64,000 nucleotides of DNA from Bacteroidia bacterium (GTDB lineage Bacteria > Bacteroidota > Bacteroidia > 2-12-FULL-35-15), in assembly GCA_030654175.1 (NCBI GenBank), contig JAURXZ010000030.1, forward strand, positions 124,001-188,000, written 5' to 3'. A program made the position numbers and the translations under genes. This document shows positions 1 to 64,000 of this stretch, piece by piece. Below the pieces are notes generated by a model. That model was given only the letters and a program-made list of their open reading frames with translations. It searched no databases and was not told the origin of the DNA. The stretch's first letter is position 1. Every line of letters starts with the position of its first letter.

Positions 1-2
1 AT

Positions 3-482
3 AAAGGTGTTTATGCTGCCATGCTCATGATCGTTGCCGGATGTATCAGTATTCCACTACTTTTTTGGTTTGCCTCTGTAATTGTGATCGGCATTGGTTC
101 CATATTTTTTATGTTTTTTGGCTGCGGGCTTCTTGGCCTTCTTCAATGGAAATATGTAAAAGATCATATAGATATGGCCTATAATCATTTTGCCATGTAT
201 GCCTTTATCGGCTTTGGAATGTGTTTATTAAATTTTCTTTTACTATTAAACTACGTTATCGGCATAAGTGAGCATTCAGAAACATACACTATTTCAAGGA
301 AAGGATATTACAATGAATTAATAATAGGAGGTGATATACCAAACAGAGCTTTAGAAAGAAATCTGAACACATATATAGGTGGGCATGCCGATGATGCTTC
401 GTTTGATTTGAATAAAGTTACAATTACCTTTGAAACCGGCCTGTTTGGTTTCGACATGATACGCAATTGTGAATTCAATTAA
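3..482 (+). CDS. Hypothetical multi-pass membrane protein, probably 5'-partial
   Basis: The reading frame is open to the left edge of the window, so the gene may begin outside it; the first in-window ATG is at 21. The visible part has about three hydrophobic segments (roughly residues 1-25, 27-45 and 57-85 counted from that ATG) followed by a polar tail of about 65 residues with no recognisable motif. It converges with the RDD gene, and the two stop regions overlap by 4 nt. I do not recognise the family. That it belongs to the membrane-protein cluster to its right is inference from position only. Confidence 0.6.
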   Translation, partial: KGVYAAMLMIVAGCISIPLLFWFASVIVIGIGSIFFMFFGCGLLGLLQWKYVKDHIDMAYNHFAMYAFIGFGMCLLNFLLLLNYVIGISEHSETYTISRKGYYNELIIGGDIPNRALERNLNTYIGGHADDASFDLNKVTITFETGLFGFDMIRNCEFN

Positions 483-1192
483 TTATTGCCCAGGTAATTA
501 TAATCCTGAATAACAGCACTTAAAAATTGTGAATGAGGAAGATCGCTGGTAACGCCCATTGTTGCTTTGGTTTTCATAACAAGTTTGTCGATGGCTCCGA
601 AATTATTTGACTGAATACATACCTGCATCACTTCTTTAATAATAGCTACATCATTATCGGTGAGCCTGGATACTTCCGGAAAAATCAATGTATAATCCGG
701 TTTTAATTTATTGAAAATGGTATCGCTTAATTGCACTTTTTGTTTCATTTTTATTACTGTTGTCCCTGCAGCCATATCACCAATCCGTTGACCTTTACCA
801 TTTATCAATATTGCTATTAACGCAAGAGCGCCTCCAAATAGACGCATATCAATAATTCGTAACAACCAGCGTAATAAATAAGCCCCGAAATTAGCTTGAG
901 TCCCATCCAGCATAACCACCTTTATTTTCATGATCATTTTACCAAATGATTTTCCTTGAAAAAAGACCTCACAAATCAGATCATAAAACAAAATTGGTAA
1001 AACAAGAATTGACACAATGGCCATGCTGTCAAAAAGTGCCCATGAAGTAAGTGAAGCTATTAATACTACTAATAAAAAATAAGCTAAAAAAAACAAGTAG
1101 TCCAGCAATGTTGCTAAGATCCGGTCACCAATACTGGCGAGCTGGTATTCAATGTCAACATTTTGAGTAGTATGTATGCGAATATTATCCAT
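479..1192 (-). CDS. RDD family membrane protein
   Basis: A 237-residue protein. The first ~150 residues form an RDD domain: an Arg (in RILATLLDYLF) and Asp pattern in the first membrane helix, a second hydrophobic segment around 55-75, then a GKSFGKMIMKIKVV stretch and a third helix with RLLRIIDMR-like charges. The last ~90 residues are soluble and specific to this protein. RDD proteins are integral membrane proteins of mostly unknown role. In Bacteroidota they are commonly found beside SpoIIM-like, DUF4129, MoxR and DUF58 genes, which is the case here. It is divergent from that operon, with 181 nt between the start codons. Confidence 0.85.
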   Translation of the reverse strand: MDNIRIHTTQNVDIEYQLASIGDRILATLLDYLFFLAYFLLVVLIASLTSWALFDSMAIVSILVLPILFYDLICEVFFQGKSFGKMIMKIKVVMLDGTQANFGAYLLRWLLRIIDMRLFGGALALIAILINGKGQRIGDMAAGTTVIKMKQKVQLSDTIFNKLKPDYTLIFPEVSRLTDNDVAIIKEVMQVCIQSNNFGAIDKLVMKTKATMGVTSDLPHSQFLSAVIQDYNYLGNN

Positions 1193-1373
1193 AATAATCA
1201 GGTGGAAGACCGTTCATTTAAATTAAAAACTATATAAAAATAACTATTCTAAAGTATTTAAGCCAAACAATTTTTTAATGATTATTTTTTATAAATTTAC
1301 AGAAGAGCATTTAGAAGTTGTGAGGAATTCTGTTTGACAAATTATTAAATAAAACCGAACAATAAATTAAATT

Positions 1374-2357
1374 GTGAAAGAAATAACTTTTCTAAATCAA
1401 AATGCTGCTAAGTGGGAGCAATTTGAATCACTTATTACGAGCAAAGGAGGCAGCAATCCCGATTTAATGGCCGATCTGTTTGTTCAGCTCACTGATGACC
1501 TGTCATATTCAAAAACCAATTACCCAAAATCAAAAACCACACAATATCTAAATTCAATTGCTGCACGTGTCCACCAGGAAATTTACAAGAACAAAAAAGA
1601 AAAAAGCAGGCGTATCATCACCTTTTGGAAATATGAGTTGCCATTTATTTTTAAAAATTCACATAAACAATTACTGTATGCCTTCTTGATATTTTCAATA
1701 GCCATGCTCATTGGAATTGTTTCTGCTGCCTATGACGACACCTTTGTGCGCCTGATCCTTGGCGACAGTTATGTGAACATGACCCTAGAAAATATTGACA
1801 AAGGTGACCCTATGGCCGTTTACAAAAGCATGAATCAAATAGATATGTTCTTTGGCATCACCATCAACAATATACGTGTTGCATTTATTTGTTTTGTATT
1901 GGGAATACTATTTTCGTTTGGAACCGGTGTTATGCTTTTATATAACGGAATAATGCTTGGCGCATTTCAATATTTTTTTTATGCAAAAGGTTTATTGCTA
2001 CAATCGGTTCTGGTTATCTGGATCCATGGAACATTAGAAATATCGGCTATCATCATAGCAGGCTGTGCAGGTTTAGTGATGGGAAACAGTATTTTGTTCC
2101 CGGGAACTTATTCGCGCGGGACTTCCTTTATTAATGGAGCGAAGCAAGGGGTGAAAATTGTTATTGGCTTAGTTCCGGTTTTTATAGTAGCCGGTTTTTT
2201 AGAAAGTTTTGTTACACGATATTCGCAAATGCCTATGTGGTTGAGTTTATCAATTATAAGTAGCTCTCTTTTATTTATTATAGGATATTTTATTATTTAT
2301 CCAATGTATTTGAACCGATTATCAAATAAGGAGATCAAACAATTAACAAACATTTAA
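1374..2357 (+). CDS. Stage II sporulation protein M (SpoIIM) family membrane protein
   Basis: A 327-residue protein starting at GTG. About 95 soluble N-terminal residues are followed by a hydrophobic core with about five to six membrane segments. It carries the SpoIIM-family pattern NNIRVAFICFVLGILFSFGTG, then an HGTLEISAIIIAGCAGL segment. The name comes from a Bacillus engulfment factor; this organism is not expected to sporulate, and in Bacteroidota the family occurs in this RDD/MoxR/DUF58 neighbourhood with unknown function. It is the first gene of a run of six co-directional genes. The GTG start is preceded by an A/T-rich leader without a Shine-Dalgarno sequence. Confidence 0.85.
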   Translation: MKEITFLNQNAAKWEQFESLITSKGGSNPDLMADLFVQLTDDLSYSKTNYPKSKTTQYLNSIAARVHQEIYKNKKEKSRRIITFWKYELPFIFKNSHKQLLYAFLIFSIAMLIGIVSAAYDDTFVRLILGDSYVNMTLENIDKGDPMAVYKSMNQIDMFFGITINNIRVAFICFVLGILFSFGTGVMLLYNGIMLGAFQYFFYAKGLLLQSVLVIWIHGTLEISAIIIAGCAGLVMGNSILFPGTYSRGTSFINGAKQGVKIVIGLVPVFIVAGFLESFVTRYSQMPMWLSLSIISSSLLFIIGYFIIYPMYLNRLSNKEIKQLTNI

Positions 2358-2425
2358 AATCCACTATTCGAACTAATTTTATCGAAACCAACAACCAACA
2401 AATAAACTGAACAAAAAAATAAAAA

Positions 2426-3385
2426 ATGAATAACCAAGAAAAAATCACTTTCCGTCAAGCGCGCGACTTTGGAGAAACATTTAATGTTTCTGTGAAATTT
2501 TTGCGCCAAAACTTAAAACTATTTTTTCAATCGTTGATATTTATTGCCGGCCCCTTTGTGCTTATCAGTGCTATTGCCGGAGCTTTTTATCAATCGAGTG
2601 CTTTGAGCATGTTTTCGATTGCCAGAATGGGCCAGTCTAACCTGTTTTCACAATTCGGCTGGACCTATTTAATATTTATCCTGGCTACAATTATTGCAAA
2701 CATGCTCCTTCTGGCAACCGTTTTTTCATTTATGATCAACTATATGGAAAAAGGCCCTGGTGGATTTACGGTAAACGATGTAGGACGGACCGTAATAAAA
2801 AATATCGGAAATATATTTTCGGTGTTTTTTCTATTACTGTTATTGGCGATAGTTGCTGTAGCTCTTGTATTTGGAGTTGTTTATGGAATTGCAAGTGCAG
2901 CGCCCGTTTTAGGAATTCTACTTGGAATAGCCTTGTTTTTTGGTTTACTCATAATATTGCCACCATTAATGTGGCAGTTATCGGTGGTTTATTTGGTAAA
3001 AATGAAAGAAGACGGAAGTGCATTAAATGCCCTTGGCCGAACACGCCAGGTAATGCGTGGTAATTTTTGGTGGACATGGATCATTATGGTTTGTGCAGTA
3101 ATGGCGGTTGGACTCATTTCCTTTATATTTGCACTCCCACAAGCAGTATATCAAATAGTGCTTATGTTCAGTCATTTAAAAGATGCATCGGGAGATGTTT
3201 CCATACCGTTTCTGATCGTTGCTTCCATTTGCACTTTTTGCAGCACATTACTATACAGCGGTTTATATGTGATCAGCGCTTTCCATTATTTTAGTCTGGC
3301 CGAACAAAAAGATAACATTGGTTTAATGGAACGAATTGAAGAAATAGGTAAAACACCCAATAATAATGTGGAGCAGCACTATTAA
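2426..3385 (+). CDS. Integral membrane protein of the SpoIIM/DUF4129 operon
   Basis: A 319-residue multi-pass membrane protein with about six hydrophobic segments (near residues 32-55, 72-105, 128-160, 165-190, 213-240 and 260-290). A charged SALNALGRTRQVMRGNFWWTW stretch lies between segments, as is common in Bacteroidota membrane proteins of this operon type. I cannot assign it to a named family with certainty. The gene starts 68 nt after the SpoIIM stop and is followed by the DUF4129 gene. A role in the same envelope-associated MoxR system is inferred from synteny. Confidence 0.7.
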   Translation: MNNQEKITFRQARDFGETFNVSVKFLRQNLKLFFQSLIFIAGPFVLISAIAGAFYQSSALSMFSIARMGQSNLFSQFGWTYLIFILATIIANMLLLATVFSFMINYMEKGPGGFTVNDVGRTVIKNIGNIFSVFFLLLLLAIVAVALVFGVVYGIASAAPVLGILLGIALFFGLLIILPPLMWQLSVVYLVKMKEDGSALNALGRTRQVMRGNFWWTWIIMVCAVMAVGLISFIFALPQAVYQIVLMFSHLKDASGDVSIPFLIVASICTFCSTLLYSGLYVISAFHYFSLAEQKDNIGLMERIEEIGKTPNNNVEQHY

Positions 3386-3413
3386 CCTCTCCAGGTTTGC
3401 AGGTTGCCGTAAA

Positions 3414-4136
3414 ATGAGAGCCTTTTACGTTACCACTGTTTTATTACTATATGGGTTACTATATGGCACAAATGGTTATTGCGTAAATGATTCTATAAAA
3501 ATAAAGAATACACTTATTTATGATTCTTCAAAAGTTGAGGTCCGCCAGGCCGATATCAATAAACAGAGTCAATTATTAAGTAACAGTGATTATAAATATG
3601 ATCATATTGGTCCTGCTCCAAAAACACTTTGGGAACGTTTTAAAGATTGGTTTTGGCGAAAGGTAGATGAACTTCTTAACACCAAAGGCGGTTCCTTAGG
3701 ATTCCTTATTTTAAAATATGTATTGGTTATAGTCGCAATTGTATTGATCATAGTATTGCTTTTAAAAAACAATGTACGTGCCTTATTTTATGGAAAAAGT
3801 GCAAGCATACCCATTGATTTCAAAGAATTTGAAGAGGATATCCATAAGATCAATTTTAATGAATTAATTACAACTGCACTTTCCGAAAAAGATTTTAGGC
3901 GAGCGGTACGTTTACATTTTTTAAAACTTTTAAAAGAATTAACAGATAAGAATCTGATCTCCTGGAAAATTGATAAAACAAATAACGATTATTTGATAGA
4001 ACTTTCCAACAGCAAGTATAACAATAACTTCAAAGAGCTTGCCATTTCATATGAATATATTTGGTACGGTAATTTCCAATTGGATGAAACCAATTTTAAA
4101 GCTGAAATTGAGAAATTTAAGATGTTTGATAATTGA
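3414..4136 (+). CDS. DUF4129 domain-containing membrane protein
   Basis: I choose ATG at 3414 (240 residues) because it gives a clean signal-anchor start (MRAFYVTTVLLLYGLLYG). An upstream in-frame ATG at 3366 would overlap the previous gene and add 16 polar residues. A second hydrophobic helix lies near residues 85-110. The C-terminal ~95 residues (EKDFRRAVRLHFLKLLKEL ... YEYIWYGNFQLDE) match the DUF4129 pattern, which ends in a Trp-Tyr-Gly-containing helix. DUF4129 domains are usually next to MoxR ATPases and DUF58 proteins. The stop overlaps the next start by one base (TGATG), which suggests translational coupling. Confidence 0.8.
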   Translation: MRAFYVTTVLLLYGLLYGTNGYCVNDSIKIKNTLIYDSSKVEVRQADINKQSQLLSNSDYKYDHIGPAPKTLWERFKDWFWRKVDELLNTKGGSLGFLILKYVLVIVAIVLIIVLLLKNNVRALFYGKSASIPIDFKEFEEDIHKINFNELITTALSEKDFRRAVRLHFLKLLKELTDKNLISWKIDKTNNDYLIELSNSKYNNNFKELAISYEYIWYGNFQLDETNFKAEIEKFKMFDN

Positions 4137-5362
4137 TGCTGAAAGGAAACAAAAAATATGGTCTCATTTTAGCAGTATGCTTTACTGCCCTTATCCTGCT
4201 GCAACTATTTACCCCAAAACCGATAGACTGGAGTCTTTCATACACTAAAAAAACAAATATCCCTTTTGGCACATCGGCCTTGTATTCTATGCTGCCCGCT
4301 ATTTTCCCTTCGCAAAACATTTCGAATGCCGAAATCCCATTATACAATAACCTGAACAAGATAAATTTCAAAAATCATAATTATATTATCATCAATAATG
4401 TGTTTAAACCGGACACGCTAGACACCCGGGAAATATTAAAATTTGCCTCTCTTGGTAACAATGTATTTATTGCTGCTAATCAATTTGAAGGGAAATTCGC
4501 AGATGCTCTGAAACTTAAAACTGACAATTATTTTGACATAGGAAACCTTGCCAAAAATGATTCAACTATTTTTTCAAGTCTTTATAGATCGCGTGACACC
4601 GTAAAAAGTAATTTCAGCAATCCATCTTTACAAAAATCAAGCTACTATGTTTATAGCAAAGGTATGGAGGGCACGTATCTTGAATCGTTTGATACAGCAA
4701 GAAGTGTTGTTTTAGGAAGCTACCATACCAAGAGAATTAATTTTATCAAGTTTAAAATTGGTAAAGGACAAATATTTATAAATACACTGCCCGAAGCGTT
4801 TAGCAATTATCATTTTGTGAGTCCTAATTACCCTTATGTTTATAAGGCACTATCCTATTTACCCAACCAATCCATCATTTGGGACGAATATTATAAAGCC
4901 GGAAACGAGAAAAGCGATAATCCTTTACGTGTCATTTTTAATAATTCATTATTGCTCAAAGCATATTACCTGCTTATTTTATCCATCATTTTATTTATGA
5001 TCTTTGGTGCTAAGCGCAAGCAACGCATTATTCCTGTTATTGAGCCATTCAAAAACACAACATTACAATTTGTTGATATTGTTGGTACATTATATTATCA
5101 AACAGGAGATCATAAAAATATTGCTGATAAAAAAATTCTTTATTTTCTTGAGCACATTCGTACTGCATTTCAAATTAAAACCACCATTTATGATGATGCG
5201 TTTATTACACGGATCGTAAACCTCTCCGGAATTGAAGAACAAAAAGTATGTGATCTGTTTTATTACTTTTCAGATCTAAATATTAAAACAACAGTAACAC
5301 AACAAGAACTTTTAAAATTAAACGGAATGATCGAGGATTTTCAAAAACAAAGTAAACGATGA
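4136..5362 (+). CDS. DUF4350 domain-containing membrane protein
   Basis: A 408-residue protein. ATG at 4136 overlaps the upstream TGA by one base and is preferred to a TTG one codon earlier. An N-terminal helix (residues 8-22) is followed by the DUF4350 opening pattern WSLSYTKKTNIPFGTSALYSMLP and a long extracytoplasmic part. A second helix lies near residues 270-288, with a cytoplasmic C-terminal tail of ~110 residues. DUF4350 proteins typically sit between DUF4129 and MoxR genes, exactly the order here. The function is unknown; a cargo or scaffold role for the MoxR-DUF58 pair is inference. Confidence 0.8.
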   Translation: MLKGNKKYGLILAVCFTALILLQLFTPKPIDWSLSYTKKTNIPFGTSALYSMLPAIFPSQNISNAEIPLYNNLNKINFKNHNYIIINNVFKPDTLDTREILKFASLGNNVFIAANQFEGKFADALKLKTDNYFDIGNLAKNDSTIFSSLYRSRDTVKSNFSNPSLQKSSYYVYSKGMEGTYLESFDTARSVVLGSYHTKRINFIKFKIGKGQIFINTLPEAFSNYHFVSPNYPYVYKALSYLPNQSIIWDEYYKAGNEKSDNPLRVIFNNSLLLKAYYLLILSIILFMIFGAKRKQRIIPVIEPFKNTTLQFVDIVGTLYYQTGDHKNIADKKILYFLEHIRTAFQIKTTIYDDAFITRIVNLSGIEEQKVCDLFYYFSDLNIKTTVTQQELLKLNGMIEDFQKQSKR

Positions 5363-5476
5363 ACTGAACTGCTGATTAGATGATGTGCTGATCCGATAAT
5401 AAGATCATGCCTTGCTATTCGAATTAGCTTTTCAACTTTTAACTCGTAAACTATTAACTCATAACTAATTAAAAAA

Positions 5477-6454
5477 ATGGAAGAACAGGTATTTCACAAT
5501 CGAATTGATCTGACTGAATTGCAACAAGCGGTTAGTAATATCAAGCAGGAAATCAATAAAATAATTGTTGGTCAGGATGATATGATCGAACTGCTTATTG
5601 CGGCTATCCTAGCTGATGGCCATGTATTAATTGAAGGAGTGCCTGGTGTTGCAAAAACACTGACCGCCAAATTGCTTTCAAAAACAATGGCAATAGGCTT
5701 TTCGCGAATACAATTTACTCCAGACCTTATGCCTTCGGATATTATAGGTACGAGCATTTTTAATCTAAAAACTTCTGAATTTGAATTTAAAAAAGGCCCT
5801 TTATTTTCGAACATTATATTAATAGATGAAATTAACCGTGCTCCTGCCAAAACACAGTCGGCATTGTTTGAGGCCATGGAAGAGCGTCAAATTACAGTTG
5901 ATGGAAAAACATATCCTTTAGCCGCCCCCTTCATGGTATTGGCTACACAAAACCCAATTGAACATGAAGGCACGTATCGCCTGCCGGAAGCACAACTTGA
6001 CCGCTTTATATTTAAAATCGAAGTTGATTATCCATCGCTTGATGATGAAATAAAAATCATTTCGGAATATCATGCTAGAAAAAATACGGTTGATATAAAC
6101 TGTGTAAATGCGGTAATAAATGCGGGTAACATAAAGGAGTTCAGGACAAAGGTAAGTTCATTGCATATTGATCCGAACTTAATTTCATACATCGCAAAAA
6201 TTGTTAATCAAACCCGAAACAATGCATCTCTTTATTTAGGGGCCTCACCACGTGCATCGCTATCTATACTATCAACAGCAAAAGCAGTTGCTGCTATACG
6301 TGGTCGTGATTTTGTTACTCCTGAAGATATTAAGTTTGTGACAACACCTGTTTTAAAGCATCGTGTAATGCTCACACCAGAGAAAGAAATGGAAGGAATT
6401 TCTTCAACCGATGTGATAAAACAAATTATTGAACAAATTGAGATACCCAGATAG
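5477..6454 (+). CDS. MoxR family AAA+ ATPase
   Basis: A 325-residue cytoplasmic AAA+ ATPase. Walker A is GVPGVAKT (residues 54-61) and Walker B is ILIDEIN (about 114-120). Sensor 1 lies in VLATQNPIEHEGTYRLPEAQLDRF, and the C-terminal lid carries the GASPRAS sensor-2 arginine. MoxR ATPases act as chaperones that remodel partner proteins, often of the DUF58/VWA type. The gene starts 114 nt after the DUF4350 stop and 32 nt before the DUF58 gene, so all probably belong to one transcript. Length and motifs are complete. Confidence 0.95.
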   Translation: MEEQVFHNRIDLTELQQAVSNIKQEINKIIVGQDDMIELLIAAILADGHVLIEGVPGVAKTLTAKLLSKTMAIGFSRIQFTPDLMPSDIIGTSIFNLKTSEFEFKKGPLFSNIILIDEINRAPAKTQSALFEAMEERQITVDGKTYPLAAPFMVLATQNPIEHEGTYRLPEAQLDRFIFKIEVDYPSLDDEIKIISEYHARKNTVDINCVNAVINAGNIKEFRTKVSSLHIDPNLISYIAKIVNQTRNNASLYLGASPRASLSILSTAKAVAAIRGRDFVTPEDIKFVTTPVLKHRVMLTPEKEMEGISSTDVIKQIIEQIEIPR

Positions 6455-6486
6455 TTACCTGATAAGAAGAAGAAACAGTAAAAAAA

Positions 6487-7821
6487 ATGAAGGCATTAAT
6501 CAAATCAATCTATTTTACAAACCTGCTGTACTATGTTATAGCGGCAGAAGTAGTGCTGCTCGTATTTGGTTTCTTCTTCAGCTTTGTTGCGTCCTTTGTT
6601 GAATATGGTTTGCTTATTATTCCAATATTATTGCTGGTAGATATTGTTATTTTATATTCAAATAATAATGGTCTTTTCGGCAGACGCAATACACTGGATA
6701 AATTATCAAATGGTGATGACAATTTAATACAAATTGTTTTAGAAAATCGTTACTTGTTTCCTGCACGGTTAACTGTAATTGATGAGATTCCATTTCAATT
6801 TCAAGCACGGAATACTGAATTTAATTTAACTATTGAATCGGGGAAGAATAAAACAGTTGAGTATGTTGTCCACCCTGTTAAACGTGGCGAATATAGCTTT
6901 GGAGCATTGAATATATTTGTAAGAAGTCCGATCGGATTTATCCAAAAACGTTACCGTTTTTCACAAGATATGATGGTTCCTGTATATCCATCGTTTTTAC
7001 AAATGCGCAAATATGAATTACTTGCCATATCCAATAACCTTACGAATTCAGGAATAAAAAAAATACGCAAAACAGGCAGCAATGCAGAGTTCGATCAAAT
7101 TAAAGAATACGTTTACGGTGATGATTACCGAACCATAAATTGGAAAGCAACAGCGCGGAAAAACAAATTGATGATCAATCAGTTCCAGGATGAAAAATCA
7201 CAACAAGTATATTCTGTTATTGATATGGGCCGTGTAATGAAAATGCCATTTGAAGGCCTGAGTTTACTGGACTATGCTATTAACGCAAGTTTGGTTATTT
7301 CAAATATTGCAATGTTGAAACAAGATAAGGCAGGAATTATTACATTTTCGCACAAAGTACAATCTGTTTTACTTGCAGAAAGAAGGAGTGCCCAGCTTCA
7401 AAAAATCTTAGAATTACTTTACAATCAAAAAACAGGCTACCTGGAAAGTGATTTCGAAAAATTATATATCAATATAAAAACAAAAGTAAATCAACGTAGT
7501 TTATTATTGCTTTATACCAACTTTGAGAGTTTGTCCGGCTTGCAACGCCAACTAAAATATTTGCGGAGGTTGGCGAAAGATCATTTATTAGTTGTGATAT
7601 TTTTCGAGAATACCGAATTGCAGGCATTTATGGAAAAGCCCGCTGTAACTACTGAAGAAGTGTATAATAAAACCATTGCGGAAAAATTTATTTACGAAAA
7701 GAAACTGATCGTGAAAGAACTTGAGAAATATGGAATTCATTGCATTTTAACAGATCCGAAAAAACTTTCTGTAAATACAATTAATAAATATCTGGAGTTG
7801 AAGGCTAGAGGGTTGATATAG
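6487..7821 (+). CDS. DUF58 domain-containing protein (MoxR partner)
   Basis: A 444-residue protein. Two N-terminal membrane helices (about 12-30 and 33-52) precede a beta-rich extracytoplasmic section. The DUF58 core follows: GSNAEFDQIKEYVYGDDYRTINWKATAR, then the Asp-containing VYSVIDMGR strand and a VWA-like fold to the end. DUF58 proteins are the usual partners of MoxR ATPases. The gene follows the MoxR gene by 32 nt and ends the operon, with a strong hairpin terminator about 70 nt downstream. What the pair acts on is unknown. Confidence 0.9.
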   Translation: MKALIKSIYFTNLLYYVIAAEVVLLVFGFFFSFVASFVEYGLLIIPILLLVDIVILYSNNNGLFGRRNTLDKLSNGDDNLIQIVLENRYLFPARLTVIDEIPFQFQARNTEFNLTIESGKNKTVEYVVHPVKRGEYSFGALNIFVRSPIGFIQKRYRFSQDMMVPVYPSFLQMRKYELLAISNNLTNSGIKKIRKTGSNAEFDQIKEYVYGDDYRTINWKATARKNKLMINQFQDEKSQQVYSVIDMGRVMKMPFEGLSLLDYAINASLVISNIAMLKQDKAGIITFSHKVQSVLLAERRSAQLQKILELLYNQKTGYLESDFEKLYINIKTKVNQRSLLLLYTNFESLSGLQRQLKYLRRLAKDHLLVVIFFENTELQAFMEKPAVTTEEVYNKTIAEKFIYEKKLIVKELEKYGIHCILTDPKKLSVNTINKYLELKARGLI

Positions 7822-7825
7822 TTGA

Positions 7826-7842
7826 TTTTTTTTGGGGGGGGG
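7826..7842. repeat. Homopolymer junction T8-G9
   Basis: Eight T are followed directly by nine G, four bases after the DUF58 stop. Long G runs are rare in this AT-rich window; a matching nine-C run lies at 56744-56752. It is non-coding here. It may be a slippage-prone tract or a sequencing weak spot. Confidence 0.85.
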
Positions 7843-7887
7843 TATGTAAAAAGAAAAAAAACAATTCTTTCTTGAAGACTTTAAAAG

Positions 7888-7917
7888 AAATGTCCTGAAG
7901 AGGTCTTCAGGACATTT
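7888..7917. terminator. Bidirectional rho-independent terminator
   Basis: A perfect 13-bp inverted repeat (arms 7888-7900 and 7905-7917) with a 4-nt AGGT loop is followed by a T-rich stretch on the + strand and a moderately T-rich stretch on the - strand. It lies between the convergent DUF58 and FGE-like genes and would terminate both. Confidence 0.85.
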
Positions 7918-7925
7918 TTATTTTA

Positions 7926-9371
7926 TTAGCGATTTTTTACAATAAATACCGGTCGAAAACCAATAAATGGAGAAGCTTCAATATTACCCTCATATTCATC
8001 CTCTGCATTTATTTTTACATGATTACAATCGCTCTTCCAACTACCACCTTTTGTACCTGCCTTCTTAGTTTTACTATTCCAAATCATTTCGGCAACGTTC
8101 CCACTCATATTATAAAGTCCATAGTTATTAGGATTATAACTTACGGAAGGGGCTATAATCATTTCGCCTTTGGTCATCGCGCCAGCAGTAGTAATACCTT
8201 CACTAATTTTGACCAAACATTCATCTACAGCCTTAATTTCGAAATTTGACGTATTGGTAGAGAAATTGCATAAAAAACATCCTTTGGCATTTTGTATTCC
8301 TGTTGTTTGAGAAGTTTGCCATGGATAGATAGCACCTTCCAATCCAGCTTGTGCAGCATAAATCCATTCAGTATCAAACGGTAATCGAATATCAAAAATT
8401 TGTCCTCCCTCTTTTTTATTTTGCCCATTCATTTCTTCTTTAAGCCATTTACAATATAATAATGCTGCCTCACGTGAAATATTAACAACAGGATATTCGT
8501 CATAAACAGGTTTCCAAAAATAATTATTCGGATCTAAAAATGTTTTACCTTCAATAAACCGTTTAGTAGTATCTGGTATGGCTTTCAAATAATCTTCCAT
8601 TCTATTTTGAATCAACAAATCATTAATAAATGTCCTATATTTTTTATTAGTGACCTCTAATTGCGAAATGTAAAATTCATCTATTAAAACCGACTCTCCA
8701 TTGTAATTTAACGTTCCTTTTGGAATCTTCAAACACCCATACAAATGCCTGATGATCTTACCCTTATACTTATTGTTTTCTTTAATTTCTTTTGCTGTAA
8801 GAGTAGGTACACGATGATAGGGATCCGGATTTTCATAATGGGCTACTTTTTCCTCTGAAAAATATTTAGGGCCCTCATCAAATTCCCCTGCTGTCTCCTT
8901 TACAACTATTGCTATTACTTCCTTTGGTAAAATCGCACTTTCCGACTTAGGAGGAATAACATGATCAACATTTTCATTGCTTGTATCAATTTCAGTTAAT
9001 TGATTTTGATGAAATTTTTGAGGCACATTATTATTGGATACAGTACTTGAAAGAGGTTTATCCGGTACATTTATTTCAGTACTGAAGTAGTTCTTAACCA
9101 TAAAGAAACTTGATATGATCACAACCAACCCTACTCCTCCGAGCAACCATTTTTTTAAAATATTACTTGAGAATTTATTGTTAAGTTTAGTGATCAGTTC
9201 TTGTTCTCTGTGCAACGAAGGCGCTAATAAAGGCTCGTTTGCAAATGCAATTTTTGCTTCCATTTCGATTAGATTTTTAGTTAATAAATCGTCCTCGTTC
9301 TGTTCTAAAAGGCGCCTTTTTAGCAGTTCGCGGATTTCTTTGTCTGTGATATTTGAATTATAATTGCTCAT
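7926..9371 (-). CDS. Single-pass membrane protein with SUMF1/FGE-like domain, candidate anti-sigma partner
   Basis: A 481-residue protein. Residues 1-73 are soluble, charged and helical; 75-92 form one membrane helix; about 93-190 is a linker. The rest is a formylglycine-generating-enzyme (SUMF1/PvdO) fold: ISQLEVTNKKYRTFI, PVVNISREAALLYCKWL, RLPFDTEWIYAAQ, NNYGLYNMSGNVAEMIW, GGSW and a final GFRPV. In Bacteroidota such folds are often non-catalytic (GldJ and GldK are examples). The start overlaps the end of the ECF sigma gene by 14 nt. A cytoplasmic helix, one membrane pass and an outside domain is the topology of anti-sigma factors, but no known anti-sigma sequence motif is visible, so that role is inference. 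Confidence 0.8.
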   Translation of the reverse strand: MSNYNSNITDKEIRELLKRRLLEQNEDDLLTKNLIEMEAKIAFANEPLLAPSLHREQELITKLNNKFSSNILKKWLLGGVGLVVIISSFFMVKNYFSTEINVPDKPLSSTVSNNNVPQKFHQNQLTEIDTSNENVDHVIPPKSESAILPKEVIAIVVKETAGEFDEGPKYFSEEKVAHYENPDPYHRVPTLTAKEIKENNKYKGKIIRHLYGCLKIPKGTLNYNGESVLIDEFYISQLEVTNKKYRTFINDLLIQNRMEDYLKAIPDTTKRFIEGKTFLDPNNYFWKPVYDEYPVVNISREAALLYCKWLKEEMNGQNKKEGGQIFDIRLPFDTEWIYAAQAGLEGAIYPWQTSQTTGIQNAKGCFLCNFSTNTSNFEIKAVDECLVKISEGITTAGAMTKGEMIIAPSVSYNPNNYGLYNMSGNVAEMIWNSKTKKAGTKGGSWKSDCNHVKINAEDEYEGNIEASPFIGFRPVFIVKNR

Positions 9372-9915
9372 TGAGTTTTTTTGTAATTTGATCTTTCAAT
9401 CGTTGATAATATACTTTCAATTGATTTTCGGGTTTGTCTATATATTTTGCTATTTCTGAATATGCTCTTCCTTCACTGCGCATAAGCAAAAGCATTCGCT
9501 GCCAATCTTCCATTTTCTCGAGTTCTTCATTCAATGCTTTCAATTTTATATTTTCAATAACTTCTGCAACAACCGGCTGTGCTTTGTTTTGTAATTCCAT
9601 ACTATCTATATCAGATACGGGGAAATTTTCTGCCGCCTTTTTTGTATCCCGATAATGATTGCGTAAATAATTAATGAAAATTTTAAAAATAAACGATGCA
9701 AATTTTTCTTCAGTTTCAAACTCATACTTTTTATAGGAGTCGATCACCTTGTATAAGGTTTTATAAATAAGGTCCCATGCTTCATCTTCACCTAAATTCC
9801 ATGTATGAATGGCGTATGAATAAAGTTTTTTCCCATAACGATTATAGGTTTCAGCTATAAATTCGTTTCTACTTAAATTACTTAGTTTATATGTTTCCAG
9901 AACCTTTGTATTCAC
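9358..9915 (-). CDS. RNA polymerase sigma factor, ECF (sigma-70) family
   Basis: A 185-residue ECF sigma factor with a GTG start; no ATG lies nearby in frame. Region 2 spans about residues 20-95 (FIAETYNRYGKKLYSYA, then the region-2.4-like FIFKIFINYLRNHYRDTKK). Region 4 spans about 125-180 (LEKMEDWQRMLLLMRSEGRAYSEIAKYIDKPENQLKVYYQRLKDQI), containing the helix-turn-helix that reads the -35 element. The downstream FGE-like membrane protein overlaps it and is its likely regulator. Two copies of a conserved sequence just upstream may be its own promoters. Confidence 0.92.
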   Translation of the reverse strand: MNTKVLETYKLSNLSRNEFIAETYNRYGKKLYSYAIHTWNLGEDEAWDLIYKTLYKVIDSYKKYEFETEEKFASFIFKIFINYLRNHYRDTKKAAENFPVSDIDSMELQNKAQPVVAEVIENIKLKALNEELEKMEDWQRMLLLMRSEGRAYSEIAKYIDKPENQLKVYYQRLKDQITKKLNEQL

Positions 9916-9945
9916 AATTTTATTTTTTTCTTTAATTGCCCCTTA

Positions 9946-10021
9946 TTAAGTAAAACACAAACTGGTAACAGCGTTATATTTTTAATGGTCGCTTACTTAA
10001 TATAACACAAGTTGGTAACAG
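9946..10021 (-). promoter_or_regulatory. Duplicated ~25-bp element upstream of the ECF sigma gene
   Basis: Two near-identical copies (9946-9971 and 9997-10021) start 50 bp apart. Read on the - strand, each is CTGTTACCA followed by A/G, then a TTGTGTT-rich stretch ending in TTAA. The nearer copy lies 31-56 nt before the GTG start of the sigma gene. This arrangement fits tandem autoregulated ECF promoters or an operator pair. The sequence repeat is seen directly; the function is inferred. Confidence 0.6.
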
Positions 10022-10152
10022 TTATTTTAATAGAAATTAAAATTTAGAGGTAAATTACGGATATTACTGCTTTAAATACCTGAATGAAATTCAAAATACT
10101 TATTTTTGAAACTATCAAACAAACATGTGGCTCTCGCTCACTATTTTAACGA

Positions 10153-10632
10153 ATGGATTTCGAAAATAAACCAAAAAAGAAACTTACGCCTGCTCAGGCA
10201 TTGATCAGAGCGCAACTGGCTTGCGCCTATCAGGAACGTTGCCATCAGGAGATGCGTAATAAACTTTATGAATGGGGACTTTATCCTGATGCCGTAGAAA
10301 ACATCCTTGCAAATTTAATAACAGAAAACTTTTTAAATGAGGAACGATTTGCAAAAGCTTATGCCGGAGGAAAATTCAGAATAAAAAAATGGGGAAGAAT
10401 AAAAATAAAAATAGAATTAAGAAAACGAAAACTCTCTGACTATTGCATTAAAAACGGGATGCTGGAGATCGATGATAAAGACTACATAAAAACATTAAAA
10501 CAAATAATTGAAAAAAAGTCAAAAGAAATTAAAGGGGGAAGCTTACAGGTCCGTAAATACAAAATCGCGCAATATGCAGCTTCACGTGGCTTTGAGCAAG
10601 ATCTAATATGGGATATTATTAAGGAGGAATAG
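10153..10632 (+). CDS. recX: RecX family regulatory protein
   Basis: A 159-residue protein made of RecX-type three-helix repeats: RAQLACAYQERCHQEMRNKLYEWG ... ILANLITENFLNEERFAKAYAGGKFRIKKWGRIKIKIELRKRKLS, then a looser third repeat. RecX binds RecA filaments and modulates recombination and SOS activity in the cytoplasm. There is no recA next to it. The length is typical for the family in Bacteroidota. It is divergent from the sigma factor gene. Confidence 0.9.
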   Translation: MDFENKPKKKLTPAQALIRAQLACAYQERCHQEMRNKLYEWGLYPDAVENILANLITENFLNEERFAKAYAGGKFRIKKWGRIKIKIELRKRKLSDYCIKNGMLEIDDKDYIKTLKQIIEKKSKEIKGGSLQVRKYKIAQYAASRGFEQDLIWDIIKEE

Positions 10633-10646
10633 TTATTAATTCAAAA

Positions 10647-10706
10647 GAGAAAAAAGTCAAAATTTAAAAGAAGAAAACAACGATTTTTTGAATTTTGACC
10701 TTTCTC
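10647..10706. terminator. Possible bidirectional terminator hairpin
   Basis: An imperfect inverted repeat (about 10647-10669 with 10684-10706) pairs GAGAAA...GTCAAAATT with AATTTTGAC...TTTCTC between the convergent recX and 10723 genes. Mismatches and a 14-nt loop make it weaker than the other terminators here. Confidence 0.4.
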
Positions 10707-10722
10707 GTTCTATCTTTTTCAT

Positions 10723-11199
10723 TTATTTCAACAAACCAACTTCCTGCAATATAGGCAATGCCTCTTTTTTATAAAGTACCGGAATAATTTTTCTAACTAC
10801 TTTTCCTTCCGGCCCCTGAAAATAAATCACCAACCGTGGAAAGGAAAATGGGGGCGTTTTGAAATAAACAGATTTTATTCTACTCCGGGTAATGGTGGGA
10901 GTTCTGCTGCTTAGAAAACCTTCTTTAATACGCATGAAGGAAATCAATAAAAGAAAAAGCGCTCCATAATTAATTGGTTCTTTGAAGAAATTTACTCCGT
11001 AATATGTTACAGCTATCGCAGAATAAAAAAACAGAAAAGCAAATAATAAATAGTTCAAAATACTCATTACCCCCCAGCCTTCGCCTAATTCGTGTTCCAA
11101 AGGTATACGTATTACTTCCTTGGTATTGATAATAAAAATAGTATCGTCCGTAATATGGCAATATTCCTGTTTGTTGATCCTAAAATACTTTGTTTGCAT
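10723..11199 (-). CDS. Small membrane protein, unknown function
   Basis: A 158-residue protein. About 40 soluble N-terminal residues (a beta-rich YCHITDDTIFIINTKEVIRIPLE) precede two hydrophobic helices at roughly 45-68 and 78-90. The C-terminal part is soluble, with an ITRSRIKSVYFKTPPFSFPRLVIYFQGPEGKVVRKIIPV stretch resembling PH-like membrane-anchored domains. I cannot name a family. It is a single-gene unit between recX and prfB, convergent with recX. Confidence 0.7.
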   Translation of the reverse strand: MQTKYFRINKQEYCHITDDTIFIINTKEVIRIPLEHELGEGWGVMSILNYLLFAFLFFYSAIAVTYYGVNFFKEPINYGALFLLLISFMRIKEGFLSSRTPTITRSRIKSVYFKTPPFSFPRLVIYFQGPEGKVVRKIIPVLYKKEALPILQEVGLLK

Positions 11200-11372
11200 T
11201 GAATTATTGAATTATTGCTGTGGGGGGCGGTCTTTCTGAATATTTTTCAGATTCTGTGCTAAAACTTGATTTTGAGCCCCTAAACTTAGTTCAGGATGCC
11301 TTCCCCGGTAAAATTGTTACAAAAATACGCTGAATTTCCATCAAAAGCGGCAATAATTTATTAAATTGCACC

Positions 11373-12462
11373 ATGATTACAACTGACCAACTAAAAGACC
11401 TTCGGGAACGCACGAGTGCGTTAAGGGGGCATCTTTGACCTCGATCGTAAATTGCTGGAAATAGCCGAAGAAGAAGAAAAAGCTCTCGCTCCTAATTTTT
11501 GGGATAACCCTAAAAAAGCCGAAGAGCTCCTTAAACTTACCAAAATCAAAAAAGACTGGACGAGATCCTATGCTGCCTTAACAGGGAGTATGGATGACCT
11601 TACCCTCTTATACGAATTTTACAAAGAAGGTGAAGCCACCGAAGATGATGTAGAACAACAGTTTCAAGCCACATCAAAAATGCTGGAAGAAATTGAATTT
11701 AAAAATATGCTCAGTGGAAAAGAGGATGTTTTAAGTTGCGTGATACAAATAAATTCAGGCGCGGGCGGCACAGAAAGCTGCGATTGGGCAGAAATGCTAA
11801 TGCGCATGTATATGATGTGGGGCAGTAAACATGGTTACAAAATAATTGAAACCGACCGAACAGATGGTGATGCTGCAGGAATAAAATCTGTTACATTAGA
11901 ATTTGTAGGCGATTATGCTTTCGGTTATTTAAAAGGGGAAAACGGTGTGCATCGTTTGGTGCGCATTTCTCCGTTTGATGCGAATGCGAAACGTCATACC
12001 TCCTTTGCATCCGTGTATGCATATCCATTAATTGATGATACTATTGAAATAGACGTAAATCCGGGAGATATTGAATTTGATACATTTCGTGCCGGTGGTG
12101 CAGGCGGACAAAACGTAAATAAGGTAGAAACCGCTGTACGATTACATCACAAACCTTCCGGGATCATCATTAAAAATCAGGAATCTCGTTCACAATTACA
12201 GAATAAGGAAAACGCCATCAAACTTTTAAAATCACAATTATTTGAAATTGAATTACGTAAACAGCGTGAAGCAATTGATAAGATTGAAGGAAATAAAAAG
12301 AAAATTGAATGGGGTTCACAGATCCGCAACTATGTTTTTCAACCTTATAAATTGATCAAAGATATTCGTACAGGTTATGAAACTTCAAACGTACAAGCAG
12401 TTATGGATGGAGATCTGGATGGTTTTATTAAAGCATTTTTAATGGAGTATGGGAATAGTTAG
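11373..12462 (+). CDS. prfB: Peptide chain release factor 2, expressed by programmed +1 frameshift
   Basis: The full product (362 residues) needs a +1 shift. Codons 1-21 run from ATG 11373 to CTT 11433-11435, then an in-frame TGA (11436-11438) stops translation; slipping one base enters the long frame at GAC 11437. The site has the classic form: an AGGGGG Shine-Dalgarno-like run, CAT spacer, then CTT TGA C. The protein carries the RF2 anticodon-like tripeptide SPF (199-201) and the catalytic GGQ (244-246) in [24 protein letters not shown]2 releases peptides at UGA and UAA, so low RF2 favours the shift and raises its own synthesis. The gene is complete only when joined across the shift. Confidence 0.96.
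11424..11439 (+). promoter_or_regulatory. prfB: prfB autoregulatory frameshift site
   Basis: AGGGGG (11424-11429) lies three bases before CTTTGAC (11433-11439). The spacing and sequence match the well-known RF2 recoding site. The window otherwise shows little Shine-Dalgarno use at start codons, so this internal anti-SD contact stands out. Confidence 0.93.
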
Positions 12463-12473
12463 TTTCTGGTTAT

Positions 12474-12501
12474 TAGTTGGTAGTTGGTAGTTGGTAGTTG
12501 G
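12474..12501 (+). repeat. Short tandem repeat, four copies of TAGTTGG
   Basis: Four perfect head-to-tail 7-bp units (12474, 12481, 12488, 12495) sit in the 108-nt gap between prfB and the ArsC-like gene. No function is evident. Such repeats can change copy number by slippage. Confidence 0.85.
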
Positions 12502-12570
12502 TAAGGCAATCATTAAAAGGCTTTTTGCAAGAAGCAACTCTTATAATTAAATTATTTATTTTCTAAAAAA

Positions 12571-12915
12571 ATGTTCAAAATATATCATAATACAAGATGC
12601 TCTAAGAGCCGCGAAGCATGCAGCATTTTACAAGATAAAGGTGTGGAATTTGAAACTATAGAATATTTAAAAACACCTCCAACACAAAAAGAGATCAAAG
12701 GACTTTTGAAAATGCTGGGTATGAAGGCTCAGGATATTATCCGTAAAGGAGAACCGTTATTTAAAGAAAAGTTTGCCGATAAAAAACTATCAGAAAGTGA
12801 ATGGATAAAAGCACTTGCCGAAAACCCTATTTTAATTGAACGTCCAATTATTGTTAAAGGCAACAAAGCAATTATTGGAAGGCCTCCCGAAAAAGTACTG
12901 GAATTAATAAAATAA
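12571..12915 (+). CDS. ArsC/Spx/YfgD family protein (arsenate reductase-like)
   Basis: A 114-residue thioredoxin-fold protein. The active-site Cys10 lies in YHNTRCSKSREA, as in glutaredoxin-linked arsenate reductases. The family pattern continues with EYLKTPPTQKEIKGLLKMLGM, the NPILIERPIIVKG cis-Pro strand and GRPPEKV at the end. Members reduce arsenate with glutathione/glutaredoxin or act as YfgD-like oxidoreductases. No other ars gene is nearby, so a resistance role is not supported. It is complete and convergent with the repeat protein gene downstream. Confidence 0.85.
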   Translation: MFKIYHNTRCSKSREACSILQDKGVEFETIEYLKTPPTQKEIKGLLKMLGMKAQDIIRKGEPLFKEKFADKKLSESEWIKALAENPILIERPIIVKGNKAIIGRPPEKVLELIK

Positions 12916-12949
12916 AATTATCGTTATTAACAAAACTAATTAAATAAGA

Positions 12950-14689
12950 TTAATTCTGTCTAACCCCATATTTATAAGTGGTTTCCATTAATATTTTGCC
13001 ATTCATATCATAATAGATCCAGTTGCCATGCGGCTTACTTTCTACACGACTGCCTTTTTTATCTCTAACTAATTTATAAGAAGTGTGGCCTTTCAATTTA
13101 GCATTTTCATACCAGGAACTACACTTTCCACTTAATTTCCCTTCTGTAAAAGTTTGCTCCATGGATTTTACACCTGTTGGATAATAATTTACCCAATGGC
13201 CATCAGGCCTTTCGTCTTTGTAATTCCCTTCACTATCCATAATACCTTGAGGAGTCCAGAATATCCAGTGTCCATTTTTTTTGCCAGCTTTATAGCTTCC
13301 TTCTTCTTTCGTTTTTCCTGAATCAAAATAATATTTCCATTTACCATTTTTTAAACCATCTTTATAAAAACCTTCGTAGTTAGGTTTCTCGTTCGGAAAC
13401 AACCCTTTCCAACTACCATCCATTTTTCCGGCTTTAAAATTTCCTACATCTTTAGTTAAACCATTATCGTACCAAGACATCCAGGTCCCTTCTTCTTTTC
13501 CGGCACTGTATTTACCTTCCTGAAGTTTTTGACCATTCTCAAACCATACGGTCCAGATCGCTTCTTTTTTATTTAATTTAAAATTACCTTCCTTCCATTT
13601 TGATCCATCCTTATACCAATAAGTCCACAGGCTGTCCAACAAATCGTTTTTATAATAGCCTTCCGACTCCTTTATGCCGGTATCAAACCAATTCATCCAC
13701 TTTTCATTACGAAGATCGTTAACCAACAAACCCTCCATTTCAACTTTACCTTCTTCATTAAACCACTTCCAATAGCCTGTTTTTTTATCATTAACATAAG
13801 GCCCCTGACTCTTTATCGTTCCGCTTTTAAACCAGTTTGTACAAATTCCATTTTTCTTTCCCTGCTTGTAAGTGACCACATAATCTTTTTCACCAGTGGT
13901 AGTATAATACACCCATTCTCCATCCATACGGCCATCTTTATAATCGCCTTCTGCTTTCTTTTTGCCGTTATCGTAAACTATAGTGACTTTGCCGCTACCA
14001 TTTTTAATGATCTGTTCATCAGCTTCCGACCAAAGGTTAATAAAAAGTACCTCCTCATTTTCATACATTAATTCCTGTTGAGGTTTCCCCGTTTTAAACC
14101 ATTCTTTCCATAGCCCCACTTGTCTCCCGTTTTTATAAAAACCTTCTTTTTGTTTTTTTCCATCGGCATACCATCCAGTATAATTTCCTTCGGCAACATT
14201 ATTTTTAAACCCGCCTTCACTTTCTTTTTGTCCGCTTCCGTAGTAATAAATCCAGGATCCTTCCTTCTTTCCGGTCAAATAATTTTCAACACTTTTTAAT
14301 GTCCCATTTTCGTACCATCCTGTCCATACGCTATCGGGTTTATCATCTTTAAAAAAAGTGTATTGCGCTTTGTTTCCATTACTATACCAGTATTTAAAAG
14401 CACCATTCTTTTTCCCTTTACTATAATTTTCTTCGGTCTTATTTTTTTTATCGGCATAATAAGAAACAAATTTTCCATTTTCTTTTCCTTCAAGAAAACT
14501 GCCTTCTTTAGCAACCTCAGCATTTAAATACCATGCAGTATATTTACCATGCTGCATCCCATCTTTCATTTGCTGCTCACTTTTCTTTTTTGTTTGAGCA
14601 GCATCCCAATATTCTGTTACCAACTGCGCAAATGTGCTTCCGGTAATTAAAATGAACGACAGAAGAAACAAACTTTTTTTAATTTTCAT
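12950..14689 (-). CDS. Secreted YwqK/MORN-type repeat protein
   Basis: A 579-residue protein with a signal peptide (MKIKKSLFLLSFILITGSTFA). The rest is a tandem array of roughly two dozen ~23-residue repeats of the form G.W..WY.NG....EG.YK.GK..G, the MORN_2/YwqK pattern. Such repeats form flat beta arrays and are often labelled 'toxin-antitoxin YwqK antitoxin', a name with no support here. It is exported, with no T9SS C-terminal signal visible, so periplasmic or outer-membrane-associated. A smaller relative lies at 31930. It is a single gene with a non-coding upstream region. Confidence 0.85.
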   Translation of the reverse strand: MKIKKSLFLLSFILITGSTFAQLVTEYWDAAQTKKKSEQQMKDGMQHGKYTAWYLNAEVAKEGSFLEGKENGKFVSYYADKKNKTEENYSKGKKNGAFKYWYSNGNKAQYTFFKDDKPDSVWTGWYENGTLKSVENYLTGKKEGSWIYYYGSGQKESEGGFKNNVAEGNYTGWYADGKKQKEGFYKNGRQVGLWKEWFKTGKPQQELMYENEEVLFINLWSEADEQIIKNGSGKVTIVYDNGKKKAEGDYKDGRMDGEWVYYTTTGEKDYVVTYKQGKKNGICTNWFKSGTIKSQGPYVNDKKTGYWKWFNEEGKVEMEGLLVNDLRNEKWMNWFDTGIKESEGYYKNDLLDSLWTYWYKDGSKWKEGNFKLNKKEAIWTVWFENGQKLQEGKYSAGKEEGTWMSWYDNGLTKDVGNFKAGKMDGSWKGLFPNEKPNYEGFYKDGLKNGKWKYYFDSGKTKEEGSYKAGKKNGHWIFWTPQGIMDSEGNYKDERPDGHWVNYYPTGVKSMEQTFTEGKLSGKCSSWYENAKLKGHTSYKLVRDKKGSRVESKPHGNWIYYDMNGKILMETTYKYGVRQN

Positions 14690-15099
14690 GCTAAATTATT
14701 ATTTATAAACTGTATTATAAAACGGAAATATGACTATAATATTGAACTCTCACACGATAAAAAAATAAATGGAACAAAATGTTCAATACCCAATGAATGG
14801 TTAGTTACAAACACAAAAGTACAAAAAACATTAAATAAAAATTGAAATATATAATGGAGGGAAAATGCGAATAAAGCGAATTTGAGTCTCTTTAAATTTT
14901 ACTATAATTGAATACTCCATCATATAAAGGCTTAGCACATATTTCGATGGTTCGACAAACGCTCACCACAAGCTTACTCAATATGACCATGCACGGGGGG
15001 GTAATCTGCACTAACAGTAGTAGAAGTACCGAAAAAACAGCCAACAGAAGAAAAAGAAATCATTGGAGAATGAACAAAATATTTAAAAATAAAATCTTT
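14690..15099. other. Intergenic region, mostly non-coding, possible gene relic
   Basis: 410 bases between two - strand genes. The left part presumably holds the promoter of the repeat-protein gene. There is a seven-G run at 14995-15001. Next to it, 15011-15073 on the + strand is an open stretch that reads like a natural acidic/lysine-rich C-terminus (TVVEVPKKQPTEEKEIIGE, then TGA) but has no start. Nothing else is recognisable. Confidence 0.5.
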
Positions 15100-16158
15100 T
15101 TATTTTATTCCCATCAAATCAAATAACCAAAACAATAAAGCCCCCAATAATCCACTAATAGGAATAGTTAAGATCCAGGCCCAAAGTAAGCTAATTGTAA
15201 TCCCCCATTTAACAGCTGATACACGTTTTGTAATACCAACGCCAATAATAGAACCGGTTATTGTATGCGTTGTACTTACGGGAATACCCATTTTTTCAGT
15301 CATAAAAAGTGTAAGTGCACCTGCTGTTTCCGCACTCACCCCTTCAAGTGGAGTTACTTTAGTGATTTTAGTACCCATAGTTTTAATAATTTTCCAACCA
15401 CCCATCATCGTACCGCAACCAATTGCCGTATAACATGCTATTGGTATCCAACCCGGAATATGATGTATCGACATTTTACCTTTTGCATTTACAATTTGTT
15501 CAACGTTAGCCCATTCGGGTATTGGCAATCCTTGTGCTTTTAATTGTGCCATATATACCATTAATGCAGCGGCCATAATACCCATTACTTTTTGAGCATC
15601 GTTACCGCCATGCCCTATACTGAATAGACCAGATGAAACGAGTTGTAAACGTTTAAACCAACGTGTAGCTCTTGCGGGGTGGGCCTTTTTGCTAATGTTT
15701 ACAATAATAACAGTAATGATTGACGACATTATCATACCAATAATTGGTGCAAGAAAAATAAATGCAAATGTGATAAGGATCTTTTCCTGATTCACAACTC
15801 CAAAACCGGCATGGGCAACAGCTGCTCCGGCAAACCCACCGATCAACGTATGCGATGAACTGGAAGGGATACCAAACCACCAGGTTAATAAATTCCAGGA
15901 AATGGCGGCAATCAGACCGGCAGCAACAACTGCAAAATTAATTGCATCAGTATGTACTATTTTTGCAACCGTATCTGCTACTTTCAAATCAAATATCCAG
16001 AATGCAACAACATTAAAAAATGCAGCCCAAATAACGGCCTGTAAGGGACTAAGAACCTTTGTGGAAACAATTGTTGCTATTGAATTTGCTGCATCATGAA
16101 AGCCATTAATAAGGTCAAAAATAATAGCCAGTATTATTATAATGATTAATATAGTCAT
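15100..16158 (-). CDS. PiT family inorganic phosphate transporter
   Basis: A 352-residue, about ten-helix inner-membrane transporter. Both PHO4/PiT signatures are present: DLINGFHDAANSIATIV near the N-terminus and GIPVSTTHTITGSIIGVG in the second half, plus an internal SSSHTLIGGFAG repeat and GHGGNDAQK. PiT proteins take up metal-phosphate by symport at low affinity. The gene follows a DUF47 gene in the same direction, the usual partner pairing, and lies in a large phosphate uptake cluster. The length is at the short end of the range but appears complete. Confidence 0.93.
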   Translation of the reverse strand: MTILIIIIILAIIFDLINGFHDAANSIATIVSTKVLSPLQAVIWAAFFNVVAFWIFDLKVADTVAKIVHTDAINFAVVAAGLIAAISWNLLTWWFGIPSSSSHTLIGGFAGAAVAHAGFGVVNQEKILITFAFIFLAPIIGMIMSSIITVIIVNISKKAHPARATRWFKRLQLVSSGLFSIGHGGNDAQKVMGIMAAALMVYMAQLKAQGLPIPEWANVEQIVNAKGKMSIHHIPGWIPIACYTAIGCGTMMGGWKIIKTMGTKITKVTPLEGVSAETAGALTLFMTEKMGIPVSTTHTITGSIIGVGITKRVSAVKWGITISLLWAWILTIPISGLLGALLFWLFDLMGIK

Positions 16159-16269
16159 TTTTTATTTAGTGATTTAGAGATATAGTGAATTGAGGATTCA
16201 GTTAATTTGAGATTAGAGATTTGCTTAACTCTCCAATTCCCAAAATTTTCAATTCTCCAATTTATTTTT

Positions 16270-16914
16270 TTATGCATTCTTCACCAAAATAGATTCAAGA
16301 ACATTTGCAGCATCTTCACACATATCAGTAGCAGTTTCCAATGCCAAAAGAACTTCTTTCATTTTTATGATCTCAATAGCATTTTTTTCCTCTTCAAATA
16401 ATTTAGCAATCGCCATATCAAAAATATCATCAGCATGATTTTCGATGCTATTAATACGAACACAGGCTTCTTTGATCTTATTAATATTTTTCATGTTCTT
16501 TAATTCACACACAGCATTATGCAGCTCCTCTGAACATTTTTCAATCAATTCGGCAAGCTTAATAATAGCGGGAGTCATTGTTTCCACCTTATAGAGCTCA
16601 ATGCGTTTTGAAGAACCATGAACATAATCAGCAATATCATCAATTGCTGAAATCAAAGAGTGAATATCTTCTCTATCATAAGGTGTAATAAAATTCGCGC
16701 TTAATTCGTGAAAGGTTTCGTGAGTGATACTATCGCCAACATGCTCCAAACGCTCTATTTCTCGGATCAATTCCTTTCTTCTGTCTAAGGAAGTAGTAGT
16801 TACCATTTCAACTAATGCTTTTGAAATATCAATTAGATTAGCGGTTGCTTTTTCAAAAAGCACAAAAAATATTTTATCTTTTGGTTGAAAAAAATGAAAG
16901 ATGTTAAAGCCCAT
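16270..16914 (-). CDS. DUF47 (PhoU-like) accessory protein of PiT transporter
   Basis: I choose ATG at 16914 (214 residues) because DUF47 proteins start with the pattern MGFNIFHFFQPKDKIFFVLFEKA; an upstream in-frame ATG at 16962 adds 16 poorly conserved residues. All-helical, PhoU-like: ERLEHVGDSITHETFHEL and a later NSIENHADDIFDMAIAKLF carry the E..(A/G)D metal-binding pattern typical of PhoU folds. DUF47 proteins pair with PiT transporters and tune their activity. The gene lies 111 nt upstream of the PiT gene in transcription order. Confidence 0.9.
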   Translation of the reverse strand: MGFNIFHFFQPKDKIFFVLFEKATANLIDISKALVEMVTTTSLDRRKELIREIERLEHVGDSITHETFHELSANFITPYDREDIHSLISAIDDIADYVHGSSKRIELYKVETMTPAIIKLAELIEKCSEELHNAVCELKNMKNINKIKEACVRINSIENHADDIFDMAIAKLFEEEKNAIEIIKMKEVLLALETATDMCEDAANVLESILVKNA

Positions 16915-17457
16915 TTTATGTCGTTTTTTATGTGTAACTATTTTCGGATTTAAATGTATCAAAAAAACACAATCACGAAATGATTTTTCTATTATTAAAA
17001 ACGTATTAATTCCACTTTTTTAATGCCCATTTTGATTAATTTTCGTATATGATTGAATATTTATATTAAAGCACTTGCAGCAAAGAATTGTTGAAATATA
17101 CTGCTTGCTCCTTCCTATCTGGTAAGATTTCATTTCATGGGAAGGCAAATTATTGCAATCAAGATGGTGAATTAAGCACCAACGACAGCCTCAATCCCGC
17201 TTTCTTAAACCTAAAAAAGGCACCCTCAATAATCGAAAAAAGTAATAATGGCGAAAAGATCCTTGAAAAAATTGATTAAACAGGAAACATTCAGAAAAAG
17301 AAGAGAATGGGAGAAATCCACTTTAATACCAAAAGAAATATGTTTTATAGTTACAATCTCCATTGGATAATTGCAGCATAGAAAAATCATAATTCAGATA
17401 AAAATCAAAATGAAATATTTTTTAATCACATTAAAGCAATCAAAAAAAGAAAGAAAT
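16915..17457. other. Intergenic region without a convincing gene
   Basis: 543 bases between phoU and the DUF47 gene. Two short + strand open frames (17088-17279 and an overlapping ATG frame 17248-17370, encoding a basic 40-mer) lack homology that I can recognise and overlap in different frames. The DUF47-PiT promoter should lie at the left end. No terminator or repeat is obvious. Confidence 0.5.
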
Positions 17458-18135
17458 TTATTTTTTATTTTTTTCAACAATGGAGCGGTGTTTCAACACT
17501 TTCGCTTCAATATAAAAAATAATTTCTTCCGCTACATTTTTCGCCTGATCACCCACACGCTCTAACTTACGTATGATAGATAATAAATACAATGCCGATT
17601 CTATACATTCAGGATGATTACGAATATAATCAGCAATTACAGCATTCGCTTTGATGTTGATATCATCCAATAATTCATCCTGTTGAAAAACTTTTCTTGC
17701 TATAGCAGTATTTTCCTGGTCAAAAGCCTGCAAAGTTTCATTCATCATATTGATAGCGGCTTCGTACATTTCAACAGCACGTGTAAGCTCTAAAAGTTGC
17801 TTATCAAAATTATGGTCAACATTAATTACAAATTTGGCAATACCTTCGGCTATATCTCCTGTACGTTCCAGGTTATTATTTATTTTTAAAACTGCTAAAA
17901 CAAAGCGCAGATCCACTGCAACCGGGTTGAACAAAGCAAAAATGTTTTCGCAGTCGCGGTCGAGCTTTAACTCATAGGCGTTCACACGCCTTTCGCTCAA
18001 AATTACCTCACGGGCCAGATCTTTATCAAGGTTTAATAATGATTCTTTGCCTTTATTCAATTGTAAATTCACAAGCGTCCACATTTTAATGGTTTCTGCT
18101 TTTAATTGCTGTAGTTCAATATCTAAATGGCTCAT
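17458..18135 (-). CDS. phoU: Phosphate signalling complex protein PhoU
   Basis: A 225-residue all-helical protein with two PhoU three-helix repeats. Metal-binding patterns are at ERTGDIAEGIAKF (first repeat) and ERVGDQAKNVAEEIIF (second repeat). PhoU links the Pst transporter to the histidine kinase and represses the Pho response when phosphate is plentiful. It is the last gene of the pstSCAB-phoU run, 68 nt after pstB, as in many bacteria. Confidence 0.95.
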   Translation of the reverse strand: MSHLDIELQQLKAETIKMWTLVNLQLNKGKESLLNLDKDLAREVILSERRVNAYELKLDRDCENIFALFNPVAVDLRFVLAVLKINNNLERTGDIAEGIAKFVINVDHNFDKQLLELTRAVEMYEAAINMMNETLQAFDQENTAIARKVFQQDELLDDINIKANAVIADYIRNHPECIESALYLLSIIRKLERVGDQAKNVAEEIIFYIEAKVLKHRSIVEKNKK

Positions 18136-18203
18136 ATAAGTTGAAAGTCAAAAGTTAAAAAGTTAAAAGTTTTAATTATCACAGATTAGAAATCCGAATG
18201 AGT

Positions 18204-18956
18204 TTAACCGAAACGACCTGTAATATAATTTTGTGTACGTTCATTCTTCGGGTTAGTAAATATCATTTTTGTACTATCGTGCTCGACCAATTCTCCCATA
18301 TAAAAAAATGCAGTAGTGTCGCTCACCCGTCCGGCTTGCTGCATATTATGGGTTACAATTACAATAGTATATTGACTTTTTAATTCATAAATAAGCTCTT
18401 CCACTTTTGCCGAAGAAATTGGATCCAGGGCTGATGCAGGTTCATCCATAAGAATCACAGTTGGTGCAACTGCAAGAGTTCTGGCAATACATAGTCTTTG
18501 CTGTTGTCCACCGGACAATGCAAGAGCAGAGTTCTTTAATTTATCTTTAACCTCTTCCCAAAGAGCGGCTTGTTTTAAAGATTTTTCTACTACCTCATCA
18601 AGTATTTTTTTGTCTTTAATACCTTGAATTCTCAATCCATAAATTACGTTTTCATAAATTGTTTTTGGAAAAGGATTTGGTTTTTGAAAAACCATACCTA
18701 TTTGTTTTCTTAATTCTTCAACACGAATTTGTTTATCATAAATATCAGAGCCATCTATTTCTATCCTTCCCTCCATTTTAAAAATATCGATATAGTCGTT
18801 CATTCGATTAAACAACCTAAGAAAAGTAGATTTCCCACAACCTGAGGGACCAATAAACGCGGTAACTGTATTTTTTTTTATAGAGATAGAAACATCTTTA
18901 ATTACCTGATTGGGACCATAAAAAACATTTACATTACGTGCTTCGAGCTTATTCAT
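18204..18956 (-). CDS. pstB: Phosphate ABC transporter ATP-binding protein
   Basis: A 250-residue ABC ATPase. Walker A is GPSGCGKST (36-44), the Q-loop is VFQKPNPFP, the signature is [16 protein letters not shown], Walker B is [13 protein letters not shown] and the switch His is in [21 protein letters not shown] and the ALDPISS segment are diagnostic for PstB. It powers high-affinity phosphate import with PstCA. It starts 21 nt after pstA in the pst operon. Confidence 0.97.
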
Positions 18957-18977
18957 TTTTTATTTTTTTATAGAAAT

Positions 18978-19835
18978 TTACCATTGCACCTTTTTCTGCC
19001 ATTTATTACGCAGGTACATTGCGATTCCATTCAAAACAAATGTAACCATCAATAGTACAATTATGGCAGAGGCAGCATTGATTGCAAATCCTTTTTGAGG
19101 TCTTGAAATCCAGTTAAAAATTTGAATGGGCAATACAGAAAACTCATCCGTGGGACTTGATGGAACAAATGGTACATAGGCCAATGCGCCAATTACTATC
19201 AACGGAGCTGTTTCACCCACAGCCCTTGATAAGGCCAGAATAATACCGGTAATAATTCCACCAAAAGAAGCAGGTAATAATTGATAGGATATTGTTTGCC
19301 ATTTTGATGCGCCCATGGCAAAAGAAGCTTCTTTAATTGATTTAGGAACAGCTTTTAGTGCTTCACGGGTTGAAACAATTATTATAGGCAATATTAATAA
19401 TGATAAGGTACTTGCACCTGCCAACAAACTCCCCCCCATACCCATGATCCTTCCAAATATTTCTAAACCCAAAAGTCCGTAAATGATAGATGGAACCCCA
19501 GCCAGGTTGCTAATATTAATTTCAAGAACATTGGCCAACCTGCTTTTTTTTCCATACTCCTCAAGATAAATAGCGGCAGAAATTCCAAGAGGAATTGAAA
19601 TAATTGCAGTAAGGCCCATGATCCATAAAGTACCTATCAAAGCTGGTAAAATACCGGCTTTATCAGGATTCCTTGATGGAAAATTGGTTATAAAATCCCA
19701 ATCGATACGCGCAAATCCTTCAATTAAAATATTGCCAATAAAAATAGCAAGCATTGCTAATCCAAAGGTGGTGCAGCCGATGCCAAAATATTTAAAAGCA
19801 TTATCTTTTAGTCTGTTTTTTTTCGAACTATTCAT
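18978..19835 (-). CDS. pstA: Phosphate ABC transporter permease PstA
   Basis: A 285-residue, six-helix permease with the EAA-type coupling loop [27 protein letters not shown]. PstA pairs with PstC to form the phosphate channel. The start overlaps the pstC stop by 8 nt, suggesting coupled translation. Confidence 0.95.
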
Positions 19836-20706
19836 ATTTCTCCTGAAATTTCTTTTTAACCCAGTAACTTATATTGTTCAGAATAAATGTAAAAACAAAC
19901 AATGCCATACCGGCAGCAAATATGGTTCGGTATTCTAATGAGCCATGCGCAACATCACCAGTACTCACCTGTACGATGTATGTTGTAATTGTTTCTATTG
20001 GAACCAATGGATTCAATGTTAATCGTGGCTGCTGGCCAGCGGCAATCGCCACGATCATTGTTTCCCCAACTGCTCTTGAAATTCCAAGAATTACGGACAC
20101 AATTATTCCGGAAGAAGCGGCAGGAACCATTACTTTAAATGCTGTTTGCAAACGGGTTGAGCCCATACCATAGGATGCTTCTCTTAAGGATTTTGGAACT
20201 GCGAATAAAGCATCTTCACTTAATGAGGTAATTAAAGGAATGATCATAATTCCCATTACAATTCCTGCGGATAAAGCATTAAAACCTGCCATTCCCGGAA
20301 TAATATTCTGAAGAAATGGAGTTACAACAGATAATGCAAAAAAACCATATACAACAGTTGGAACAGCTGCCAATATTTCAAGCAATGGTTTAACAATTTT
20401 CCTGAAGCTTTTTGGAGCATATTCATTTAAATAAACTGCTATAGTTAATCCTATCGGAAGTGCGACTATGATGGCTATTGTAGTGGTGAGAAAAGTACCG
20501 GCAACAAGCGGAAGTATGCCAAAATGTTTATCTGCAAATAACGGAGTCCACTGTGTATCAGTAAGGAAATCTACGATTGAAACTTCCGAAAAGAAATCTA
20601 TTGTTTGAGAAAACAACACCCAAATAATTCCAATAGTAGTAAGCACAGTTACAACAGCAGCAAGTGCAAGCCCTGTTTCAATTATCTTTTCTTTTATTCT
20701 TGGCAT
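19828..20706 (-). CDS. pstC: Phosphate ABC transporter permease PstC
   Basis: I choose ATG at 20706 (292 residues, [13 protein letters not shown]); an upstream in-frame TTG at 20727 would add seven residues and approach a hairpin. Six hydrophobic helices are present, and the coupling loop is [26 protein letters not shown]. It is the permease partner of PstA. A stem-loop with a T-rich 3' side lies between pstS and this gene, and probably lowers pstCAB expression relative to pstS. Confidence 0.93.
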
Positions 20707-20728
20707 TCTGTTTTTTACTAAAAACAAA

Positions 20729-20752
20729 TGGCTCCTAAATATTAAGGAGCCA
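20729..20752 (-). terminator. Stem-loop between pstS and pstC (partial terminator)
   Basis: A perfect 8-bp stem (20729-20736 with 20745-20752; TGGCTCCT/AGGAGCCA) with an 8-nt AT loop is followed on the - strand by a T-rich run before pstC. Such intercistronic hairpins commonly let the binding protein be made in excess over the permease. Read-through to pstC is expected, since no other pstC promoter is evident. Confidence 0.65.
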
Positions 20753-20789
20753 ATTGCTTTAATCGGTACCTCATTTTAACAACTACTAA

Positions 20790-21773
20790 TTACTTCGAAA
20801 GCGATTTTACAAACTCGTCAAATTTTGATTTCTCAGCCTTATACTCTTCATCAGTCATGGATATATATCCCACTTCCTGTGACAGTGCACCACCATTAGT
20901 CAAATAAAAATCAACAAATGCCTGAACCTCTTTTCGTTTTGCGGCAGTGCTGTTTACGTATATAAATAATGGACGACTTAATGGAGAATAGGTTTTATTT
21001 TTTACTGTTTCAATGGACGGAAGAATTGGTCCTTTCCCGTTTTCATCATTTTGATCATCTACAGGTACCACTTTTAATTTATCTTTATTTTCTTCAAAGT
21101 AAGCAATTCCAAAAAATCCTAATGCCAATTTATCTGTTGAAATCCCCTGAACAAGTACGTTATCGTCTTCACTTGCTGTGTAATCTCCACGGCTGGAGTG
21201 ACTTTTCCCAACAATTGCTTCTGTGAAATAGTCGTAGGTACCTGACTCAACTCCTGCTCCAAATAGATGAATTTCTTCTTTTGGCCATTCCGGACGGATC
21301 TGATTCCAGAATTTAATTTTCCCTTGCGCTTCAGGCTCCCATATTTTTTTTAATTCAGTAACGGTGATATCATTCACCCAGGTATTTTGTGGATTTACCA
21401 CAACAGCCATACCATCAAACGCTACTTTCATTTCAAGGCTGGTAATATTGCTTGCTTTACATAAACTGTCCTCCTTTTTAGTAATTGGCCTCGAAGCATC
21501 ATTAATGTCTGTTTCACCACGACCGAACTTTTTGAATCCGCCACCCGTACCGGATAAACCTATCGTAACTTTTACATCTGGATAACCGACCTTAAATTCT
21601 TCTGCAACTGCTTCAGAAATTGGATATACTGTGCTTGAACCATCAATTTTGATCTCACCCACAAGGTTTTCAGTGTCTGTATTGCCTTCAGATTTTGAAT
21701 CCTTGGAACCACCGCAGGCGCTAAACATTAAAGCAGATCCGACAAATAAAGTTGCTATTTTAATTATTCTCAT
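20790..21773 (-). CDS. pstS: Phosphate-binding lipoprotein PstS
   Basis: A 327-residue substrate-binding protein with a lipoprotein signal ending in LMFSAC (Cys20). The phosphate-binding patterns are IDGSSTVYPISEAV, GLSGTGGGFKKFGRGETDINDASRPI and GVESGTYDYFTEAI, with the binding Ser/Thr/Asp/Arg residues expected of PstS. It is anchored in the periplasm and delivers phosphate to PstCA. It is the first gene of pstSCAB-phoU, with a Pho-box-like repeat upstream. Confidence 0.96.
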   Translation of the reverse strand: MRIIKIATLFVGSALMFSACGGSKDSKSEGNTDTENLVGEIKIDGSSTVYPISEAVAEEFKVGYPDVKVTIGLSGTGGGFKKFGRGETDINDASRPITKKEDSLCKASNITSLEMKVAFDGMAVVVNPQNTWVNDITVTELKKIWEPEAQGKIKFWNQIRPEWPKEEIHLFGAGVESGTYDYFTEAIVGKSHSSRGDYTASEDDNVLVQGISTDKLALGFFGIAYFEENKDKLKVVPVDDQNDENGKGPILPSIETVKNKTYSPLSRPLFIYVNSTAAKRKEVQAFVDFYLTNGGALSQEVGYISMTDEEYKAEKSKFDEFVKSLSK

Positions 21774-21796
21774 TTTGATTGTTTTTTATTGCGGAG

Positions 21797-21843
21797 CAAA
21801 GTAACTATTGAAATCTCGGCCCCATGTTAAGCTATTGTTAAAT
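21797..21843 (-). promoter_or_regulatory. Pho-box-like promoter of pstS
   Basis: On the - strand, TTTAACAATAG is followed 11 bp later by TTAACAT (half-sites within 21824-21843). The downstream half-site begins 33 nt before the last base of a -7-like TTACTTTG (21797-21804). Two direct half-sites at 11-bp spacing are the architecture of PhoB-type boxes. Placement before pstS makes phosphate control likely. Confidence 0.7.
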
Positions 21844-21902
21844 TATTTAGATTTTTTCAGGTAAATGCGAAAAAAGTGCTAGCATTTCTTGTTTTGTTTT
21901 GT

Positions 21903-23171
21903 TTAAAAATTAAATTGAGCTTGTAATCGAAGTAAGCTACCCTTTTGTTGGTTGTATTGCAACTTATAATCTTCAAATCTTCGTTCTGAGATGGTATACA
22001 TTGCAACTAGTTCAAAGTTTTTAAATGGTTGCCACTCCACTCCTATTTCATTTTCGGTTACCGTATAACTTCTTGCATCTAATTCGTGTTTTTTGCCTCC
22101 ATCATAATACTGGATCCTTACAAAAGGAATGATGATCTGTTTTTTCAATTTTAAAAGGCATGATGCTGTAACATATCCACCTTTTAATGTTTGAGTTTCT
22201 ATTGAATCCGTTACACGGTTAAACTCCGGACCACGCCCAATGTTATACTCTGCTTGTATACCGAAAGGTTTTGGATATAATACAAAACTAGCCGCAACCC
22301 TTTCATCAACAAATGAAAAGGCTTTATTTGGACCTTTTACCCCGGTTGACCTATTCTCAACAACATACATTCCTTTATACCCTTGAACTCCTGGTTCAAT
22401 TATTTGTCCAAAAATTTCTATCGGATATGTAATACGAGCAACATAGTGCGGGTCATTATTTAGATCATTTTTATTTGCAGTTTGTCCATTATATGCTCCA
22501 ATCCCAAAAACACCATAATCTCCACTTCCTTTTAATCCATCATTTACTAATGAAGTATACAATTTTCTTGTCTTTTCAGGCACCCAATAAAAGAACACTC
22601 CCAGATCACGTTCATTTGAAACCGCACTATTTAAAGCGTCATTTCTGTCCAATGGTAAACGATTTTGACTTGATTGTAAATTTTCGAAACCGAAAGGAAC
22701 TTTACTCTGACCTACACGGAAACGAAATTCTTTCTTTTTATCCAATGATAGATCAAAATAAGCATCACGTAATTGAGCAAAATTATTTGAACCGGTAGAA
22801 GGAGATGAAGCAAAATCAGGCTGAACATAGATATACAATCTTTCATGAACATTTCCGCTAAAAATTATACGCATTCGCCTGATAAAAAAACCACCACTTC
22901 CCCAGGATTTATCACATTGCTCACATTTTAACGAATCATTTGTTTCAAACAATCTATTGTATCTAACCTGGGCATAACCTCTTATTGCTATTTGCTCATA
23001 CCAATGCTTGGTTGGAACTTTCGTTTCCACTAATTGGGGTTTAGCCAATATAGAATCTTTAGTTGAAGCAACCGATTTACTGCTTTCAATTTTCACCTCT
23101 TGGGCAATACCTGATGTTAATAGCCCAGAGCTTATAATACAGGTTAACAAAACATTTCTTTTAAGGTCCAT
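21903..23171 (-). CDS. OprO/OprP-like (phosphate-selective type) outer-membrane porin
   Basis: A 422-residue protein with a signal peptide (MDLKRNVLLTCIISSGLLTSGIA) and a beta-barrel typical of the phosphate-selective porin O/P family: IRGYAQVRYNRLFE at the barrel start, FFIRRMRIIFSGNVHERLYIYVQPDF, GQSKVPFGFENLQSSQNRLPLDRNDAL, ending in RLQAQFNF with a terminal Phe. The family usually aids anion or phosphate passage across the outer membrane. It sits directly upstream of pstS in the same direction with its own Pho-like box. The actual substrate is inferred from family and context. Confidence 0.88.
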   Translation of the reverse strand: MDLKRNVLLTCIISSGLLTSGIAQEVKIESSKSVASTKDSILAKPQLVETKVPTKHWYEQIAIRGYAQVRYNRLFETNDSLKCEQCDKSWGSGGFFIRRMRIIFSGNVHERLYIYVQPDFASSPSTGSNNFAQLRDAYFDLSLDKKKEFRFRVGQSKVPFGFENLQSSQNRLPLDRNDALNSAVSNERDLGVFFYWVPEKTRKLYTSLVNDGLKGSGDYGVFGIGAYNGQTANKNDLNNDPHYVARITYPIEIFGQIIEPGVQGYKGMYVVENRSTGVKGPNKAFSFVDERVAASFVLYPKPFGIQAEYNIGRGPEFNRVTDSIETQTLKGGYVTASCLLKLKKQIIIPFVRIQYYDGGKKHELDARSYTVTENEIGVEWQPFKNFELVAMYTISERRFEDYKLQYNQQKGSLLRLQAQFNF

Positions 23172-23208
23172 TTCCGTTAATTTATTGTTAATAAATCTTT
23201 ATCAACGA

Positions 23209-23253
23209 CAAATGTATTCCTTCTTTTGACCATAAATGTTAATTTAATGTTAA
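23209..23253 (-). promoter_or_regulatory. Pho-box-like promoter of the porin gene
   Basis: TTAACA half-sites (- strand) occupy 23248-23253 and 23237-23242, exactly 11 bp apart. A perfect TAnnTTTG (TACATTTG, 23209-23216) follows, with the downstream half-site starting 33 nt before its final G, the same geometry as at pstS. Confidence 0.75.
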
Positions 23254-23530
23254 GGTTTAAGTAAAATAAAAACAATCATTCATTGCAGTAATCTGAATCA
23301 TTAGATAACATGAATCTATATAAAAAGATTAAAAGTTTTTTCAAAGAACTATTAAAACTGCATGGTTGTGAAATAGTTGGGTTTGCTTAAAACAAAATTA
23401 GCCACACATTATTTTTTTTTCAATACAAAGGTTAACTCCCAATAGTGATACATATCAAAATTATTAACAATCAGTACCACAATTATTGGAATTCAATGTT
23501 AACAAAAAGAAAAGCTTACCGACCATTTAC
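23254..23530. other. Divergent intergenic region, left part
   Basis: The 441-base gap between the porin and TonB-receptor genes is AT-rich and holds regulatory sequence at both ends (listed separately). The middle, from about 23260 to 23510, shows no open frame, hairpin or repeat that I can support. Confidence 0.5.
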
Positions 23531-23586
23531 TTAACATTATTTTCATTTCGGGCTAATACTTAGTTAACCTTACGACAGTTCCTTTG
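23531..23586 (+). promoter_or_regulatory. Pho-box-like array upstream of TonB-dependent receptor
   Basis: Four half-sites in strict 11-bp phase: TTAACA (23531), TTCATT (23542), CTAATA (23553) and TTAACC (23564). A TTCCTTTG -7 element ends at 23586, which is 33 nt from the third half-site start. Two of the four are weak matches, but the phase is the same as at 31320-31358. Confidence 0.55.
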
Positions 23587-23612
23587 TAAGAAAAATAGAA
23601 AGGAAATTATAA

Positions 23613-26468
23613 ATGAAAAATAAATTGTTTATTACGCTTGCAGTTATCATATATATAAATGCAGCCTTTGCTCAAAATTCAACTATTAAAGGAAAAGTAA
23701 TTGATGAGAAAACCGGGGAGACTTTACCTGGTGCAGTTGTTGTCATTCAAGGAACATTTACCGGAAGCAATACAGATCTGGATGGCGCTTTCAGTATTGA
23801 AAATATTGTTCCCGGAAAATATTCGCTGGAATGTAAACTAATTTCATACAACACTAAGTTACTTACTGATGTAATTGTAAAAACCGGTGAACCAACAATT
23901 GTATCGTTAACATTATCGGCTGCGTCAACGGATTTAGGAGTAGTTGAGATAGTTGCAACGATGAACAAAGAAACAACGAACGCTATGTTGGTGATGCAAA
24001 AAAATAACGCGTCAGTATCAGACGGGATCTCATCAGAAGCCATAAAAAGAACTCCTGACCGGAATACGAGTGATGTACTAAAACGCATCAGCGGTGCTAG
24101 TATCCAGGATAATAAATTTGCCATCATCAGGGGATTGAACGATCGTTATAATGCGGCATATATTAATGGTGCACCATTACCTAGCTCCGAGTCAGACAGG
24201 AAGGCGTTCGCTTTTGACATATTCCCTTCCAACATGCTTGATAATTTAGTGATAATAAAAACTGCCACCCCTGATATGCCCGGAGATTTTGCAGGTGGTG
24301 TGATCCAGATAAATACAAAAAGCATCCCCGAAAAAAATGAACAAACTGTTTCTATTTCCGGAGGATATAATACCATTACTACTTTCAAAGAATTTAAAAC
24401 GTATGATGGTGGGAAGTACGATTTTTTAGGAATGGATGATGGAGCAAGAGCTATCCCAAAAGAAATCCCTTCAACAGCCGATTACCAAAATTTATCACTA
24501 GAAGAAAAAGGGGAATACGCAAAAAAAATGACTCCTTCCTGGAAAATAAATACAACTTCCGCCTTACCTAATCTAAACTTACAATATACCCTTGCAAATG
24601 TGGGCAAAATTTTAAAGAAAGATGCAGGGAGTTTATTCGCTTTTACTTATAATAATAATTATACTACTAATGAAACCATAAGAAGGGAGTATGAGGAACA
24701 ATCCACAGGTGTTGTAAAAAGGATGGAACTTAATGATATGCTTTATACACAAAGCGTTTTAGCAAGTGCCATGTGGAATTTATCATATAAGCTGAACGAC
24801 AACAATCAATTAAGTTTAAAAAATTTATATAGTGTAAATAGTGATGATAAAGTGGCTATTCGTAGAGGAGCCAGAGAATATGACCAACCAGAAAAATATT
24901 GGGAAAAAGCCTCTTTGCGTTGGTTCACACAAAACAATTTATTAAGCTCACAATTAATCGGAACTCATTTATTACCGAATAATAAAATTAAAATTAATTG
25001 GATCGGTGGCTTAAGTAATATAAAAAGAGATATTCCCAATATGAGACGGATGGTATACCAAAAAACAGCTGCTAATGAAAATGACGCCACAACTAATTAT
25101 GCTGCTGTTATTCAAAATGAAGGAACTATCCCCAACTCTGCCGGAAATATGTTTTTTTCTACAACAACAGAAAATATTTACAGTGTAAAATATGATATTG
25201 GCCTGCCTGTTGAAATAAAAAATTCAAAAACCGAAATCAAAATTGGAGGATTTCATCAATTCCGTGACAGAATATTTGATTCCAGAAGTTTAGGTTTTTC
25301 AAAATATAGAAAAGGAAGTAGTATAAAATTTGACAGTGAACTACTTTACTTACCTGAAGAAGAAATTTTTGCCCCTGAAAATATGGGGGTGCTTGATAAC
25401 AATGGATCTTCTAAAGGAGGATTCAAATTGGATGAAGCAACAAAAACAAGTGATAGCTATAAAGCATCATCATTAACAAATGCTGGTTTTGCAATGTTTG
25501 ACACAAAAATATTAGAGAGGTTCCGATTTATTTATGGCGCAAGATTAGAATCTTATAACCAGCACATGGAAACAATCCAAGAAGGTACAAGCGAGCCAAT
25601 TATTGTAGATACAACCATTAATGACATTTTGCCATCTGTTAATATGGTTTATTCATTAAGTCCAAAAATGAATTTACGCGCCAGTTATTACAGAACGGTA
25701 AACAGGCCTGAATTCAGAGAGTTGGCGCCCTTTATCTTTTTTGATTTTTTAACAGATTTTGCTATTACCGGTAATTTATATCTGCAACGCGCGTTGATCG
25801 ACAACTATGATCTACGTTATGAATGGTTTCCAGGAGCGGGACAAATTTTTTCGGTTTCAGGATTTTACAAAGAGTTTAAAAACCCAACAGAGATCGCAAA
25901 CAGACCCGATGTGTTACGTGAATTATATTATATAAACGCCCCTAAAGCGACTAACACAGGTGTTGAACTTGAATACCGCGTTAAGCTTTCATCATTATTT
26001 AAAAATGACACGAACACTTTTTTAAATTCAATAACACTGTTTAGTAATTTCGCTTACATCATTTCCAAAGTAGATGTAAGTCACGTAAATGGGTCTACAG
26101 AAAAAGAAAGACCATTGCAAGGGCAATCACCAGTAGTGGTAAATGCGGGAATTCAATTCATGCATCCAACAAATGGCTGGAGTGGGAACGTTTCTTATAA
26201 TTTTGTTGGTCGCAGGCTTTATATAGTAGGTAGCACAAGTGAGCCTGATTATTGGGAAAATCCACGCAATGTCCTGGACTTTCAAATTGCAAAAAGAATA
26301 AAAGAGCGTTTAGAAATAAAATTAAACGTAAGAGATATGCTTGCTCAAAATTTAATTTTTTATCAGGATATTGATAAAAATAGCAAATACGATAAAGAAA
26401 AAGATAACACAATGGTTACTACCAATTATGGACAAACCATATCTCTTGGTGTTACTTATAAATTTTAA
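23613..26468 (+). CDS. TonB-dependent outer-membrane receptor, likely phosphate-starvation induced
   Basis: A 951-residue protein. Signal peptide (residues 1-20); a carboxypeptidase-regulatory-like beta domain (about 24-108, KGKVIDEKTGETLPGAVVVIQGT); plug domain (about 130-245, with NTSDVLKRISGASIQDNKFAIIRGLNDRYNAAYING and GDFAGGVIQINTKSIPE); then a long 22-strand barrel ending in TISLGVTYKF. It takes up a ligand across the outer membrane using TonB energy. The ligand cannot be read from sequence. It lies divergent from the porin and upstream of a T9SS-exported beta-helix protein, and all three have Pho-like boxes, so a phosphorus-containing substrate is a reasonable inference. Confidence 0.9.
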   Translation: MKNKLFITLAVIIYINAAFAQNSTIKGKVIDEKTGETLPGAVVVIQGTFTGSNTDLDGAFSIENIVPGKYSLECKLISYNTKLLTDVIVKTGEPTIVSLTLSAASTDLGVVEIVATMNKETTNAMLVMQKNNASVSDGISSEAIKRTPDRNTSDVLKRISGASIQDNKFAIIRGLNDRYNAAYINGAPLPSSESDRKAFAFDIFPSNMLDNLVIIKTATPDMPGDFAGGVIQINTKSIPEKNEQTVSISGGYNTITTFKEFKTYDGGKYDFLGMDDGARAIPKEIPSTADYQNLSLEEKGEYAKKMTPSWKINTTSALPNLNLQYTLANVGKILKKDAGSLFAFTYNNNYTTNETIRREYEEQSTGVVKRMELNDMLYTQSVLASAMWNLSYKLNDNNQLSLKNLYSVNSDDKVAIRRGAREYDQPEKYWEKASLRWFTQNNLLSSQLIGTHLLPNNKIKINWIGGLSNIKRDIPNMRRMVYQKTAANENDATTNYAAVIQNEGTIPNSAGNMFFSTTTENIYSVKYDIGLPVEIKNSKTEIKIGGFHQFRDRIFDSRSLGFSKYRKGSSIKFDSELLYLPEEEIFAPENMGVLDNNGSSKGGFKLDEATKTSDSYKASSLTNAGFAMFDTKILERFRFIYGARLESYNQHMETIQEGTSEPIIVDTTINDILPSVNMVYSLSPKMNLRASYYRTVNRPEFRELAPFIFFDFLTDFAITGNLYLQRALIDNYDLRYEWFPGAGQIFSVSGFYKEFKNPTEIANRPDVLRELYYINAPKATNTGVELEYRVKLSSLFKNDTNTFLNSITLFSNFAYIISKVDVSHVNGSTEKERPLQGQSPVVVNAGIQFMHPTNGWSGNVSYNFVGRRLYIVGSTSEPDYWENPRNVLDFQIAKRIKERLEIKLNVRDMLAQNLIFYQDIDKNSKYDKEKDNTMVTTNYGQTISLGVTYKF

Positions 26469-26549
26469 TCCTCGTTAGACTTTATCCACGTTAAAATGTC
26501 ACGAATGCTTTGGTAATGGATAGTTTCTGCTGAAACTAACTCTAGCTGC

Positions 26550-26639
26550 GTCATCCCGAACTTTTGTGAGGGATCATATTATGAATAATAACACTTACGA
26601 CTTACGAGCCCCCTTGGCGAAAAAGCCAATCGGGATGAC
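26550..26639. repeat. REP-like inverted-repeat element
   Basis: Terminal arms GTCATCCCGA (26550-26559) and TCGGGATGAC (26630-26639) are perfect inverted complements around an 80-base interior. Just inside the right arm, TTGGC (26614-26618) and GCCAA (26625-26629) form a second hairpin. It is GC-richer than its surroundings. The form is like dispersed REP/MITE elements; no other copy is in this window. Confidence 0.55.
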
Positions 26640-26841
26640 ACTGCCTATAAAATCAAATTTTCATTCAATCTTAAAATTGTTTAAAACTAAATTACTGATA
26701 GAAATAATTTGAAATAAAAATTAAACAGGCTCTAACTTATATAAAACATATTTTAAGAAGAAAAAGCGATTTCAAAAATTTCTTCCCTGAATGAATCCGA
26801 AAACTACTGAATAGTTTCAATGAAAATTTTAAAACCTAATG

Positions 26842-26965
26842 ATAACATTAAATTAACATATCAATTCTGTTTTCAAATTACTCCTACTTAACATTAAATT
26901 AAGGCATTAATAAGATATACACAACTTAGCGTTAATTATTACACAACACGCTGGCACTAGTTTTG
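26842..26965 (+). promoter_or_regulatory. Pho-box-like promoter region of the beta-helix gene
   Basis: Two pairs at 11-bp spacing: ATAACA/TTAACA (26842 and 26853) and TTAACA/TTAAGG (26888 and 26899). A perfect TAGTTTTG -7 element is at 26958-26965. The nearer pair lies 66 nt from the final G and a single TTAATT half-site lies at 33 nt (26932). The rest of the 534-base gap from 26469 holds only the inverted-repeat element. Confidence 0.6.
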
Positions 26966-27002
26966 TAACCAAATATTACAAACAAATAATATTAATTTAA
27001 AA

Positions 27003-28655
27003 ATGAAAAAAATGAAAAAATTTTACGTACTAGCATTAGCAGGCTTAATGGGAGGTTCATTAAATGCACAAACTGCTTTTTGGACTCCGACTACTTACAA
27101 AGGAGCATTCCCAGTAACAGATAATACTTCCGCTACAGACTGGACAAACGGTTGGACAAATTTTGATCCTGAAAATACTGCTTATGGTGCAACCACTGTA
27201 ACAGTTAGTGCTGACATTACAACTAATACTACCTGGGTAACAGGAACAATTGTAAACTTACAAAACAAAGTTTTTGTTAAGAACAACGCAGTATTAACAA
27301 TTGAGCCAGGAGTAATCGTAAGAGGAGATAAAAATACTCAAGGAACTTTAATAATTACAAAAGGTGCGAAAATAATTGCTGCCGGAACATCAAGCAACCC
27401 AATTGTATTTACATCAGGAGAAGCTGCGGGTCTTCGTGCTGAAGGAGATTGGGGCGGAGTACTTATTGCTGGGAAAGGCGTGAATAACCAACCTGGTGGT
27501 GTTGCCAACTTTGAAGGATTGGCAGTTTCAACTGATACAGAATTCGGAGGAACCGATGATACAGATAGTTCAGGGGTATTAACGTATTGCCGTATTGAAT
27601 TTTCTGGAATTCCATTACAACCAAACAAAGAAACAAATGGAATCACAATGGGATCAGTTGGTTCTAAAACTGTAATGCACCATGTTCAGGTATCTTTTGG
27701 TGGCGATGATGGTTTTGAATGGTTTGGGGGGAAATTAGATGCAAAATATTTAATTTCTTTTAGAAATTTGGATGATGATTTTGATTGTGATTTCGGTTGG
27801 AGAGGTCGTGTTCAATTTGGATTAATAATAAGAGACTCTGACTTGTTTGATGCAGCGGGAGATTCAAATGGTTGGGAGTGCGACAATGATGCTGCCGGTT
27901 CAGCAGCAACACCAAAAACTCAACCTGTATTTTCTAACATTACCAATGTAGGACCATTGCGCAATGGAACAATTACTTTACCGGCTGGCGAAAAATTTGA
28001 AAGAGCAATTTATCTTAGAAGAAATTCTGCTGTATCAATTTTCAACTCCATTCATAGTTCTTGGGAAAAGGGCATTTATATTAAAGATGCAGGCACCGTG
28101 GCTAATTTTACAAGTAATGAAGCGGTATTTGCCAACAACTTAATTGCATCTGACATTGCAAAATGTATCACTGTTGATGCAAATGCTATTTCAACCTTCT
28201 ATGCCACAATTTTTTCAAGCAGTAATAATGATTCAACAAAAACCCCTGCAGAAATAGCATGGGTAAATGCATTCCCCGCTTTGTTATCTACCACACCGGA
28301 TTATCGTTTGCAATCATCATCAATTGCTGCAACAGGAGCCTCATTTAGCGATAGTAAATTTGACATCACTGCTGGAATTAACGAAAATAGAAATAAAATC
28401 AGCAGTATCCGTTTATATCCAAACCCTGCGAACACACAAGCTACAATTGACTTGAATTTAGATGAACCTGCAACAGTTGCAATAACTGTTTATGACATTA
28501 CAGGAAAAGTTGCAGTAAATGCATTTACAGGTGAGATGAATTCAGGTATCAATACTGTTAAAATAAATACCACTGAAATACCGGCAGGAATTTATTTCAC
28601 AACTATTGTTTCAAACAATGTGAAGAAAACATTGAAAACTGTTGTTATTAAATAA
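27003..28655 (+). CDS. T9SS type A-sorted secreted protein with predicted beta-helix
   Basis: A 550-residue protein with a signal peptide (MKKMKKFYVLALAGLMGGSLNA). The middle has right-handed beta-helix character: short strands with Gly/Asn turns, TIEPGVIVRGDKNTQGTLIITKGAKIIAAGTSSNPIVFTS, and GGDDGFEWFGGKLDAKYLISFRNLDDDFDCDFGWRGRVQ. The last ~75 residues are a T9SS type A sorting domain (LYPNPANTQATIDLN ... VYDITGKVA ... GIYFTTIVSNNVKKTLKTVVIK). It is exported to the surface or medium. Following a TonB receptor and a Pho-like promoter, it may capture or degrade a phosphorus source, but no hydrolase motif is visible. Confidence 0.85.
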   Translation: MKKMKKFYVLALAGLMGGSLNAQTAFWTPTTYKGAFPVTDNTSATDWTNGWTNFDPENTAYGATTVTVSADITTNTTWVTGTIVNLQNKVFVKNNAVLTIEPGVIVRGDKNTQGTLIITKGAKIIAAGTSSNPIVFTSGEAAGLRAEGDWGGVLIAGKGVNNQPGGVANFEGLAVSTDTEFGGTDDTDSSGVLTYCRIEFSGIPLQPNKETNGITMGSVGSKTVMHHVQVSFGGDDGFEWFGGKLDAKYLISFRNLDDDFDCDFGWRGRVQFGLIIRDSDLFDAAGDSNGWECDNDAAGSAATPKTQPVFSNITNVGPLRNGTITLPAGEKFERAIYLRRNSAVSIFNSIHSSWEKGIYIKDAGTVANFTSNEAVFANNLIASDIAKCITVDANAISTFYATIFSSSNNDSTKTPAEIAWVNAFPALLSTTPDYRLQSSSIAATGASFSDSKFDITAGINENRNKISSIRLYPNPANTQATIDLNLDEPATVAITVYDITGKVAVNAFTGEMNSGINTVKINTTEIPAGIYFTTIVSNNVKKTLKTVVIK

Positions 28656-28676
28656 TCGGCAATAATTTCCACAAAT

Positions 28677-28711
28677 AAAACACCTGTACACTCATATTGT
28701 ACAGGTGTTTT
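28677..28711 (+). terminator. Rho-independent terminator after the beta-helix gene
   Basis: A perfect 14-bp stem (28677-28690 with 28698-28711) with a 7-nt loop, then TATTTTTTTT. It begins 22 nt after the stop codon. Confidence 0.9.
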
Positions 28712-28734
28712 ATTTTTTTTAGGAATTATATTAT

Positions 28735-28790
28735 TTAACATTTTTTTAACATTCAGAGAATGTTGTGGACATAAAAGTGGAATATTTTTG
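28735..28790 (+). promoter_or_regulatory. Pho-box-like promoter of small response regulator
   Basis: TTAACA occurs at 28735 and 28746, 11 bp apart. A perfect TATTTTTG -7 element is at 28783-28790. The nearer half-site is 44 nt from the final G, one 11-bp step further out than at pstS. Confidence 0.65.
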
Positions 28791-28804
28791 CAATAAAAAG
28801 CAAA

Positions 28805-29212
28805 ATGAATACTTCAAAAAAAATTTTAATTGTAGACGATGAACCAGATATTTTAGAGTTTCTTTCATACAACTTTCACAAAAAAGGTTTTCATGTAGCC
28901 ACGGCAATTAATGGCTTAGAAGGAATAAAAAAAGCAGAATCGGAATTACCTCAATTAATCATTTCAGATATCTTAATGCCAGAACTTGATGGGATAGAAA
29001 TGTGTAAAGCCATAAGGGAAATTCCGCAGCTAAAACTAACACCATTTTTATTTCTTACTGCAGTTAATGACGATTACAAGGTGCTTTATGCAATGCTATC
29101 AGGTGCGGACCAATACGTATCCAAGCCCATTAAATTTGAATATCTGTTGGTTATGGTAAATCAGTTAATAGAAGATAAAAAATGCTTGGTCAATAATATT
29201 TCGATGCAATAA
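28805..29212 (+). CDS. Single-domain response regulator (receiver only)
   Basis: A 135-residue CheY-type receiver. The acidic pair is D11-D12 (LIVDDEPD), the phospho-acceptor D55 (LIISDILMPELDG), the switch Thr is in FLFLTAVNDD and the Lys in YVSKPIKFEYL. There is no output domain. The receiver pattern is close to that of the PhoB-like regulator at 32510 (SDILMPELDG versus LDLLMPELDG). A Pho-like box precedes it, suggesting it is made during phosphate starvation. Its partner is not evident. Confidence 0.9.
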   Translation: MNTSKKILIVDDEPDILEFLSYNFHKKGFHVATAINGLEGIKKAESELPQLIISDILMPELDGIEMCKAIREIPQLKLTPFLFLTAVNDDYKVLYAMLSGADQYVSKPIKFEYLLVMVNQLIEDKKCLVNNISMQ

Positions 29213-29384
29213 TTTGAATAATTATGGATTTCTTTTTTTTGAATAAAAATGAAACGAACATTTAACCTCGTGATTAAAATCATTTTAATTGATTGGGATT
29301 GAGCGTATGTTTGCAGCCCAAAACGATCATTTTTTGCTTCTAAAAAGCAAATCCAGATCTTAACTCAAACTAAAATAAAAAAAC

Positions 29385-29786
29385 ATGAGCACATCCTTAA
29401 AAAAAATGAAAACGAAATCCAAACCTTCAAAAAAAGATCTTCAGAAAAAAGTATCAGAAATGTTAAATACATTTGTAAAATCAATAACAACTGTAGATAC
29501 AAAAAAAATAAAGAAAGCGATAAAAGTTGCTAGCAAAGCAATTGCCAAATCTGTTAAAAAATCAATAAATAAGAATTCGGTGAATCCCAATTTAAAGAAA
29601 TCCTCTATTACAAAAAATAAATCTTTAAGAAAATCAAATAAAAAAATGGTAGGTAAACCATCAGCGGAGCGAGTACTTTCCTTATTAAAAAACAAACAAA
29701 TTAATTCGCTGAAAAATATCGACCCCAAAAGCGTCAATAAAAAAACACTGGAAACACCCGCTCACCAGAAAAATCATAAATTTTAA
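29385..29786 (+). CDS. Lysine-rich basic protein, histone H1-like composition
   Basis: A 133-residue protein with about a third lysine or arginine, no membrane segment and no signal peptide. It has runs such as KKIKKAIKVASKAIAKSVKKSINK and a less basic middle (KPSAERVLSLLKNKQINSLKNIDPKSV). The composition suggests nucleic-acid binding, as in H1-like bacterial proteins, but no domain is recognised. A TATGTTTG -7 element lies at 29306-29313. It sits between two receiver-type genes. Low-complexity A-rich coding raises some doubt, though start, stop and promoter are consistent. Confidence 0.6.
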   Translation: MSTSLKKMKTKSKPSKKDLQKKVSEMLNTFVKSITTVDTKKIKKAIKVASKAIAKSVKKSINKNSVNPNLKKSSITKNKSLRKSNKKMVGKPSAERVLSLLKNKQINSLKNIDPKSVNKKTLETPAHQKNHKF

Positions 29787-29858
29787 AATAGTTGAAACTG
29801 ACTAATAAAAGTAATCCTCCAGAAATATTCATTTATTAATAATTATAGATATAAAAAT

Positions 29859-30236
29859 ATGAATCGTATCTTATTAGTATTTGACAATATAAAAGAACTT
29901 GAACATATAGAAGTGAATCTGACACGCAACGGATTTAAGATCTTAAAATCTTCCAGTTTAAAAGATGCTTTAACAAAGACTGAAGGAGCTATGCCCGATC
30001 TGATTGTAGTAAATACATTGGATGCAGAAAAAGAAGTAGAACTCTTCACTAATCAAGTAAAAATGAAATATCTGAGAAAAGCATTATTACCAAGTTTAAT
30101 TGAATTAGAAGATTATTTAAATATACAAACAAGAGAGCACATTGTTATTAGAGAATTATTGCGAAACAAAAAATATAGAAATAATGAAATAGTTTTTTTT
30201 ATTTCGAAAAAAGAATTAGTGAGCCGACCAAATTAA
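29859..30236 (+). CDS. Degenerate receiver-like protein
   Basis: A 125-residue protein. Residues 1-60 follow the receiver fold (ILLVFDNIKELEHIEVNLTRNGFKILKSSSLKDALTKTEGAMPDLIVVNTLDAE), but the phospho-acceptor position is Asn52 (VVNT instead of a Leu-Asp pattern) and one of the N-terminal acidic pair is missing (FDN). The second half does not carry the Thr and Lys receiver residues and is charged and helical. It may be a phosphorylation-independent pseudo-receiver. It follows the basic protein by 72 nt in the same direction. Confidence 0.65.
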   Translation: MNRILLVFDNIKELEHIEVNLTRNGFKILKSSSLKDALTKTEGAMPDLIVVNTLDAEKEVELFTNQVKMKYLRKALLPSLIELEDYLNIQTREHIVIRELLRNKKYRNNEIVFFISKKELVSRPN

Positions 30237-30442
30237 ATAGGTAGAGCGTAAAGAGAATTCTGTTATGGTAAATACTCTATTTGGAAGGCCAATAACAATA
30301 GAGGCAGCATCTTGAGTATATTCATAACAGCTAGAATTCAGGTTTAATTTTTAGAAAAAGGGATTACAATACGCTTGGTTATAAACAAATCAATATTTGT
30401 CATGTGACAAAATCACAACTGAAGATAAAACAGATTCCTCTT

Positions 30443-31069
30443 TTATGAAATTGTTTTTAAGAGATTAAGTACACTTGCTGATATCATTTCTATACCTATT
30501 GCCAATACCAAAAACCCCATAATTTTTGAGAGAGATTTTAACCCTGCATCGCCAGTATATTTTAAAATTTTTGGTGCAATTGAAAAAATCACAAAAATTG
30601 AAAAAGCCACTCCAACTATTGCTAACATTATTGAAACTTTTTTGTCCAGCTCAGGATATTCAATCCACATATTGATCAATAATGAAATAGAACCAGGGCC
30701 GGCTAATAATGGCATAGCAAGAGGACTAAAAGAAATATCGTCTTTCTCCAAAGCTTCCTGCTTTATTTTCCCCTTTATATCCCGCTTATGTTTTGCATTA
30801 AGCAATAAAAAGCCTGATCGGGAAATGATGATCCCTCCTGCAATCTTTAATGCATTTATGGAAATACCAAAAAAACCAAGGATGTGAGATCCGGCCAAAT
30901 ACGAGCAAGCACATATTACAATAATATACATACACGTTTTCCGGATCTGATAATTCCTCCATTTAGCATCATGATTTTCTGTTAATGAAATAAAAACAGG
31001 TAGTGCGCTTAAGGGATTGATGAGCGCAAAGAGGGAAACGAAACTGGCAATAAAAAAAGAAAGAGTCAT
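30443..31069 (-). CDS. MarC family membrane protein
   Basis: I choose ATG at 31069 (208 residues, MTLSFFIASFVSLFALINPLSALPVFISLT); an in-frame TTG at 31096 adds nine polar residues. Six membrane helices, the ALINPLSALP motif near the N-terminus and PLAMPLLAGPGSISLLINM in the middle are MarC/UPF0056 hallmarks. The family was once linked to antibiotic resistance without good support; the transport function is unknown. It stands alone within the phosphate-related segment. Confidence 0.9.
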   Translation of the reverse strand: MTLSFFIASFVSLFALINPLSALPVFISLTENHDAKWRNYQIRKTCMYIIVICACSYLAGSHILGFFGISINALKIAGGIIISRSGFLLLNAKHKRDIKGKIKQEALEKDDISFSPLAMPLLAGPGSISLLINMWIEYPELDKKVSIMLAIVGVAFSIFVIFSIAPKILKYTGDAGLKSLSKIMGFLVLAIGIEMISASVLNLLKTIS

Positions 31070-31319
31070 AAATAAATTCGAATTGTTTTTTTGCAAACCT
31101 ACTTTTCCTAATTCAAATGAAGTGATAGAAATAGTTAAGGAATTATTAAAGTGTTACGCTAAAAAATAAAAAAAATATTAAATTAATAACATAGAACAGG
31201 TGGTAAACAATTTTTGATTTTAACAATTCCGTAATTCCACAATTGCCCAAAAACTAAAAAACACCTTAAAATAAAGCCTCATTTATTCCTGAATTGCCGT
31301 TAACGCAAAGTTTACTTTG
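31070..31319. other. Intergenic sequence between marC-like and 31406 genes
   Basis: The 336-base divergent gap has a Pho-like array in its right part (listed separately). The left 250 bases are AT-rich with no open frame or hairpin that I can support; they should contain the - strand promoter for the MarC-like gene. Confidence 0.5.
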
Positions 31320-31386
31320 TTAACATAATATTCATATACTCTTAAAATCTGGATAACACCCTATCGGGTAAACGGACGTAGTTTTG
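31320..31386 (+). promoter_or_regulatory. Pho-box-like array upstream of small secreted protein
   Basis: Four in-phase half-sites at 11-bp steps: TTAACA (31320), TTCATA (31331), TTAAAA (31342) and ATAACA (31353). A perfect TAGTTTTG is at 31379-31386, and the last half-site starts 33 nt before the final G. This is the same order and phase as the array before the TonB receptor. Confidence 0.6.
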
Positions 31387-31405
31387 AAGTATAAAATCTA
31401 AGCAA

Positions 31406-31729
31406 ATGAAAACGCACATTATCACTTTTATTGCAATCTTAATAACAAGTGTTGCAATTGCAGGAAACAACACTAACATTAAGGAAAAAGACAATACAAA
31501 ACTGATTTCAGGCAAGGTAGTTGACAAAGTAAGTGGAGAAGAAATTGCAGGAGCCGAAATCAAAATTGACAATAAAGTTATTTACACTGACTTAAACGGA
31601 AATTTTATAGCAAATGTAAATTCAACAAAAACAGAAGCATTTGTCACTTTTGTTTCATATAATGATGCAAAAGTTAACATTGAGCCCTTTTCATATACCG
31701 CAATTGTTATCGAATTAGAATCTAAATAA
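31406..31729 (+). CDS. Small secreted protein with carboxypeptidase-like regulatory domain
   Basis: A 107-residue protein with a signal peptide (MKTHIITFIAILITSVAIAG). The rest is a single carboxypeptidase-regulatory-like beta-sandwich (ISGKVVDKVSGEEIAGAEIKIDNKVIYTDLNGNFIANV), the same fold as the N-terminus of the TonB receptor at 23613. There is no barrel or enzyme domain. The role is unknown; the Pho-like promoter suggests starvation expression. A terminator follows. Confidence 0.75.
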   Translation: MKTHIITFIAILITSVAIAGNNTNIKEKDNTKLISGKVVDKVSGEEIAGAEIKIDNKVIYTDLNGNFIANVNSTKTEAFVTFVSYNDAKVNIEPFSYTAIVIELESK

Positions 31730-31755
31730 ATATCCACTCCCCTATTAAAACCTCT

Positions 31756-31782
31756 CCTAACCTGTGTTAGGGAGTTTTTTTT
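31756..31782 (+). terminator. Rho-independent terminator
   Basis: A 6-bp core stem CCTAAC/GTTAGG (31756-31761 with 31766-31771), loosely extendable, is followed by an eight-T run (31775-31782). It is 27 nt after the stop of the secreted protein gene. Confidence 0.75.
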
Positions 31783-31822
31783 GCTTTTATAGCTACCAAA
31801 ATTGAAAATCCGCAATGTTAAC

Positions 31823-31895
31823 TTTACATTAACTTAACATTGCGACAGATTTATGCGATTTTGTTTCCTTTTTTTTAACACTCTTCATAGCTTTG
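31823..31895 (+). promoter_or_regulatory. Pho-box-like promoter of small MORN-repeat gene
   Basis: TTTACA (31823) and TTAACA (31834) are 11 bp apart. A perfect TAGCTTTG -7 element is at 31888-31895. The box is 61 nt from the final G, out of the 33/44 spacing seen elsewhere, so the link is weaker. Confidence 0.5.
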
Positions 31896-31929
31896 TATAA
31901 GAAATTGTAACTGTTAAAACATTAAGGCT

Positions 31930-32400
31930 ATGAAAAAAATTATTCTATTATTCATTGTAAGTCTCACACTGACTTTTGGAGTGTCGGCTCAAAACATAAT
32001 TTTAAAAGATGGTTTATATTATTCTGGTAACGGAAGTTTGTATACAGGATCCTATACCGCTTATTTAGAATCTGGAAATAAGAAATCAGTATTTGATATT
32101 ACTGAGGGTAAAGCAAACGGGGCCGTTACCTACTACTATGAAAATGGGGCGATAATGGAAACTGGTGCTTTCGCTGAAAATGAAAAAAATGGACAATGGT
32201 TGCGTTGGGATGAAGCGGGCCATAAGATAGCCGAAGCCTATTACGTATCAGGAAAGAAAAATGGCGTTTGGGTGGTATGGGATAATACTGGAATGAAACG
32301 TTACGAAATGATTTATGCAATGGGGCAAAAAACAGACACCTGGACCATGTGGGATGAAAATGGAAAAATCAGTAACATAAAAAATTATAATAATTTATAA
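31930..32400 (+). CDS. Small secreted MORN/YwqK-repeat protein
   Basis: A 156-residue protein with a signal peptide (MKKIILLFIVSLTLTFGVSA) and about four repeats of the MORN_2/YwqK type (YYYENGAIMETGAFAENEKNGQWLRWDEAGHKIAEAYYVSGKKNGVWVVWDNTG). It is a short relative of the protein at 12950. Exported; function unknown. It lies upstream of, and convergent with, the PhoB-like gene. Confidence 0.8.
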   Translation: MKKIILLFIVSLTLTFGVSAQNIILKDGLYYSGNGSLYTGSYTAYLESGNKKSVFDITEGKANGAVTYYYENGAIMETGAFAENEKNGQWLRWDEAGHKIAEAYYVSGKKNGVWVVWDNTGMKRYEMIYAMGQKTDTWTMWDENGKISNIKNYNNL

Positions 32401-32509
32401 AATCCCAAAAAAAAAATTAAGTCAAAGCATATTTATGGTTATAAAGATGACATTTGATCTAAGATTAATCTCCTTAATTTTATTGTAAAACCAGATGGTT
32501 TCGAGGAAA

Positions 32510-33193
32510 TTACCCTTCCAAACTATATCCAATTCCCTTTATTGTTTTAATGTATTTATCGCCTAATTTTTCACGGATTTTAAGTATGTGAACGTCAATT
32601 GTTCTATTCTTTGCAACAAATTCATACCCCCAAATTAATTGTGAAATTTCATCCCGGGTAAATACTTTCCGCGGTGATGCAGAAAGCAACGAAAGAAGTT
32701 CAAATTCTTTACGGGGCAAAATTATTTCTTTACCATCCTTAAAAATCAGGTAACGATCACGATCTATAATTAAACCGATAGAATCATTTTTAATTACTTT
32801 TTCCAGATTTGAGGGATGCCGTTTAAGCAATGCTTTTAGTCGACTTATCAAGACCCGCATTTTTGTAGGTTTTATAATGTAATCATCCGCACCTGCATTA
32901 AAAGCAGCTACCTGAGAATAATCTTCATTACGTTCGGTATAAAAAACAACAAGTGTACTAATTAACTCCGGCTTATGTCTTAGCTCAAGGCAAATATCAA
33001 TACCATCCAACTCGGGCATCAGCAAATCAAGTAGAACAAGTTGAGGGAGTTCATCAGTTGCAAGTTGAATTGCTTCCCGTGATTTGGTTGATGTGATGAC
33101 CACAAAACCTTCAGCTTTCAATGCGGCAGTAGCCTCCGACAGAAACTCTTCGTCAGTAGCTATAACTAATATTTTAAAATTAGAATTTGTCAT
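32510..33193 (-). CDS. PhoB/OmpR-family response regulator
   Basis: A 227-residue protein. The receiver domain (5-120) has acceptor D56 (LVLLDLLMPELDG), a Thr in VVFYTERNED and a Lys in YIIKPTK. A winged-helix OmpR/PhoB DNA-binding domain (about 130-225) shows ILPRKEFELLSLLSASPRKVFTRDEISQLIWG and NRTIDVHILKIREKLGDKYIKTIKGIGYSL. Within a phosphate locus with many 11-bp-repeat boxes it is the natural candidate for their regulator. The N-terminal acidic pocket (ATDEEF) is slightly unusual. No histidine kinase of PhoR type is adjacent, so the name phoB is not assigned. Confidence 0.88.
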   Translation of the reverse strand: MTNSNFKILVIATDEEFLSEATAALKAEGFVVITSTKSREAIQLATDELPQLVLLDLLMPELDGIDICLELRHKPELISTLVVFYTERNEDYSQVAAFNAGADDYIIKPTKMRVLISRLKALLKRHPSNLEKVIKNDSIGLIIDRDRYLIFKDGKEIILPRKEFELLSLLSASPRKVFTRDEISQLIWGYEFVAKNRTIDVHILKIREKLGDKYIKTIKGIGYSLEG

Positions 33194-33237
33194 TTAGCAT
33201 TTGAATAACTCTGCTAAAGTAGTTTTGCAATATGGCT

Positions 33238-33265
33238 TTTACATTAACTTAATATTATTTTTACT
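33238..33265. promoter_or_regulatory. Three 11-bp-spaced Pho-like half-sites upstream of the PhoB-like gene
   Basis: TTTACA (33238), TTAATA (33249) and TTTACT (33260) are in 11-bp phase, 45 nt or more upstream of the regulator start. They read on the + strand, opposite to the gene, unlike the other boxes, so autoregulation is only a suggestion. Confidence 0.45.
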
Positions 33266-33480
33266 TTAGGAAATTTAGCGGATAGACCATAAAATGTTGG
33301 AAGAAAAAACGACAATTGGTTACAATATGTATCGTTTTGAAGTAATGTCCTATCCCAAAATGAATTTGTGCAATACATTTAACAAGTGCATTGCAAATAA
33401 TAATTTCTTGAAATGAGCTCGGTATAGGAAATGGAACTGAATATATCCGAAGTACAGAATTACTTTGCACTAAATCAATA

Positions 33481-35124
33481 TCACCTTTCCTTCCCTTCAA
33501 TAGCAGGTTGAATTCCGCTTAGAACAGATTGCATTGAATAAAAAATAAATAATCTATAGGGATTGCGCTTCATATAAATTCTGGATATCCTGACATGGCC
33601 ATCCTTATCAGGATTACTGTCTTTTATAATTAATTTATTCGCAAGAAATGTTTTTACCTTTTCTTTAAATCCCTTTTTCTCACCCTCCTTATTCATCACT
33701 TCTATTTTGAGATCATGATACCTTAATTTCATTGTCCCATTAGCAGCATTATCGTCCGCAACAAAAGAAAAGCTTAAAGAGTCCAGTTGCCCTGATTTAA
33801 TTGACATATGTTTTGCCGGTTCGATAATAGGGTTGAAAGAAACCATTGACATCGATGACATACTTCCGGAACAATAAAAGAATTCTTTTGTAGCTTTTAA
33901 AGGAAATGTATAAACTTCATTAAACTTGCCCTGATTGAAAACAAATCCGCTTACAACGGCTTTAATGCTCTGATCTTTTGTATAGTATAAAGTATCATTT
34001 TTAACCCCGGTAATAATTGCATCCATTTTTTTTACGGTAACTTTCCCAAGTGATGATGCCCCGGGATTTAACACTTCAAATTTCACTTCAGCATTTTTCA
34101 TTTCAATAGAATCTACCGACACAAAAAACGGAAGTCCTTTTACCATGGCCTGAAAAGATGGACGCTCAATATGCTTTAGCGGCAATGTATTATCGCGATA
34201 AATATCAATAGCACATCCCTCAATATCAACTTTATTAATAATAAGCGAATTATATTCAAAAAAAGATTTAACATCCATCTTTTTACAACTAACCTTTGCC
34301 ATATTAATTTTCGCCCTGCTTATCTGCTGACCAGCCTCATCAGCGAACTCTTTCTTACTGAAATTTGGAATAAGTTGCACCGAATCTACTATCAGGGTAG
34401 AATCAATATAAGATGCAGATAAACTTTTTCCATATAATGAATATAAACCACTTCCTAGGTTATAAGAAAACTTATTCATGACCATTTCAAATTTTTCAGC
34501 AAAAAACAATCTGTTCTGACTATCCGTTTCAGGGTTTACACTAAATTTTTTAATCGATATGCTATTATCATTGGTAGAAAAAATAGATAATGTATCAATT
34601 CCATTTTTATAAATATTGAACCGGGAATTCATTATATCAATATGATCAATTGAAATGGAATTGAGCTTTTTTGAAAAGGCTGTATATATTGAAAAGTTAT
34701 CATCAGGATCCGTTTTTTCTTTAACCGGCATTCGCTTAGAGCCTTGAAATATGGATATCTGAGGTTCTTCAAATTCAACTCTGCTTATCAAAAGATCACG
34801 ACCTTTCAAATAGGGCAGTATCGAAAAATCTATAACCCTCAAAACTTTTGCTTTAAAAACATATTGAGCTTTTGGGCTGCTCTCTAATTTTGAAGGCGCT
34901 ATTATCAGATTATTAACTGTTATGGAATAAGTCAATATATTAATGCTTAATTTATCAACCGATAAAACGTATTTACCATGCGAAGATTCTGATATCCGTT
35001 CTTTAACATTTTCAATTAATTTTTTATTAAAATAAACATTGAGTAAAACCCCAAAAATTATAAAAAGAGTAATAAAAAATAAAAGAACATAACCTAAAAT
35101 TCGTATTGCTTTATGTATTCGCAT
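33481..35124 (-). CDS. AsmA/DUF748-like envelope protein, unknown function
   Basis: A 547-residue protein with one N-terminal membrane helix (about 9-30) and a long beta-rich extracytoplasmic part with AsmA-like features: KYVLSVDKLSINILTYSITVNNLIIAPSK near the start and repeated strands of the form 'I..V.I....F.I'. Proteins of this fold (AsmA, TamB, DUF748) form hydrophobic grooves that carry lipids between membranes. The assignment is by overall pattern rather than a clear signature. It is a single gene, upstream of the PhoB-like gene in the same direction with a 287-base gap. Confidence 0.6.
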   Translation of the reverse strand: MRIHKAIRILGYVLLFFITLFIIFGVLLNVYFNKKLIENVKERISESSHGKYVLSVDKLSINILTYSITVNNLIIAPSKLESSPKAQYVFKAKVLRVIDFSILPYLKGRDLLISRVEFEEPQISIFQGSKRMPVKEKTDPDDNFSIYTAFSKKLNSISIDHIDIMNSRFNIYKNGIDTLSIFSTNDNSISIKKFSVNPETDSQNRLFFAEKFEMVMNKFSYNLGSGLYSLYGKSLSASYIDSTLIVDSVQLIPNFSKKEFADEAGQQISRAKINMAKVSCKKMDVKSFFEYNSLIINKVDIEGCAIDIYRDNTLPLKHIERPSFQAMVKGLPFFVSVDSIEMKNAEVKFEVLNPGASSLGKVTVKKMDAIITGVKNDTLYYTKDQSIKAVVSGFVFNQGKFNEVYTFPLKATKEFFYCSGSMSSMSMVSFNPIIEPAKHMSIKSGQLDSLSFSFVADDNAANGTMKLRYHDLKIEVMNKEGEKKGFKEKVKTFLANKLIIKDSNPDKDGHVRISRIYMKRNPYRLFIFYSMQSVLSGIQPAIEGKER

Positions 35125-35291
35125 GATTGATTAAATTAAAAGCACAAAAAGAATAGTGCACTGCAAATATAGGTATTAAGATAAATATTGACATAATTTA
35201 ACTCCGAGTTCAAAATATTTATAAAAAAAGTTTCTGGTAATTTTTTTTCGTTTTCCTAATTTATTCAATTTAATGATTCCCATTCTTCAAT
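35125..35291. other. Left part of a 322-base divergent gap
   Basis: AT-rich spacer between the AsmA-like and hydrolase genes. Apart from the 66-nt conserved promoter at 35292-35357, I see no repeat, hairpin or open frame. Confidence 0.5.
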
Positions 35292-35357
35292 GTGTGAATC
35301 ATGTAACTTAATTCAAAAGTTATACAATACTTATTGAAATTAAGGTTTCCATCTTTG
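35292..35357 (+). promoter_or_regulatory. Seven-copy stress-type promoter, copy A (hydrolase/YihY)
   Basis: GTGAAT at 35294, TGTAAC at 35302, a degenerate second half-site TACAAT at 35323 (+21 bp) and CATCTTTG ending at 35357 (34 nt after the second half-site start). The ATG of the hydrolase is 90 nt downstream. It is one of seven copies with identical spacing in this window. Confidence 0.75.
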
Positions 35358-35446
35358 CACTAACTTAAATAAGACAATGCTGAATACACAAAAATCATGT
35401 TTTTCGAAATAAAAACGATTTTTTGTTAAACAAAAAAATATTACAA

Positions 35447-36340
35447 ATGGAAATTTCAAAAAAATATACTGAGAAACTCATCGAAAAAAGCATTACAGAA
35501 TCACACTTAACTTTTGTTTCAAAGCCGGTTCGGGAAGAATATATAGAAGTAGAACCAAATGTTCGGCTCCATATAACTGATGCCGGTGAAGGAAGGCCAG
35601 TAGTTTTATTGCATGGTTGGCCACTAAGTGATGAGATGTATGAATATCAGTATAACGATTTAGTTAATAATAATTTTCGAGTTATTGGCATTACTTTAAG
35701 AGGGTTTGGTAAATCGGATAAACCTTTTGGTGATTATAATTATGATATATACGCTAATGATATTAAAAAAGTGTTGTGCAAACTCGATATTACCGGTGCG
35801 GTGTTAGGAGGTTTTTCAATGGGCGGTGCTATCGCTATTCGATTTGCATCAACAGATGCAGGCGCACACGTATCAAAACTCGCACTATTTGGAGCAGCTG
35901 CCCCAATATGGACGCAACGCATTGACTACCCATTTAATCTAAGTATACCAGAAGTAAATGAATTAATTGAATTAAATTACAGCGACAGGCCGCAACTTTT
36001 AACTAACGTGGGAAAAATATTTGCAGCCACCGAGACTTCATTAAGTCCTGGGATTAATGCCTGGCTATATACCATTGGATTAAGCTCATCATCTCATGCT
36101 ATGGCACAAAGTTTAATTGCCCTAAGAGATTCTGACCTAAGAAATGATTTAGCCGCCATTTCGATACCAACATTAATCATGCATGGCAAAAAAGATAAAA
36201 TCTGCTCATTTGAAATGGCAGAACAAATGAAATTACATTTAACCAATTCTTATATAATCCCCTTTGAAAATAGTGGACATGCCTTGTTTTTGGAAGAAAC
36301 CGTGAAGTTTAATAAGGAACTTATCAGATTTGCGAATTAA
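35447..36340 (+). CDS. Alpha/beta hydrolase
   Basis: I choose ATG at 35447 (297 residues); an in-frame TTG at 35423 adds eight residues. An alpha/beta-hydrolase fold with oxyanion motif LLHGWPLSDEMYEYQ (55 onward), nucleophile elbow GGFSMGG (Ser124), Asp in MHGKKDKICS and His in ENSGHALF. The pattern HGWPLS and LRGFGKSDKP resembles cofactor-free haloperoxidase/esterase members. No signal peptide; cytoplasmic. The substrate is unknown. It lies 41 nt upstream of the YihY gene and under promoter copy A. Confidence 0.88.
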   Translation: MEISKKYTEKLIEKSITESHLTFVSKPVREEYIEVEPNVRLHITDAGEGRPVVLLHGWPLSDEMYEYQYNDLVNNNFRVIGITLRGFGKSDKPFGDYNYDIYANDIKKVLCKLDITGAVLGGFSMGGAIAIRFASTDAGAHVSKLALFGAAAPIWTQRIDYPFNLSIPEVNELIELNYSDRPQLLTNVGKIFAATETSLSPGINAWLYTIGLSSSSHAMAQSLIALRDSDLRNDLAAISIPTLIMHGKKDKICSFEMAEQMKLHLTNSYIIPFENSGHALFLEETVKFNKELIRFAN

Positions 36341-36381
36341 AAACTATCAAAAAAAAATAAAACTGAATTATTTTGTTCGAT

Positions 36382-37281
36382 ATGAAATTTAAAATTAGGG
36401 ATTTAGGGGAAATATTTAAGATTACTTTTAAAGAATGGAATAAAAAAGATCCTTTCCGGCAAAGCGCTATCATTGCCTATTATTCTATCTTCAGCATACC
36501 CGGATTATTAGTACTTATCATCACTATAACAGGATATTTTTTTAGTAAAGAAGCGGTTCATCAAAACATATTTGATCAAGTCTCCAGCACTATGGGGGCT
36601 GATACCGCAGAGCAAATTAAAGGAATGCTAACAAAAGCGGGAGAATCCCAATCTACCATTTGGGGTTCAATAATAGGCTTTGTTATATTACTGGTAGGGG
36701 CAACCGGTGTATTTGTAGAATTACAAAAAACATTAAATGAAATCTGGCAGGTAAAAGTTGTTGTTAAAAAAGGAATTTTACCAATCCTTAAAGCCAGACT
36801 TTTTTCTTTCGGATTAATTTTGGCAATAGCATTCTTACTTCTGATTTCGTTAGTTGTTTCTGCAGCATTAGTGGCGATGAGTAGCTGGATCTCAGTTGAT
36901 GCATCAGGGTTTGTTGTTATAGTGTTTAATATTCTCAATTTTATTCTTTCACTTGTTGTGATATCCGTTCTCTTTGGATTAATGTTTAAAATTTTACCCG
37001 ATGCTAAAATAAAATGGGAACATGTTTGGTTAGGCTCTTTGGTCACAGGCTTACTATTTACAATTGGAAAAACAGCCTTGGCGTTTTATTTTGGCAAAAC
37101 AGACCCTGCCTCAGTTTATGGGGCTGCCGGATCTATAATACTAATTCTGTTATGGGTGTCGTATTCTTCTATGATAATGTTTTTTGGAGCTGAGTTTACT
37201 GCTACATATGCCAAAATGTACTCAGGAGATGTGCCTCCAACCAAAATTGCAAAAAAAGAAATTCATCACAAACTCGATTAG
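36382..37281 (+). CDS. YihY/virulence factor BrkB family membrane protein
   Basis: I choose ATG at 36382 (299 residues, MKFKIRDLGEIFKITFKEWN) over a TTG three codons upstream. About six membrane helices with the family patterns DPFRQSAIIAYYSIFSIPGLLVL near the start, FVELQKTLNEIWQV in the middle and YGAAGSIILILLWVSYSSMIMFFGAEFTATYAK near the end. The family was misnamed as RNase BN; its role is unknown. It is cotranscribed with the hydrolase. A weak hairpin follows. Confidence 0.9.
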   Translation: MKFKIRDLGEIFKITFKEWNKKDPFRQSAIIAYYSIFSIPGLLVLIITITGYFFSKEAVHQNIFDQVSSTMGADTAEQIKGMLTKAGESQSTIWGSIIGFVILLVGATGVFVELQKTLNEIWQVKVVVKKGILPILKARLFSFGLILAIAFLLLISLVVSAALVAMSSWISVDASGFVVIVFNILNFILSLVVISVLFGLMFKILPDAKIKWEHVWLGSLVTGLLFTIGKTALAFYFGKTDPASVYGAAGSIILILLWVSYSSMIMFFGAEFTATYAKMYSGDVPPTKIAKKEIHHKLD

Positions 37282-37315
37282 ATCAACAAAGAGCATTATA
37301 ATATTTAAAAAGATG

Positions 37316-37344
37316 TTTACTAAAATAAGTAAATCATTTTTTTT
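37316..37344 (+). terminator. Weak terminator-like hairpin
   Basis: A 6-bp TTTACT/AGTAAA stem (37316-37321 with 37328-37333) is followed by a T-rich run (37335-37344). The all-AT-biased stem is weak. Confidence 0.4.
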
Positions 37345-37349
37345 AATAC

Positions 37350-37415
37350 ATGTGAATTATATAACTTATTTGAAAAGTTATGTAATCTTATTCTGAGCTA
37401 TGATGGTCATCTTTG
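37350..37415 (+). promoter_or_regulatory. Seven-copy stress-type promoter, copy B (response regulator)
   Basis: GTGAAT at 37352, TATAAC at 37360, TGTAAT at 37381 (+21) and CATCTTTG ending at 37415 (+34). The response regulator start is 192 nt downstream, the longest leader of the seven. The rest of the 325-base gap shows nothing else recognisable. Confidence 0.8.
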
Positions 37416-37606
37416 CATCATTATCAACATTCTATTTACAAGATCAAAAACAAAAAAACATAACAAACTCTGCAAAAGAAGAATAGTAAATTAAGCTTAT
37501 GCTCAAAATAGAATTAAAATCATTAACAATGATCAAAGTCCTTTTGAAGTTATCATAACCAACAATAAAATAAAACGAATCAATTACAATTTAATCTTTG
37601 ATTAGC

Positions 37607-38098
37607 ATGAAACCCAAAACAGAAGCTCAAGTAATTAATCCAGACACAGCAGAAATGAAAACTAATATTGCGCCTGAACATAAGGAAATTATTATTTTTC
37701 TTGTGGATGATGACCCGCTATATTTGAAATCATTAGAGTTTGAATTTTGCCAAAATCCTAAACTGAAAATCACAACATTCCTAACATCACAGGCTTGTAT
37801 CGAAAAATTATTTTTGAATCCGGACGTAATTATTCTCGACTATATTTTAACCATTCCTCATGAAAAGGCATTGGATGGTCTTCAAACATTGATGAAAATT
37901 AAGGAAACATTACCAAATACGCAGGTTATTATGCTTTCTGCTTTGGAGTCAGTCGAAGTTGCCACAAATAGCCTCAAACTGGGAGCATCCGATTACGTTG
38001 TTAAGAACCGGGATACATTTACACATTTGAAAGCACATATTAAAAAACATTTAGGTATTAATTCTAAAGAGAAAGAGCTAATTGTTTGGGATTGGTAA
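37607..38098 (+). CDS. Single-domain response regulator of the stress-type regulon
   Basis: I choose ATG at 37607 (163 residues) over an in-frame TTG at 37598. After ~28 variable residues comes a receiver: acidic triplet FLVDDDPLYL, acceptor D78 (VIILDYIL), switch Ser in VIMLSALESVEVATNSLKLGASDYVVK with its Lys. There is no output domain; it ends in a short ELIVWDW tail. As the only regulator gene directly behind one of the seven promoters, it is a candidate component of their signalling, probably downstream of the phosphorelay at 41.4-43.1 kb. Confidence 0.88.
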   Translation: MKPKTEAQVINPDTAEMKTNIAPEHKEIIIFLVDDDPLYLKSLEFEFCQNPKLKITTFLTSQACIEKLFLNPDVIILDYILTIPHEKALDGLQTLMKIKETLPNTQVIMLSALESVEVATNSLKLGASDYVVKNRDTFTHLKAHIKKHLGINSKEKELIVWDW

Positions 38099-38153
38099 AC
38101 ACCAATAGAATCAATATAAAGAAAAACAAATACAAATTTAAACAATATCTAAA

Positions 38154-38219
38154 GTGTGAATTGTATAACTATTACCAAAAGTTATGTAACACTTATTCCC
38201 TCAATGCTATGCAACTTTG
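38154..38219 (+). promoter_or_regulatory. Seven-copy stress-type promoter, copy C (DUF3494 lipoprotein)
   Basis: GTGAAT at 38156, TATAAC at 38164, TGTAAC at 38185 (+21) and CAACTTTG ending at 38219 (+34). The downstream start codon is 59 nt away. Confidence 0.82.
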
Positions 38220-38277
38220 CAACGTGAAAAATCATTCACACCTGTCCGCCAGTAGCGGAAAATAAAAAAAAGAAAAA

Positions 38278-39024
38278 ATGAGAACTAATAAACTATTAAC
38301 AACCCTTGCGATAGTATCGGTTGTTTTAATTTCGGCATGCAAAAAAGAGGATGCTACCCCAACTAACCCGTCTAATCCAACATCAATTCCATTACAAACA
38401 ACTATTCAAACAGCTGTGTCATTAAACGGAACCTCGGTAATAGCAATCCTTGCAGGCTCTGCAATTAGCAACACAGGTGCTACTAACATTACCGGTGACC
38501 TTGCGTTAAGTCCAGGAACCTCAGTAGGCGGATTCCCTCCGGGAATTTTGGTTGGTACGCAACACATCAATAACAATATCGCTACTCAGGCAAAACTTGA
38601 TTTAACTGCGGCATACAATGATGCAGCCGGAAGAACAAGTACTGACATAGTAACATTGTCCGGAAACATTGGCGGATTAACACTTACACCGGGGCTTTAT
38701 AAATCAACATCATCACTTGCTATATCTTCGGGTGACCTTACCTTTGATGCAAAAGGAAATCCAAATGCTGTCTTTATTATTCAGATCGCCTCTACACTTA
38801 CAACAACATCAGGGCGTAAAGTTATCCTAAGCGGTGGAGCGTCAGCTTCCAATATTTTTTGGCAAGTAGGCAGTTCTGCAACATTTGGAACTACTTCTGT
38901 TTTTAAAGGAACCGTTATGGTAATGCAATCCATTACTTTTAATACAGGTGCTACACTTGATGGAAGAGGATTAGCAAGAACAGGTGCAGTTGTGATGGCA
39001 GGAAATACTATTGTTAAGCAATAA
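38278..39024 (+). CDS. DUF3494 (ice-binding-like) lipoprotein
   Basis: A 248-residue protein with a lipoprotein signal (MRTNKLLTTLAIVSVVLISAC) and a Thr/Pro-rich spacer. The DUF3494 beta-solenoid follows (LAGSAISNTGATNITGDLALSPGTSVGGFPPG ... NIFWQVGSSATFGTTSVFKGTVMVMQSITFNTGATLDGRGLARTGAVVM). The domain is known from ice-binding proteins but also occurs in adhesins where no ice role is shown. It is anchored in the outer envelope. A second DUF3494 protein, N-terminally truncated, lies at 43110. Confidence 0.9.
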   Translation: MRTNKLLTTLAIVSVVLISACKKEDATPTNPSNPTSIPLQTTIQTAVSLNGTSVIAILAGSAISNTGATNITGDLALSPGTSVGGFPPGILVGTQHINNNIATQAKLDLTAAYNDAAGRTSTDIVTLSGNIGGLTLTPGLYKSTSSLAISSGDLTFDAKGNPNAVFIIQIASTLTTTSGRKVILSGGASASNIFWQVGSSATFGTTSVFKGTVMVMQSITFNTGATLDGRGLARTGAVVMAGNTIVKQ

Positions 39025-39034
39025 AAAATAAAAC

Positions 39035-39082
39035 TATAAAAAAAGAGCGCTCTGATCGGTATCAGAGCGCTCTTTTTTTATA
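39035..39082. terminator. Strong bidirectional terminator hairpin
   Basis: A perfect 22-bp stem (39035-39056 with 39061-39082) with a CGGT loop; the outer part is an A-tract facing a T-tract and the inner part is GAGCGCTCTGAT. It is the longest perfect hairpin I see in the window, 11 nt after the DUF3494 stop. Confidence 0.93.
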
Positions 39083-39110
39083 GTTACCCTTCCACTTAAC
39101 TGAAATAAAT

Positions 39111-39176
39111 GTGTGAATAATATAAATTATTAGCAAAGTTGTGTAACACTTATCAAAATTCTGGTTCCCACCTTTG
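39111..39176 (+). promoter_or_regulatory. Seven-copy stress-type promoter, copy D (PAS/kinase/Hpt)
   Basis: GTGAAT at 39113, TATAAA at 39121, TGTAAC at 39142 (+21) and CACCTTTG ending at 39176 (+34). The PAS protein start is 104 nt downstream, and the kinase and Hpt genes follow without clear terminators. Confidence 0.82.
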
Positions 39177-39279
39177 TATCAACAGATATGTTAATACTAC
39201 AAAAAAATCAAAAATAAATATTTTGGTTTGATGATAAATCAAAATATTATTTCCCAGGAAAAACACAATATTTAATATC

Positions 39280-41361
39280 ATGACCATTCCAAAAAAAGAA
39301 AAAGCAATCAAAGTAGTGAATAAAAAAAACACTAATAATGGTTCCGATGCCCAGAAGCAGTCTTCTGAATATGCGCGTAGTTTAATCGAAGCTAGCCTTG
39401 ATCCATTGGTTACGATCAATACCGAAGGTAAGATCACGGATATGAATGAGGCATTGGCAAATATCACAGGTATCACTCGTGAAAAATTAACCGGCACCGA
39501 CTTCTTCGATTATTTTACTGAACCTCAAAAGGCTCGTGAAGTTTATCAGGTAGTGTTCGCAAAAGGATCGGTGGCAGATTCTCCATTAACGCTTCGACAT
39601 AAGGACGGCAAGCTGACCGAAGTATTGTTTAATGGATCGGTTTATAAAGATGACAGAGGAAATGTACTGGGAGTTGTAATTGTGGCGAGAGATGTTGCCG
39701 AACAAAAATGGGCCATAGAGTTGCGAATAGCGAACAAAGAACTTGCGTTTCAAAATGATGAGAAAGAAAAACGGGCTGCAGAGTTAAGCATAGCAAACAA
39801 GGAACTTGCCTTCCAAAATGATGAGAAAGAAAAACGCGCGGAAGAATTGATCATTGCTAATAAAGAACTTCTCTTCCAAAATGATGAAAAAGAAAAACGT
39901 GCAGCTGAATTAGTCGTTGCCAACAAAGAACTTGAATTTCAAAACGATGAAAAAGAAAAACGGGCTGCTGAATTAGACATTGCCAACAAAGAACTCGCTT
40001 TTCAAAATAATGAGAAAGAAAAACGCGCTGCCGAATTAGATATTGCAAATAAAGAGCTTGCATTTCAAAACGAAGTGAAAGGAAGAAGAGCCGCAGAATT
40101 AGTGGTAGCAAATAAAGAACTTGCATTCCAGAACGATGAGAAAGAAAAACGTGCAGCTGAGTTGGCTATCGCCAACAAAGAACTAGCTTTTCAAAATGAT
40201 GAGAAAGAAAAACGCGCTGCGGAGTTAGTAATTGCCAATGAAGAACTTGCTTTTCAAAATGAAGTAAAAGAAAAACGCGCAGCGGAGTTGATCATAGCCA
40301 ACGAAGAACTTGCTTTTCAAAACGATGAGAAAGAAAAAAGGGCAGCAGAATTATTCATTGCCAACAAAGAACTGGTATTTCAAACAGGAGAAAAAGAAAA
40401 GCGCGCAGCAGAGCTGGTAATTGCCGACATAGAACTTGATTTTCAAAATAAAGAAAAAGAAAAACGGGAAATAGCAAATAAAGAACTTGAAGCATTCAGC
40501 TATTCAGTAAAATTAGCTTCTCAATATTCACTCAGTCTTATTGAAGCCAGTCTTGACCCATTGGTCACTATCAGCACCGAAGGTAAGATCACAGATATGA
40601 ATGAGGCGCTGGTAAACATTACCGGCCTGGAGCGCGGGAAACTTATTGGTTCCGACTTCTTTGATTATTTCACTGAACCTCAAAAAGCGCGTGAAGTATA
40701 TCAGGAAGTATTCGCAAAAGGATCAGTTGCCGATTCTCCGCTAACACTTCGGCATAAGGAAGGTAAGCTAACTGATGTATTATTTAACGGATCCGTTTAC
40801 AAGGATGACAGAGGAAACGTACTGGGAGTTGTGATTGTAGCAAGGGATGTTACAGCCCAAAAATTACTTTCAAAATATTCATTGAGTCTTATCGAAGCCA
40901 GTCTCGACCCATTGGTTACAATAAGTACCGCGGGAAAGATCACAGATATGAATGAAGCAACAGTGAACATTACTGGTATAGAGCGAGGGAAATTGATTGG
41001 TTCGGATTTCTTTGATTATTTCACCGAACCACAAAAAGCACGTGAAGTTTACCAGGAAGTATTTGCAAAAGGATCAGTTGCCGATTCTCCGCTTACCCTT
41101 CGTCATAAAGATGGGAAGCTAACTGATGTATTATTCAACGGATCGGTTTATAAAGATGACAGAGGCAATGTATTGGGTGCTGTGGTTGTGGCAAGAGATA
41201 TTACAGAACAAAAACAACTTGCAGAAAGAGAAATTGCTGGACGAGAAAAAGAGTTGATGAGAATAGAAGAATTGGAAAGATTTAGAAAATTAACTGTTGG
41301 ACGAGAATTAAAAATGATAGAATTAAAAAAGGAAATTGAAGTATTAAAAAGTAAAATTTAA
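39280..41361 (+). CDS. Triple-PAS protein with 21-residue coiled-coil repeats, no kinase domain
   Basis: A 693-residue cytoplasmic protein. PAS1 lies at about 28-143; then twelve full 21-residue repeats (consensus IANKELAFQNDEKEKRAAEL, about 147-399), three heptads each and so a long coiled coil. PAS2 and PAS3, nearly identical to PAS1 and each other (SLIEASLDPLVTIST.GKITDMNEA), fill about 412-650, followed by a charged coil. Just before PAS2 the text reads ANKELEAFSYSV, the usual lead-in to a kinase H-box (SHDLRAP), but PAS2 follows instead, so the kinase core is absent. It probably senses and signals through the kinase 33 nt downstream. Confidence 0.88.
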   Translation: MTIPKKEKAIKVVNKKNTNNGSDAQKQSSEYARSLIEASLDPLVTINTEGKITDMNEALANITGITREKLTGTDFFDYFTEPQKAREVYQVVFAKGSVADSPLTLRHKDGKLTEVLFNGSVYKDDRGNVLGVVIVARDVAEQKWAIELRIANKELAFQNDEKEKRAAELSIANKELAFQNDEKEKRAEELIIANKELLFQNDEKEKRAAELVVANKELEFQNDEKEKRAAELDIANKELAFQNNEKEKRAAELDIANKELAFQNEVKGRRAAELVVANKELAFQNDEKEKRAAELAIANKELAFQNDEKEKRAAELVIANEELAFQNEVKEKRAAELIIANEELAFQNDEKEKRAAELFIANKELVFQTGEKEKRAAELVIADIELDFQNKEKEKREIANKELEAFSYSVKLASQYSLSLIEASLDPLVTISTEGKITDMNEALVNITGLERGKLIGSDFFDYFTEPQKAREVYQEVFAKGSVADSPLTLRHKEGKLTDVLFNGSVYKDDRGNVLGVVIVARDVTAQKLLSKYSLSLIEASLDPLVTISTAGKITDMNEATVNITGIERGKLIGSDFFDYFTEPQKAREVYQEVFAKGSVADSPLTLRHKDGKLTDVLFNGSVYKDDRGNVLGAVVVARDITEQKQLAEREIAGREKELMRIEELERFRKLTVGRELKMIELKKEIEVLKSKI
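39715..40480 (+). repeat. 63-bp tandem repeat array inside the PAS gene
   Basis: Twelve in-frame 63-bp units, each encoding one 21-residue coiled-coil repeat, most differing only at synonymous or a few variable positions. Units of this similarity can recombine and change the length of the signalling helix without a frameshift. Confidence 0.9.
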
Positions 41362-41394
41362 AAAATATTCATCAAACAGTCTAACTTAAGCCCA

Positions 41395-42819
41395 ATGGAG
41401 GCATCTTCAAATATCAAATCAGATAACAAGCCGGAGGAGATTATAAAAACTCAGGTAAAAGGCGAGGAACTTGCTTCTGAAGAAAATATTGATCTCCAGA
41501 ATACCGAAAAAGCATTGTTAAATATTTTAGATGATTATTCTGAGGAAAAATACCACTCAGAAGACAGTCAGCGCGCGTTGTTGAATATACTGGATGATTA
41601 CAGCGAAGAAAAAATTAATATGGAAAACACTCATAGAGCTGTACTAAATATTCTTGAAGATTACAGTGAAGCAAAGGAAAAAGCAGAAGAGTCCACCAAA
41701 TTGAAAGAAGCATTTTTAGCCAATATGAGTCATGAAATTCGTACACCAATGAATGCTATTATTGGCTTTTCAGATATATTATCCAAAAGCAAGCTCGAAG
41801 AAAAAGAAAGGGAGTATGTCAAAACAATAAAATTAGCAGGAGAAAATCTGTTAACTATTATTAATGATATACTTGATATTTCCAAAATTGAAGCAGGTAT
41901 GATGACCTTTGAAGAACACGCTTTTAGCGTTAGGGAAATTTTCAAGTCGCTAAATGTAATGTTGATGGGAAAGGCAAAAGAAAAAAATCTTGAACTAGAA
42001 TTTCTTTGTGATGACAATGTTCCGAAAAGTTTGCTTGGTGATCCCACCCGACTTATCCAAATAATAATAAACCTGACAGGAAATGCAATTAAGTTCACAC
42101 AACAAGGAAAAGTACAGGTAAATGTTAAAATTTTAAAAAATGAGAAAAGTAATACTTCGTTGGAATTTTCAGTGAAAGACACAGGAATTGGAATACCTGA
42201 GAATAAACTTGATCATATATTCGAGCGGTTCCGCCAAGCTGAATCGCATACAACAAGAAAATACGGTGGTACGGGGCTTGGCTTAAGTATTGCAAAACAG
42301 TTAGTTGAACTTCAAGGTGGCAAATTATCCGTTAAAAGTGAGCTTAAGGTGGGCTCTACCTTTTCATTTTACATTTCATACAAAAAATCAGAGGATGCAC
42401 CTCAAGAACCGGAGATCACAGAAAAAAAATACAACATGGAAGACCTGATTCAATTAAACATCCTCTTGGTTGAAGACAACCAGTTGAATGTTAAATTGAT
42501 TTTGAGTCTGTTCTCAGAATACAGATTGAAAGTACAGGTCGCAGAAAACGGTAGTGTATGTATTGAAAAACTTAAAGAAAACAATTTTGATATTATTCTG
42601 ATGGATATGGAAATGCCAGTTATGAATGGGTATGAAGCTGCGACAATTATTCGGACTGTGATAAAAAACAATATTCCAATTATTGCAATGACCGCCCATG
42701 CAATGGCTGGTGAAAAAGAAAGATGTTTAAGCCTAGGGATGAACGATTATATTTCGAAACCGATAAATGCTAAAATGCTTTTTGAAAAAATTTATGATTT
42801 AACGCTTAATTCTAAATAA
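41395..42819 (+). CDS. Hybrid histidine kinase (HisKA-HATPase-receiver) without sensor domain
   Basis: A 474-residue soluble protein. Residues 38-95 hold three copies of an ALLNILDDYSEEK motif (a coiled signalling helix). The H-box is MSHEIRTPMNAIIGFSD with His113; N-box GNAIKF, G1 DTGIGIPENKLDHIFERF and G2 GGTGLGLSIAKQLVELQGG complete the kinase. The C-terminal receiver has acceptor D404 (IILMDMEMPVMNGYE) and KPINAKM. It lacks its own input domain, so the PAS protein just upstream is the likely sensor. An Hpt gene follows 2 nt after the stop, making a multi-step phosphorelay. Confidence 0.93.
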   Translation: MEASSNIKSDNKPEEIIKTQVKGEELASEENIDLQNTEKALLNILDDYSEEKYHSEDSQRALLNILDDYSEEKINMENTHRAVLNILEDYSEAKEKAEESTKLKEAFLANMSHEIRTPMNAIIGFSDILSKSKLEEKEREYVKTIKLAGENLLTIINDILDISKIEAGMMTFEEHAFSVREIFKSLNVMLMGKAKEKNLELEFLCDDNVPKSLLGDPTRLIQIIINLTGNAIKFTQQGKVQVNVKILKNEKSNTSLEFSVKDTGIGIPENKLDHIFERFRQAESHTTRKYGGTGLGLSIAKQLVELQGGKLSVKSELKVGSTFSFYISYKKSEDAPQEPEITEKKYNMEDLIQLNILLVEDNQLNVKLILSLFSEYRLKVQVAENGSVCIEKLKENNFDIILMDMEMPVMNGYEAATIIRTVIKNNIPIIAMTAHAMAGEKERCLSLGMNDYISKPINAKMLFEKIYDLTLNSK

Positions 42820-42820
42820 A

Positions 42821-43117
42821 ATGGACAACAACGAATCTGAAATGGACATAAAAAACATATGCGACTTCAGCTACCTTTCTGAGATGATGGGCGGAAAAAA
42901 AAATCTAATATTGGGAATAATGGATGCTTTTCTCGAACAAATTCCAGAGGAACTAATTTCTATTAACGAGGCGGTAACAAAAGCAAACCATGCTATAATA
43001 AAGAGGGTAGCGCACACAATGAAGTCTACTGTTTCCATAATGGGTATATATAGCCTTGAGCCAATTTTGAAGGAAATGGAAGAATTAGGATCGACAACCG
43101 AACTTAGCAGTGAATGA
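42821..43117 (+). CDS. Hpt phosphotransfer protein, 3' end truncated at a junction
   Basis: 98 residues. An Hpt four-helix pattern with the phospho-accepting His65 in [29 protein letters not shown]. Hpt proteins of this type normally continue for about 15-30 more residues (the last helix); here the frame ends at STTELSSE-stop, immediately where an adhesin reading frame in +1 begins without a start region. This suggests the natural 3' end is missing. It would relay phosphate between the hybrid kinase receiver and a response regulator such as the one at 37607; whether the shortened form folds is unclear. Confidence 0.8.
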
Positions 43118-45836
43118 TACTCTTGAAGGAAGAGCGCTTGCTATTGTTGGTGCAATAACCATTTATGAGTCAAAAATATATACACCCATCGGTTGCGGTA
43201 GCCCGGCACTTCCCGGTCCGTTAAAACCAAATTTAGCTTCATTAGCTTGTTGGACAATATTTTCAGCTAATGGGCTTATTGAAAACACTGCACCATTTGC
43301 CACTTCAATAGGTGATGTTGGAAACAATAATATAGGTGCAATTACAGGTTGGACTCCAGCTATGGTAACAGGTACACTTCACAATATTTTTCCTGATGCT
43401 GCTACAGATACAGCAGCAGTTCATTTGACAAGTCTCTACAATGAGATATATGCTTTACCAGTAGATATCACTTTAACAGAACCAACATTATTAGGACATA
43501 ACCTCGTTCTTACCCCTCATGTTTACAGCATGGGTGCAGCAGGTTTTATAACAGATACACTTATTCTAAACGCATTAGGTAATCCAAATGCAGTATTTGT
43601 TATCAAAATTATGGTAGGAGGTCTTGACACATACGCAGGTTCAGCAATTAAATTAATAAATGGAGCACAGTCGCAAAATGTTTTTTGGATGATCGCAGCA
43701 GGTGATGTACTTTTAAACGATAATGTTACTTTCCGGGGAAATATTATTACTGAGGCTGGAGCTATCAACATGAGGTATACAAATGTTGATTTAGATGGAA
43801 GAGCATTTACAAAGGTTGGCGCTATTAGAGCACAAGATTTAACTGCTATAATGCCTCCGGGTTGTGGTTCTTCTCCAGTAGTTGTTACAGATCCAATCAA
43901 TGATACGGTTTGTTTTGGCGACACTGCAAGTTTTTCAGTTACTGCAACAGGAACAAATCTTACTTATCAATGGATGGACGGAAATACACCATTGGTAAAC
44001 GGAGCAAATATTTCAGGTGCAGATTCTGCAACACTTTATATTTTCCCGACAAGTTTTTCTGATACATCTTCATTCTACAATGTTATTGTAACTGGGGACC
44101 TTATGCCGACTGATACTTCATCATTTGTTTCATTAACAGTAAACACATCACCTGTTATTATAATGGAACCTACTGATCAAGTACCATGTGCAGGAAGTAC
44201 CGCAACATTTTCAGTTGTAGCAACAGGATCAGGTCTTACCTACCAATGGAGAAAAGGAAATATAAACTTAAGTGATATTGGAAATATTATAGGATCAGAT
44301 TCTACTACACTTGTTATTAGCAATGTAAGTTTATTAGATACTGCATATAACTATAATGTTGTTGTATCGGGAACATGCTCACCTAACGACATTTCATTAA
44401 ATGTTAAATTAGATGTTAACCCTTCACCTGTTATAATAATGCAACCCTCTACTCAGACAGTTTGCGAAGGAGATTCTACAGGTTTTGTTGTTGTTGCAAC
44501 AGGAACTGCTCTTACTTACCAATGGAGAAAAGGATTAACAGACATTTTTGGAGCAACCAATGATACTCTTACAATTGATCCTGCAAGTATTGCAGATATC
44601 GCTTCTGACTATAATGTTGTTATAACAGGAGCTTGTTTACCAGGTGTAACATCATTAAGTGTTTCGTTAAATGTTAATACAGCACCGGTAATTACTTTAC
44701 AACCAACTGACACAACAGTATGTGCCGGAGATACAGTGACATTCACAGTTGCTGCAACAGGTACAGGTCTTACTTACCAATGGAGAAAAGGAATTATCAA
44801 CTTAGCAAACATCGGCAATATTTCAGGCGCAGATTCTTCTACATTAGTTATTAATGGTGCAAACGTATCTGACTCTGCATCAAACTATAACGTAGTAGTT
44901 ACAGGAACATGTTTACCAAATGCAATGTCAATGAATGTTACTTTGACCGTGAATCCTATACCAGTTGCAGTTGCAAGTAGTAACTCTCCAATTTGTGAAG
45001 GTTCTTCATTAAGCATTACAGCACAAACATTGACAGGAGCAACATATAGCTGGTCAGGTCCGAATGGTTACAACTCTTCCACTCAGGATTCAGTGATCAC
45101 TTCAGCAACTGTTGCAAACAGTGGAACTTATATATTAACTGTTACCAAAGATGGTTGTTCGGATACCTCATCAACTGTAGTTGCTGTAAACGTTTGCTTC
45201 ACTGATCTAAGTGTTGTTAAAACAGCAAGCAACATGAGTCCGTTTATTGGAAGAACAATTGTATTTACAATTGTTGCAACAAATAATGGTACTGATAATG
45301 GAACCGGAGTAGAGGTTAATGATATATTACAAAATGGATATACATATGTTTCATCAACATTAACAGCAGGAACTTATGATCCTTCCACAGGGGTTTGGAC
45401 AATAGACTCACTGAATAATGGTGCATCAGAAACATTAATGATAACTGTTACAGTTAATGCAGAAGGAAATTATGTTAACACTGCAATAATATACGGAACT
45501 GAAACAGATTTAAACATGGCTAATAATAATTCGTCTATTGAACCAATTCCAACAGATTTCTTTATACCAGAAGGCTTCTCTCCAAATGGTGATGGAATAA
45601 ATGATGTATTTGTGATCAGAGGAATTTTAAACTTCCCGGAAAACACCTTTGTGATCTTCAATCGTTGGGGAAATAAAGTGTACGAAACAAGTTCTTACAA
45701 AAACACATGGGATGGTAAAACAACATTAGGATTAAGAGTTGGAGGCGATGAATTGCCAATAGGTACTTATTTCTATGTACTTGATTTAAAAGATGGATCA
45801 GATGTTTTTAAAGGAACAATTTATCTTAACAGATAA
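43110..45836 (+). CDS. Adhesin-like protein (DUF3494, Ig-like, DUF11, T9SS type B sorting), 5' truncated
   Basis: 908 residues from an improbable GTG. The first ~25 residues ([16 protein letters not shown]) are the tail of one DUF3494 domain; a complete DUF3494 follows (about 36-250). Then come four Ig-like repeats (TYQWRKG ... YNVVVTGTC), a PKD/Ig-like domain, a DUF11 repeat (about 697-810) and a T9SS type B C-terminal domain ([22 protein letters not shown] ... FKGTIYLNR). No signal peptide, promoter or ribosome site is present, so it cannot be exported as it stands. It looks like a surface adhesin that has lost its N-terminus at the Hpt junction; it may be a pseudogene. Confidence 0.8.
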
Positions 45837-45895
45837 AACAATAATTGCAGAAAATTAATCAAAAAATTAAATCAGGAAATTAAAATATAAATAAA

Positions 45896-46837
45896 ATGAA
45901 AACACTTAAAAAAATAGCAATAGGATTGGTTTTAACTTCAGGGAGTTTTACCATCCAAGCACAGCAAGCTCCAATGTACACTCATTACATGTATAATACA
46001 TTATCTGTTAATCCCGGCTATGCCGGGAGCAGAGATGCTTTAACGGTAACAGCGTTGCACAGATCACAATGGGTTGACTTTAAAGGAGCTCCATTAACTC
46101 AAACATTAACATTGCATGCTCCATTAAAAAACGAGCATATTGGATTAGGCTTATCAGTCTTAAATGATAAAATAGGACCTAATAATAATACCTCAGTAAT
46201 GGCAGATTTTGCATACATCATGAGATTAACACCAAAATCGAAGTTAGCACTTGGTTTAAGTGCTGGTGCGAATATTTGGCAAGCTAATTTGAGCACACTT
46301 GAATTAGATCAACAAAGTGATCCTGTGTTTCAAAACAACATCCAAAATCATGCTACTCCTAATTTCGGTTTTGGAGCTTATTATTCCAGAGAGCGTTTTT
46401 ATGCAGGTGTTTCGGCTCCTAATTTATTACAGAATAATTATTCTGTGGTAACAACAGATGCAGGAACAACATTAAAAGGGAAAGAACAAAGACACTTCTT
46501 TCTTATCGCAGGTACATTGATTAAATTAACTGACAACCTTGATTTCAAGCCAACAACTTTAGTTAAAGTAACTCCAGCCGCACCAATTCAGGCAGATGTT
46601 ACAGCATCATTTGTAATTATGAAAAAATTATTGGTAGGTGCAATGTATCGCTCAGGTGATGCTGTTGGAGCCTTAGTAGGATTCGACATTACTGATCAAT
46701 TTCATGTTGGTTATTCTTTCGATTGGTCTTATGGTTTACAAACATCTAAGTATAACAAAGGAAGTCATGAAATTGTATTAAGATATGATTTTTTAATCTT
46801 TGATAAAAAACAGATCCATTCACCAAGAAACTTCTAA
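45896..46837 (+). CDS. PorP/SprF family type IX secretion membrane protein
   Basis: A 313-residue outer-membrane barrel with signal peptide (MKTLKKIAIGLVLTSGSFTIQA) and the family opening QQAPMYTHYMYNTLSVNPGYAGSRDALTVTALHRSQWVDFKGAP. It ends in HEIVLRYDFLIFDKK. PorP/SprF proteins are needed for secretion or anchoring of T9SS substrates with type B C-terminal domains, and often lie right after such a substrate gene, as here. It is followed 32 nt later by an OmpA/PD40 gene. Confidence 0.93.
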   Translation: MKTLKKIAIGLVLTSGSFTIQAQQAPMYTHYMYNTLSVNPGYAGSRDALTVTALHRSQWVDFKGAPLTQTLTLHAPLKNEHIGLGLSVLNDKIGPNNNTSVMADFAYIMRLTPKSKLALGLSAGANIWQANLSTLELDQQSDPVFQNNIQNHATPNFGFGAYYSRERFYAGVSAPNLLQNNYSVVTTDAGTTLKGKEQRHFFLIAGTLIKLTDNLDFKPTTLVKVTPAAPIQADVTASFVIMKKLLVGAMYRSGDAVGALVGFDITDQFHVGYSFDWSYGLQTSKYNKGSHEIVLRYDFLIFDKKQIHSPRNF

Positions 46838-46868
46838 AATTCTTACAAAAATTTAAAAACCTAAAACT

Positions 46869-48848
46869 ATGAAAAAAATATATATTCCCTTAATTGTACT
46901 AATCGGGATGGGCTTTACCGCCACAGCACAAAAAAAATCAAGCAAAGAAAAAAGAGGAGATAAATACGCTTTTAGTTACACTTTTGATAAAGCAATTGAA
47001 TCTTACAATAAAGCTAAAAACCTGACACCTGAAGGACAACGTCATTTGGCTGAAAGTTACGCCAACATGAATCAAAATGTTGAAGCAGAAGCCGCTTATG
47101 CAACATTAGTAGCCAGATCGGAAGGCGTTATACCTGAAGATTATTATAATTATGCTATGATCTTAAAAACCAATAGCAAATATGATGAGGCTAATAAATG
47201 GATGGATAAGTTTAATGAAGCTAAACCAGGTGATTTGCGTGCAAAAGACTATGTTGCTAATAAGGGTTCGTTATCCAAATTATCAACAGATGACGGCAAA
47301 TACAAAGTAGTTCATCTGGATGTAAATTCAGATGCTCAGGATTTTGGAACCAGCTACTATAACAATAAAATTGTTTTTGCATCAAGTGGAGCTAACCCAA
47401 AATTAAATGCAAAAAAATACAATTGGAATGGTAAGCCTTTTTTGAATATGTACGTTTCCGAAGTGGAAAATGGACAAATGAAAACTGCTGAAATTTTCGA
47501 TAAAAATTTGGATGGAAAAATGCACGATGGTCCGGCAAGTTTCGCTAAAGAAGGTGCTTTTATGGCTTTCACCAGAAACAATTATGACCTTAAAAGAAGA
47601 GATCGCGTTGTTCCGGTTCAAATATGTTTTAGCAATTTCAAAGATGGAAAGTGGTCTGATCCTGAGTTTTTTATTCTTAACAGCAAAGACTACTCAGTTG
47701 GTCATCCTAGCTTGACAGCAAATGGTAACACTATGTATTTCACAAGTGATATGCCGGGAGGATTTGGTGGAGCTGATATCTATAGAATTTCGAAAGACGA
47801 TAAAGGTGTATGGGGAAAAGCTGAGAATCTTGGCGATAAAATAAATACCGAAGGAGATGAATTATTTCCTTTTTATGAAGAAAAAAATGGTGTTTTGTTT
47901 TTCTCATCTAACGGACGTTTCGGTTTAGGCGGTTTAGATATCTTTATTTGTGCCACCAATGGTTCTAAATTTGGAAGTGTTCGTAATGCAGGTGCTCCTT
48001 TGAATACGCAATTTGATGATTTTTCTGCGATATCAAATGATCAATTGAGTACAGGATATTTTTCTTCGAACAGAACTGGTGGAAGTGGAGATGATGATAT
48101 TTATTCTGTTGATTATTTGAAATTAGATATCGGTAAAAAAATTGAAGGTCTTGCAAAAGAGAAAAACGAAAGCCCGATCCCTAATACATTTGTAACACTA
48201 TTTGATGATAAAGGAAACGTAATTGATACGTTGACCACCAAAGCAGATGGTGCTTATTCATTTTTAGCGGAAACAGATAAGAATTTCAAATTAACGGGTA
48301 ACAAAGAAAATTTTGAAGAAGGCAGTACAACTGCAAATACTTTTGCTAAAGAATTTGTAGTAAAAGCGGATGTGATTCTTCTTAAAAAAGAAGAAGTTAT
48401 TGCTAAAAAAATTGAAGAAAAAATTCAGGTTGGTGCAGATCTTGGAAAAATATTAGCACTTAATTCTATTTATTTTGACCTAGACAAATATGATCTTCGT
48501 CCGGATGCAGTAATTGAATTAGATAAAATTGTAAAGATAATGAATGAATATCCTGATATGATTGTTGAATTAGGATCCCATACTGATTGTAGAGCAACTA
48601 AAGAATACAACCAGATATTATCTGACAAAAGAGCAAAAGTACCGGCTTGGTATGTTAAAAAAAGAATCAATAACCCGGAACGTATTCACGGTAAAGGTTA
48701 TGGAGAAGAAAAACTAACAAGTGGTTGTGCATGTGAAGGTGAAGTTGTTTCAACCTGTTCTGATGAAGAGTTTCAAAAAGACAGACGTACTGAATTTATC
48801 ATTATAAGAAAAACGATTAAACTTGATGCACCATTATCTGCACAATAA
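46869..48848 (+). CDS. OmpA family protein with TPR, PD40 propeller and carboxypeptidase-like domains
   Basis: A 659-residue protein with a signal peptide (MKKIYIPLIVLIGMGFTATA). TPR-like helices (about 25-135); a PD40/WD40-like beta-propeller (about 155-420, NTMYFTSDMPGGFGGADIYRI, VLFFSSNGRFGLGGLDIFI); a carboxypeptidase-regulatory-like domain (about 425-510); and an OmpA peptidoglycan-binding domain (530 onward, NSIYFDLDKYDLRPDAVIELDKI ... ELGSHTDCRATKEYNQILSDKRA ... DRRTEFIII). Such proteins pair with PorP/SprF and tie the secretion apparatus to peptidoglycan. It is complete and ends the gene pair at a terminator. Confidence 0.93.
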   Translation: MKKIYIPLIVLIGMGFTATAQKKSSKEKRGDKYAFSYTFDKAIESYNKAKNLTPEGQRHLAESYANMNQNVEAEAAYATLVARSEGVIPEDYYNYAMILKTNSKYDEANKWMDKFNEAKPGDLRAKDYVANKGSLSKLSTDDGKYKVVHLDVNSDAQDFGTSYYNNKIVFASSGANPKLNAKKYNWNGKPFLNMYVSEVENGQMKTAEIFDKNLDGKMHDGPASFAKEGAFMAFTRNNYDLKRRDRVVPVQICFSNFKDGKWSDPEFFILNSKDYSVGHPSLTANGNTMYFTSDMPGGFGGADIYRISKDDKGVWGKAENLGDKINTEGDELFPFYEEKNGVLFFSSNGRFGLGGLDIFICATNGSKFGSVRNAGAPLNTQFDDFSAISNDQLSTGYFSSNRTGGSGDDDIYSVDYLKLDIGKKIEGLAKEKNESPIPNTFVTLFDDKGNVIDTLTTKADGAYSFLAETDKNFKLTGNKENFEEGSTTANTFAKEFVVKADVILLKKEEVIAKKIEEKIQVGADLGKILALNSIYFDLDKYDLRPDAVIELDKIVKIMNEYPDMIVELGSHTDCRATKEYNQILSDKRAKVPAWYVKKRINNPERIHGKGYGEEKLTSGCACEGEVVSTCSDEEFQKDRRTEFIIIRKTIKLDAPLSAQ

Positions 48849-48902
48849 TTAAACCGAAACAGAAAATAGTTTCTATAATAGTAAATAATTGAAGACAAAA
48901 AA

Positions 48903-48937
48903 AAGGGCGTTGCTTAATAAGCAGCGCTCTTTTTTTT
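48903..48937 (+). terminator. Rho-independent terminator after the OmpA gene
   Basis: A 12-bp stem with two G-U wobbles (48903-48914 with 48920-48931) is followed by a T run to 48937. It ends the PorP-OmpA transcript and isolates the downstream collagen-like gene. Confidence 0.85.
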
Positions 48938-48954
48938 ATATATAAATCGGTATC

Positions 48955-48992
<38 letters not shown>

Positions 48993-48994
48993 AT

Positions 48995-49060
48995 GTGTGA
49001 ATCATGTAACAAATCAAAAAAGTAATGTAACACCCAAATACACTTCGGTACGCACCTTTG
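48995..49060 (+). promoter_or_regulatory. Seven-copy stress-type promoter, copy E (collagen-like gene)
   Basis: GTGAAT at 48997, TGTAAC at 49005, TGTAAC at 49026 (+21) and CACCTTTG ending at 49060 (+34). The gene starts 97 nt downstream. The GAAA microsatellite lies directly upstream. Confidence 0.87.
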
Positions 49061-49126
49061 TGGCTTAAACATTTATTCGAAAACAATTTCAACTAAAAAG
49101 ATTTTTTTTCTTATTCGAAGGGATAA

Positions 49127-51619
<2,493 letters not shown>

Positions 51620-51724
51620 TTTCAATAGGCATTTATTTTGTGATCCTGAACATGGCAAAAATTTTTATAGGAATTTAGTATTATAGAAAATTGAAAAATT
51701 TAATTGCGAATAAATTCAACATCA

Positions 51725-52261
51725 ATGAGAACTAAAATCAGTATAGTTGCAACCCTATTTCTCTTTCTGATGCCATTTGGCTGGAAGGGCCTGAATGGTT
51801 TGTATGCTCAATCCATCGCAATGGATGTGATCGGTTCGGCAGGTACTTATGTCTCAGCACCGGGAGGTTCCATGGCATGGACAATTGGCGAAGTGACGAT
51901 AGAAACCTATTCCTCATCGAATAATTTTTTCACCCAGGGATTCCATCAACCTGATAAAAAAACCATTGTTACTGAGTGGGATTTTTTTATTCCGGAGGGA
52001 TTTTCCCCCAACGGAGATTATATAAATGATTTTTTTGTTATTAGAGGAATAGATCATTATCCGAACAATACATTTGTTATCTTTAATCGTTGGGGGAATA
52101 AAATATATGAAACGGTTCGATACCAGAATACCTGGGACGGTAGAACAAAAATGGGATTAAGAGTTGGAGGAGATGAATTGCCGGTTGGAACATATTTCTA
52201 TATTCTTGACTTAGGTAATGGAACTCGTGTTTTTAAAGGGACCATTTACTTAAATAGATAA
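51725..52261 (+). CDS. Short T9SS type B-sorted secreted protein
   Basis: I choose ATG at 51725 (178 residues, MRTKISIVATLFLFLMPFGWKGLNGLYA) over an in-frame TTG at 51704. About 55 residues after the signal peptide resemble the small SAGTYVSAPGGSMAWTIGEVTIETYSSSNNFFTQGFHQP unit common before type B domains in Bacteroidota. The remaining ~90 residues are the T9SS type B C-terminal domain, nearly the same as that of the 43110 protein. It has no real passenger domain. It follows the collagen gene by 105 nt. Confidence 0.85.
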   Translation: MRTKISIVATLFLFLMPFGWKGLNGLYAQSIAMDVIGSAGTYVSAPGGSMAWTIGEVTIETYSSSNNFFTQGFHQPDKKTIVTEWDFFIPEGFSPNGDYINDFFVIRGIDHYPNNTFVIFNRWGNKIYETVRYQNTWDGRTKMGLRVGGDELPVGTYFYILDLGNGTRVFKGTIYLNR

Positions 52262-52356
52262 AAAAAACAGAACAACTGACGAATTGTAAATCAGTGGTAA
52301 ATTAAAATTTTCAATGAATGTCCTGATAAATAATCAAGACATTCATTTTCTATAAA

Positions 52357-55300
52357 ATGAGTAAAGCTATTTCAGTTTTAAAAAAAATCTTCAAATTGAT
52401 TTTGTGGGTGGTGATAAGCGTGGTGCTTTTATTCATCCTCGTTGCTGTGCTCATCCAAATTCCTGCTATTCAAACAAAAATCGTTAATGCTGCCACTTCT
52501 TTCATAAGCGATAAAACTCATACCAGAGTCGAATTAAAAAAAATAAACATCTCTTTCCCAAAATCAGTAGTTATTGAAGGACTATATCTCGAAGATATTA
52601 AAAAAGACACTTTATTATATGTTGGAGAACTTAAAGTAAACATCGCATTTAAAGATCTGATCAATAAGAAGATAAATATAAGTTCTTTAGCATTGGAAGA
52701 AGTAAATCTCAATGTAAACCGGATCGAAACCGATACATTGTTCAACTACAGTTTCCTTATTACCGCCTTTAGTGATACTACCAAGGTGGAAAAAGTGGAA
52801 CCCGAAAAAAAATCAACTTGGGCATTCGGGCTTGATAACGTAAACCTGAAAAACATACGATTACATTATGATGATGCTTATGGAGGCATGAATGCCGCAA
52901 TTGATCTAAAACATTTAAATTTAAAAATGGACAAGATCGATCTGGCACAATCAATTTATAGTATTGATGAATTGTTAGTTGAAAGCTTAACAACAAATGT
53001 TCTGATAAAAAAATCGGAAACTAAAGAAGAAAAAAAAACAGAAAGTATTTTGCCAACAATAACCGCAAATAAGATTGAGATAAACAATACCAATTTTACT
53101 TACGGGGATTCTGTTAGCAAGCAATCCCTTATTACATTTATTAATACATTTAAACTAAAAAGTGTATCACTTGATTTGGAGAAGCAAAAAGTAAGCTTAG
53201 AGAAGATCGCTTTATCTAAAAGTGAAATTGCATTCAATCAACAGGATATAGAAGCATCCAAAAATCCAGTTACATCACCTGACACATTAAAGGAACCAAG
53301 TGACTGGAAAGTTTCAGTAAAAAAAATTGATCTTGAAGGTAACTCATTTGCTTATAAGGTTGTAAACAAACCAGAGATACAAAAATCATTTGATGCCGCC
53401 CATCTGGATTATAAACATCTCACTTTGGTTGCTGAAAATTTAAAATATTCTGCAGACAAAACAGAAGCGTCAATAAAAAAACTCACAGCTGAGGACAAAA
53501 AAAATAATTTTAAAATAACAAAATTTGAAACTGATTTTAGTATGGATCAACATTCCATAACAGCAAAAAAACTTAAAATTAAAACCGGAAACTCTTCCAT
53601 AAATGCTGATCTCAGTTTACAATATTCTTCGTTAAGCTCATTAAAGGATTCAATACAATTCATGATCGTGAATGCTGACCTGAAAAAAGTGAGCATACAA
53701 AATTCTGATATTTTGTATTTCAGTCCACAGCTGATCAAACAAGCATTTTTTAAAAGTGGCATGAATACTACAAATGTTTCAGGACTTATTACCGGACCTG
53801 TAAATAACCTAAAAGGGAAAAATGTAGTAATTCAAACGGGGGGTACCACAATTTTAAAAACCGATTTTATCATTGCAGGTTTACCGGATGCTAACGCTGC
53901 GTATTTTAATTTTCCAAATCTTAAAATATATACCGGCAAGAAAGACATTTTAATGATGGCCGGGCCTTCAGTTCCAAAAAGCATTGAACTTCCGGAAAAC
54001 ATAAGTATGCAGATTGCTTTTAAAGGCAAACTTAAAACCTTTGAATCAACAGTGGGCATGAGTAGCAGCTTTGGATCTGCAAATCTTTTTGCAACCATTG
54101 ATAAAAATGAGAACTTTAAAAGCAAAGTAAATATTACAAATTTTGATCTTGGTAGTTTGTTAAAAAACAAAGAGATGTTTGGCCCTGTATCATTAACTGC
54201 TGAAACTAATGGACAAAACTTAGATAAAAACACTATAAAAGCAAAAGTAAACGTTGAAATATCAGAGATATATTTAAATAAATATACTTATCATAACCTC
54301 ACGGTAGATGGCAATATTACCGGTCAACAATTCGATGGAAAAATAAAACTGGATGATGAAAATGCAGCGTTTGATTTTGACGGACTGGTAAACTTAAGTC
54401 CGAACCAGGAAACCTATAAATTCCATTTGAACCTTACAGGGGCCAACCTCCAGAAACTTAATATTACAAAAGAAGATCTGCGCATAGGCCTGACAGCAGA
54501 ATCAAACCTGAAAGGTGGATCGGCTGCTAAATTAAATGGAAATGCCAGGATCAACAATATTATTATTGTTCACGAGGGTAAAAAACATGTCCTGGACTCG
54601 TTTTTAGTAGCCTCGATAAACGAACCCAACAAAAGTGACTTAAAGCTCAGCAGTGCGCTTATTGGCTTAAATTACACGGGAACGCTTTCGCCTGATGCCC
54701 TTCCAAAAGTGCTTATACAATTCATTAACAATTATTTCCCTTTTTCAGATTCTGTCAACCTGAAAAAAGAAACCACAGCGCATAATTTTAATTTTGACAT
54801 TCAACTTCACAATCATCCTATCTTATCGGAAGTCTTTTTACCTGAATTAAAAGAATTTGAGCCCGGATTAATTGAAGGGAGTTTTGACAGCCGGAAAAAC
54901 GAATTGAAATTAACGGCAGCAATGAGGAAAATTGTTTATGGAACTACTGAAATCAGAGACCTCACTATTGATGTGAATTCAGACATAAATGAACTGAATT
55001 ATAAAATCTATTGTAGAAATATTTTAAACTCACAAATCAAATTAGATAATTTAGTTGTGGATGGAAAACTCGCGGATAAAAAAATATTTGCCAACGTATC
55101 TTCAATTGATTCAAGCCAAAACAAAAAACTTTTGATCCGTTCGCAAATTGTAAAAAATGGAGCTAACTATAAACTCACTCTCGATCCTAATGACTTCTAC
55201 CTAATGAACAATCAATGGAACATTGCATTGGATAATTATATTGAATTCGGAAAACAAGGATTTTTGATCCATCACCTTTTCATTAATAAAAATGAAAGTC

Positions 55301-56169
55301 AAATAAATGTTGCTTCTGTACACGACAAATTTAATGATGACCTTAATATAGAAATCAAGAATTTTAAACTAGACAATATTTCCAGAATTATTGAAAAAGA
55401 CAGCAATCTGGTTAAAGGAAATGTTGATGGAAATGTATTGCTTAAAAGAGTTAATAAGAGCTATGGCATAATTGCAGATGCGCAAATAAACAACTTATTT
55501 GTTCGTGAAGTACCTATTGGAAATATATCTATCAAAGCAGAGAACCCAACAGCTGAGAAATTTAATATTGATTTCAAGTTATCCGGCACTGAAAATAATC
55601 TGACAGCAAATGGATATTTTATTCCAAAAGGAGGCAGCAATTCAATTAATATAAAAGCAGAGATCCAATCTCTTTCAATGAAAACTGTTGAGGCCTTTTC
55701 AATGGGGAAAATTAAGGAAGCCTCAGGTAACATTACAGGTAATTTTTTGATAGAAGGTTCATCTGCTTCACCGGAGGTAACAGGCGCATTAACATTCAAC
55801 AATACCTTTATTAAACCGGCAGCATTAAACAACACATTACAACTGAAACATGAAACAATTCAATTGAAAAAAGATGGAATTTATTTTAATTCGTTTACAA
55901 TTTTAGATGAGGACCAACATGAGGCTATAATTGACGGAGAAGTTAAAATGAAAAATTTTAAAGACTTCGTTTTTGCCTTAAATGTAAATACTAAGGATTT
56001 TTTACTTTTCAATACAACTGCTAAAGACAATAAAGAATTTTATGGCAAAATGATCATTGACAGTAAGATAGAAGTAAGTGGACCTATGACACTCCCGGTT
56101 GTAAATGCAAGATTAAAAATGAAAAAAGGTTCAAACTTTACATTTGCGGTGGAGGCCCAAACAGTATAA
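52357..56169 (+). CDS. TamB-like (AsmA-type) protein, C-terminus lost at a junction
   Basis: 1270 residues. One N-terminal membrane helix (about 10-32), then a very long beta-taco body: TRVELKKINISFPKSVVIEGLYLEDIKKDTLLYVGELKVNI, many 'I.A....L......I.G' repeats, and VSGPMTLPVVNARLKMKKGSNFTFAV at the end. In TamB proteins that last pattern is followed by roughly 200-450 further residues including the conserved TamB C-terminal domain. Here the frame ends seven codons later (EAQTV-stop) where another gene's sequence begins in a different frame. TamB bridges the inner and outer membranes for lipid or protein transport; this copy is probably non-functional or altered. Confidence 0.85.
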   Translation: MSKAISVLKKIFKLILWVVISVVLLFILVAVLIQIPAIQTKIVNAATSFISDKTHTRVELKKINISFPKSVVIEGLYLEDIKKDTLLYVGELKVNIAFKDLINKKINISSLALEEVNLNVNRIETDTLFNYSFLITAFSDTTKVEKVEPEKKSTWAFGLDNVNLKNIRLHYDDAYGGMNAAIDLKHLNLKMDKIDLAQSIYSIDELLVESLTTNVLIKKSETKEEKKTESILPTITANKIEINNTNFTYGDSVSKQSLITFINTFKLKSVSLDLEKQKVSLEKIALSKSEIAFNQQDIEASKNPVTSPDTLKEPSDWKVSVKKIDLEGNSFAYKVVNKPEIQKSFDAAHLDYKHLTLVAENLKYSADKTEASIKKLTAEDKKNNFKITKFETDFSMDQHSITAKKLKIKTGNSSINADLSLQYSSLSSLKDSIQFMIVNADLKKVSIQNSDILYFSPQLIKQAFFKSGMNTTNVSGLITGPVNNLKGKNVVIQTGGTTILKTDFIIAGLPDANAAYFNFPNLKIYTGKKDILMMAGPSVPKSIELPENISMQIAFKGKLKTFESTVGMSSSFGSANLFATIDKNENFKSKVNITNFDLGSLLKNKEMFGPVSLTAETNGQNLDKNTIKAKVNVEISEIYLNKYTYHNLTVDGNITGQQFDGKIKLDDENAAFDFDGLVNLSPNQETYKFHLNLTGANLQKLNITKEDLRIGLTAESNLKGGSAAKLNGNARINNIIIVHEGKKHVLDSFLVASINEPNKSDLKLSSALIGLNYTGTLSPDALPKVLIQFINNYFPFSDSVNLKKETTAHNFNFDIQLHNHPILSEVFLPELKEFEPGLIEGSFDSRKNELKLTAAMRKIVYGTTEIRDLTIDVNSDINELNYKIYCRNILNSQIKLDNLVVDGKLADKKIFANVSSIDSSQNKKLLIRSQIVKNGANYKLTLDPNDFYLMNNQWNIALDNYIEFGKQGFLIHHLFINKNESQINVASVHDKFNDDLNIEIKNFKLDNISRIIEKDSNLVKGNVDGNVLLKRVNKSYGIIADAQINNLFVREVPIGNISIKAENPTAEKFNIDFKLSGTENNLTANGYFIPKGGSNSINIKAEIQSLSMKTVEAFSMGKIKEASGNITGNFLIEGSSASPEVTGALTFNNTFIKPAALNNTLQLKHETIQLKKDGIYFNSFTILDEDQHEAIIDGEVKMKNFKDFVFALNVNTKDFLLFNTTAKDNKEFYGKMIIDSKIEVSGPMTLPVVNARLKMKKGSNFTFAVEAQTV

Positions 56170-56597
56170 GGGCATTTCATATTAATTCGGTGGGCCCCGG
56201 AACTCATCAGCAAAATGCATATTTAAATGGTTTTTTACAGCTGGGAGGAGATGTAAAACTAGAAGCGAATGCAGAATTCCGTTTTAATATCGTTCGCTTT
56301 TTCAAAGGTGCTTTATTTGCTGATGCTGGGAATATCTGGCTATTAAAATCAAATCCGGCAAATGCTTCGCTACCATTTTCAAGTTCACGTTTCTATAACG
56401 AATTTGCTGTGGGTGCAGGAATAGGACTTAGGATCGACCTTTCTTTCTTTATTTTAAGATTTGATCTTGCCACCCCTTTAAGAAAACCATGGCTAGAAGA
56501 AAATCAAAGGTGGGTAGTTGATCAAATAAACTTCGGAAACCCTTCCTGGAGAAGCGAAAACCTGATCTTAAATGTAGCGATTGGCTACCCTTTTTAG
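56151..56597 (+). pseudogene. 3' remnant of a BamA/TamA (Omp85) family outer-membrane protein
   Basis: An open stretch of 148 codons in a frame different from tamB. It begins with GGPNSIRAFHINSVGPGTHQQ, the Omp85 strand/loop motif (GG..SIR.F....GPG), and continues as the last barrel strands (LGGDVKLEANAEFRFNIVRFFKGALFADAGNIWLL ... FYNEFAVGAGIGLRIDLSFFILRFDLATPLRKPWLE), ending in VAIGYPF with a terminal Phe. No POTRA domains, start or signal peptide remain. Usual family length is several hundred residues, so only the C-terminal end survives. Confidence 0.85.
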
Positions 56598-56814
56598 ATA
56601 TTTACATCTTAAGTATATAAAAAAACAATTCAAATTTCTAAAAACTTTAAAAGGATAATAATCACAAACCTGCTTCAAATTGTTCACTTATTGCGATTTG
56701 TTAAAACTACTGATGGTTATGTCCGAAAGCCTTTCAAAATCCTCCCCCCCCCATTAAATTAAGTCTTTCACGAACAATTTACCACTAAATCTTAATTAAA
56801 AACACACTCCAAAT
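56598..56814. other. Intergenic region with nine-C tract
   Basis: Part of the 320-base gap before csbD. It holds a C9 run (56744-56752), the mirror of the G9 run at 7834-7842, and AT-rich sequence with no hairpin or open frame that I can support. The promoter element follows. Confidence 0.6.
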
Positions 56815-56880
56815 GTGTGAATCATGTAACTTATAACAAAAGTTCTGTAACACAAACTGGTCATTACTTGCTCACCTTTG
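56815..56880 (+). promoter_or_regulatory. Seven-copy stress-type promoter, copy F (CsbD)
   Basis: GTGAAT at 56817, TGTAAC at 56825, TGTAAC at 56846 (+21) and CACCTTTG ending at 56880 (+34). The csbD start is only 38 nt downstream. Confidence 0.87.
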
Positions 56881-56917
56881 TTGTGTGAAAATTAATTCAC
56901 ATTTAAATCTTACAATT

Positions 56918-57106
56918 ATGAAAAATCTAACCGAATTAAAAGGAAACTGGAACGAAACAAAAGGAAAATTAAAACAAAAATTCGCAATACTTACAGATAG
57001 TGATGTGTTATTAGTAGAAGGCAAGCAAGATGAAATGTTAGGCAGACTTCAGGTTAAACTTGGTAAAACAAAAGAAGAAATACAAAAATTAATTGCTTCG
57101 TTATAA
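56918..57106 (+). CDS. CsbD family stress-response protein
   Basis: 62 residues from ATG 56918; an in-frame GTG at 56885 would begin almost on the promoter and is rejected. Matches the CsbD pattern: LKGNWNETKGKLKQKFAILTDSDVLLVEGKQDEMLGRLQVKLGKTKEEI. CsbD proteins are small, soluble, helical and strongly induced in general stress in Bacillus and others, with unknown biochemical role. Its position directly behind promoter copy F is the best clue that the seven-copy motif is stress-related. Confidence 0.92.
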   Translation: MKNLTELKGNWNETKGKLKQKFAILTDSDVLLVEGKQDEMLGRLQVKLGKTKEEIQKLIASL

Positions 57107-57199
57107 TTAAGCAATCCAACAACGTGCAAACTAATTTCAATTTATTAAATAATTAAACCACTTCTCTATTACTTAATAAGAGAACTAAAACAATCAATC

Positions 57200-57781
57200 A
57201 TGAAAAAATTTATCTTTCTCCCATTATTATTAATAACAGCATTGACTATGAAAAGTAGTGCTCAGGACCAACCTGCCGCTGAAAAATATGGAAAAACATT
57301 AAACCTTGGCGTAGGCATTGGCTATTATGGACACGTAGGAGGTACAACACCAGTAGGAATGCTAAATTATGAATTTGATGTGGCTAAAAACTTCACCCTT
57401 GCGCCATTTATCGGGATCTATTCATATACAAGATATTATTATTGGGGTAATCCAGACAAACCGCAATATGATCCTTCATACCGTCAATATTCTTACCGCG
57501 AAACTGTAATACCTGTTGGAGTTAAAGGAACATACTATTTTGATCAGTTATTTCATGCCAACTCAAAATGGGATTTTTATGCATCAGGCTCTCTTGGTTT
57601 TGTATTCAGAAAAGCTGTTTGGGAAAATGGATATTATGGAGATCAACATGTATACAAAAGTTCAAGTCCTTTATATCTAAATGTACACGTAGGAGCTGAA
57701 TACCATATGACTCAAAAATTAGGATTGTTTCTTGACCTATCTAGTGGGGTATCTACTTTTGGTTTAGCGGTACACTTTTAA
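57200..57781 (+). CDS. Outer-membrane beta-barrel protein, unknown
   Basis: A 193-residue protein with a signal peptide (MKKFIFLPLLLITALTMKSSA) and eight-strand-like barrel patterns rich in Tyr and Gly (TLNLGVGIGYYGHVGG, FIGIYSYTRYYYWG, VHVGAEYHMTQKLGLFLDLSSGVS), ending in LAVHF with a terminal Phe. Probably an OmpW/OmpX-like small barrel. It follows csbD by 93 nt and may share promoter F. Confidence 0.8.
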   Translation: MKKFIFLPLLLITALTMKSSAQDQPAAEKYGKTLNLGVGIGYYGHVGGTTPVGMLNYEFDVAKNFTLAPFIGIYSYTRYYYWGNPDKPQYDPSYRQYSYRETVIPVGVKGTYYFDQLFHANSKWDFYASGSLGFVFRKAVWENGYYGDQHVYKSSSPLYLNVHVGAEYHMTQKLGLFLDLSSGVSTFGLAVHF

Positions 57782-57817
57782 CTATTTGTTATAAACAATA
57801 CAAATAACGTTCTGAAG

Positions 57818-58246
57818 ATGAAAAACACCGATTTAATTTTGATGCTTGTTGATAAATCAACAAATGCATTTGGACAAATACTTGGGCTTTCTGCGGAGAA
57901 CAAATTGAAAAAAGTTTTGTCTATTATTCAAAGTACTATACAAGACACCTTTAATATTAATTCATACTATCTGACTGAAAAAACTCTTAACGATATTTTA
58001 ACAAAAAGCCTCCTCGATCTTGAGCAGGCGAAGCTGCTAACAAGTTTACTTTGCACGCAGGCTGAAATATTGTTAGAGTTAAATCAGCCAAAAGACAGCC
58101 TGATACAATATCAAAATGCACTACAACTTTTGCGTTGGGAGGAACACCAACCAATTGAAAGAGATCACATAGAAAGAAAAAACAAAATTATGGATCTCGA
58201 AACAATTGTTTCCACAATGAAAGTTAATGAAAAAACACAATATTAA
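57818..58246 (+). CDS. Hypothetical soluble helical protein
   Basis: 142 residues, no signal or membrane segment. Mostly helical; residues 70-120 (LDLEQAKLLTSLLCTQAEILLELNQPKDSLIQYQNALQLL) look like a TPR hairpin. I recognise no family. It lies 36 nt after the barrel gene and 2 nt before the lipoprotein gene, so is cotranscribed with them. Confidence 0.7.
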   Translation: MKNTDLILMLVDKSTNAFGQILGLSAENKLKKVLSIIQSTIQDTFNINSYYLTEKTLNDILTKSLLDLEQAKLLTSLLCTQAEILLELNQPKDSLIQYQNALQLLRWEEHQPIERDHIERKNKIMDLETIVSTMKVNEKTQY

Positions 58247-58248
58247 AT

Positions 58249-58434
58249 ATGAAAACATTTAAGACATTTTTAATAATAACTCTAAGCTTACTTTTTGTGA
58301 TAAACATAACATCATGTTTTGTTGTTTACGAAAAAGACAATGGAAAACATAAAGGATGGTACAAGAACCCCAATAACCCGCATCATCCAAATAGTACAAA
58401 CCCGGGAAAAGCAAAAGGCAAGCATCACAAATAA
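58249..58434 (+). CDS. Small His/Pro-rich lipoprotein
   Basis: 61 residues. Lipoprotein signal (MKTFKTFLIITLSLLFVINITSC) with Cys23, then a short polar tail ending in HKGWYKNPNNPHHPNSTNPGKAKGKHHK. Proteins of this kind (sometimes wrongly labelled quinol oxidase subunit) occur in Bacteroidota stress-gene clusters with unknown role. It begins 2 nt after the previous stop. Confidence 0.75.
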   Translation: MKTFKTFLIITLSLLFVINITSCFVVYEKDNGKHKGWYKNPNNPHHPNSTNPGKAKGKHHK

Positions 58435-58523
58435 TCAATAAAAAAAACATTTAAAATTTCGACAAATCCGAAATACTAAATGGAACTTAACCAATAAATT
58501 ATTAACCAATTATTAAAATAAAA

Positions 58524-58670
58524 ATGGGAAATCTTCTTTATACCATAGCGGTAATATTAATTATATTTTGGGCCATCGGATTCATAGGATACAATGTTGG
58601 AGGTATTATCCACGTTCTTCTTGTTATTGCCGTTATTGCAGTAATATTAAGAGTAATCAAAGGTAGATAA
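58524..58670 (+). CDS. lmo0937 family small membrane protein
   Basis: 48 residues: MGNLLYTIAVILIIFWAIGFIGYNVGGIIHVLLVIAVIAVILRVIKGR. Two hydrophobic helices around a GYNVGGIIH turn and a basic end are the hallmark of the lmo0937 family, which is widespread beside CsbD and YtxH genes in stress loci. The role is unknown. It lies 89 nt after the lipoprotein gene and completes the csbD-led group. Confidence 0.88.
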   Translation: MGNLLYTIAVILIIFWAIGFIGYNVGGIIHVLLVIAVIAVILRVIKGR

Positions 58671-58918
58671 CAAATTTATCTCCAAAAGACTAATACCTTA
58701 ACAGACCTTTTCCAATTGTGTTAACACCTCTGAATATAACCTCATCAAAAAAATTGAACTATAATTCAAAAGGTATAAATAGTTTTAACGCAGTTTTGGA
58801 AAAGAGAACAAAACAATAACCATAAAAACACTTTGGTTGTGGTATAAGCTAATTGATTAATAAAATGCGATGACGGTCAAACGAAATCCCATAATAAAAC
58901 AATCCTCAATTTTGAAGA

Positions 58919-60088
58919 ATGAAAACAAAAATTCTTCTGTTTATATATTTTTTGTCGCTCACCTTTTTATCATTAAAGAGTAATGCGCAAATTTCCCGTC
59001 CGGTAAAAAAAAAACCTTCAATTAAAACTATCTGGGACATTCCACACAAAACCCTTTGGCAAAAATGGATGTGGCCACATCGGAGTGCGGCTTTTGAAAT
59101 AACTAAAGAACGGGTTGTAAACTATGATACTGCGTATATTAAATCTTATCACAAAAAATTAGTAATTGCCTTACCTGTTTCCACACGCTTTTTAAAATTC
59201 AGTTTAAATGATTTAAAGAGTGGAAACAAACTAACTTTTTCTCCTAATTTACAATACAATCTTGGATTAAGTATAAATTCGAGATGGGCCACATTTATTC
59301 TCCATAGCGGTGTTAAAGTTTACAATGGCGACCCCAACAATAAAGGGAAAACTAATTATCAAGATTATCAGCTAAATCTGTATAGCAGAAAACTCACTAC
59401 AGATATGTTTGTACAATATTACAGTGGTTTTTATATAAAAAATTCAAAAGATTTTAACAGCTACTCAAGTGTTAAGCCATACGCTGTACGTTCAGATGTA
59501 TATGCCTTACACATGGGAGTCAGCAGTAATTACATCGTAAATAACAAAAAATTCTCCTACAAAAGTTCATTTGCTTTTGCCGAGCAACAGAAAAAAAGCG
59601 CAGGCTCACTTTTGCTGGGTATTTATTACTCTTATTTTGATGCTACAGCCAATGAGGCACTTATTTCTCCTCCTTTCAGAGGTAGTTTCGATTCGTTGTC
59701 TTATATACGCAGCGCACATACTCACAACTTTGGATTGAATCTCGGATATATCTACACACTTGTATTTTTAAAAAAATATTACGCTACAGCATCTCTGGTT
59801 CAAGGCTTTGGTGGAGAACAAATGGGCTATATAAGAGAAAACAACTCTTCTTACCAGAAACTAGTTGGTGGAGCCGGAAAACTACATATGCGACTAGCAT
59901 TACGCTATGATAATGAAAGATATTTTATTGGGTCAATGGTAATAACAGACTATGTTTTATTGAGCGGAAAATCTCCTTCAACCTTTGATTATAGTTACGG
60001 TAAATTCCTGGTATATATAGGTTATAGATTCTCTATTTTGAAAGCTGAAAAAAAAATACTGCGTGATTTAAAAATGATTGATTACTGA
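58919..60088 (+). CDS. Outer-membrane or secreted protein, unknown
   Basis: A 389-residue protein with a signal peptide (MKTKILLFIYFLSLTFLSLKSNA). After a basic, Trp-rich stretch (IWDIPHKTLWQKWMWPHRSAAFE) the rest has beta-barrel character, with alternating strands such as KLTFSPNLQYNLGLSINSRWATFILHSGVKVY and RYFIGSMVITDYVLLSG, ending in FLVYIGYRFSILKAEKKILRDLKMIDY. It resembles the DUF4421 outer-membrane family, but I am not certain. No conserved promoter copy is seen before it; the 248-base gap upstream shows nothing recognisable. Confidence 0.65.
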   Translation: MKTKILLFIYFLSLTFLSLKSNAQISRPVKKKPSIKTIWDIPHKTLWQKWMWPHRSAAFEITKERVVNYDTAYIKSYHKKLVIALPVSTRFLKFSLNDLKSGNKLTFSPNLQYNLGLSINSRWATFILHSGVKVYNGDPNNKGKTNYQDYQLNLYSRKLTTDMFVQYYSGFYIKNSKDFNSYSSVKPYAVRSDVYALHMGVSSNYIVNNKKFSYKSSFAFAEQQKKSAGSLLLGIYYSYFDATANEALISPPFRGSFDSLSYIRSAHTHNFGLNLGYIYTLVFLKKYYATASLVQGFGGEQMGYIRENNSSYQKLVGGAGKLHMRLALRYDNERYFIGSMVITDYVLLSGKSPSTFDYSYGKFLVYIGYRFSILKAEKKILRDLKMIDY

Positions 60089-60201
60089 GAGATTTGTTTC
60101 AATGTGACTTCATAAATTGTCCACGCTTTAAACATACTGTTTCGCAGTTTCCTGTAACCAAAGAAGGAAATAATTGATTTTAGCCCTCACTCTATCAAAA
60201 A

Positions 60202-60267
60202 GTGTGAATGATGTAACTTAATCAAAAAGTTGTGTAACACATCCCGCATACAAACAACCCACCTTTG
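60202..60267 (+). promoter_or_regulatory. Seven-copy stress-type promoter, copy G (YtxH operon)
   Basis: GTGAAT at 60204, TGTAAC at 60212, TGTAAC at 60233 (+21) and CACCTTTG ending at 60267 (+34). The YtxH start is 53 nt downstream. Confidence 0.87.
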
Positions 60268-60319
60268 TATTGTAATTAGTTCAAAAAATAATTTTCATAA
60301 ACATTTAAAACCAGAAATC

Positions 60320-60598
60320 ATGAGCACAGGAAAAGTATTAATAGGTGTATTGGCAGGCGTAGCCGCAGGCGCATTATTAGGTGTTTTATTTGCACCGGAC
60401 AAAGGGTCAGAAACAAGAAAGAAAATTTCAAGAAAAGGTTCAGATACAGCAGATGACCTAAAAGATAAATTTGATGAGTTATTGAATAGTCTTGCTGAAA
60501 AACTTGAAGCAGCAAAAGAAGAAGCCGGTAACCTTTATGAAAAAGGCGAACACAAAGTAGACGAATTAAAAAAAGACATGAAACGTGCAATGAATTAA
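60320..60598 (+). CDS. YtxH domain-containing protein
   Basis: 92 residues from ATG 60320; a longer frame from 60230 would read through the promoter and is rejected. One glycine-rich membrane helix (VLIGVLAGVAAGALLGVLFAP) followed by the YtxH pattern DKGSETRKKISRKGSDTADDLKDKFDELL and an amphipathic helix. YtxH proteins are stress-induced in Bacillus; function unknown. It heads a three-gene set with the holin-like and 60985 genes. Confidence 0.93.
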   Translation: MSTGKVLIGVLAGVAAGALLGVLFAPDKGSETRKKISRKGSDTADDLKDKFDELLNSLAEKLEAAKEEAGNLYEKGEHKVDELKKDMKRAMN

Positions 60599-60637
60599 GA
60601 TGCAAATAGAAACACCCTTTAAAATAAAATAAGATTT

Positions 60638-60979
60638 ATGGAAGACAAAATAAACTTTCTGGAGCCTTTAATTGAAAGAGCCAAAGAATACGGAAAAGCA
60701 AGTTGTGAGTTATATAAACTTAAAATTCTTGACAAAATAGCAAGCACTGTATCTTCATTTATTTCACGCGGTATAGTTGTTATAGTCCTCTTCTTATTCC
60801 TTGCCACTTTAAATATTGGTGTAGCTCTTTGGCTGGGCGAACTGCTCGGTAAATTATACTACGGATTTTTTTGTGTTGCCGGATTTTATGGAATTATGGG
60901 GGGTGTTTTATATTTCTGGATGCACGTGTGGATTAAAAAACGAATCAGCAATTCAATCGTCTTACAAATGTTAAATTAA
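60638..60979 (+). CDS. Phage-holin-superfamily-like membrane protein (non-phage)
   Basis: 113 residues. A soluble helix of ~45 residues (LIERAKEYGKASCELYKLKILDKIASTVSSFISRG) precedes two membrane helices (about 46-66 and 72-98). It matches the small two-helix 'phage holin family' proteins that follow YtxH in many Bacteroidota genomes. No phage genes are near. Role unknown, probably envelope stress. Confidence 0.8.
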   Translation: MEDKINFLEPLIERAKEYGKASCELYKLKILDKIASTVSSFISRGIVVIVLFLFLATLNIGVALWLGELLGKLYYGFFCVAGFYGIMGGVLYFWMHVWIKKRISNSIVLQMLN

Positions 60980-60984
60980 ACAAG

Positions 60985-61356
60985 ATGAAAAATATTACTT
61001 CTATTGATGAATTAAGGGAATCAATTCTTTTACTCGAAATGAAACAAGCCAATGAATGGTGTTTGTTAAAAGAGGAGTTTCATACTACTTATGAGAGTTT
61101 GAAACCTATGAATATGATTAAGAATACATTTAAAGATATGGCTACAACGCCTAATTTAAAAACCGATGTTGTAAATTCTGTAATTGGTTTAGCAGCAGGA
61201 TTTATCGCTAAAAAAGTATTACTTGGAAATTCACATAATCCGATCACAAAAATCCTTGGGATCGTTTTAGAAATCGCAATTGCGAATAAAGTTGCTAAAA
61301 ATGCGGATGGAATTAAATCAATTGGTAGCACCATCCTCAAAAAAATAATCAATTAA
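60985..61356 (+). CDS. Hypothetical protein of the YtxH operon
   Basis: 123 residues, starting 5 nt after the holin-like gene. N-terminal ~50 residues are a helical charged region (SIDELRESILLLEMKQANEWCLLKEEFHTTYESLKP). The C-terminal part has two Gly/Ala/Ile-rich amphipathic or membrane stretches (VVNSVIGLAAGFIAKKVLLGNSHNPITKILGIVLEIAIANKVAKNA). It is a recurrent third member of YtxH/holin-like sets; the function is not known. Confidence 0.8.
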   Translation: MKNITSIDELRESILLLEMKQANEWCLLKEEFHTTYESLKPMNMIKNTFKDMATTPNLKTDVVNSVIGLAAGFIAKKVLLGNSHNPITKILGIVLEIAIANKVAKNADGIKSIGSTILKKIIN

Positions 61357-61453
61357 TAGTCATTATACCCCTTATGGATCTCTCTTGTTCTTCAAAATTT
61401 AATATTTAGAGTGAACCATATAATAAAAAGATAACAGAATTTAAAAAATATTA

Positions 61454-62578
61454 ATGAAACCGACACCCTTAACTCTTCCATTATACGCGAAATTTGCATT
61501 GATTTTGCTTAGTTTGACTATAATTACAGTTACACTTTTTTATGGGCAAACCATTTTAATTCCACTTGTACTTGCTTTACTATTTGCCATTCTATTAAGA
61601 CCTGTAGAGCTTTTTTTAAATAAAAAATTTAGATTTCCTGCTGCACTTGCGGCTTTAACTTCCGTTGTTTTATCGGTCCTACTTATGACTGCACTCATTC
61701 TTTTCATTTCCTGGCAGGTGTCAGATATTACTGATGATTGGGCTAAAATAAAACAAAATTTCTCAATCCATTATGAACGTGTTCAGTCTTGGGTAAGACA
61801 ACGCTATCATGTAAGTTATAACAAACAACAAAGCTATATTAACCAGGTAGCTCAAGGAACATTGAATGGTGATAGTGAAATTCTGGGAAAAACTTTAAAT
61901 TCTTTTACGGGTACATTATTAAATCTGATTCTGATACCAATCTATACATTTCTAATCCTTTTATACCGGGAGATGTTCGTCCAATTTCTTTCTAAAATCG
62001 TTCATAAAAAAAATGAACACACACTCGCAGAAATTCTTTCACAAATAAAAACGGTTGTTCAACGATATATTATCGGATTATTTATTCAAATGGGAATTGT
62101 TACTATATTAACAAGTGTAGGTCTGATGATATTGGGTGTTCAATATGCTGTATTGCTGGGAGTTATAACAGCCGTCCTAAATCTGGTGCCTTACATTGGT
62201 ATTTTAGCTGCTGGTATTATTTCAATTTTAGCTACACTCGGTAATTCAACTGATATATCGCTTATGTTAGGAATTGTAATTCTTAATATGGTGGTTCAAC
62301 TTATTGACAACAATATAGTAGCACCAAACATTGTAGGAAATAAGGTACGTATCAATGCACTGACAACAATGGTTGGTGTAATTATTGGTGGAGTATTATG
62401 GGGAATCCCCGGAATGATCCTTTCTATCCCGGTAACAGCTATCATCAAAGTTATTTTTGATCATATTGAATCATTTAAACCCTATGGGTTTTTATTAGGA
62501 AATGTTGCTCCTCCACCTTCAAAATTCACTTTTATTAAGAAAAAAAAAAACAATGATGATTCTTCAACTAAGCAATAA
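61454..62578 (+). CDS. AI-2E family transporter
   Basis: A 374-residue membrane protein with about eight helices: LYAKFALILLSLTIITVTLFYGQTILIPLVLALLFAILLRPVE at the start, a soluble section (about 90-150), then PIYTFLILLYREMF, LGVITAVLNLVPYIGILAAGIISILATL and NNIVAPNIVGNKVRINALTTMVGVIIGGVLWGIPGMILSIPVTAI. Members export small molecules or act in Na+/H+ exchange; the quorum-sensing name is historical. It lies 97 nt after the YtxH-operon gene and may be read from promoter G. Confidence 0.92.
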   Translation: MKPTPLTLPLYAKFALILLSLTIITVTLFYGQTILIPLVLALLFAILLRPVELFLNKKFRFPAALAALTSVVLSVLLMTALILFISWQVSDITDDWAKIKQNFSIHYERVQSWVRQRYHVSYNKQQSYINQVAQGTLNGDSEILGKTLNSFTGTLLNLILIPIYTFLILLYREMFVQFLSKIVHKKNEHTLAEILSQIKTVVQRYIIGLFIQMGIVTILTSVGLMILGVQYAVLLGVITAVLNLVPYIGILAAGIISILATLGNSTDISLMLGIVILNMVVQLIDNNIVAPNIVGNKVRINALTTMVGVIIGGVLWGIPGMILSIPVTAIIKVIFDHIESFKPYGFLLGNVAPPPSKFTFIKKKKNNDDSSTKQ

Positions 62579-62646
62579 TTAAAGATTCAAAATAAGCAAT
62601 GGGCATCGCTTTTCAAAGTATTTCAAAATTAATTCCATAGATCAGA

Positions 62647-63474
62647 ATGGTAGTCGATGAAAAAATAAAAAATAAAATTGTATCAGAAGAGATAACAGAA
62701 TCTTCGGAAAATCCATATTTAAAAAAACTGAAAGACTTCTTTGAAGAAATCTCTTCGCTTACTTTGTTCGCTTTAAGATTTTTCAAAGAAGTTGTCAGGC
62801 CTCCTTATGAATTTAAAGAATTTGTTAAGCAATCATATTTAATCGGATATAAATCATTTCCACTTGTTGCTATTACAGGTCTTATTATGGGTCTTGTTTT
62901 AACAATACAATCCCGCCCAACACTTGCTCAATTTGGAGCCGAATCCTGGTTACCGGCAATGGTAGCCGTTTCTATCATCCGCGAAATTGGCCCTGTGATC
63001 ACAGCTTTAATTTTTGCAGGTAAGGTAGGATCAGGGATCGGAGCAGAATTAGCGTCCATGAAAGTAACCGAACAGATTGATGCAATGGAGGTTTCCGGAA
63101 CAAATCCTTTTAAATACTTAGTAGTTACAAGAATCCTTTCCGCAACAATTATGTTACCGGTATTAGTTGTAGCTGCCGATGCCATTTCATTATATGGTGC
63201 TTATATAGGAGTGAACCTGGAAGGTGACGTAAGTTTTCACCTCTTCTTTTTACAGGTTTTCGAAAAACTATCTTTTGCCGATGTTTTTCCTGCTATCATT
63301 AAAACATTCTTCTTTGGATTTATGATTGCACTGCTAAGCTGTTACAAAGGCTTTAATGCTAATAAGGGAACCGAAGGAGTTGGGCAAGCCGCCAATTCAG
63401 CTGTTGTTCTTGCATCCTTATCGATATTTATTATTGATATGATTGCCGTTCAATTAACCAATCTATTTATTTAA
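62647..63474 (+). CDS. MlaE family ABC transporter permease
   Basis: A 275-residue protein. Soluble N-terminal ~45 residues, then about five membrane helices with the MlaE family patterns FPLVAITGLIMGLVLTIQS, REIGPVITALIFAGKVGSGIGAELASMKVTEQIDAMEVSGTNPFKYLVVTRILSA and GFNANKGTEGVGQAANSAVV. It is the permease of lipid-moving MCE/Mla transporters between the inner and outer membranes. The ATPase gene starts 6 nt downstream. Confidence 0.95.
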   Translation: MVVDEKIKNKIVSEEITESSENPYLKKLKDFFEEISSLTLFALRFFKEVVRPPYEFKEFVKQSYLIGYKSFPLVAITGLIMGLVLTIQSRPTLAQFGAESWLPAMVAVSIIREIGPVITALIFAGKVGSGIGAELASMKVTEQIDAMEVSGTNPFKYLVVTRILSATIMLPVLVVAADAISLYGAYIGVNLEGDVSFHLFFLQVFEKLSFADVFPAIIKTFFFGFMIALLSCYKGFNANKGTEGVGQAANSAVVLASLSIFIIDMIAVQLTNLFI

Positions 63475-63480
63475 TTTAAA

Positions 63481-64000
63481 ATGGAAGCAGTAATAACAGA
63501 AATAGAACATTTAAAAAAATCTTTCGGCAACAACAATGTGCTGAAGGATATAAATTTAAAAATTGCAAAAGGTGAAAACCTTGTTGTGTTTGGCAAATCC
63601 GGAAGTGGTAAGTCTGTACTTATAAAATGCCTTGTTGGCCTTATTGAACCTGATGAAGGGAAGGTTATAGTACTCGGTAAAGATATATCCGAATTAAAGA
63701 ACGAAGAATTAAACATACTCAGAAAAAAAGTGGGCTTTTTGTTTCAAAGTGCAGCCCTATACGACTCAATGACTGTAAGAGAAAATCTTGAATTTCCACT
63801 TCGTGATTTAAAGTCAAAGCCAAAAGAAGAAATTGACGCCTTAGTTATAGAAGCTTTAAAAAATGTAGGATTGGAAGATGCAATCGATAAAATGCCATCT
63901 GAACTTTCAGGGGGAATGAGAAAGCGCGTGGGACTAGCCCGCACATTGATATTAAAACCTGAGATAATACTGTATGACGAACCAACTACGGGCCTAGACC
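63481..64000 (+). CDS. MlaF-type ABC transporter ATP-binding protein (3' cut by window end)
   Basis: About 173 residues are visible, running off the right edge. Walker A is GKSGSGKS (38-45), the Q-loop is FLFQSAALYDSMTVRENL with the MlaF-typical SAALYDSMTV, the signature is LSGGMRKRVGLARTL and Walker B is IILYDEPTTGLD. It couples ATP hydrolysis to the MlaE permease just upstream. An MCE-domain gene would be expected next, outside the window. Confidence 0.95.
   Translation, partial: MEAVITEIEHLKKSFGNNNVLKDINLKIAKGENLVVFGKSGSGKSVLIKCLVGLIEPDEGKVIVLGKDISELKNEELNILRKKVGFLFQSAALYDSMTVRENLEFPLRDLKSKPKEEIDALVIEALKNVGLEDAIDKMPSELSGGMRKRVGLARTLILKPEIILYDEPTTGLD

Follow-up and report, generated by a model that had tools for sequence, protein, structure and literature searches.

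In an 11.5-kb island of a Bacteroidia bacterium genome, TTAACA-like half-sites recur at 11-nt steps upstream of genes for phosphate uptake and some of their neighbors, which raises the question of whether these repeats are Pho boxes, which promoters they serve and which regulator would bind them. The island lies in what we call the window, the whole 64,000-nt stretch of DNA that was analysed. A preliminary description had read the repeats before eight promoters as boxes tying ten or more genes into one phosphate regulon. For six of the eight, those of pstS, an OprP-type porin, a TonB receptor, the stand-alone receiver 28805, the small protein 31406 and the regulator 32510, this reading is supported; for the MORN gene 31930 and the beta-helix gene 27003 it is not, by the shuffle, shift and homolog comparisons given below. 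The six promoters come to ten genes if pstS-pstC-pstA-pstB-phoU form one operon.

Half-sites and their register in the promoters

The half-sites follow the consensus TTAA(C/T)(A/G), are repeated at 11-nt steps on one helix face and overlap the -33 region, as judged from sequence, register and recurrence. Distances are counted from the start of a half-site to the last G of the sigma-A -7 element TAnnTTTG, and the 11-nt unit nearest to that element stops about 15 nt upstream of it in the 33-nt register. The supported promoters and the pst genes are as follows.

17458..21773, minus strand: pstS-pstC-pstA-pstB-phoU, operon-like; PstS and PhoU above NCBIfam cut-offs, pstC, pstA and pstB recognized by eye from ORF translations
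21797-21804, minus strand: pstS -7 element, TTACTTTG, last G 21797
21825..21841, minus strand: predicted Pho box for pstS; half-sites TTAACA-N5-TTAACA, 44/33 nt upstream of G 21797
23209-23216, minus strand: porin -7 element, TACATTTG, last G 23209
23237..23264, minus strand: predicted Pho box for the OprP-type porin (21903-23171); half-sites TTACTT/TTAACA/TTAACA, 55/44/33 nt upstream of G 23209; the TTAACA-N5-TTAACA pair itself is 23237-23253
23531..23558, plus strand: probable Pho box for the TonB receptor (23613-26468); half-sites TTAACA/TTCATT/CTAATA, 55/44/33 nt upstream of G 23586
23579-23586, plus strand: TonB receptor -7 element, TTCCTTTG, last G 23586
28735..28751, plus strand: predicted Pho box for the stand-alone receiver (28805-29212); half-sites TTAACA-N5-TTAACA, both exact, 55/44 nt upstream of G 28790
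28783-28790, plus strand: receiver 28805 -7 element, TATTTTTG, last G 28790
31320..31358, plus strand: predicted Pho box for the small CarbopepD-type protein (31406-31729); half-sites TTAACA/TTCATA/TTAAAA/ATAACA, 66/55/44/33 nt upstream of G 31386
31379-31386, plus strand: 31406 -7 element, TAGTTTTG, last G 31386
33214-33221, minus strand: regulator 32510 -7 element, TACTTTAG, last G 33214
33242..33258, minus strand: predicted Pho box for regulator 32510; half-sites ATAATA-N5-TTAATG, 44/33 nt upstream of G 33214

The 33-nt spacing proposed earlier for pstS, the porin and 31406 is correct on the sequence, and the half-site claimed at 33 nt before the TonB receptor gene is present (CTAATA), though weak. 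The pstS box would drive pstS (20790-21773) and probably also pstC-pstA-pstB-phoU down to 17458.

Both strands of the window were scored with a matrix learned from pstS promoters of other genomes, our own genome being excluded; since close relatives remain in the training set, the pstS score has less independence than the scores at the other promoters. Of the 13 distant PstS loci, most entered with wrongly set windows and contributed little training, or noise, and one training locus (L150) carries the label Dehalococcoidales. Each promoter was also compared with 1000 dinucleotide shuffles. The porin box, the sole exact match in the genome to the composite TTAACA-N5-TTAACA-N20-TAnnTTTG, scores 24.4 bits, the receiver 28805 box 21.3 bits, the pstS box (one mismatch to the composite) 17.3 bits and the 31406 box (two mismatches) 14.6 bits, each with 0/1000 shuffles; the TonB receptor box (12.1 bits, shuffle p 0.011) and that of 32510 (11.9 bits, p 0.009) follow. 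Sites of at least 17 bits number three in the window (porin, 28805, pstS), all inside the island, and the reversed window reaches at most 12.6. When the box was slid from -5 to +5 nt against the -7 element, shift 0 was the best of the 11 placements in six of nine window promoters (P 4e-5), namely pstS, porin, TonB receptor, 28805, 31406 and 32510; it was not best for the beta-helix, MORN and DUF47 promoters. Direct repeats of 11-nt units stand upstream of Pho genes, and both this shift test and the distance peaks presented below indicate a fixed placement relative to the core promoter.

The two promoters that fall away do carry repeats, yet weak ones:

26842..26904, plus strand: TTAACA pairs upstream of the beta-helix/T9SS gene 27003, 58-123 nt from the -7 G (26965)
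31818..31839, plus strand: overlapping repeats TTAACT/TTTACA/TTAACA upstream of the MORN gene 31930, outside the Pho register

At the beta-helix gene the in-register site is not significant (shuffle p 0.033), and at the MORN gene the shuffle p is 0.022 and none of five homologs has a site at p<0.05. The genome's own DUF47-PiT promoter was tried as an additional target and rejected as weak and out of register (9.1 bits, p 0.027; shift test). DUF47 promoters in several relatives score high with the pstS matrix.

Within the genome, seven sites match the composite with at most two mismatches, four of them in the island, 28805 being counted there via a spurious -7 element, with the real one 11 nt further. 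Two others, C31:965 and C31:386358, were set aside as chance matches inside coding frames; C27:263906 was likewise set aside, but lies between two ORFs, the lower mce-like by eye, and could be real. Looser searches give little: 252 bare pairs with up to three mismatches in the whole window against a background of 217 +/- 14.5, 57 composites at three mismatches in the genome against 46 in the control, and, among the matches listed, which lack two exact minus-strand sites of the window, 1551 bare pairs with up to two mismatches in the genome against 2078 for the reversed pattern. The signal sits only in close matches in register, and loose counts are at or barely above background.

Recurrence in the class and look-alike motifs

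Across 296 genomes of the class, among which relatives are not independent (L182 and L183 share one site, and several DUF47 matches come from one family, f38), box plus promoter is matched exactly 17 times in 16 genomes, against 0 in reversed controls. With the distance left free, 121 sites (the genome's own porin and 28805 included) stand against 13 controls, with peaks at 22, 33/34 and 44/45 nt; 101 of the 121 lie around 22, 32-35 and 43-45 nt. Six of the 121 were left out of the protein scan for want of an ORF of 70 codons. Under sites at 21-23, 32-33 and 43-44 nt, Pfam assigns 28 of 59 proteins (own porin and receiver counted among the 59) to phosphate transport: 14 DUF47, five PHO4 (one of these, L185, scoring under the Pfam cut-off), four Na/Pi cotransporter, three Porin_O_P and two PstS proteins. 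The other 31 are not phosphate transport by Pfam, and three of them are receivers. The box therefore recurs in fixed register to the -7 element before pstS, OprP-type porins, PiT/DUF47, Na/Pi cotransporters and PhoB-type regulators of class genomes. Since nearly half of the genes under the 22/33/44 sites are for phosphate transport, the 11-nt TTAACA boxes are very probably a Pho box of the Bacteroidota kind, which would be bound by a phosphorylated PhoB/PhoP-type regulator and would mediate induction at low phosphate.

Single target genes follow suit to differing degrees. Sites at p<=0.01 precede pstS in 31 of 42 upstream regions, though most of the 31 helped train the matrix; the matrix scan found none before pstS of L123, L126, L145 and L148, nor in any of the four loci labelled as non-Bacteroidota (L156-L159). 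Porin orthologs at least 55% identical have the box at p<=0.01 in 6/8, L115 and L137 of these being one contig and L180 having been fetched through the box search. The one TonB receptor ortholog of at least 50% identity with upstream DNA (L116) has a site of 22.1 bits, all three orthologs of receiver 28805 carry the box (L119, L120 and L200, the last fetched through the box search), and all four orthologs of 32510 have an in-register site (L120, L121, L124, L129; p<=0.007). Two close orthologs of 31406, L121 and L129, are without box.

That AT-rich intergenic DNA yielded these repeats by chance is hardly credible. The loose counts given above would fit such an origin, and the MORN and beta-helix repeats are compatible with it; against it stand the 17 exact in-register matches with none reversed, the lack of high scores in the reversed window and the recurrence of sites across genomes at equal distances before phosphate genes, and for six of the eight promoters the exact matches and matrix scores already disfavour it. 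A more serious contender, though still quite improbable, is that the boxes serve another OmpR-family regulator, for example of RprY type, which recognizes the same half-site, and that the phosphate genes are a side set. A related motif, TTAACANNTC(A/G)TTAACA, does lie 34 nt from the -7 element before DUF1573 and T9SS genes (DUF1573 making up 12 of the 42 genes under such sites), and in the present genome it occurs between divergent genes adjoining an RprY-like kinase-regulator pair. However, the two classes differ by 1 nt in register, in spacer (TCA/TCG at positions 3-5 in 14/43 of the 34-nt class vs 1/60 of the 33-type class) and in gene content, phosphate transport accounting for 28/59 under 22/33/44 sites vs 2/42 under 34-nt sites, a contrast whose Fisher value of 1.6e-6 is descriptive because the classes were drawn up once the histogram and gene names were known. 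The 33/44 register, moreover, holds for each of the six supported promoters of the window.

The opposite-strand pair, planned as a null, is about as frequent (at least 114 matches among those listed, 14 in controls) and has its own peaks at 39-41 and 49-50 nt, so that orientation is no clean control. With this, and with a near-identical box 1 nt out marking mostly other genes, bare TTAACA-N5-TTAACA is neither diagnostic nor phosphate-specific.

The candidate master regulator and its relatives

The master PhoB is most likely encoded by the gene at C27:55085-55753. Its product, whose receiver pocket is intact, scores 213.7 of 270 and 222.6 of 296.2 with NCBIfam models NF053854 and TIGR02154, missing the equivalog cut-offs, and is the genome's best match to NF053854. 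The gene itself lies away from pst; relatives lie near pst, within about 6 kb of pstS, in six other loci, with boxes at p<0.01 in L117 and L119, 0.02 in L149 and 0.06 in L146, and none found by the matrix scan in L151 and L145. The candidate regulator's own gene carries a box, with three half-sites at 55/44/33 nt (12.9 bits, shuffle p 0.003; shift test covering -1, 0 and +1 only) and a poor -7 element, GAACTTTA, and its ortholog L181 is among the 17 exact matches. The best PhoR-like kinase in the genome is an orphan below cut-off. Two further PhoB relatives lie in the island:

28805..29212, plus strand: stand-alone response-regulator receiver, D-D/D/T/K intact, 51% identical to the C27 PhoB-like receiver
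32510..33193, minus strand: OmpR-family regulator, PhoB paralog, degenerate acidic pocket (A-T-D vs D-D-E in PhoB)

The preliminary description had proposed the 32510 protein as the PhoB that binds the sites, which is now doubtful. We regard it as unlikely to be the activator in place of the C27 product, even though it is encoded within the island behind a conserved box, has orthologs close to pst in four genus members and is 53% identical to the C27 protein over 221 residues. Its PhoB scores are lower (159.0 of 270 and 155.3 of 296.2 on the same models, equivalog cut-offs missed; sixth among own regulators on NF053854), and both acidic-pocket residues are replaced, the pair reading A-T here and the pocket D-N/T-D in orthologs, with phospho-Asp, Thr and Lys kept. 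Among the loci compared, its orthologs occur only in same-genus genomes; boxed phosphate genes occur in many other families.

We consider it very likely that the repeats are Bacteroidota Pho boxes bound by a PhoB-family regulator, most plausibly the C27:55085-55753 product. By analogy of family and geometry, this regulator would be phosphorylated at low phosphate, bind at least two half-sites in head-to-tail order and recruit RNA polymerase, standing in for a -33 element, at six targets here: pstS(-CAB-phoU), the OprP-type porin, the TonB receptor, receiver 28805, 31406 and regulator 32510. The 28805 receiver falls within the Bacteroidota PhoB clade of a receiver tree, and by sequence both it and 32510 branch off the PhoB lineage and carry Pho boxes; as PhoB relatives, they suggest that the regulon probably includes a feedback layer. 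Far more tentatively, these two copies of the master regulator, both of which would be induced through Pho boxes, may form a built-in brake. In it, the stand-alone receiver 28805 would accept phosphate and so drain the kinase, and 32510, as a complete PhoB copy whose pocket is broken but whose DNA-binding domain is similar, would compete for boxes.

Related known boxes and implications

In the Bacillus subtilis PhoP box, TT(A/C/T)A(C/T)A is repeated in direct orientation at intervals of about 11 bp; that box resembles the present one in half-site letters, 11-nt direct repeat and kinds of target; unlike it, the sites here stand 22, 33 or 44 nt from the last G of a TAnnTTTG core promoter and the regulator is from the Bacteroidota PhoB clade. 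The Escherichia coli PhoB box, as described in PMC4415409 and PMC1906773, likewise places at least two direct repeats of 11 nt immediately before the core promoter, but its half-site is CTGTCAT and it precedes a -10 TAN3T/A element by 10 bp. The cyanobacterial SphR box (CTTAACCT, 8-bp repeats with a 3-bp linker; PMC1906773) shares the TTAAC core and the 11-nt period, and its in-silico regulon was also found by footprinting; its half-site ends in CC rather than CA, at least three repeats are present, and phylum and promoter differ. The YycF/WalR box, TGT(A/T)A(A/T/C)-N5-TGT(A/T)A(A/T/C), is the reverse complement of the same 11-nt repeat and also belongs to an OmpR-family regulator; S. epidermidis pstS with TTAACA/TTTACA is a predicted site of it, although this consensus is given in the opposite orientation and the predicted targets described have many functions (PMC5405149).

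Closer to the present organism, the F. johnsoniae phoBR cluster Fjoh_0541-0549 comprises OprP, PhoR, PhoB, a TBDT and a lipoprotein with IPR011050, and is reported to respond to Pi depletion with induction of the TBDT and lipoprotein, not of the OprP porin (PMC8115612). As here, an OprP-type porin and a PhoB-type regulator accompany a TonB receptor followed by a lipoprotein gene, but phoR and phoB share that cluster, whereas here the best candidates are apart and elsewhere; the terms 'pho box' and 'motif' have 0 occurrences in the paper's main text. B. fragilis PhoB is described as binding its own pstC promoter (PMC3547664).

PhoB regulons have already been reported for Bacteroidota, of which plant-associated members are described as major phosphorus recyclers (PMC8115612); in the open-access literature as far as consulted, no Pho-box consensus was found stated for the phylum. 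A consensus with fixed promoter register would allow regulon prediction in thousands of genomes, and the register would set phosphate sites apart from look-alikes one nucleotide off. The finding also points to testable PhoB-derived feedback proteins.

Gene content of the segment and boxes at its promoters

The window lies on contig 16 of a genome 5.10 Mb in size, and the closest named relatives as judged by PstS are Bacteroidota metagenome-assembled genomes. The segment under study contains the following features:

17458-21773, minus strand: pstS-pstC-pstA-pstB-phoU (pstC, pstA and pstB named by eye)
21903-23171, minus strand: OprP-type porin (Porin_O_P)
start 23613: TonB receptor
start 27003: T9SS-tailed protein, first described as 'beta-helix' (Pfam: sorting tail only)
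start 28805: stand-alone receiver
start 31406: small CarbopepD-type protein
start 31930: MORN protein
32510-33193, minus strand: OmpR-family regulator

A third receiver-like protein (29859-30236) matches no Pfam family and shows a weak alignment with the PhoB receiver; several of the receiver residues are apparently missing from it. The matrix test described below gave no Pho-box signal for its gene.

The preliminary description placed Pho-like boxes, TTAACA-like half-sites at 11-nt steps, before eight genes of an 11.5-kb island, and its half-sites and distances are correct: a half-site starts 33 nt before the last G of the -7 element (TAnnTTTG) at pstS, the porin and 31406, and one at 33 nt is also present, but weak, at the TonB receptor. 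Additionally, two exact half-sites stand 55 and 44 nt before this G at receiver 28805; the pair at regulator 32510, placed at 44 and 33 nt in sense orientation, is weaker. A composite search of the genome (TTAACA-N5-TTAACA-N20-TAnnTTTG) gave seven sites at two or fewer mismatches, four of them in the island; at three mismatches the number of sites came near that of the control (57 vs 46). The binomial probability of this clustering, 9e-10, assumes independence of the four island sites and includes the 28805 site, which was scored there with a spurious -7 element.

A matrix combining the -7 element with three half-sites (-55, -44 and -33), for which 36 regions upstream of pstS in other genomes served as training set, found three sites of at least 17 bits in a scan of both window strands: those of the porin (24.4), receiver 28805 (21.3) and pstS (17.3). 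The 31406 promoter scored 14.6, the maximum in the reversed window being 12.6, and these four promoters were equalled in none of 1000 shuffles each. Equal numbers of shuffles gave p values of 0.009 for 32510 and 0.011 for the TonB receptor; those for MORN (0.022) and beta-helix (0.033) came from best places matching no promoter. Further genes in this test included marC (0.036) and DUF47 (0.027). When the box was slid against the -7 element, the given register was the best of 11 at pstS, the porin, the TonB receptor, 28805, 31406 and 32510, and was not the best at beta-helix, MORN or DUF47. Numerous GTAACACNGGTTCAACA-like copies at 49977-50803, several spaced by 27 or 54 nt, are chance matches to the box pattern and look like a coding tandem repeat.

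Promoter membership judged from orthologs

In-register sites were found at p<=0.01 in six of eight loci with porin orthologs at least 55% identical (two of the six on one contig, one obtained by box search), in all three for receiver 28805 (one obtained by box search), in all four for regulator 32510, and in the sole TonB receptor ortholog with upstream DNA. None of five MORN homologs had one. Two beta-helix orthologs at least 58% identical scored 10.0 and 8.1 (p 0.01 and 0.04), leaving the membership of this gene equivocal. The picture for 31406 is mixed: its box was not found in two close orthologs and is present at two remote look-alikes (L297 and L298), both found via the box. The proposed phosphate regulon of ten or more genes is thus supported at six of the eight promoters, or ten genes counting the pst operon; MORN and beta-helix are the two without support.

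CarbopepD-type and MORN genes of the 31406 and 31930 kinds stay near each other at four other loci (L121, L129, L297 and L298), and in L121 and L129 they also adjoin the 32510 regulator. In 12 of 24 same-genus genomes the best PstS match is only 31-35% identical to that encoded here (81% in G010), while the adjacent phoU remains 70-89% identical in the same-genus genomes looked at; an exchange of PstS, the binding protein, has apparently taken place among members of the genus.

Box recurrence across the class and two classes of sites

Among 296 genomes of the class, our own included, the exact composite matched 17 times in 16 genomes, and the reversed pattern not at all. The genes below these matches encode two OprP-type porins (one our own), five PHO4-type transporters (one, L185, below the Pfam cut-off), two DUF47 proteins, one PhoB-type regulator and seven others. 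With the box-promoter distance left free, 121 matches were obtained in 93 genomes against 13 controls, and 101 of the 121 lie in three narrow peaks, where the half-site starts 22 nt (17 matches), 32-35 nt (6, 17, 31 and 4) or 43-45 nt (4, 14 and 8) before the -7 G. Spacing of the peaks by 11 fits the trace expected of a protein bound to stay on one helix face.

Divided into classes after looking at the data, these matches comprise a first class of 60 sites (59 proteins) at 21-23, 32-33 and 43-44 nt, and a second of 43 sites (42 proteins) at 34, 35 and 45 nt; the 18 leftover sites, with 14 proteins, include one DUF47. Phosphate-transport types account for 28 different proteins of the 59 in the first class (DUF47 14, PHO4 5, Na/Pi cotransporter 4, Porin_O_P 3, PstS 2), which also has three receivers and 28 proteins with none of these families. 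The second class has DUF1573 (12), T9SS-tailed proteins (4) and only two PHO4 proteins, one weak; it favours TTAACANNTC(A/G)TTAACA (14/43 vs 1/60 in the first class), and boxes of its type were found on the opposite strand too. We infer that it represents another OmpR-type regulon, perhaps of the RprY type. The matrix found one further own-genome site in comparison stretches of ~52 kb (L131, 18.2 bits), which overlaps a second-class box. At C16:66277-66356 (loci L053, L131 and L074), a second-class box adjoins an RprY-like kinase-regulator pair.

Candidate mechanism and regulator

Gel shifts have shown binding of Bacteroides fragilis PhoB to the pstC promoter; the word 'consensus' does not occur in the text of that paper (PMC3547664). 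Nor was a Bacteroidota Pho-box consensus announced in the titles or abstract beginnings among the matches listed, a coverage mostly outside subscription journals. Flavobacterium johnsoniae has a phosphate-starvation cluster of similar gene types (PMC8115612). In F. psychrophilum the TAnnTTTG element extends from -12 to -5 (PMC9723704); by this numbering, half-sites at 33 and 44 nt begin at positions -38 and -49 and so cover the -33 region, which fits an activator that would contact sigma-A where the promoter has no good -33 element of its own. Such a protein would presumably be phosphorylated, bind the boxes and bring the genes under phosphate control.

The preliminary description assigned the PhoB-like role to 32510. 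In midpoint-rooted trees (19 and 23 rows), 32510 and four same-genus relatives form a separate clade within that of Bacteroidota PhoB proteins, and the stand-alone receivers resembling 28805 form another. The acidic pair of 32510 is replaced by A-T (the four relatives have D-N or D-T), and in both PhoB models it scores below a gene elsewhere in the genome, C27:55085-55753. The product of the latter, 53% identical to 32510, has a canonical pocket, its gene has half-sites of its own at 55/44/33 (p 0.003), and six loci carry its relatives near pst; since it falls below the curated PhoB cut-offs, it is termed PhoB-like. The best PhoR-like kinase, C6:152317 (240 bits vs a cut-off of 334), is likewise an orphan. 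On these grounds, 32510 more probably acts as a target and modulator of the system than as its master regulator.
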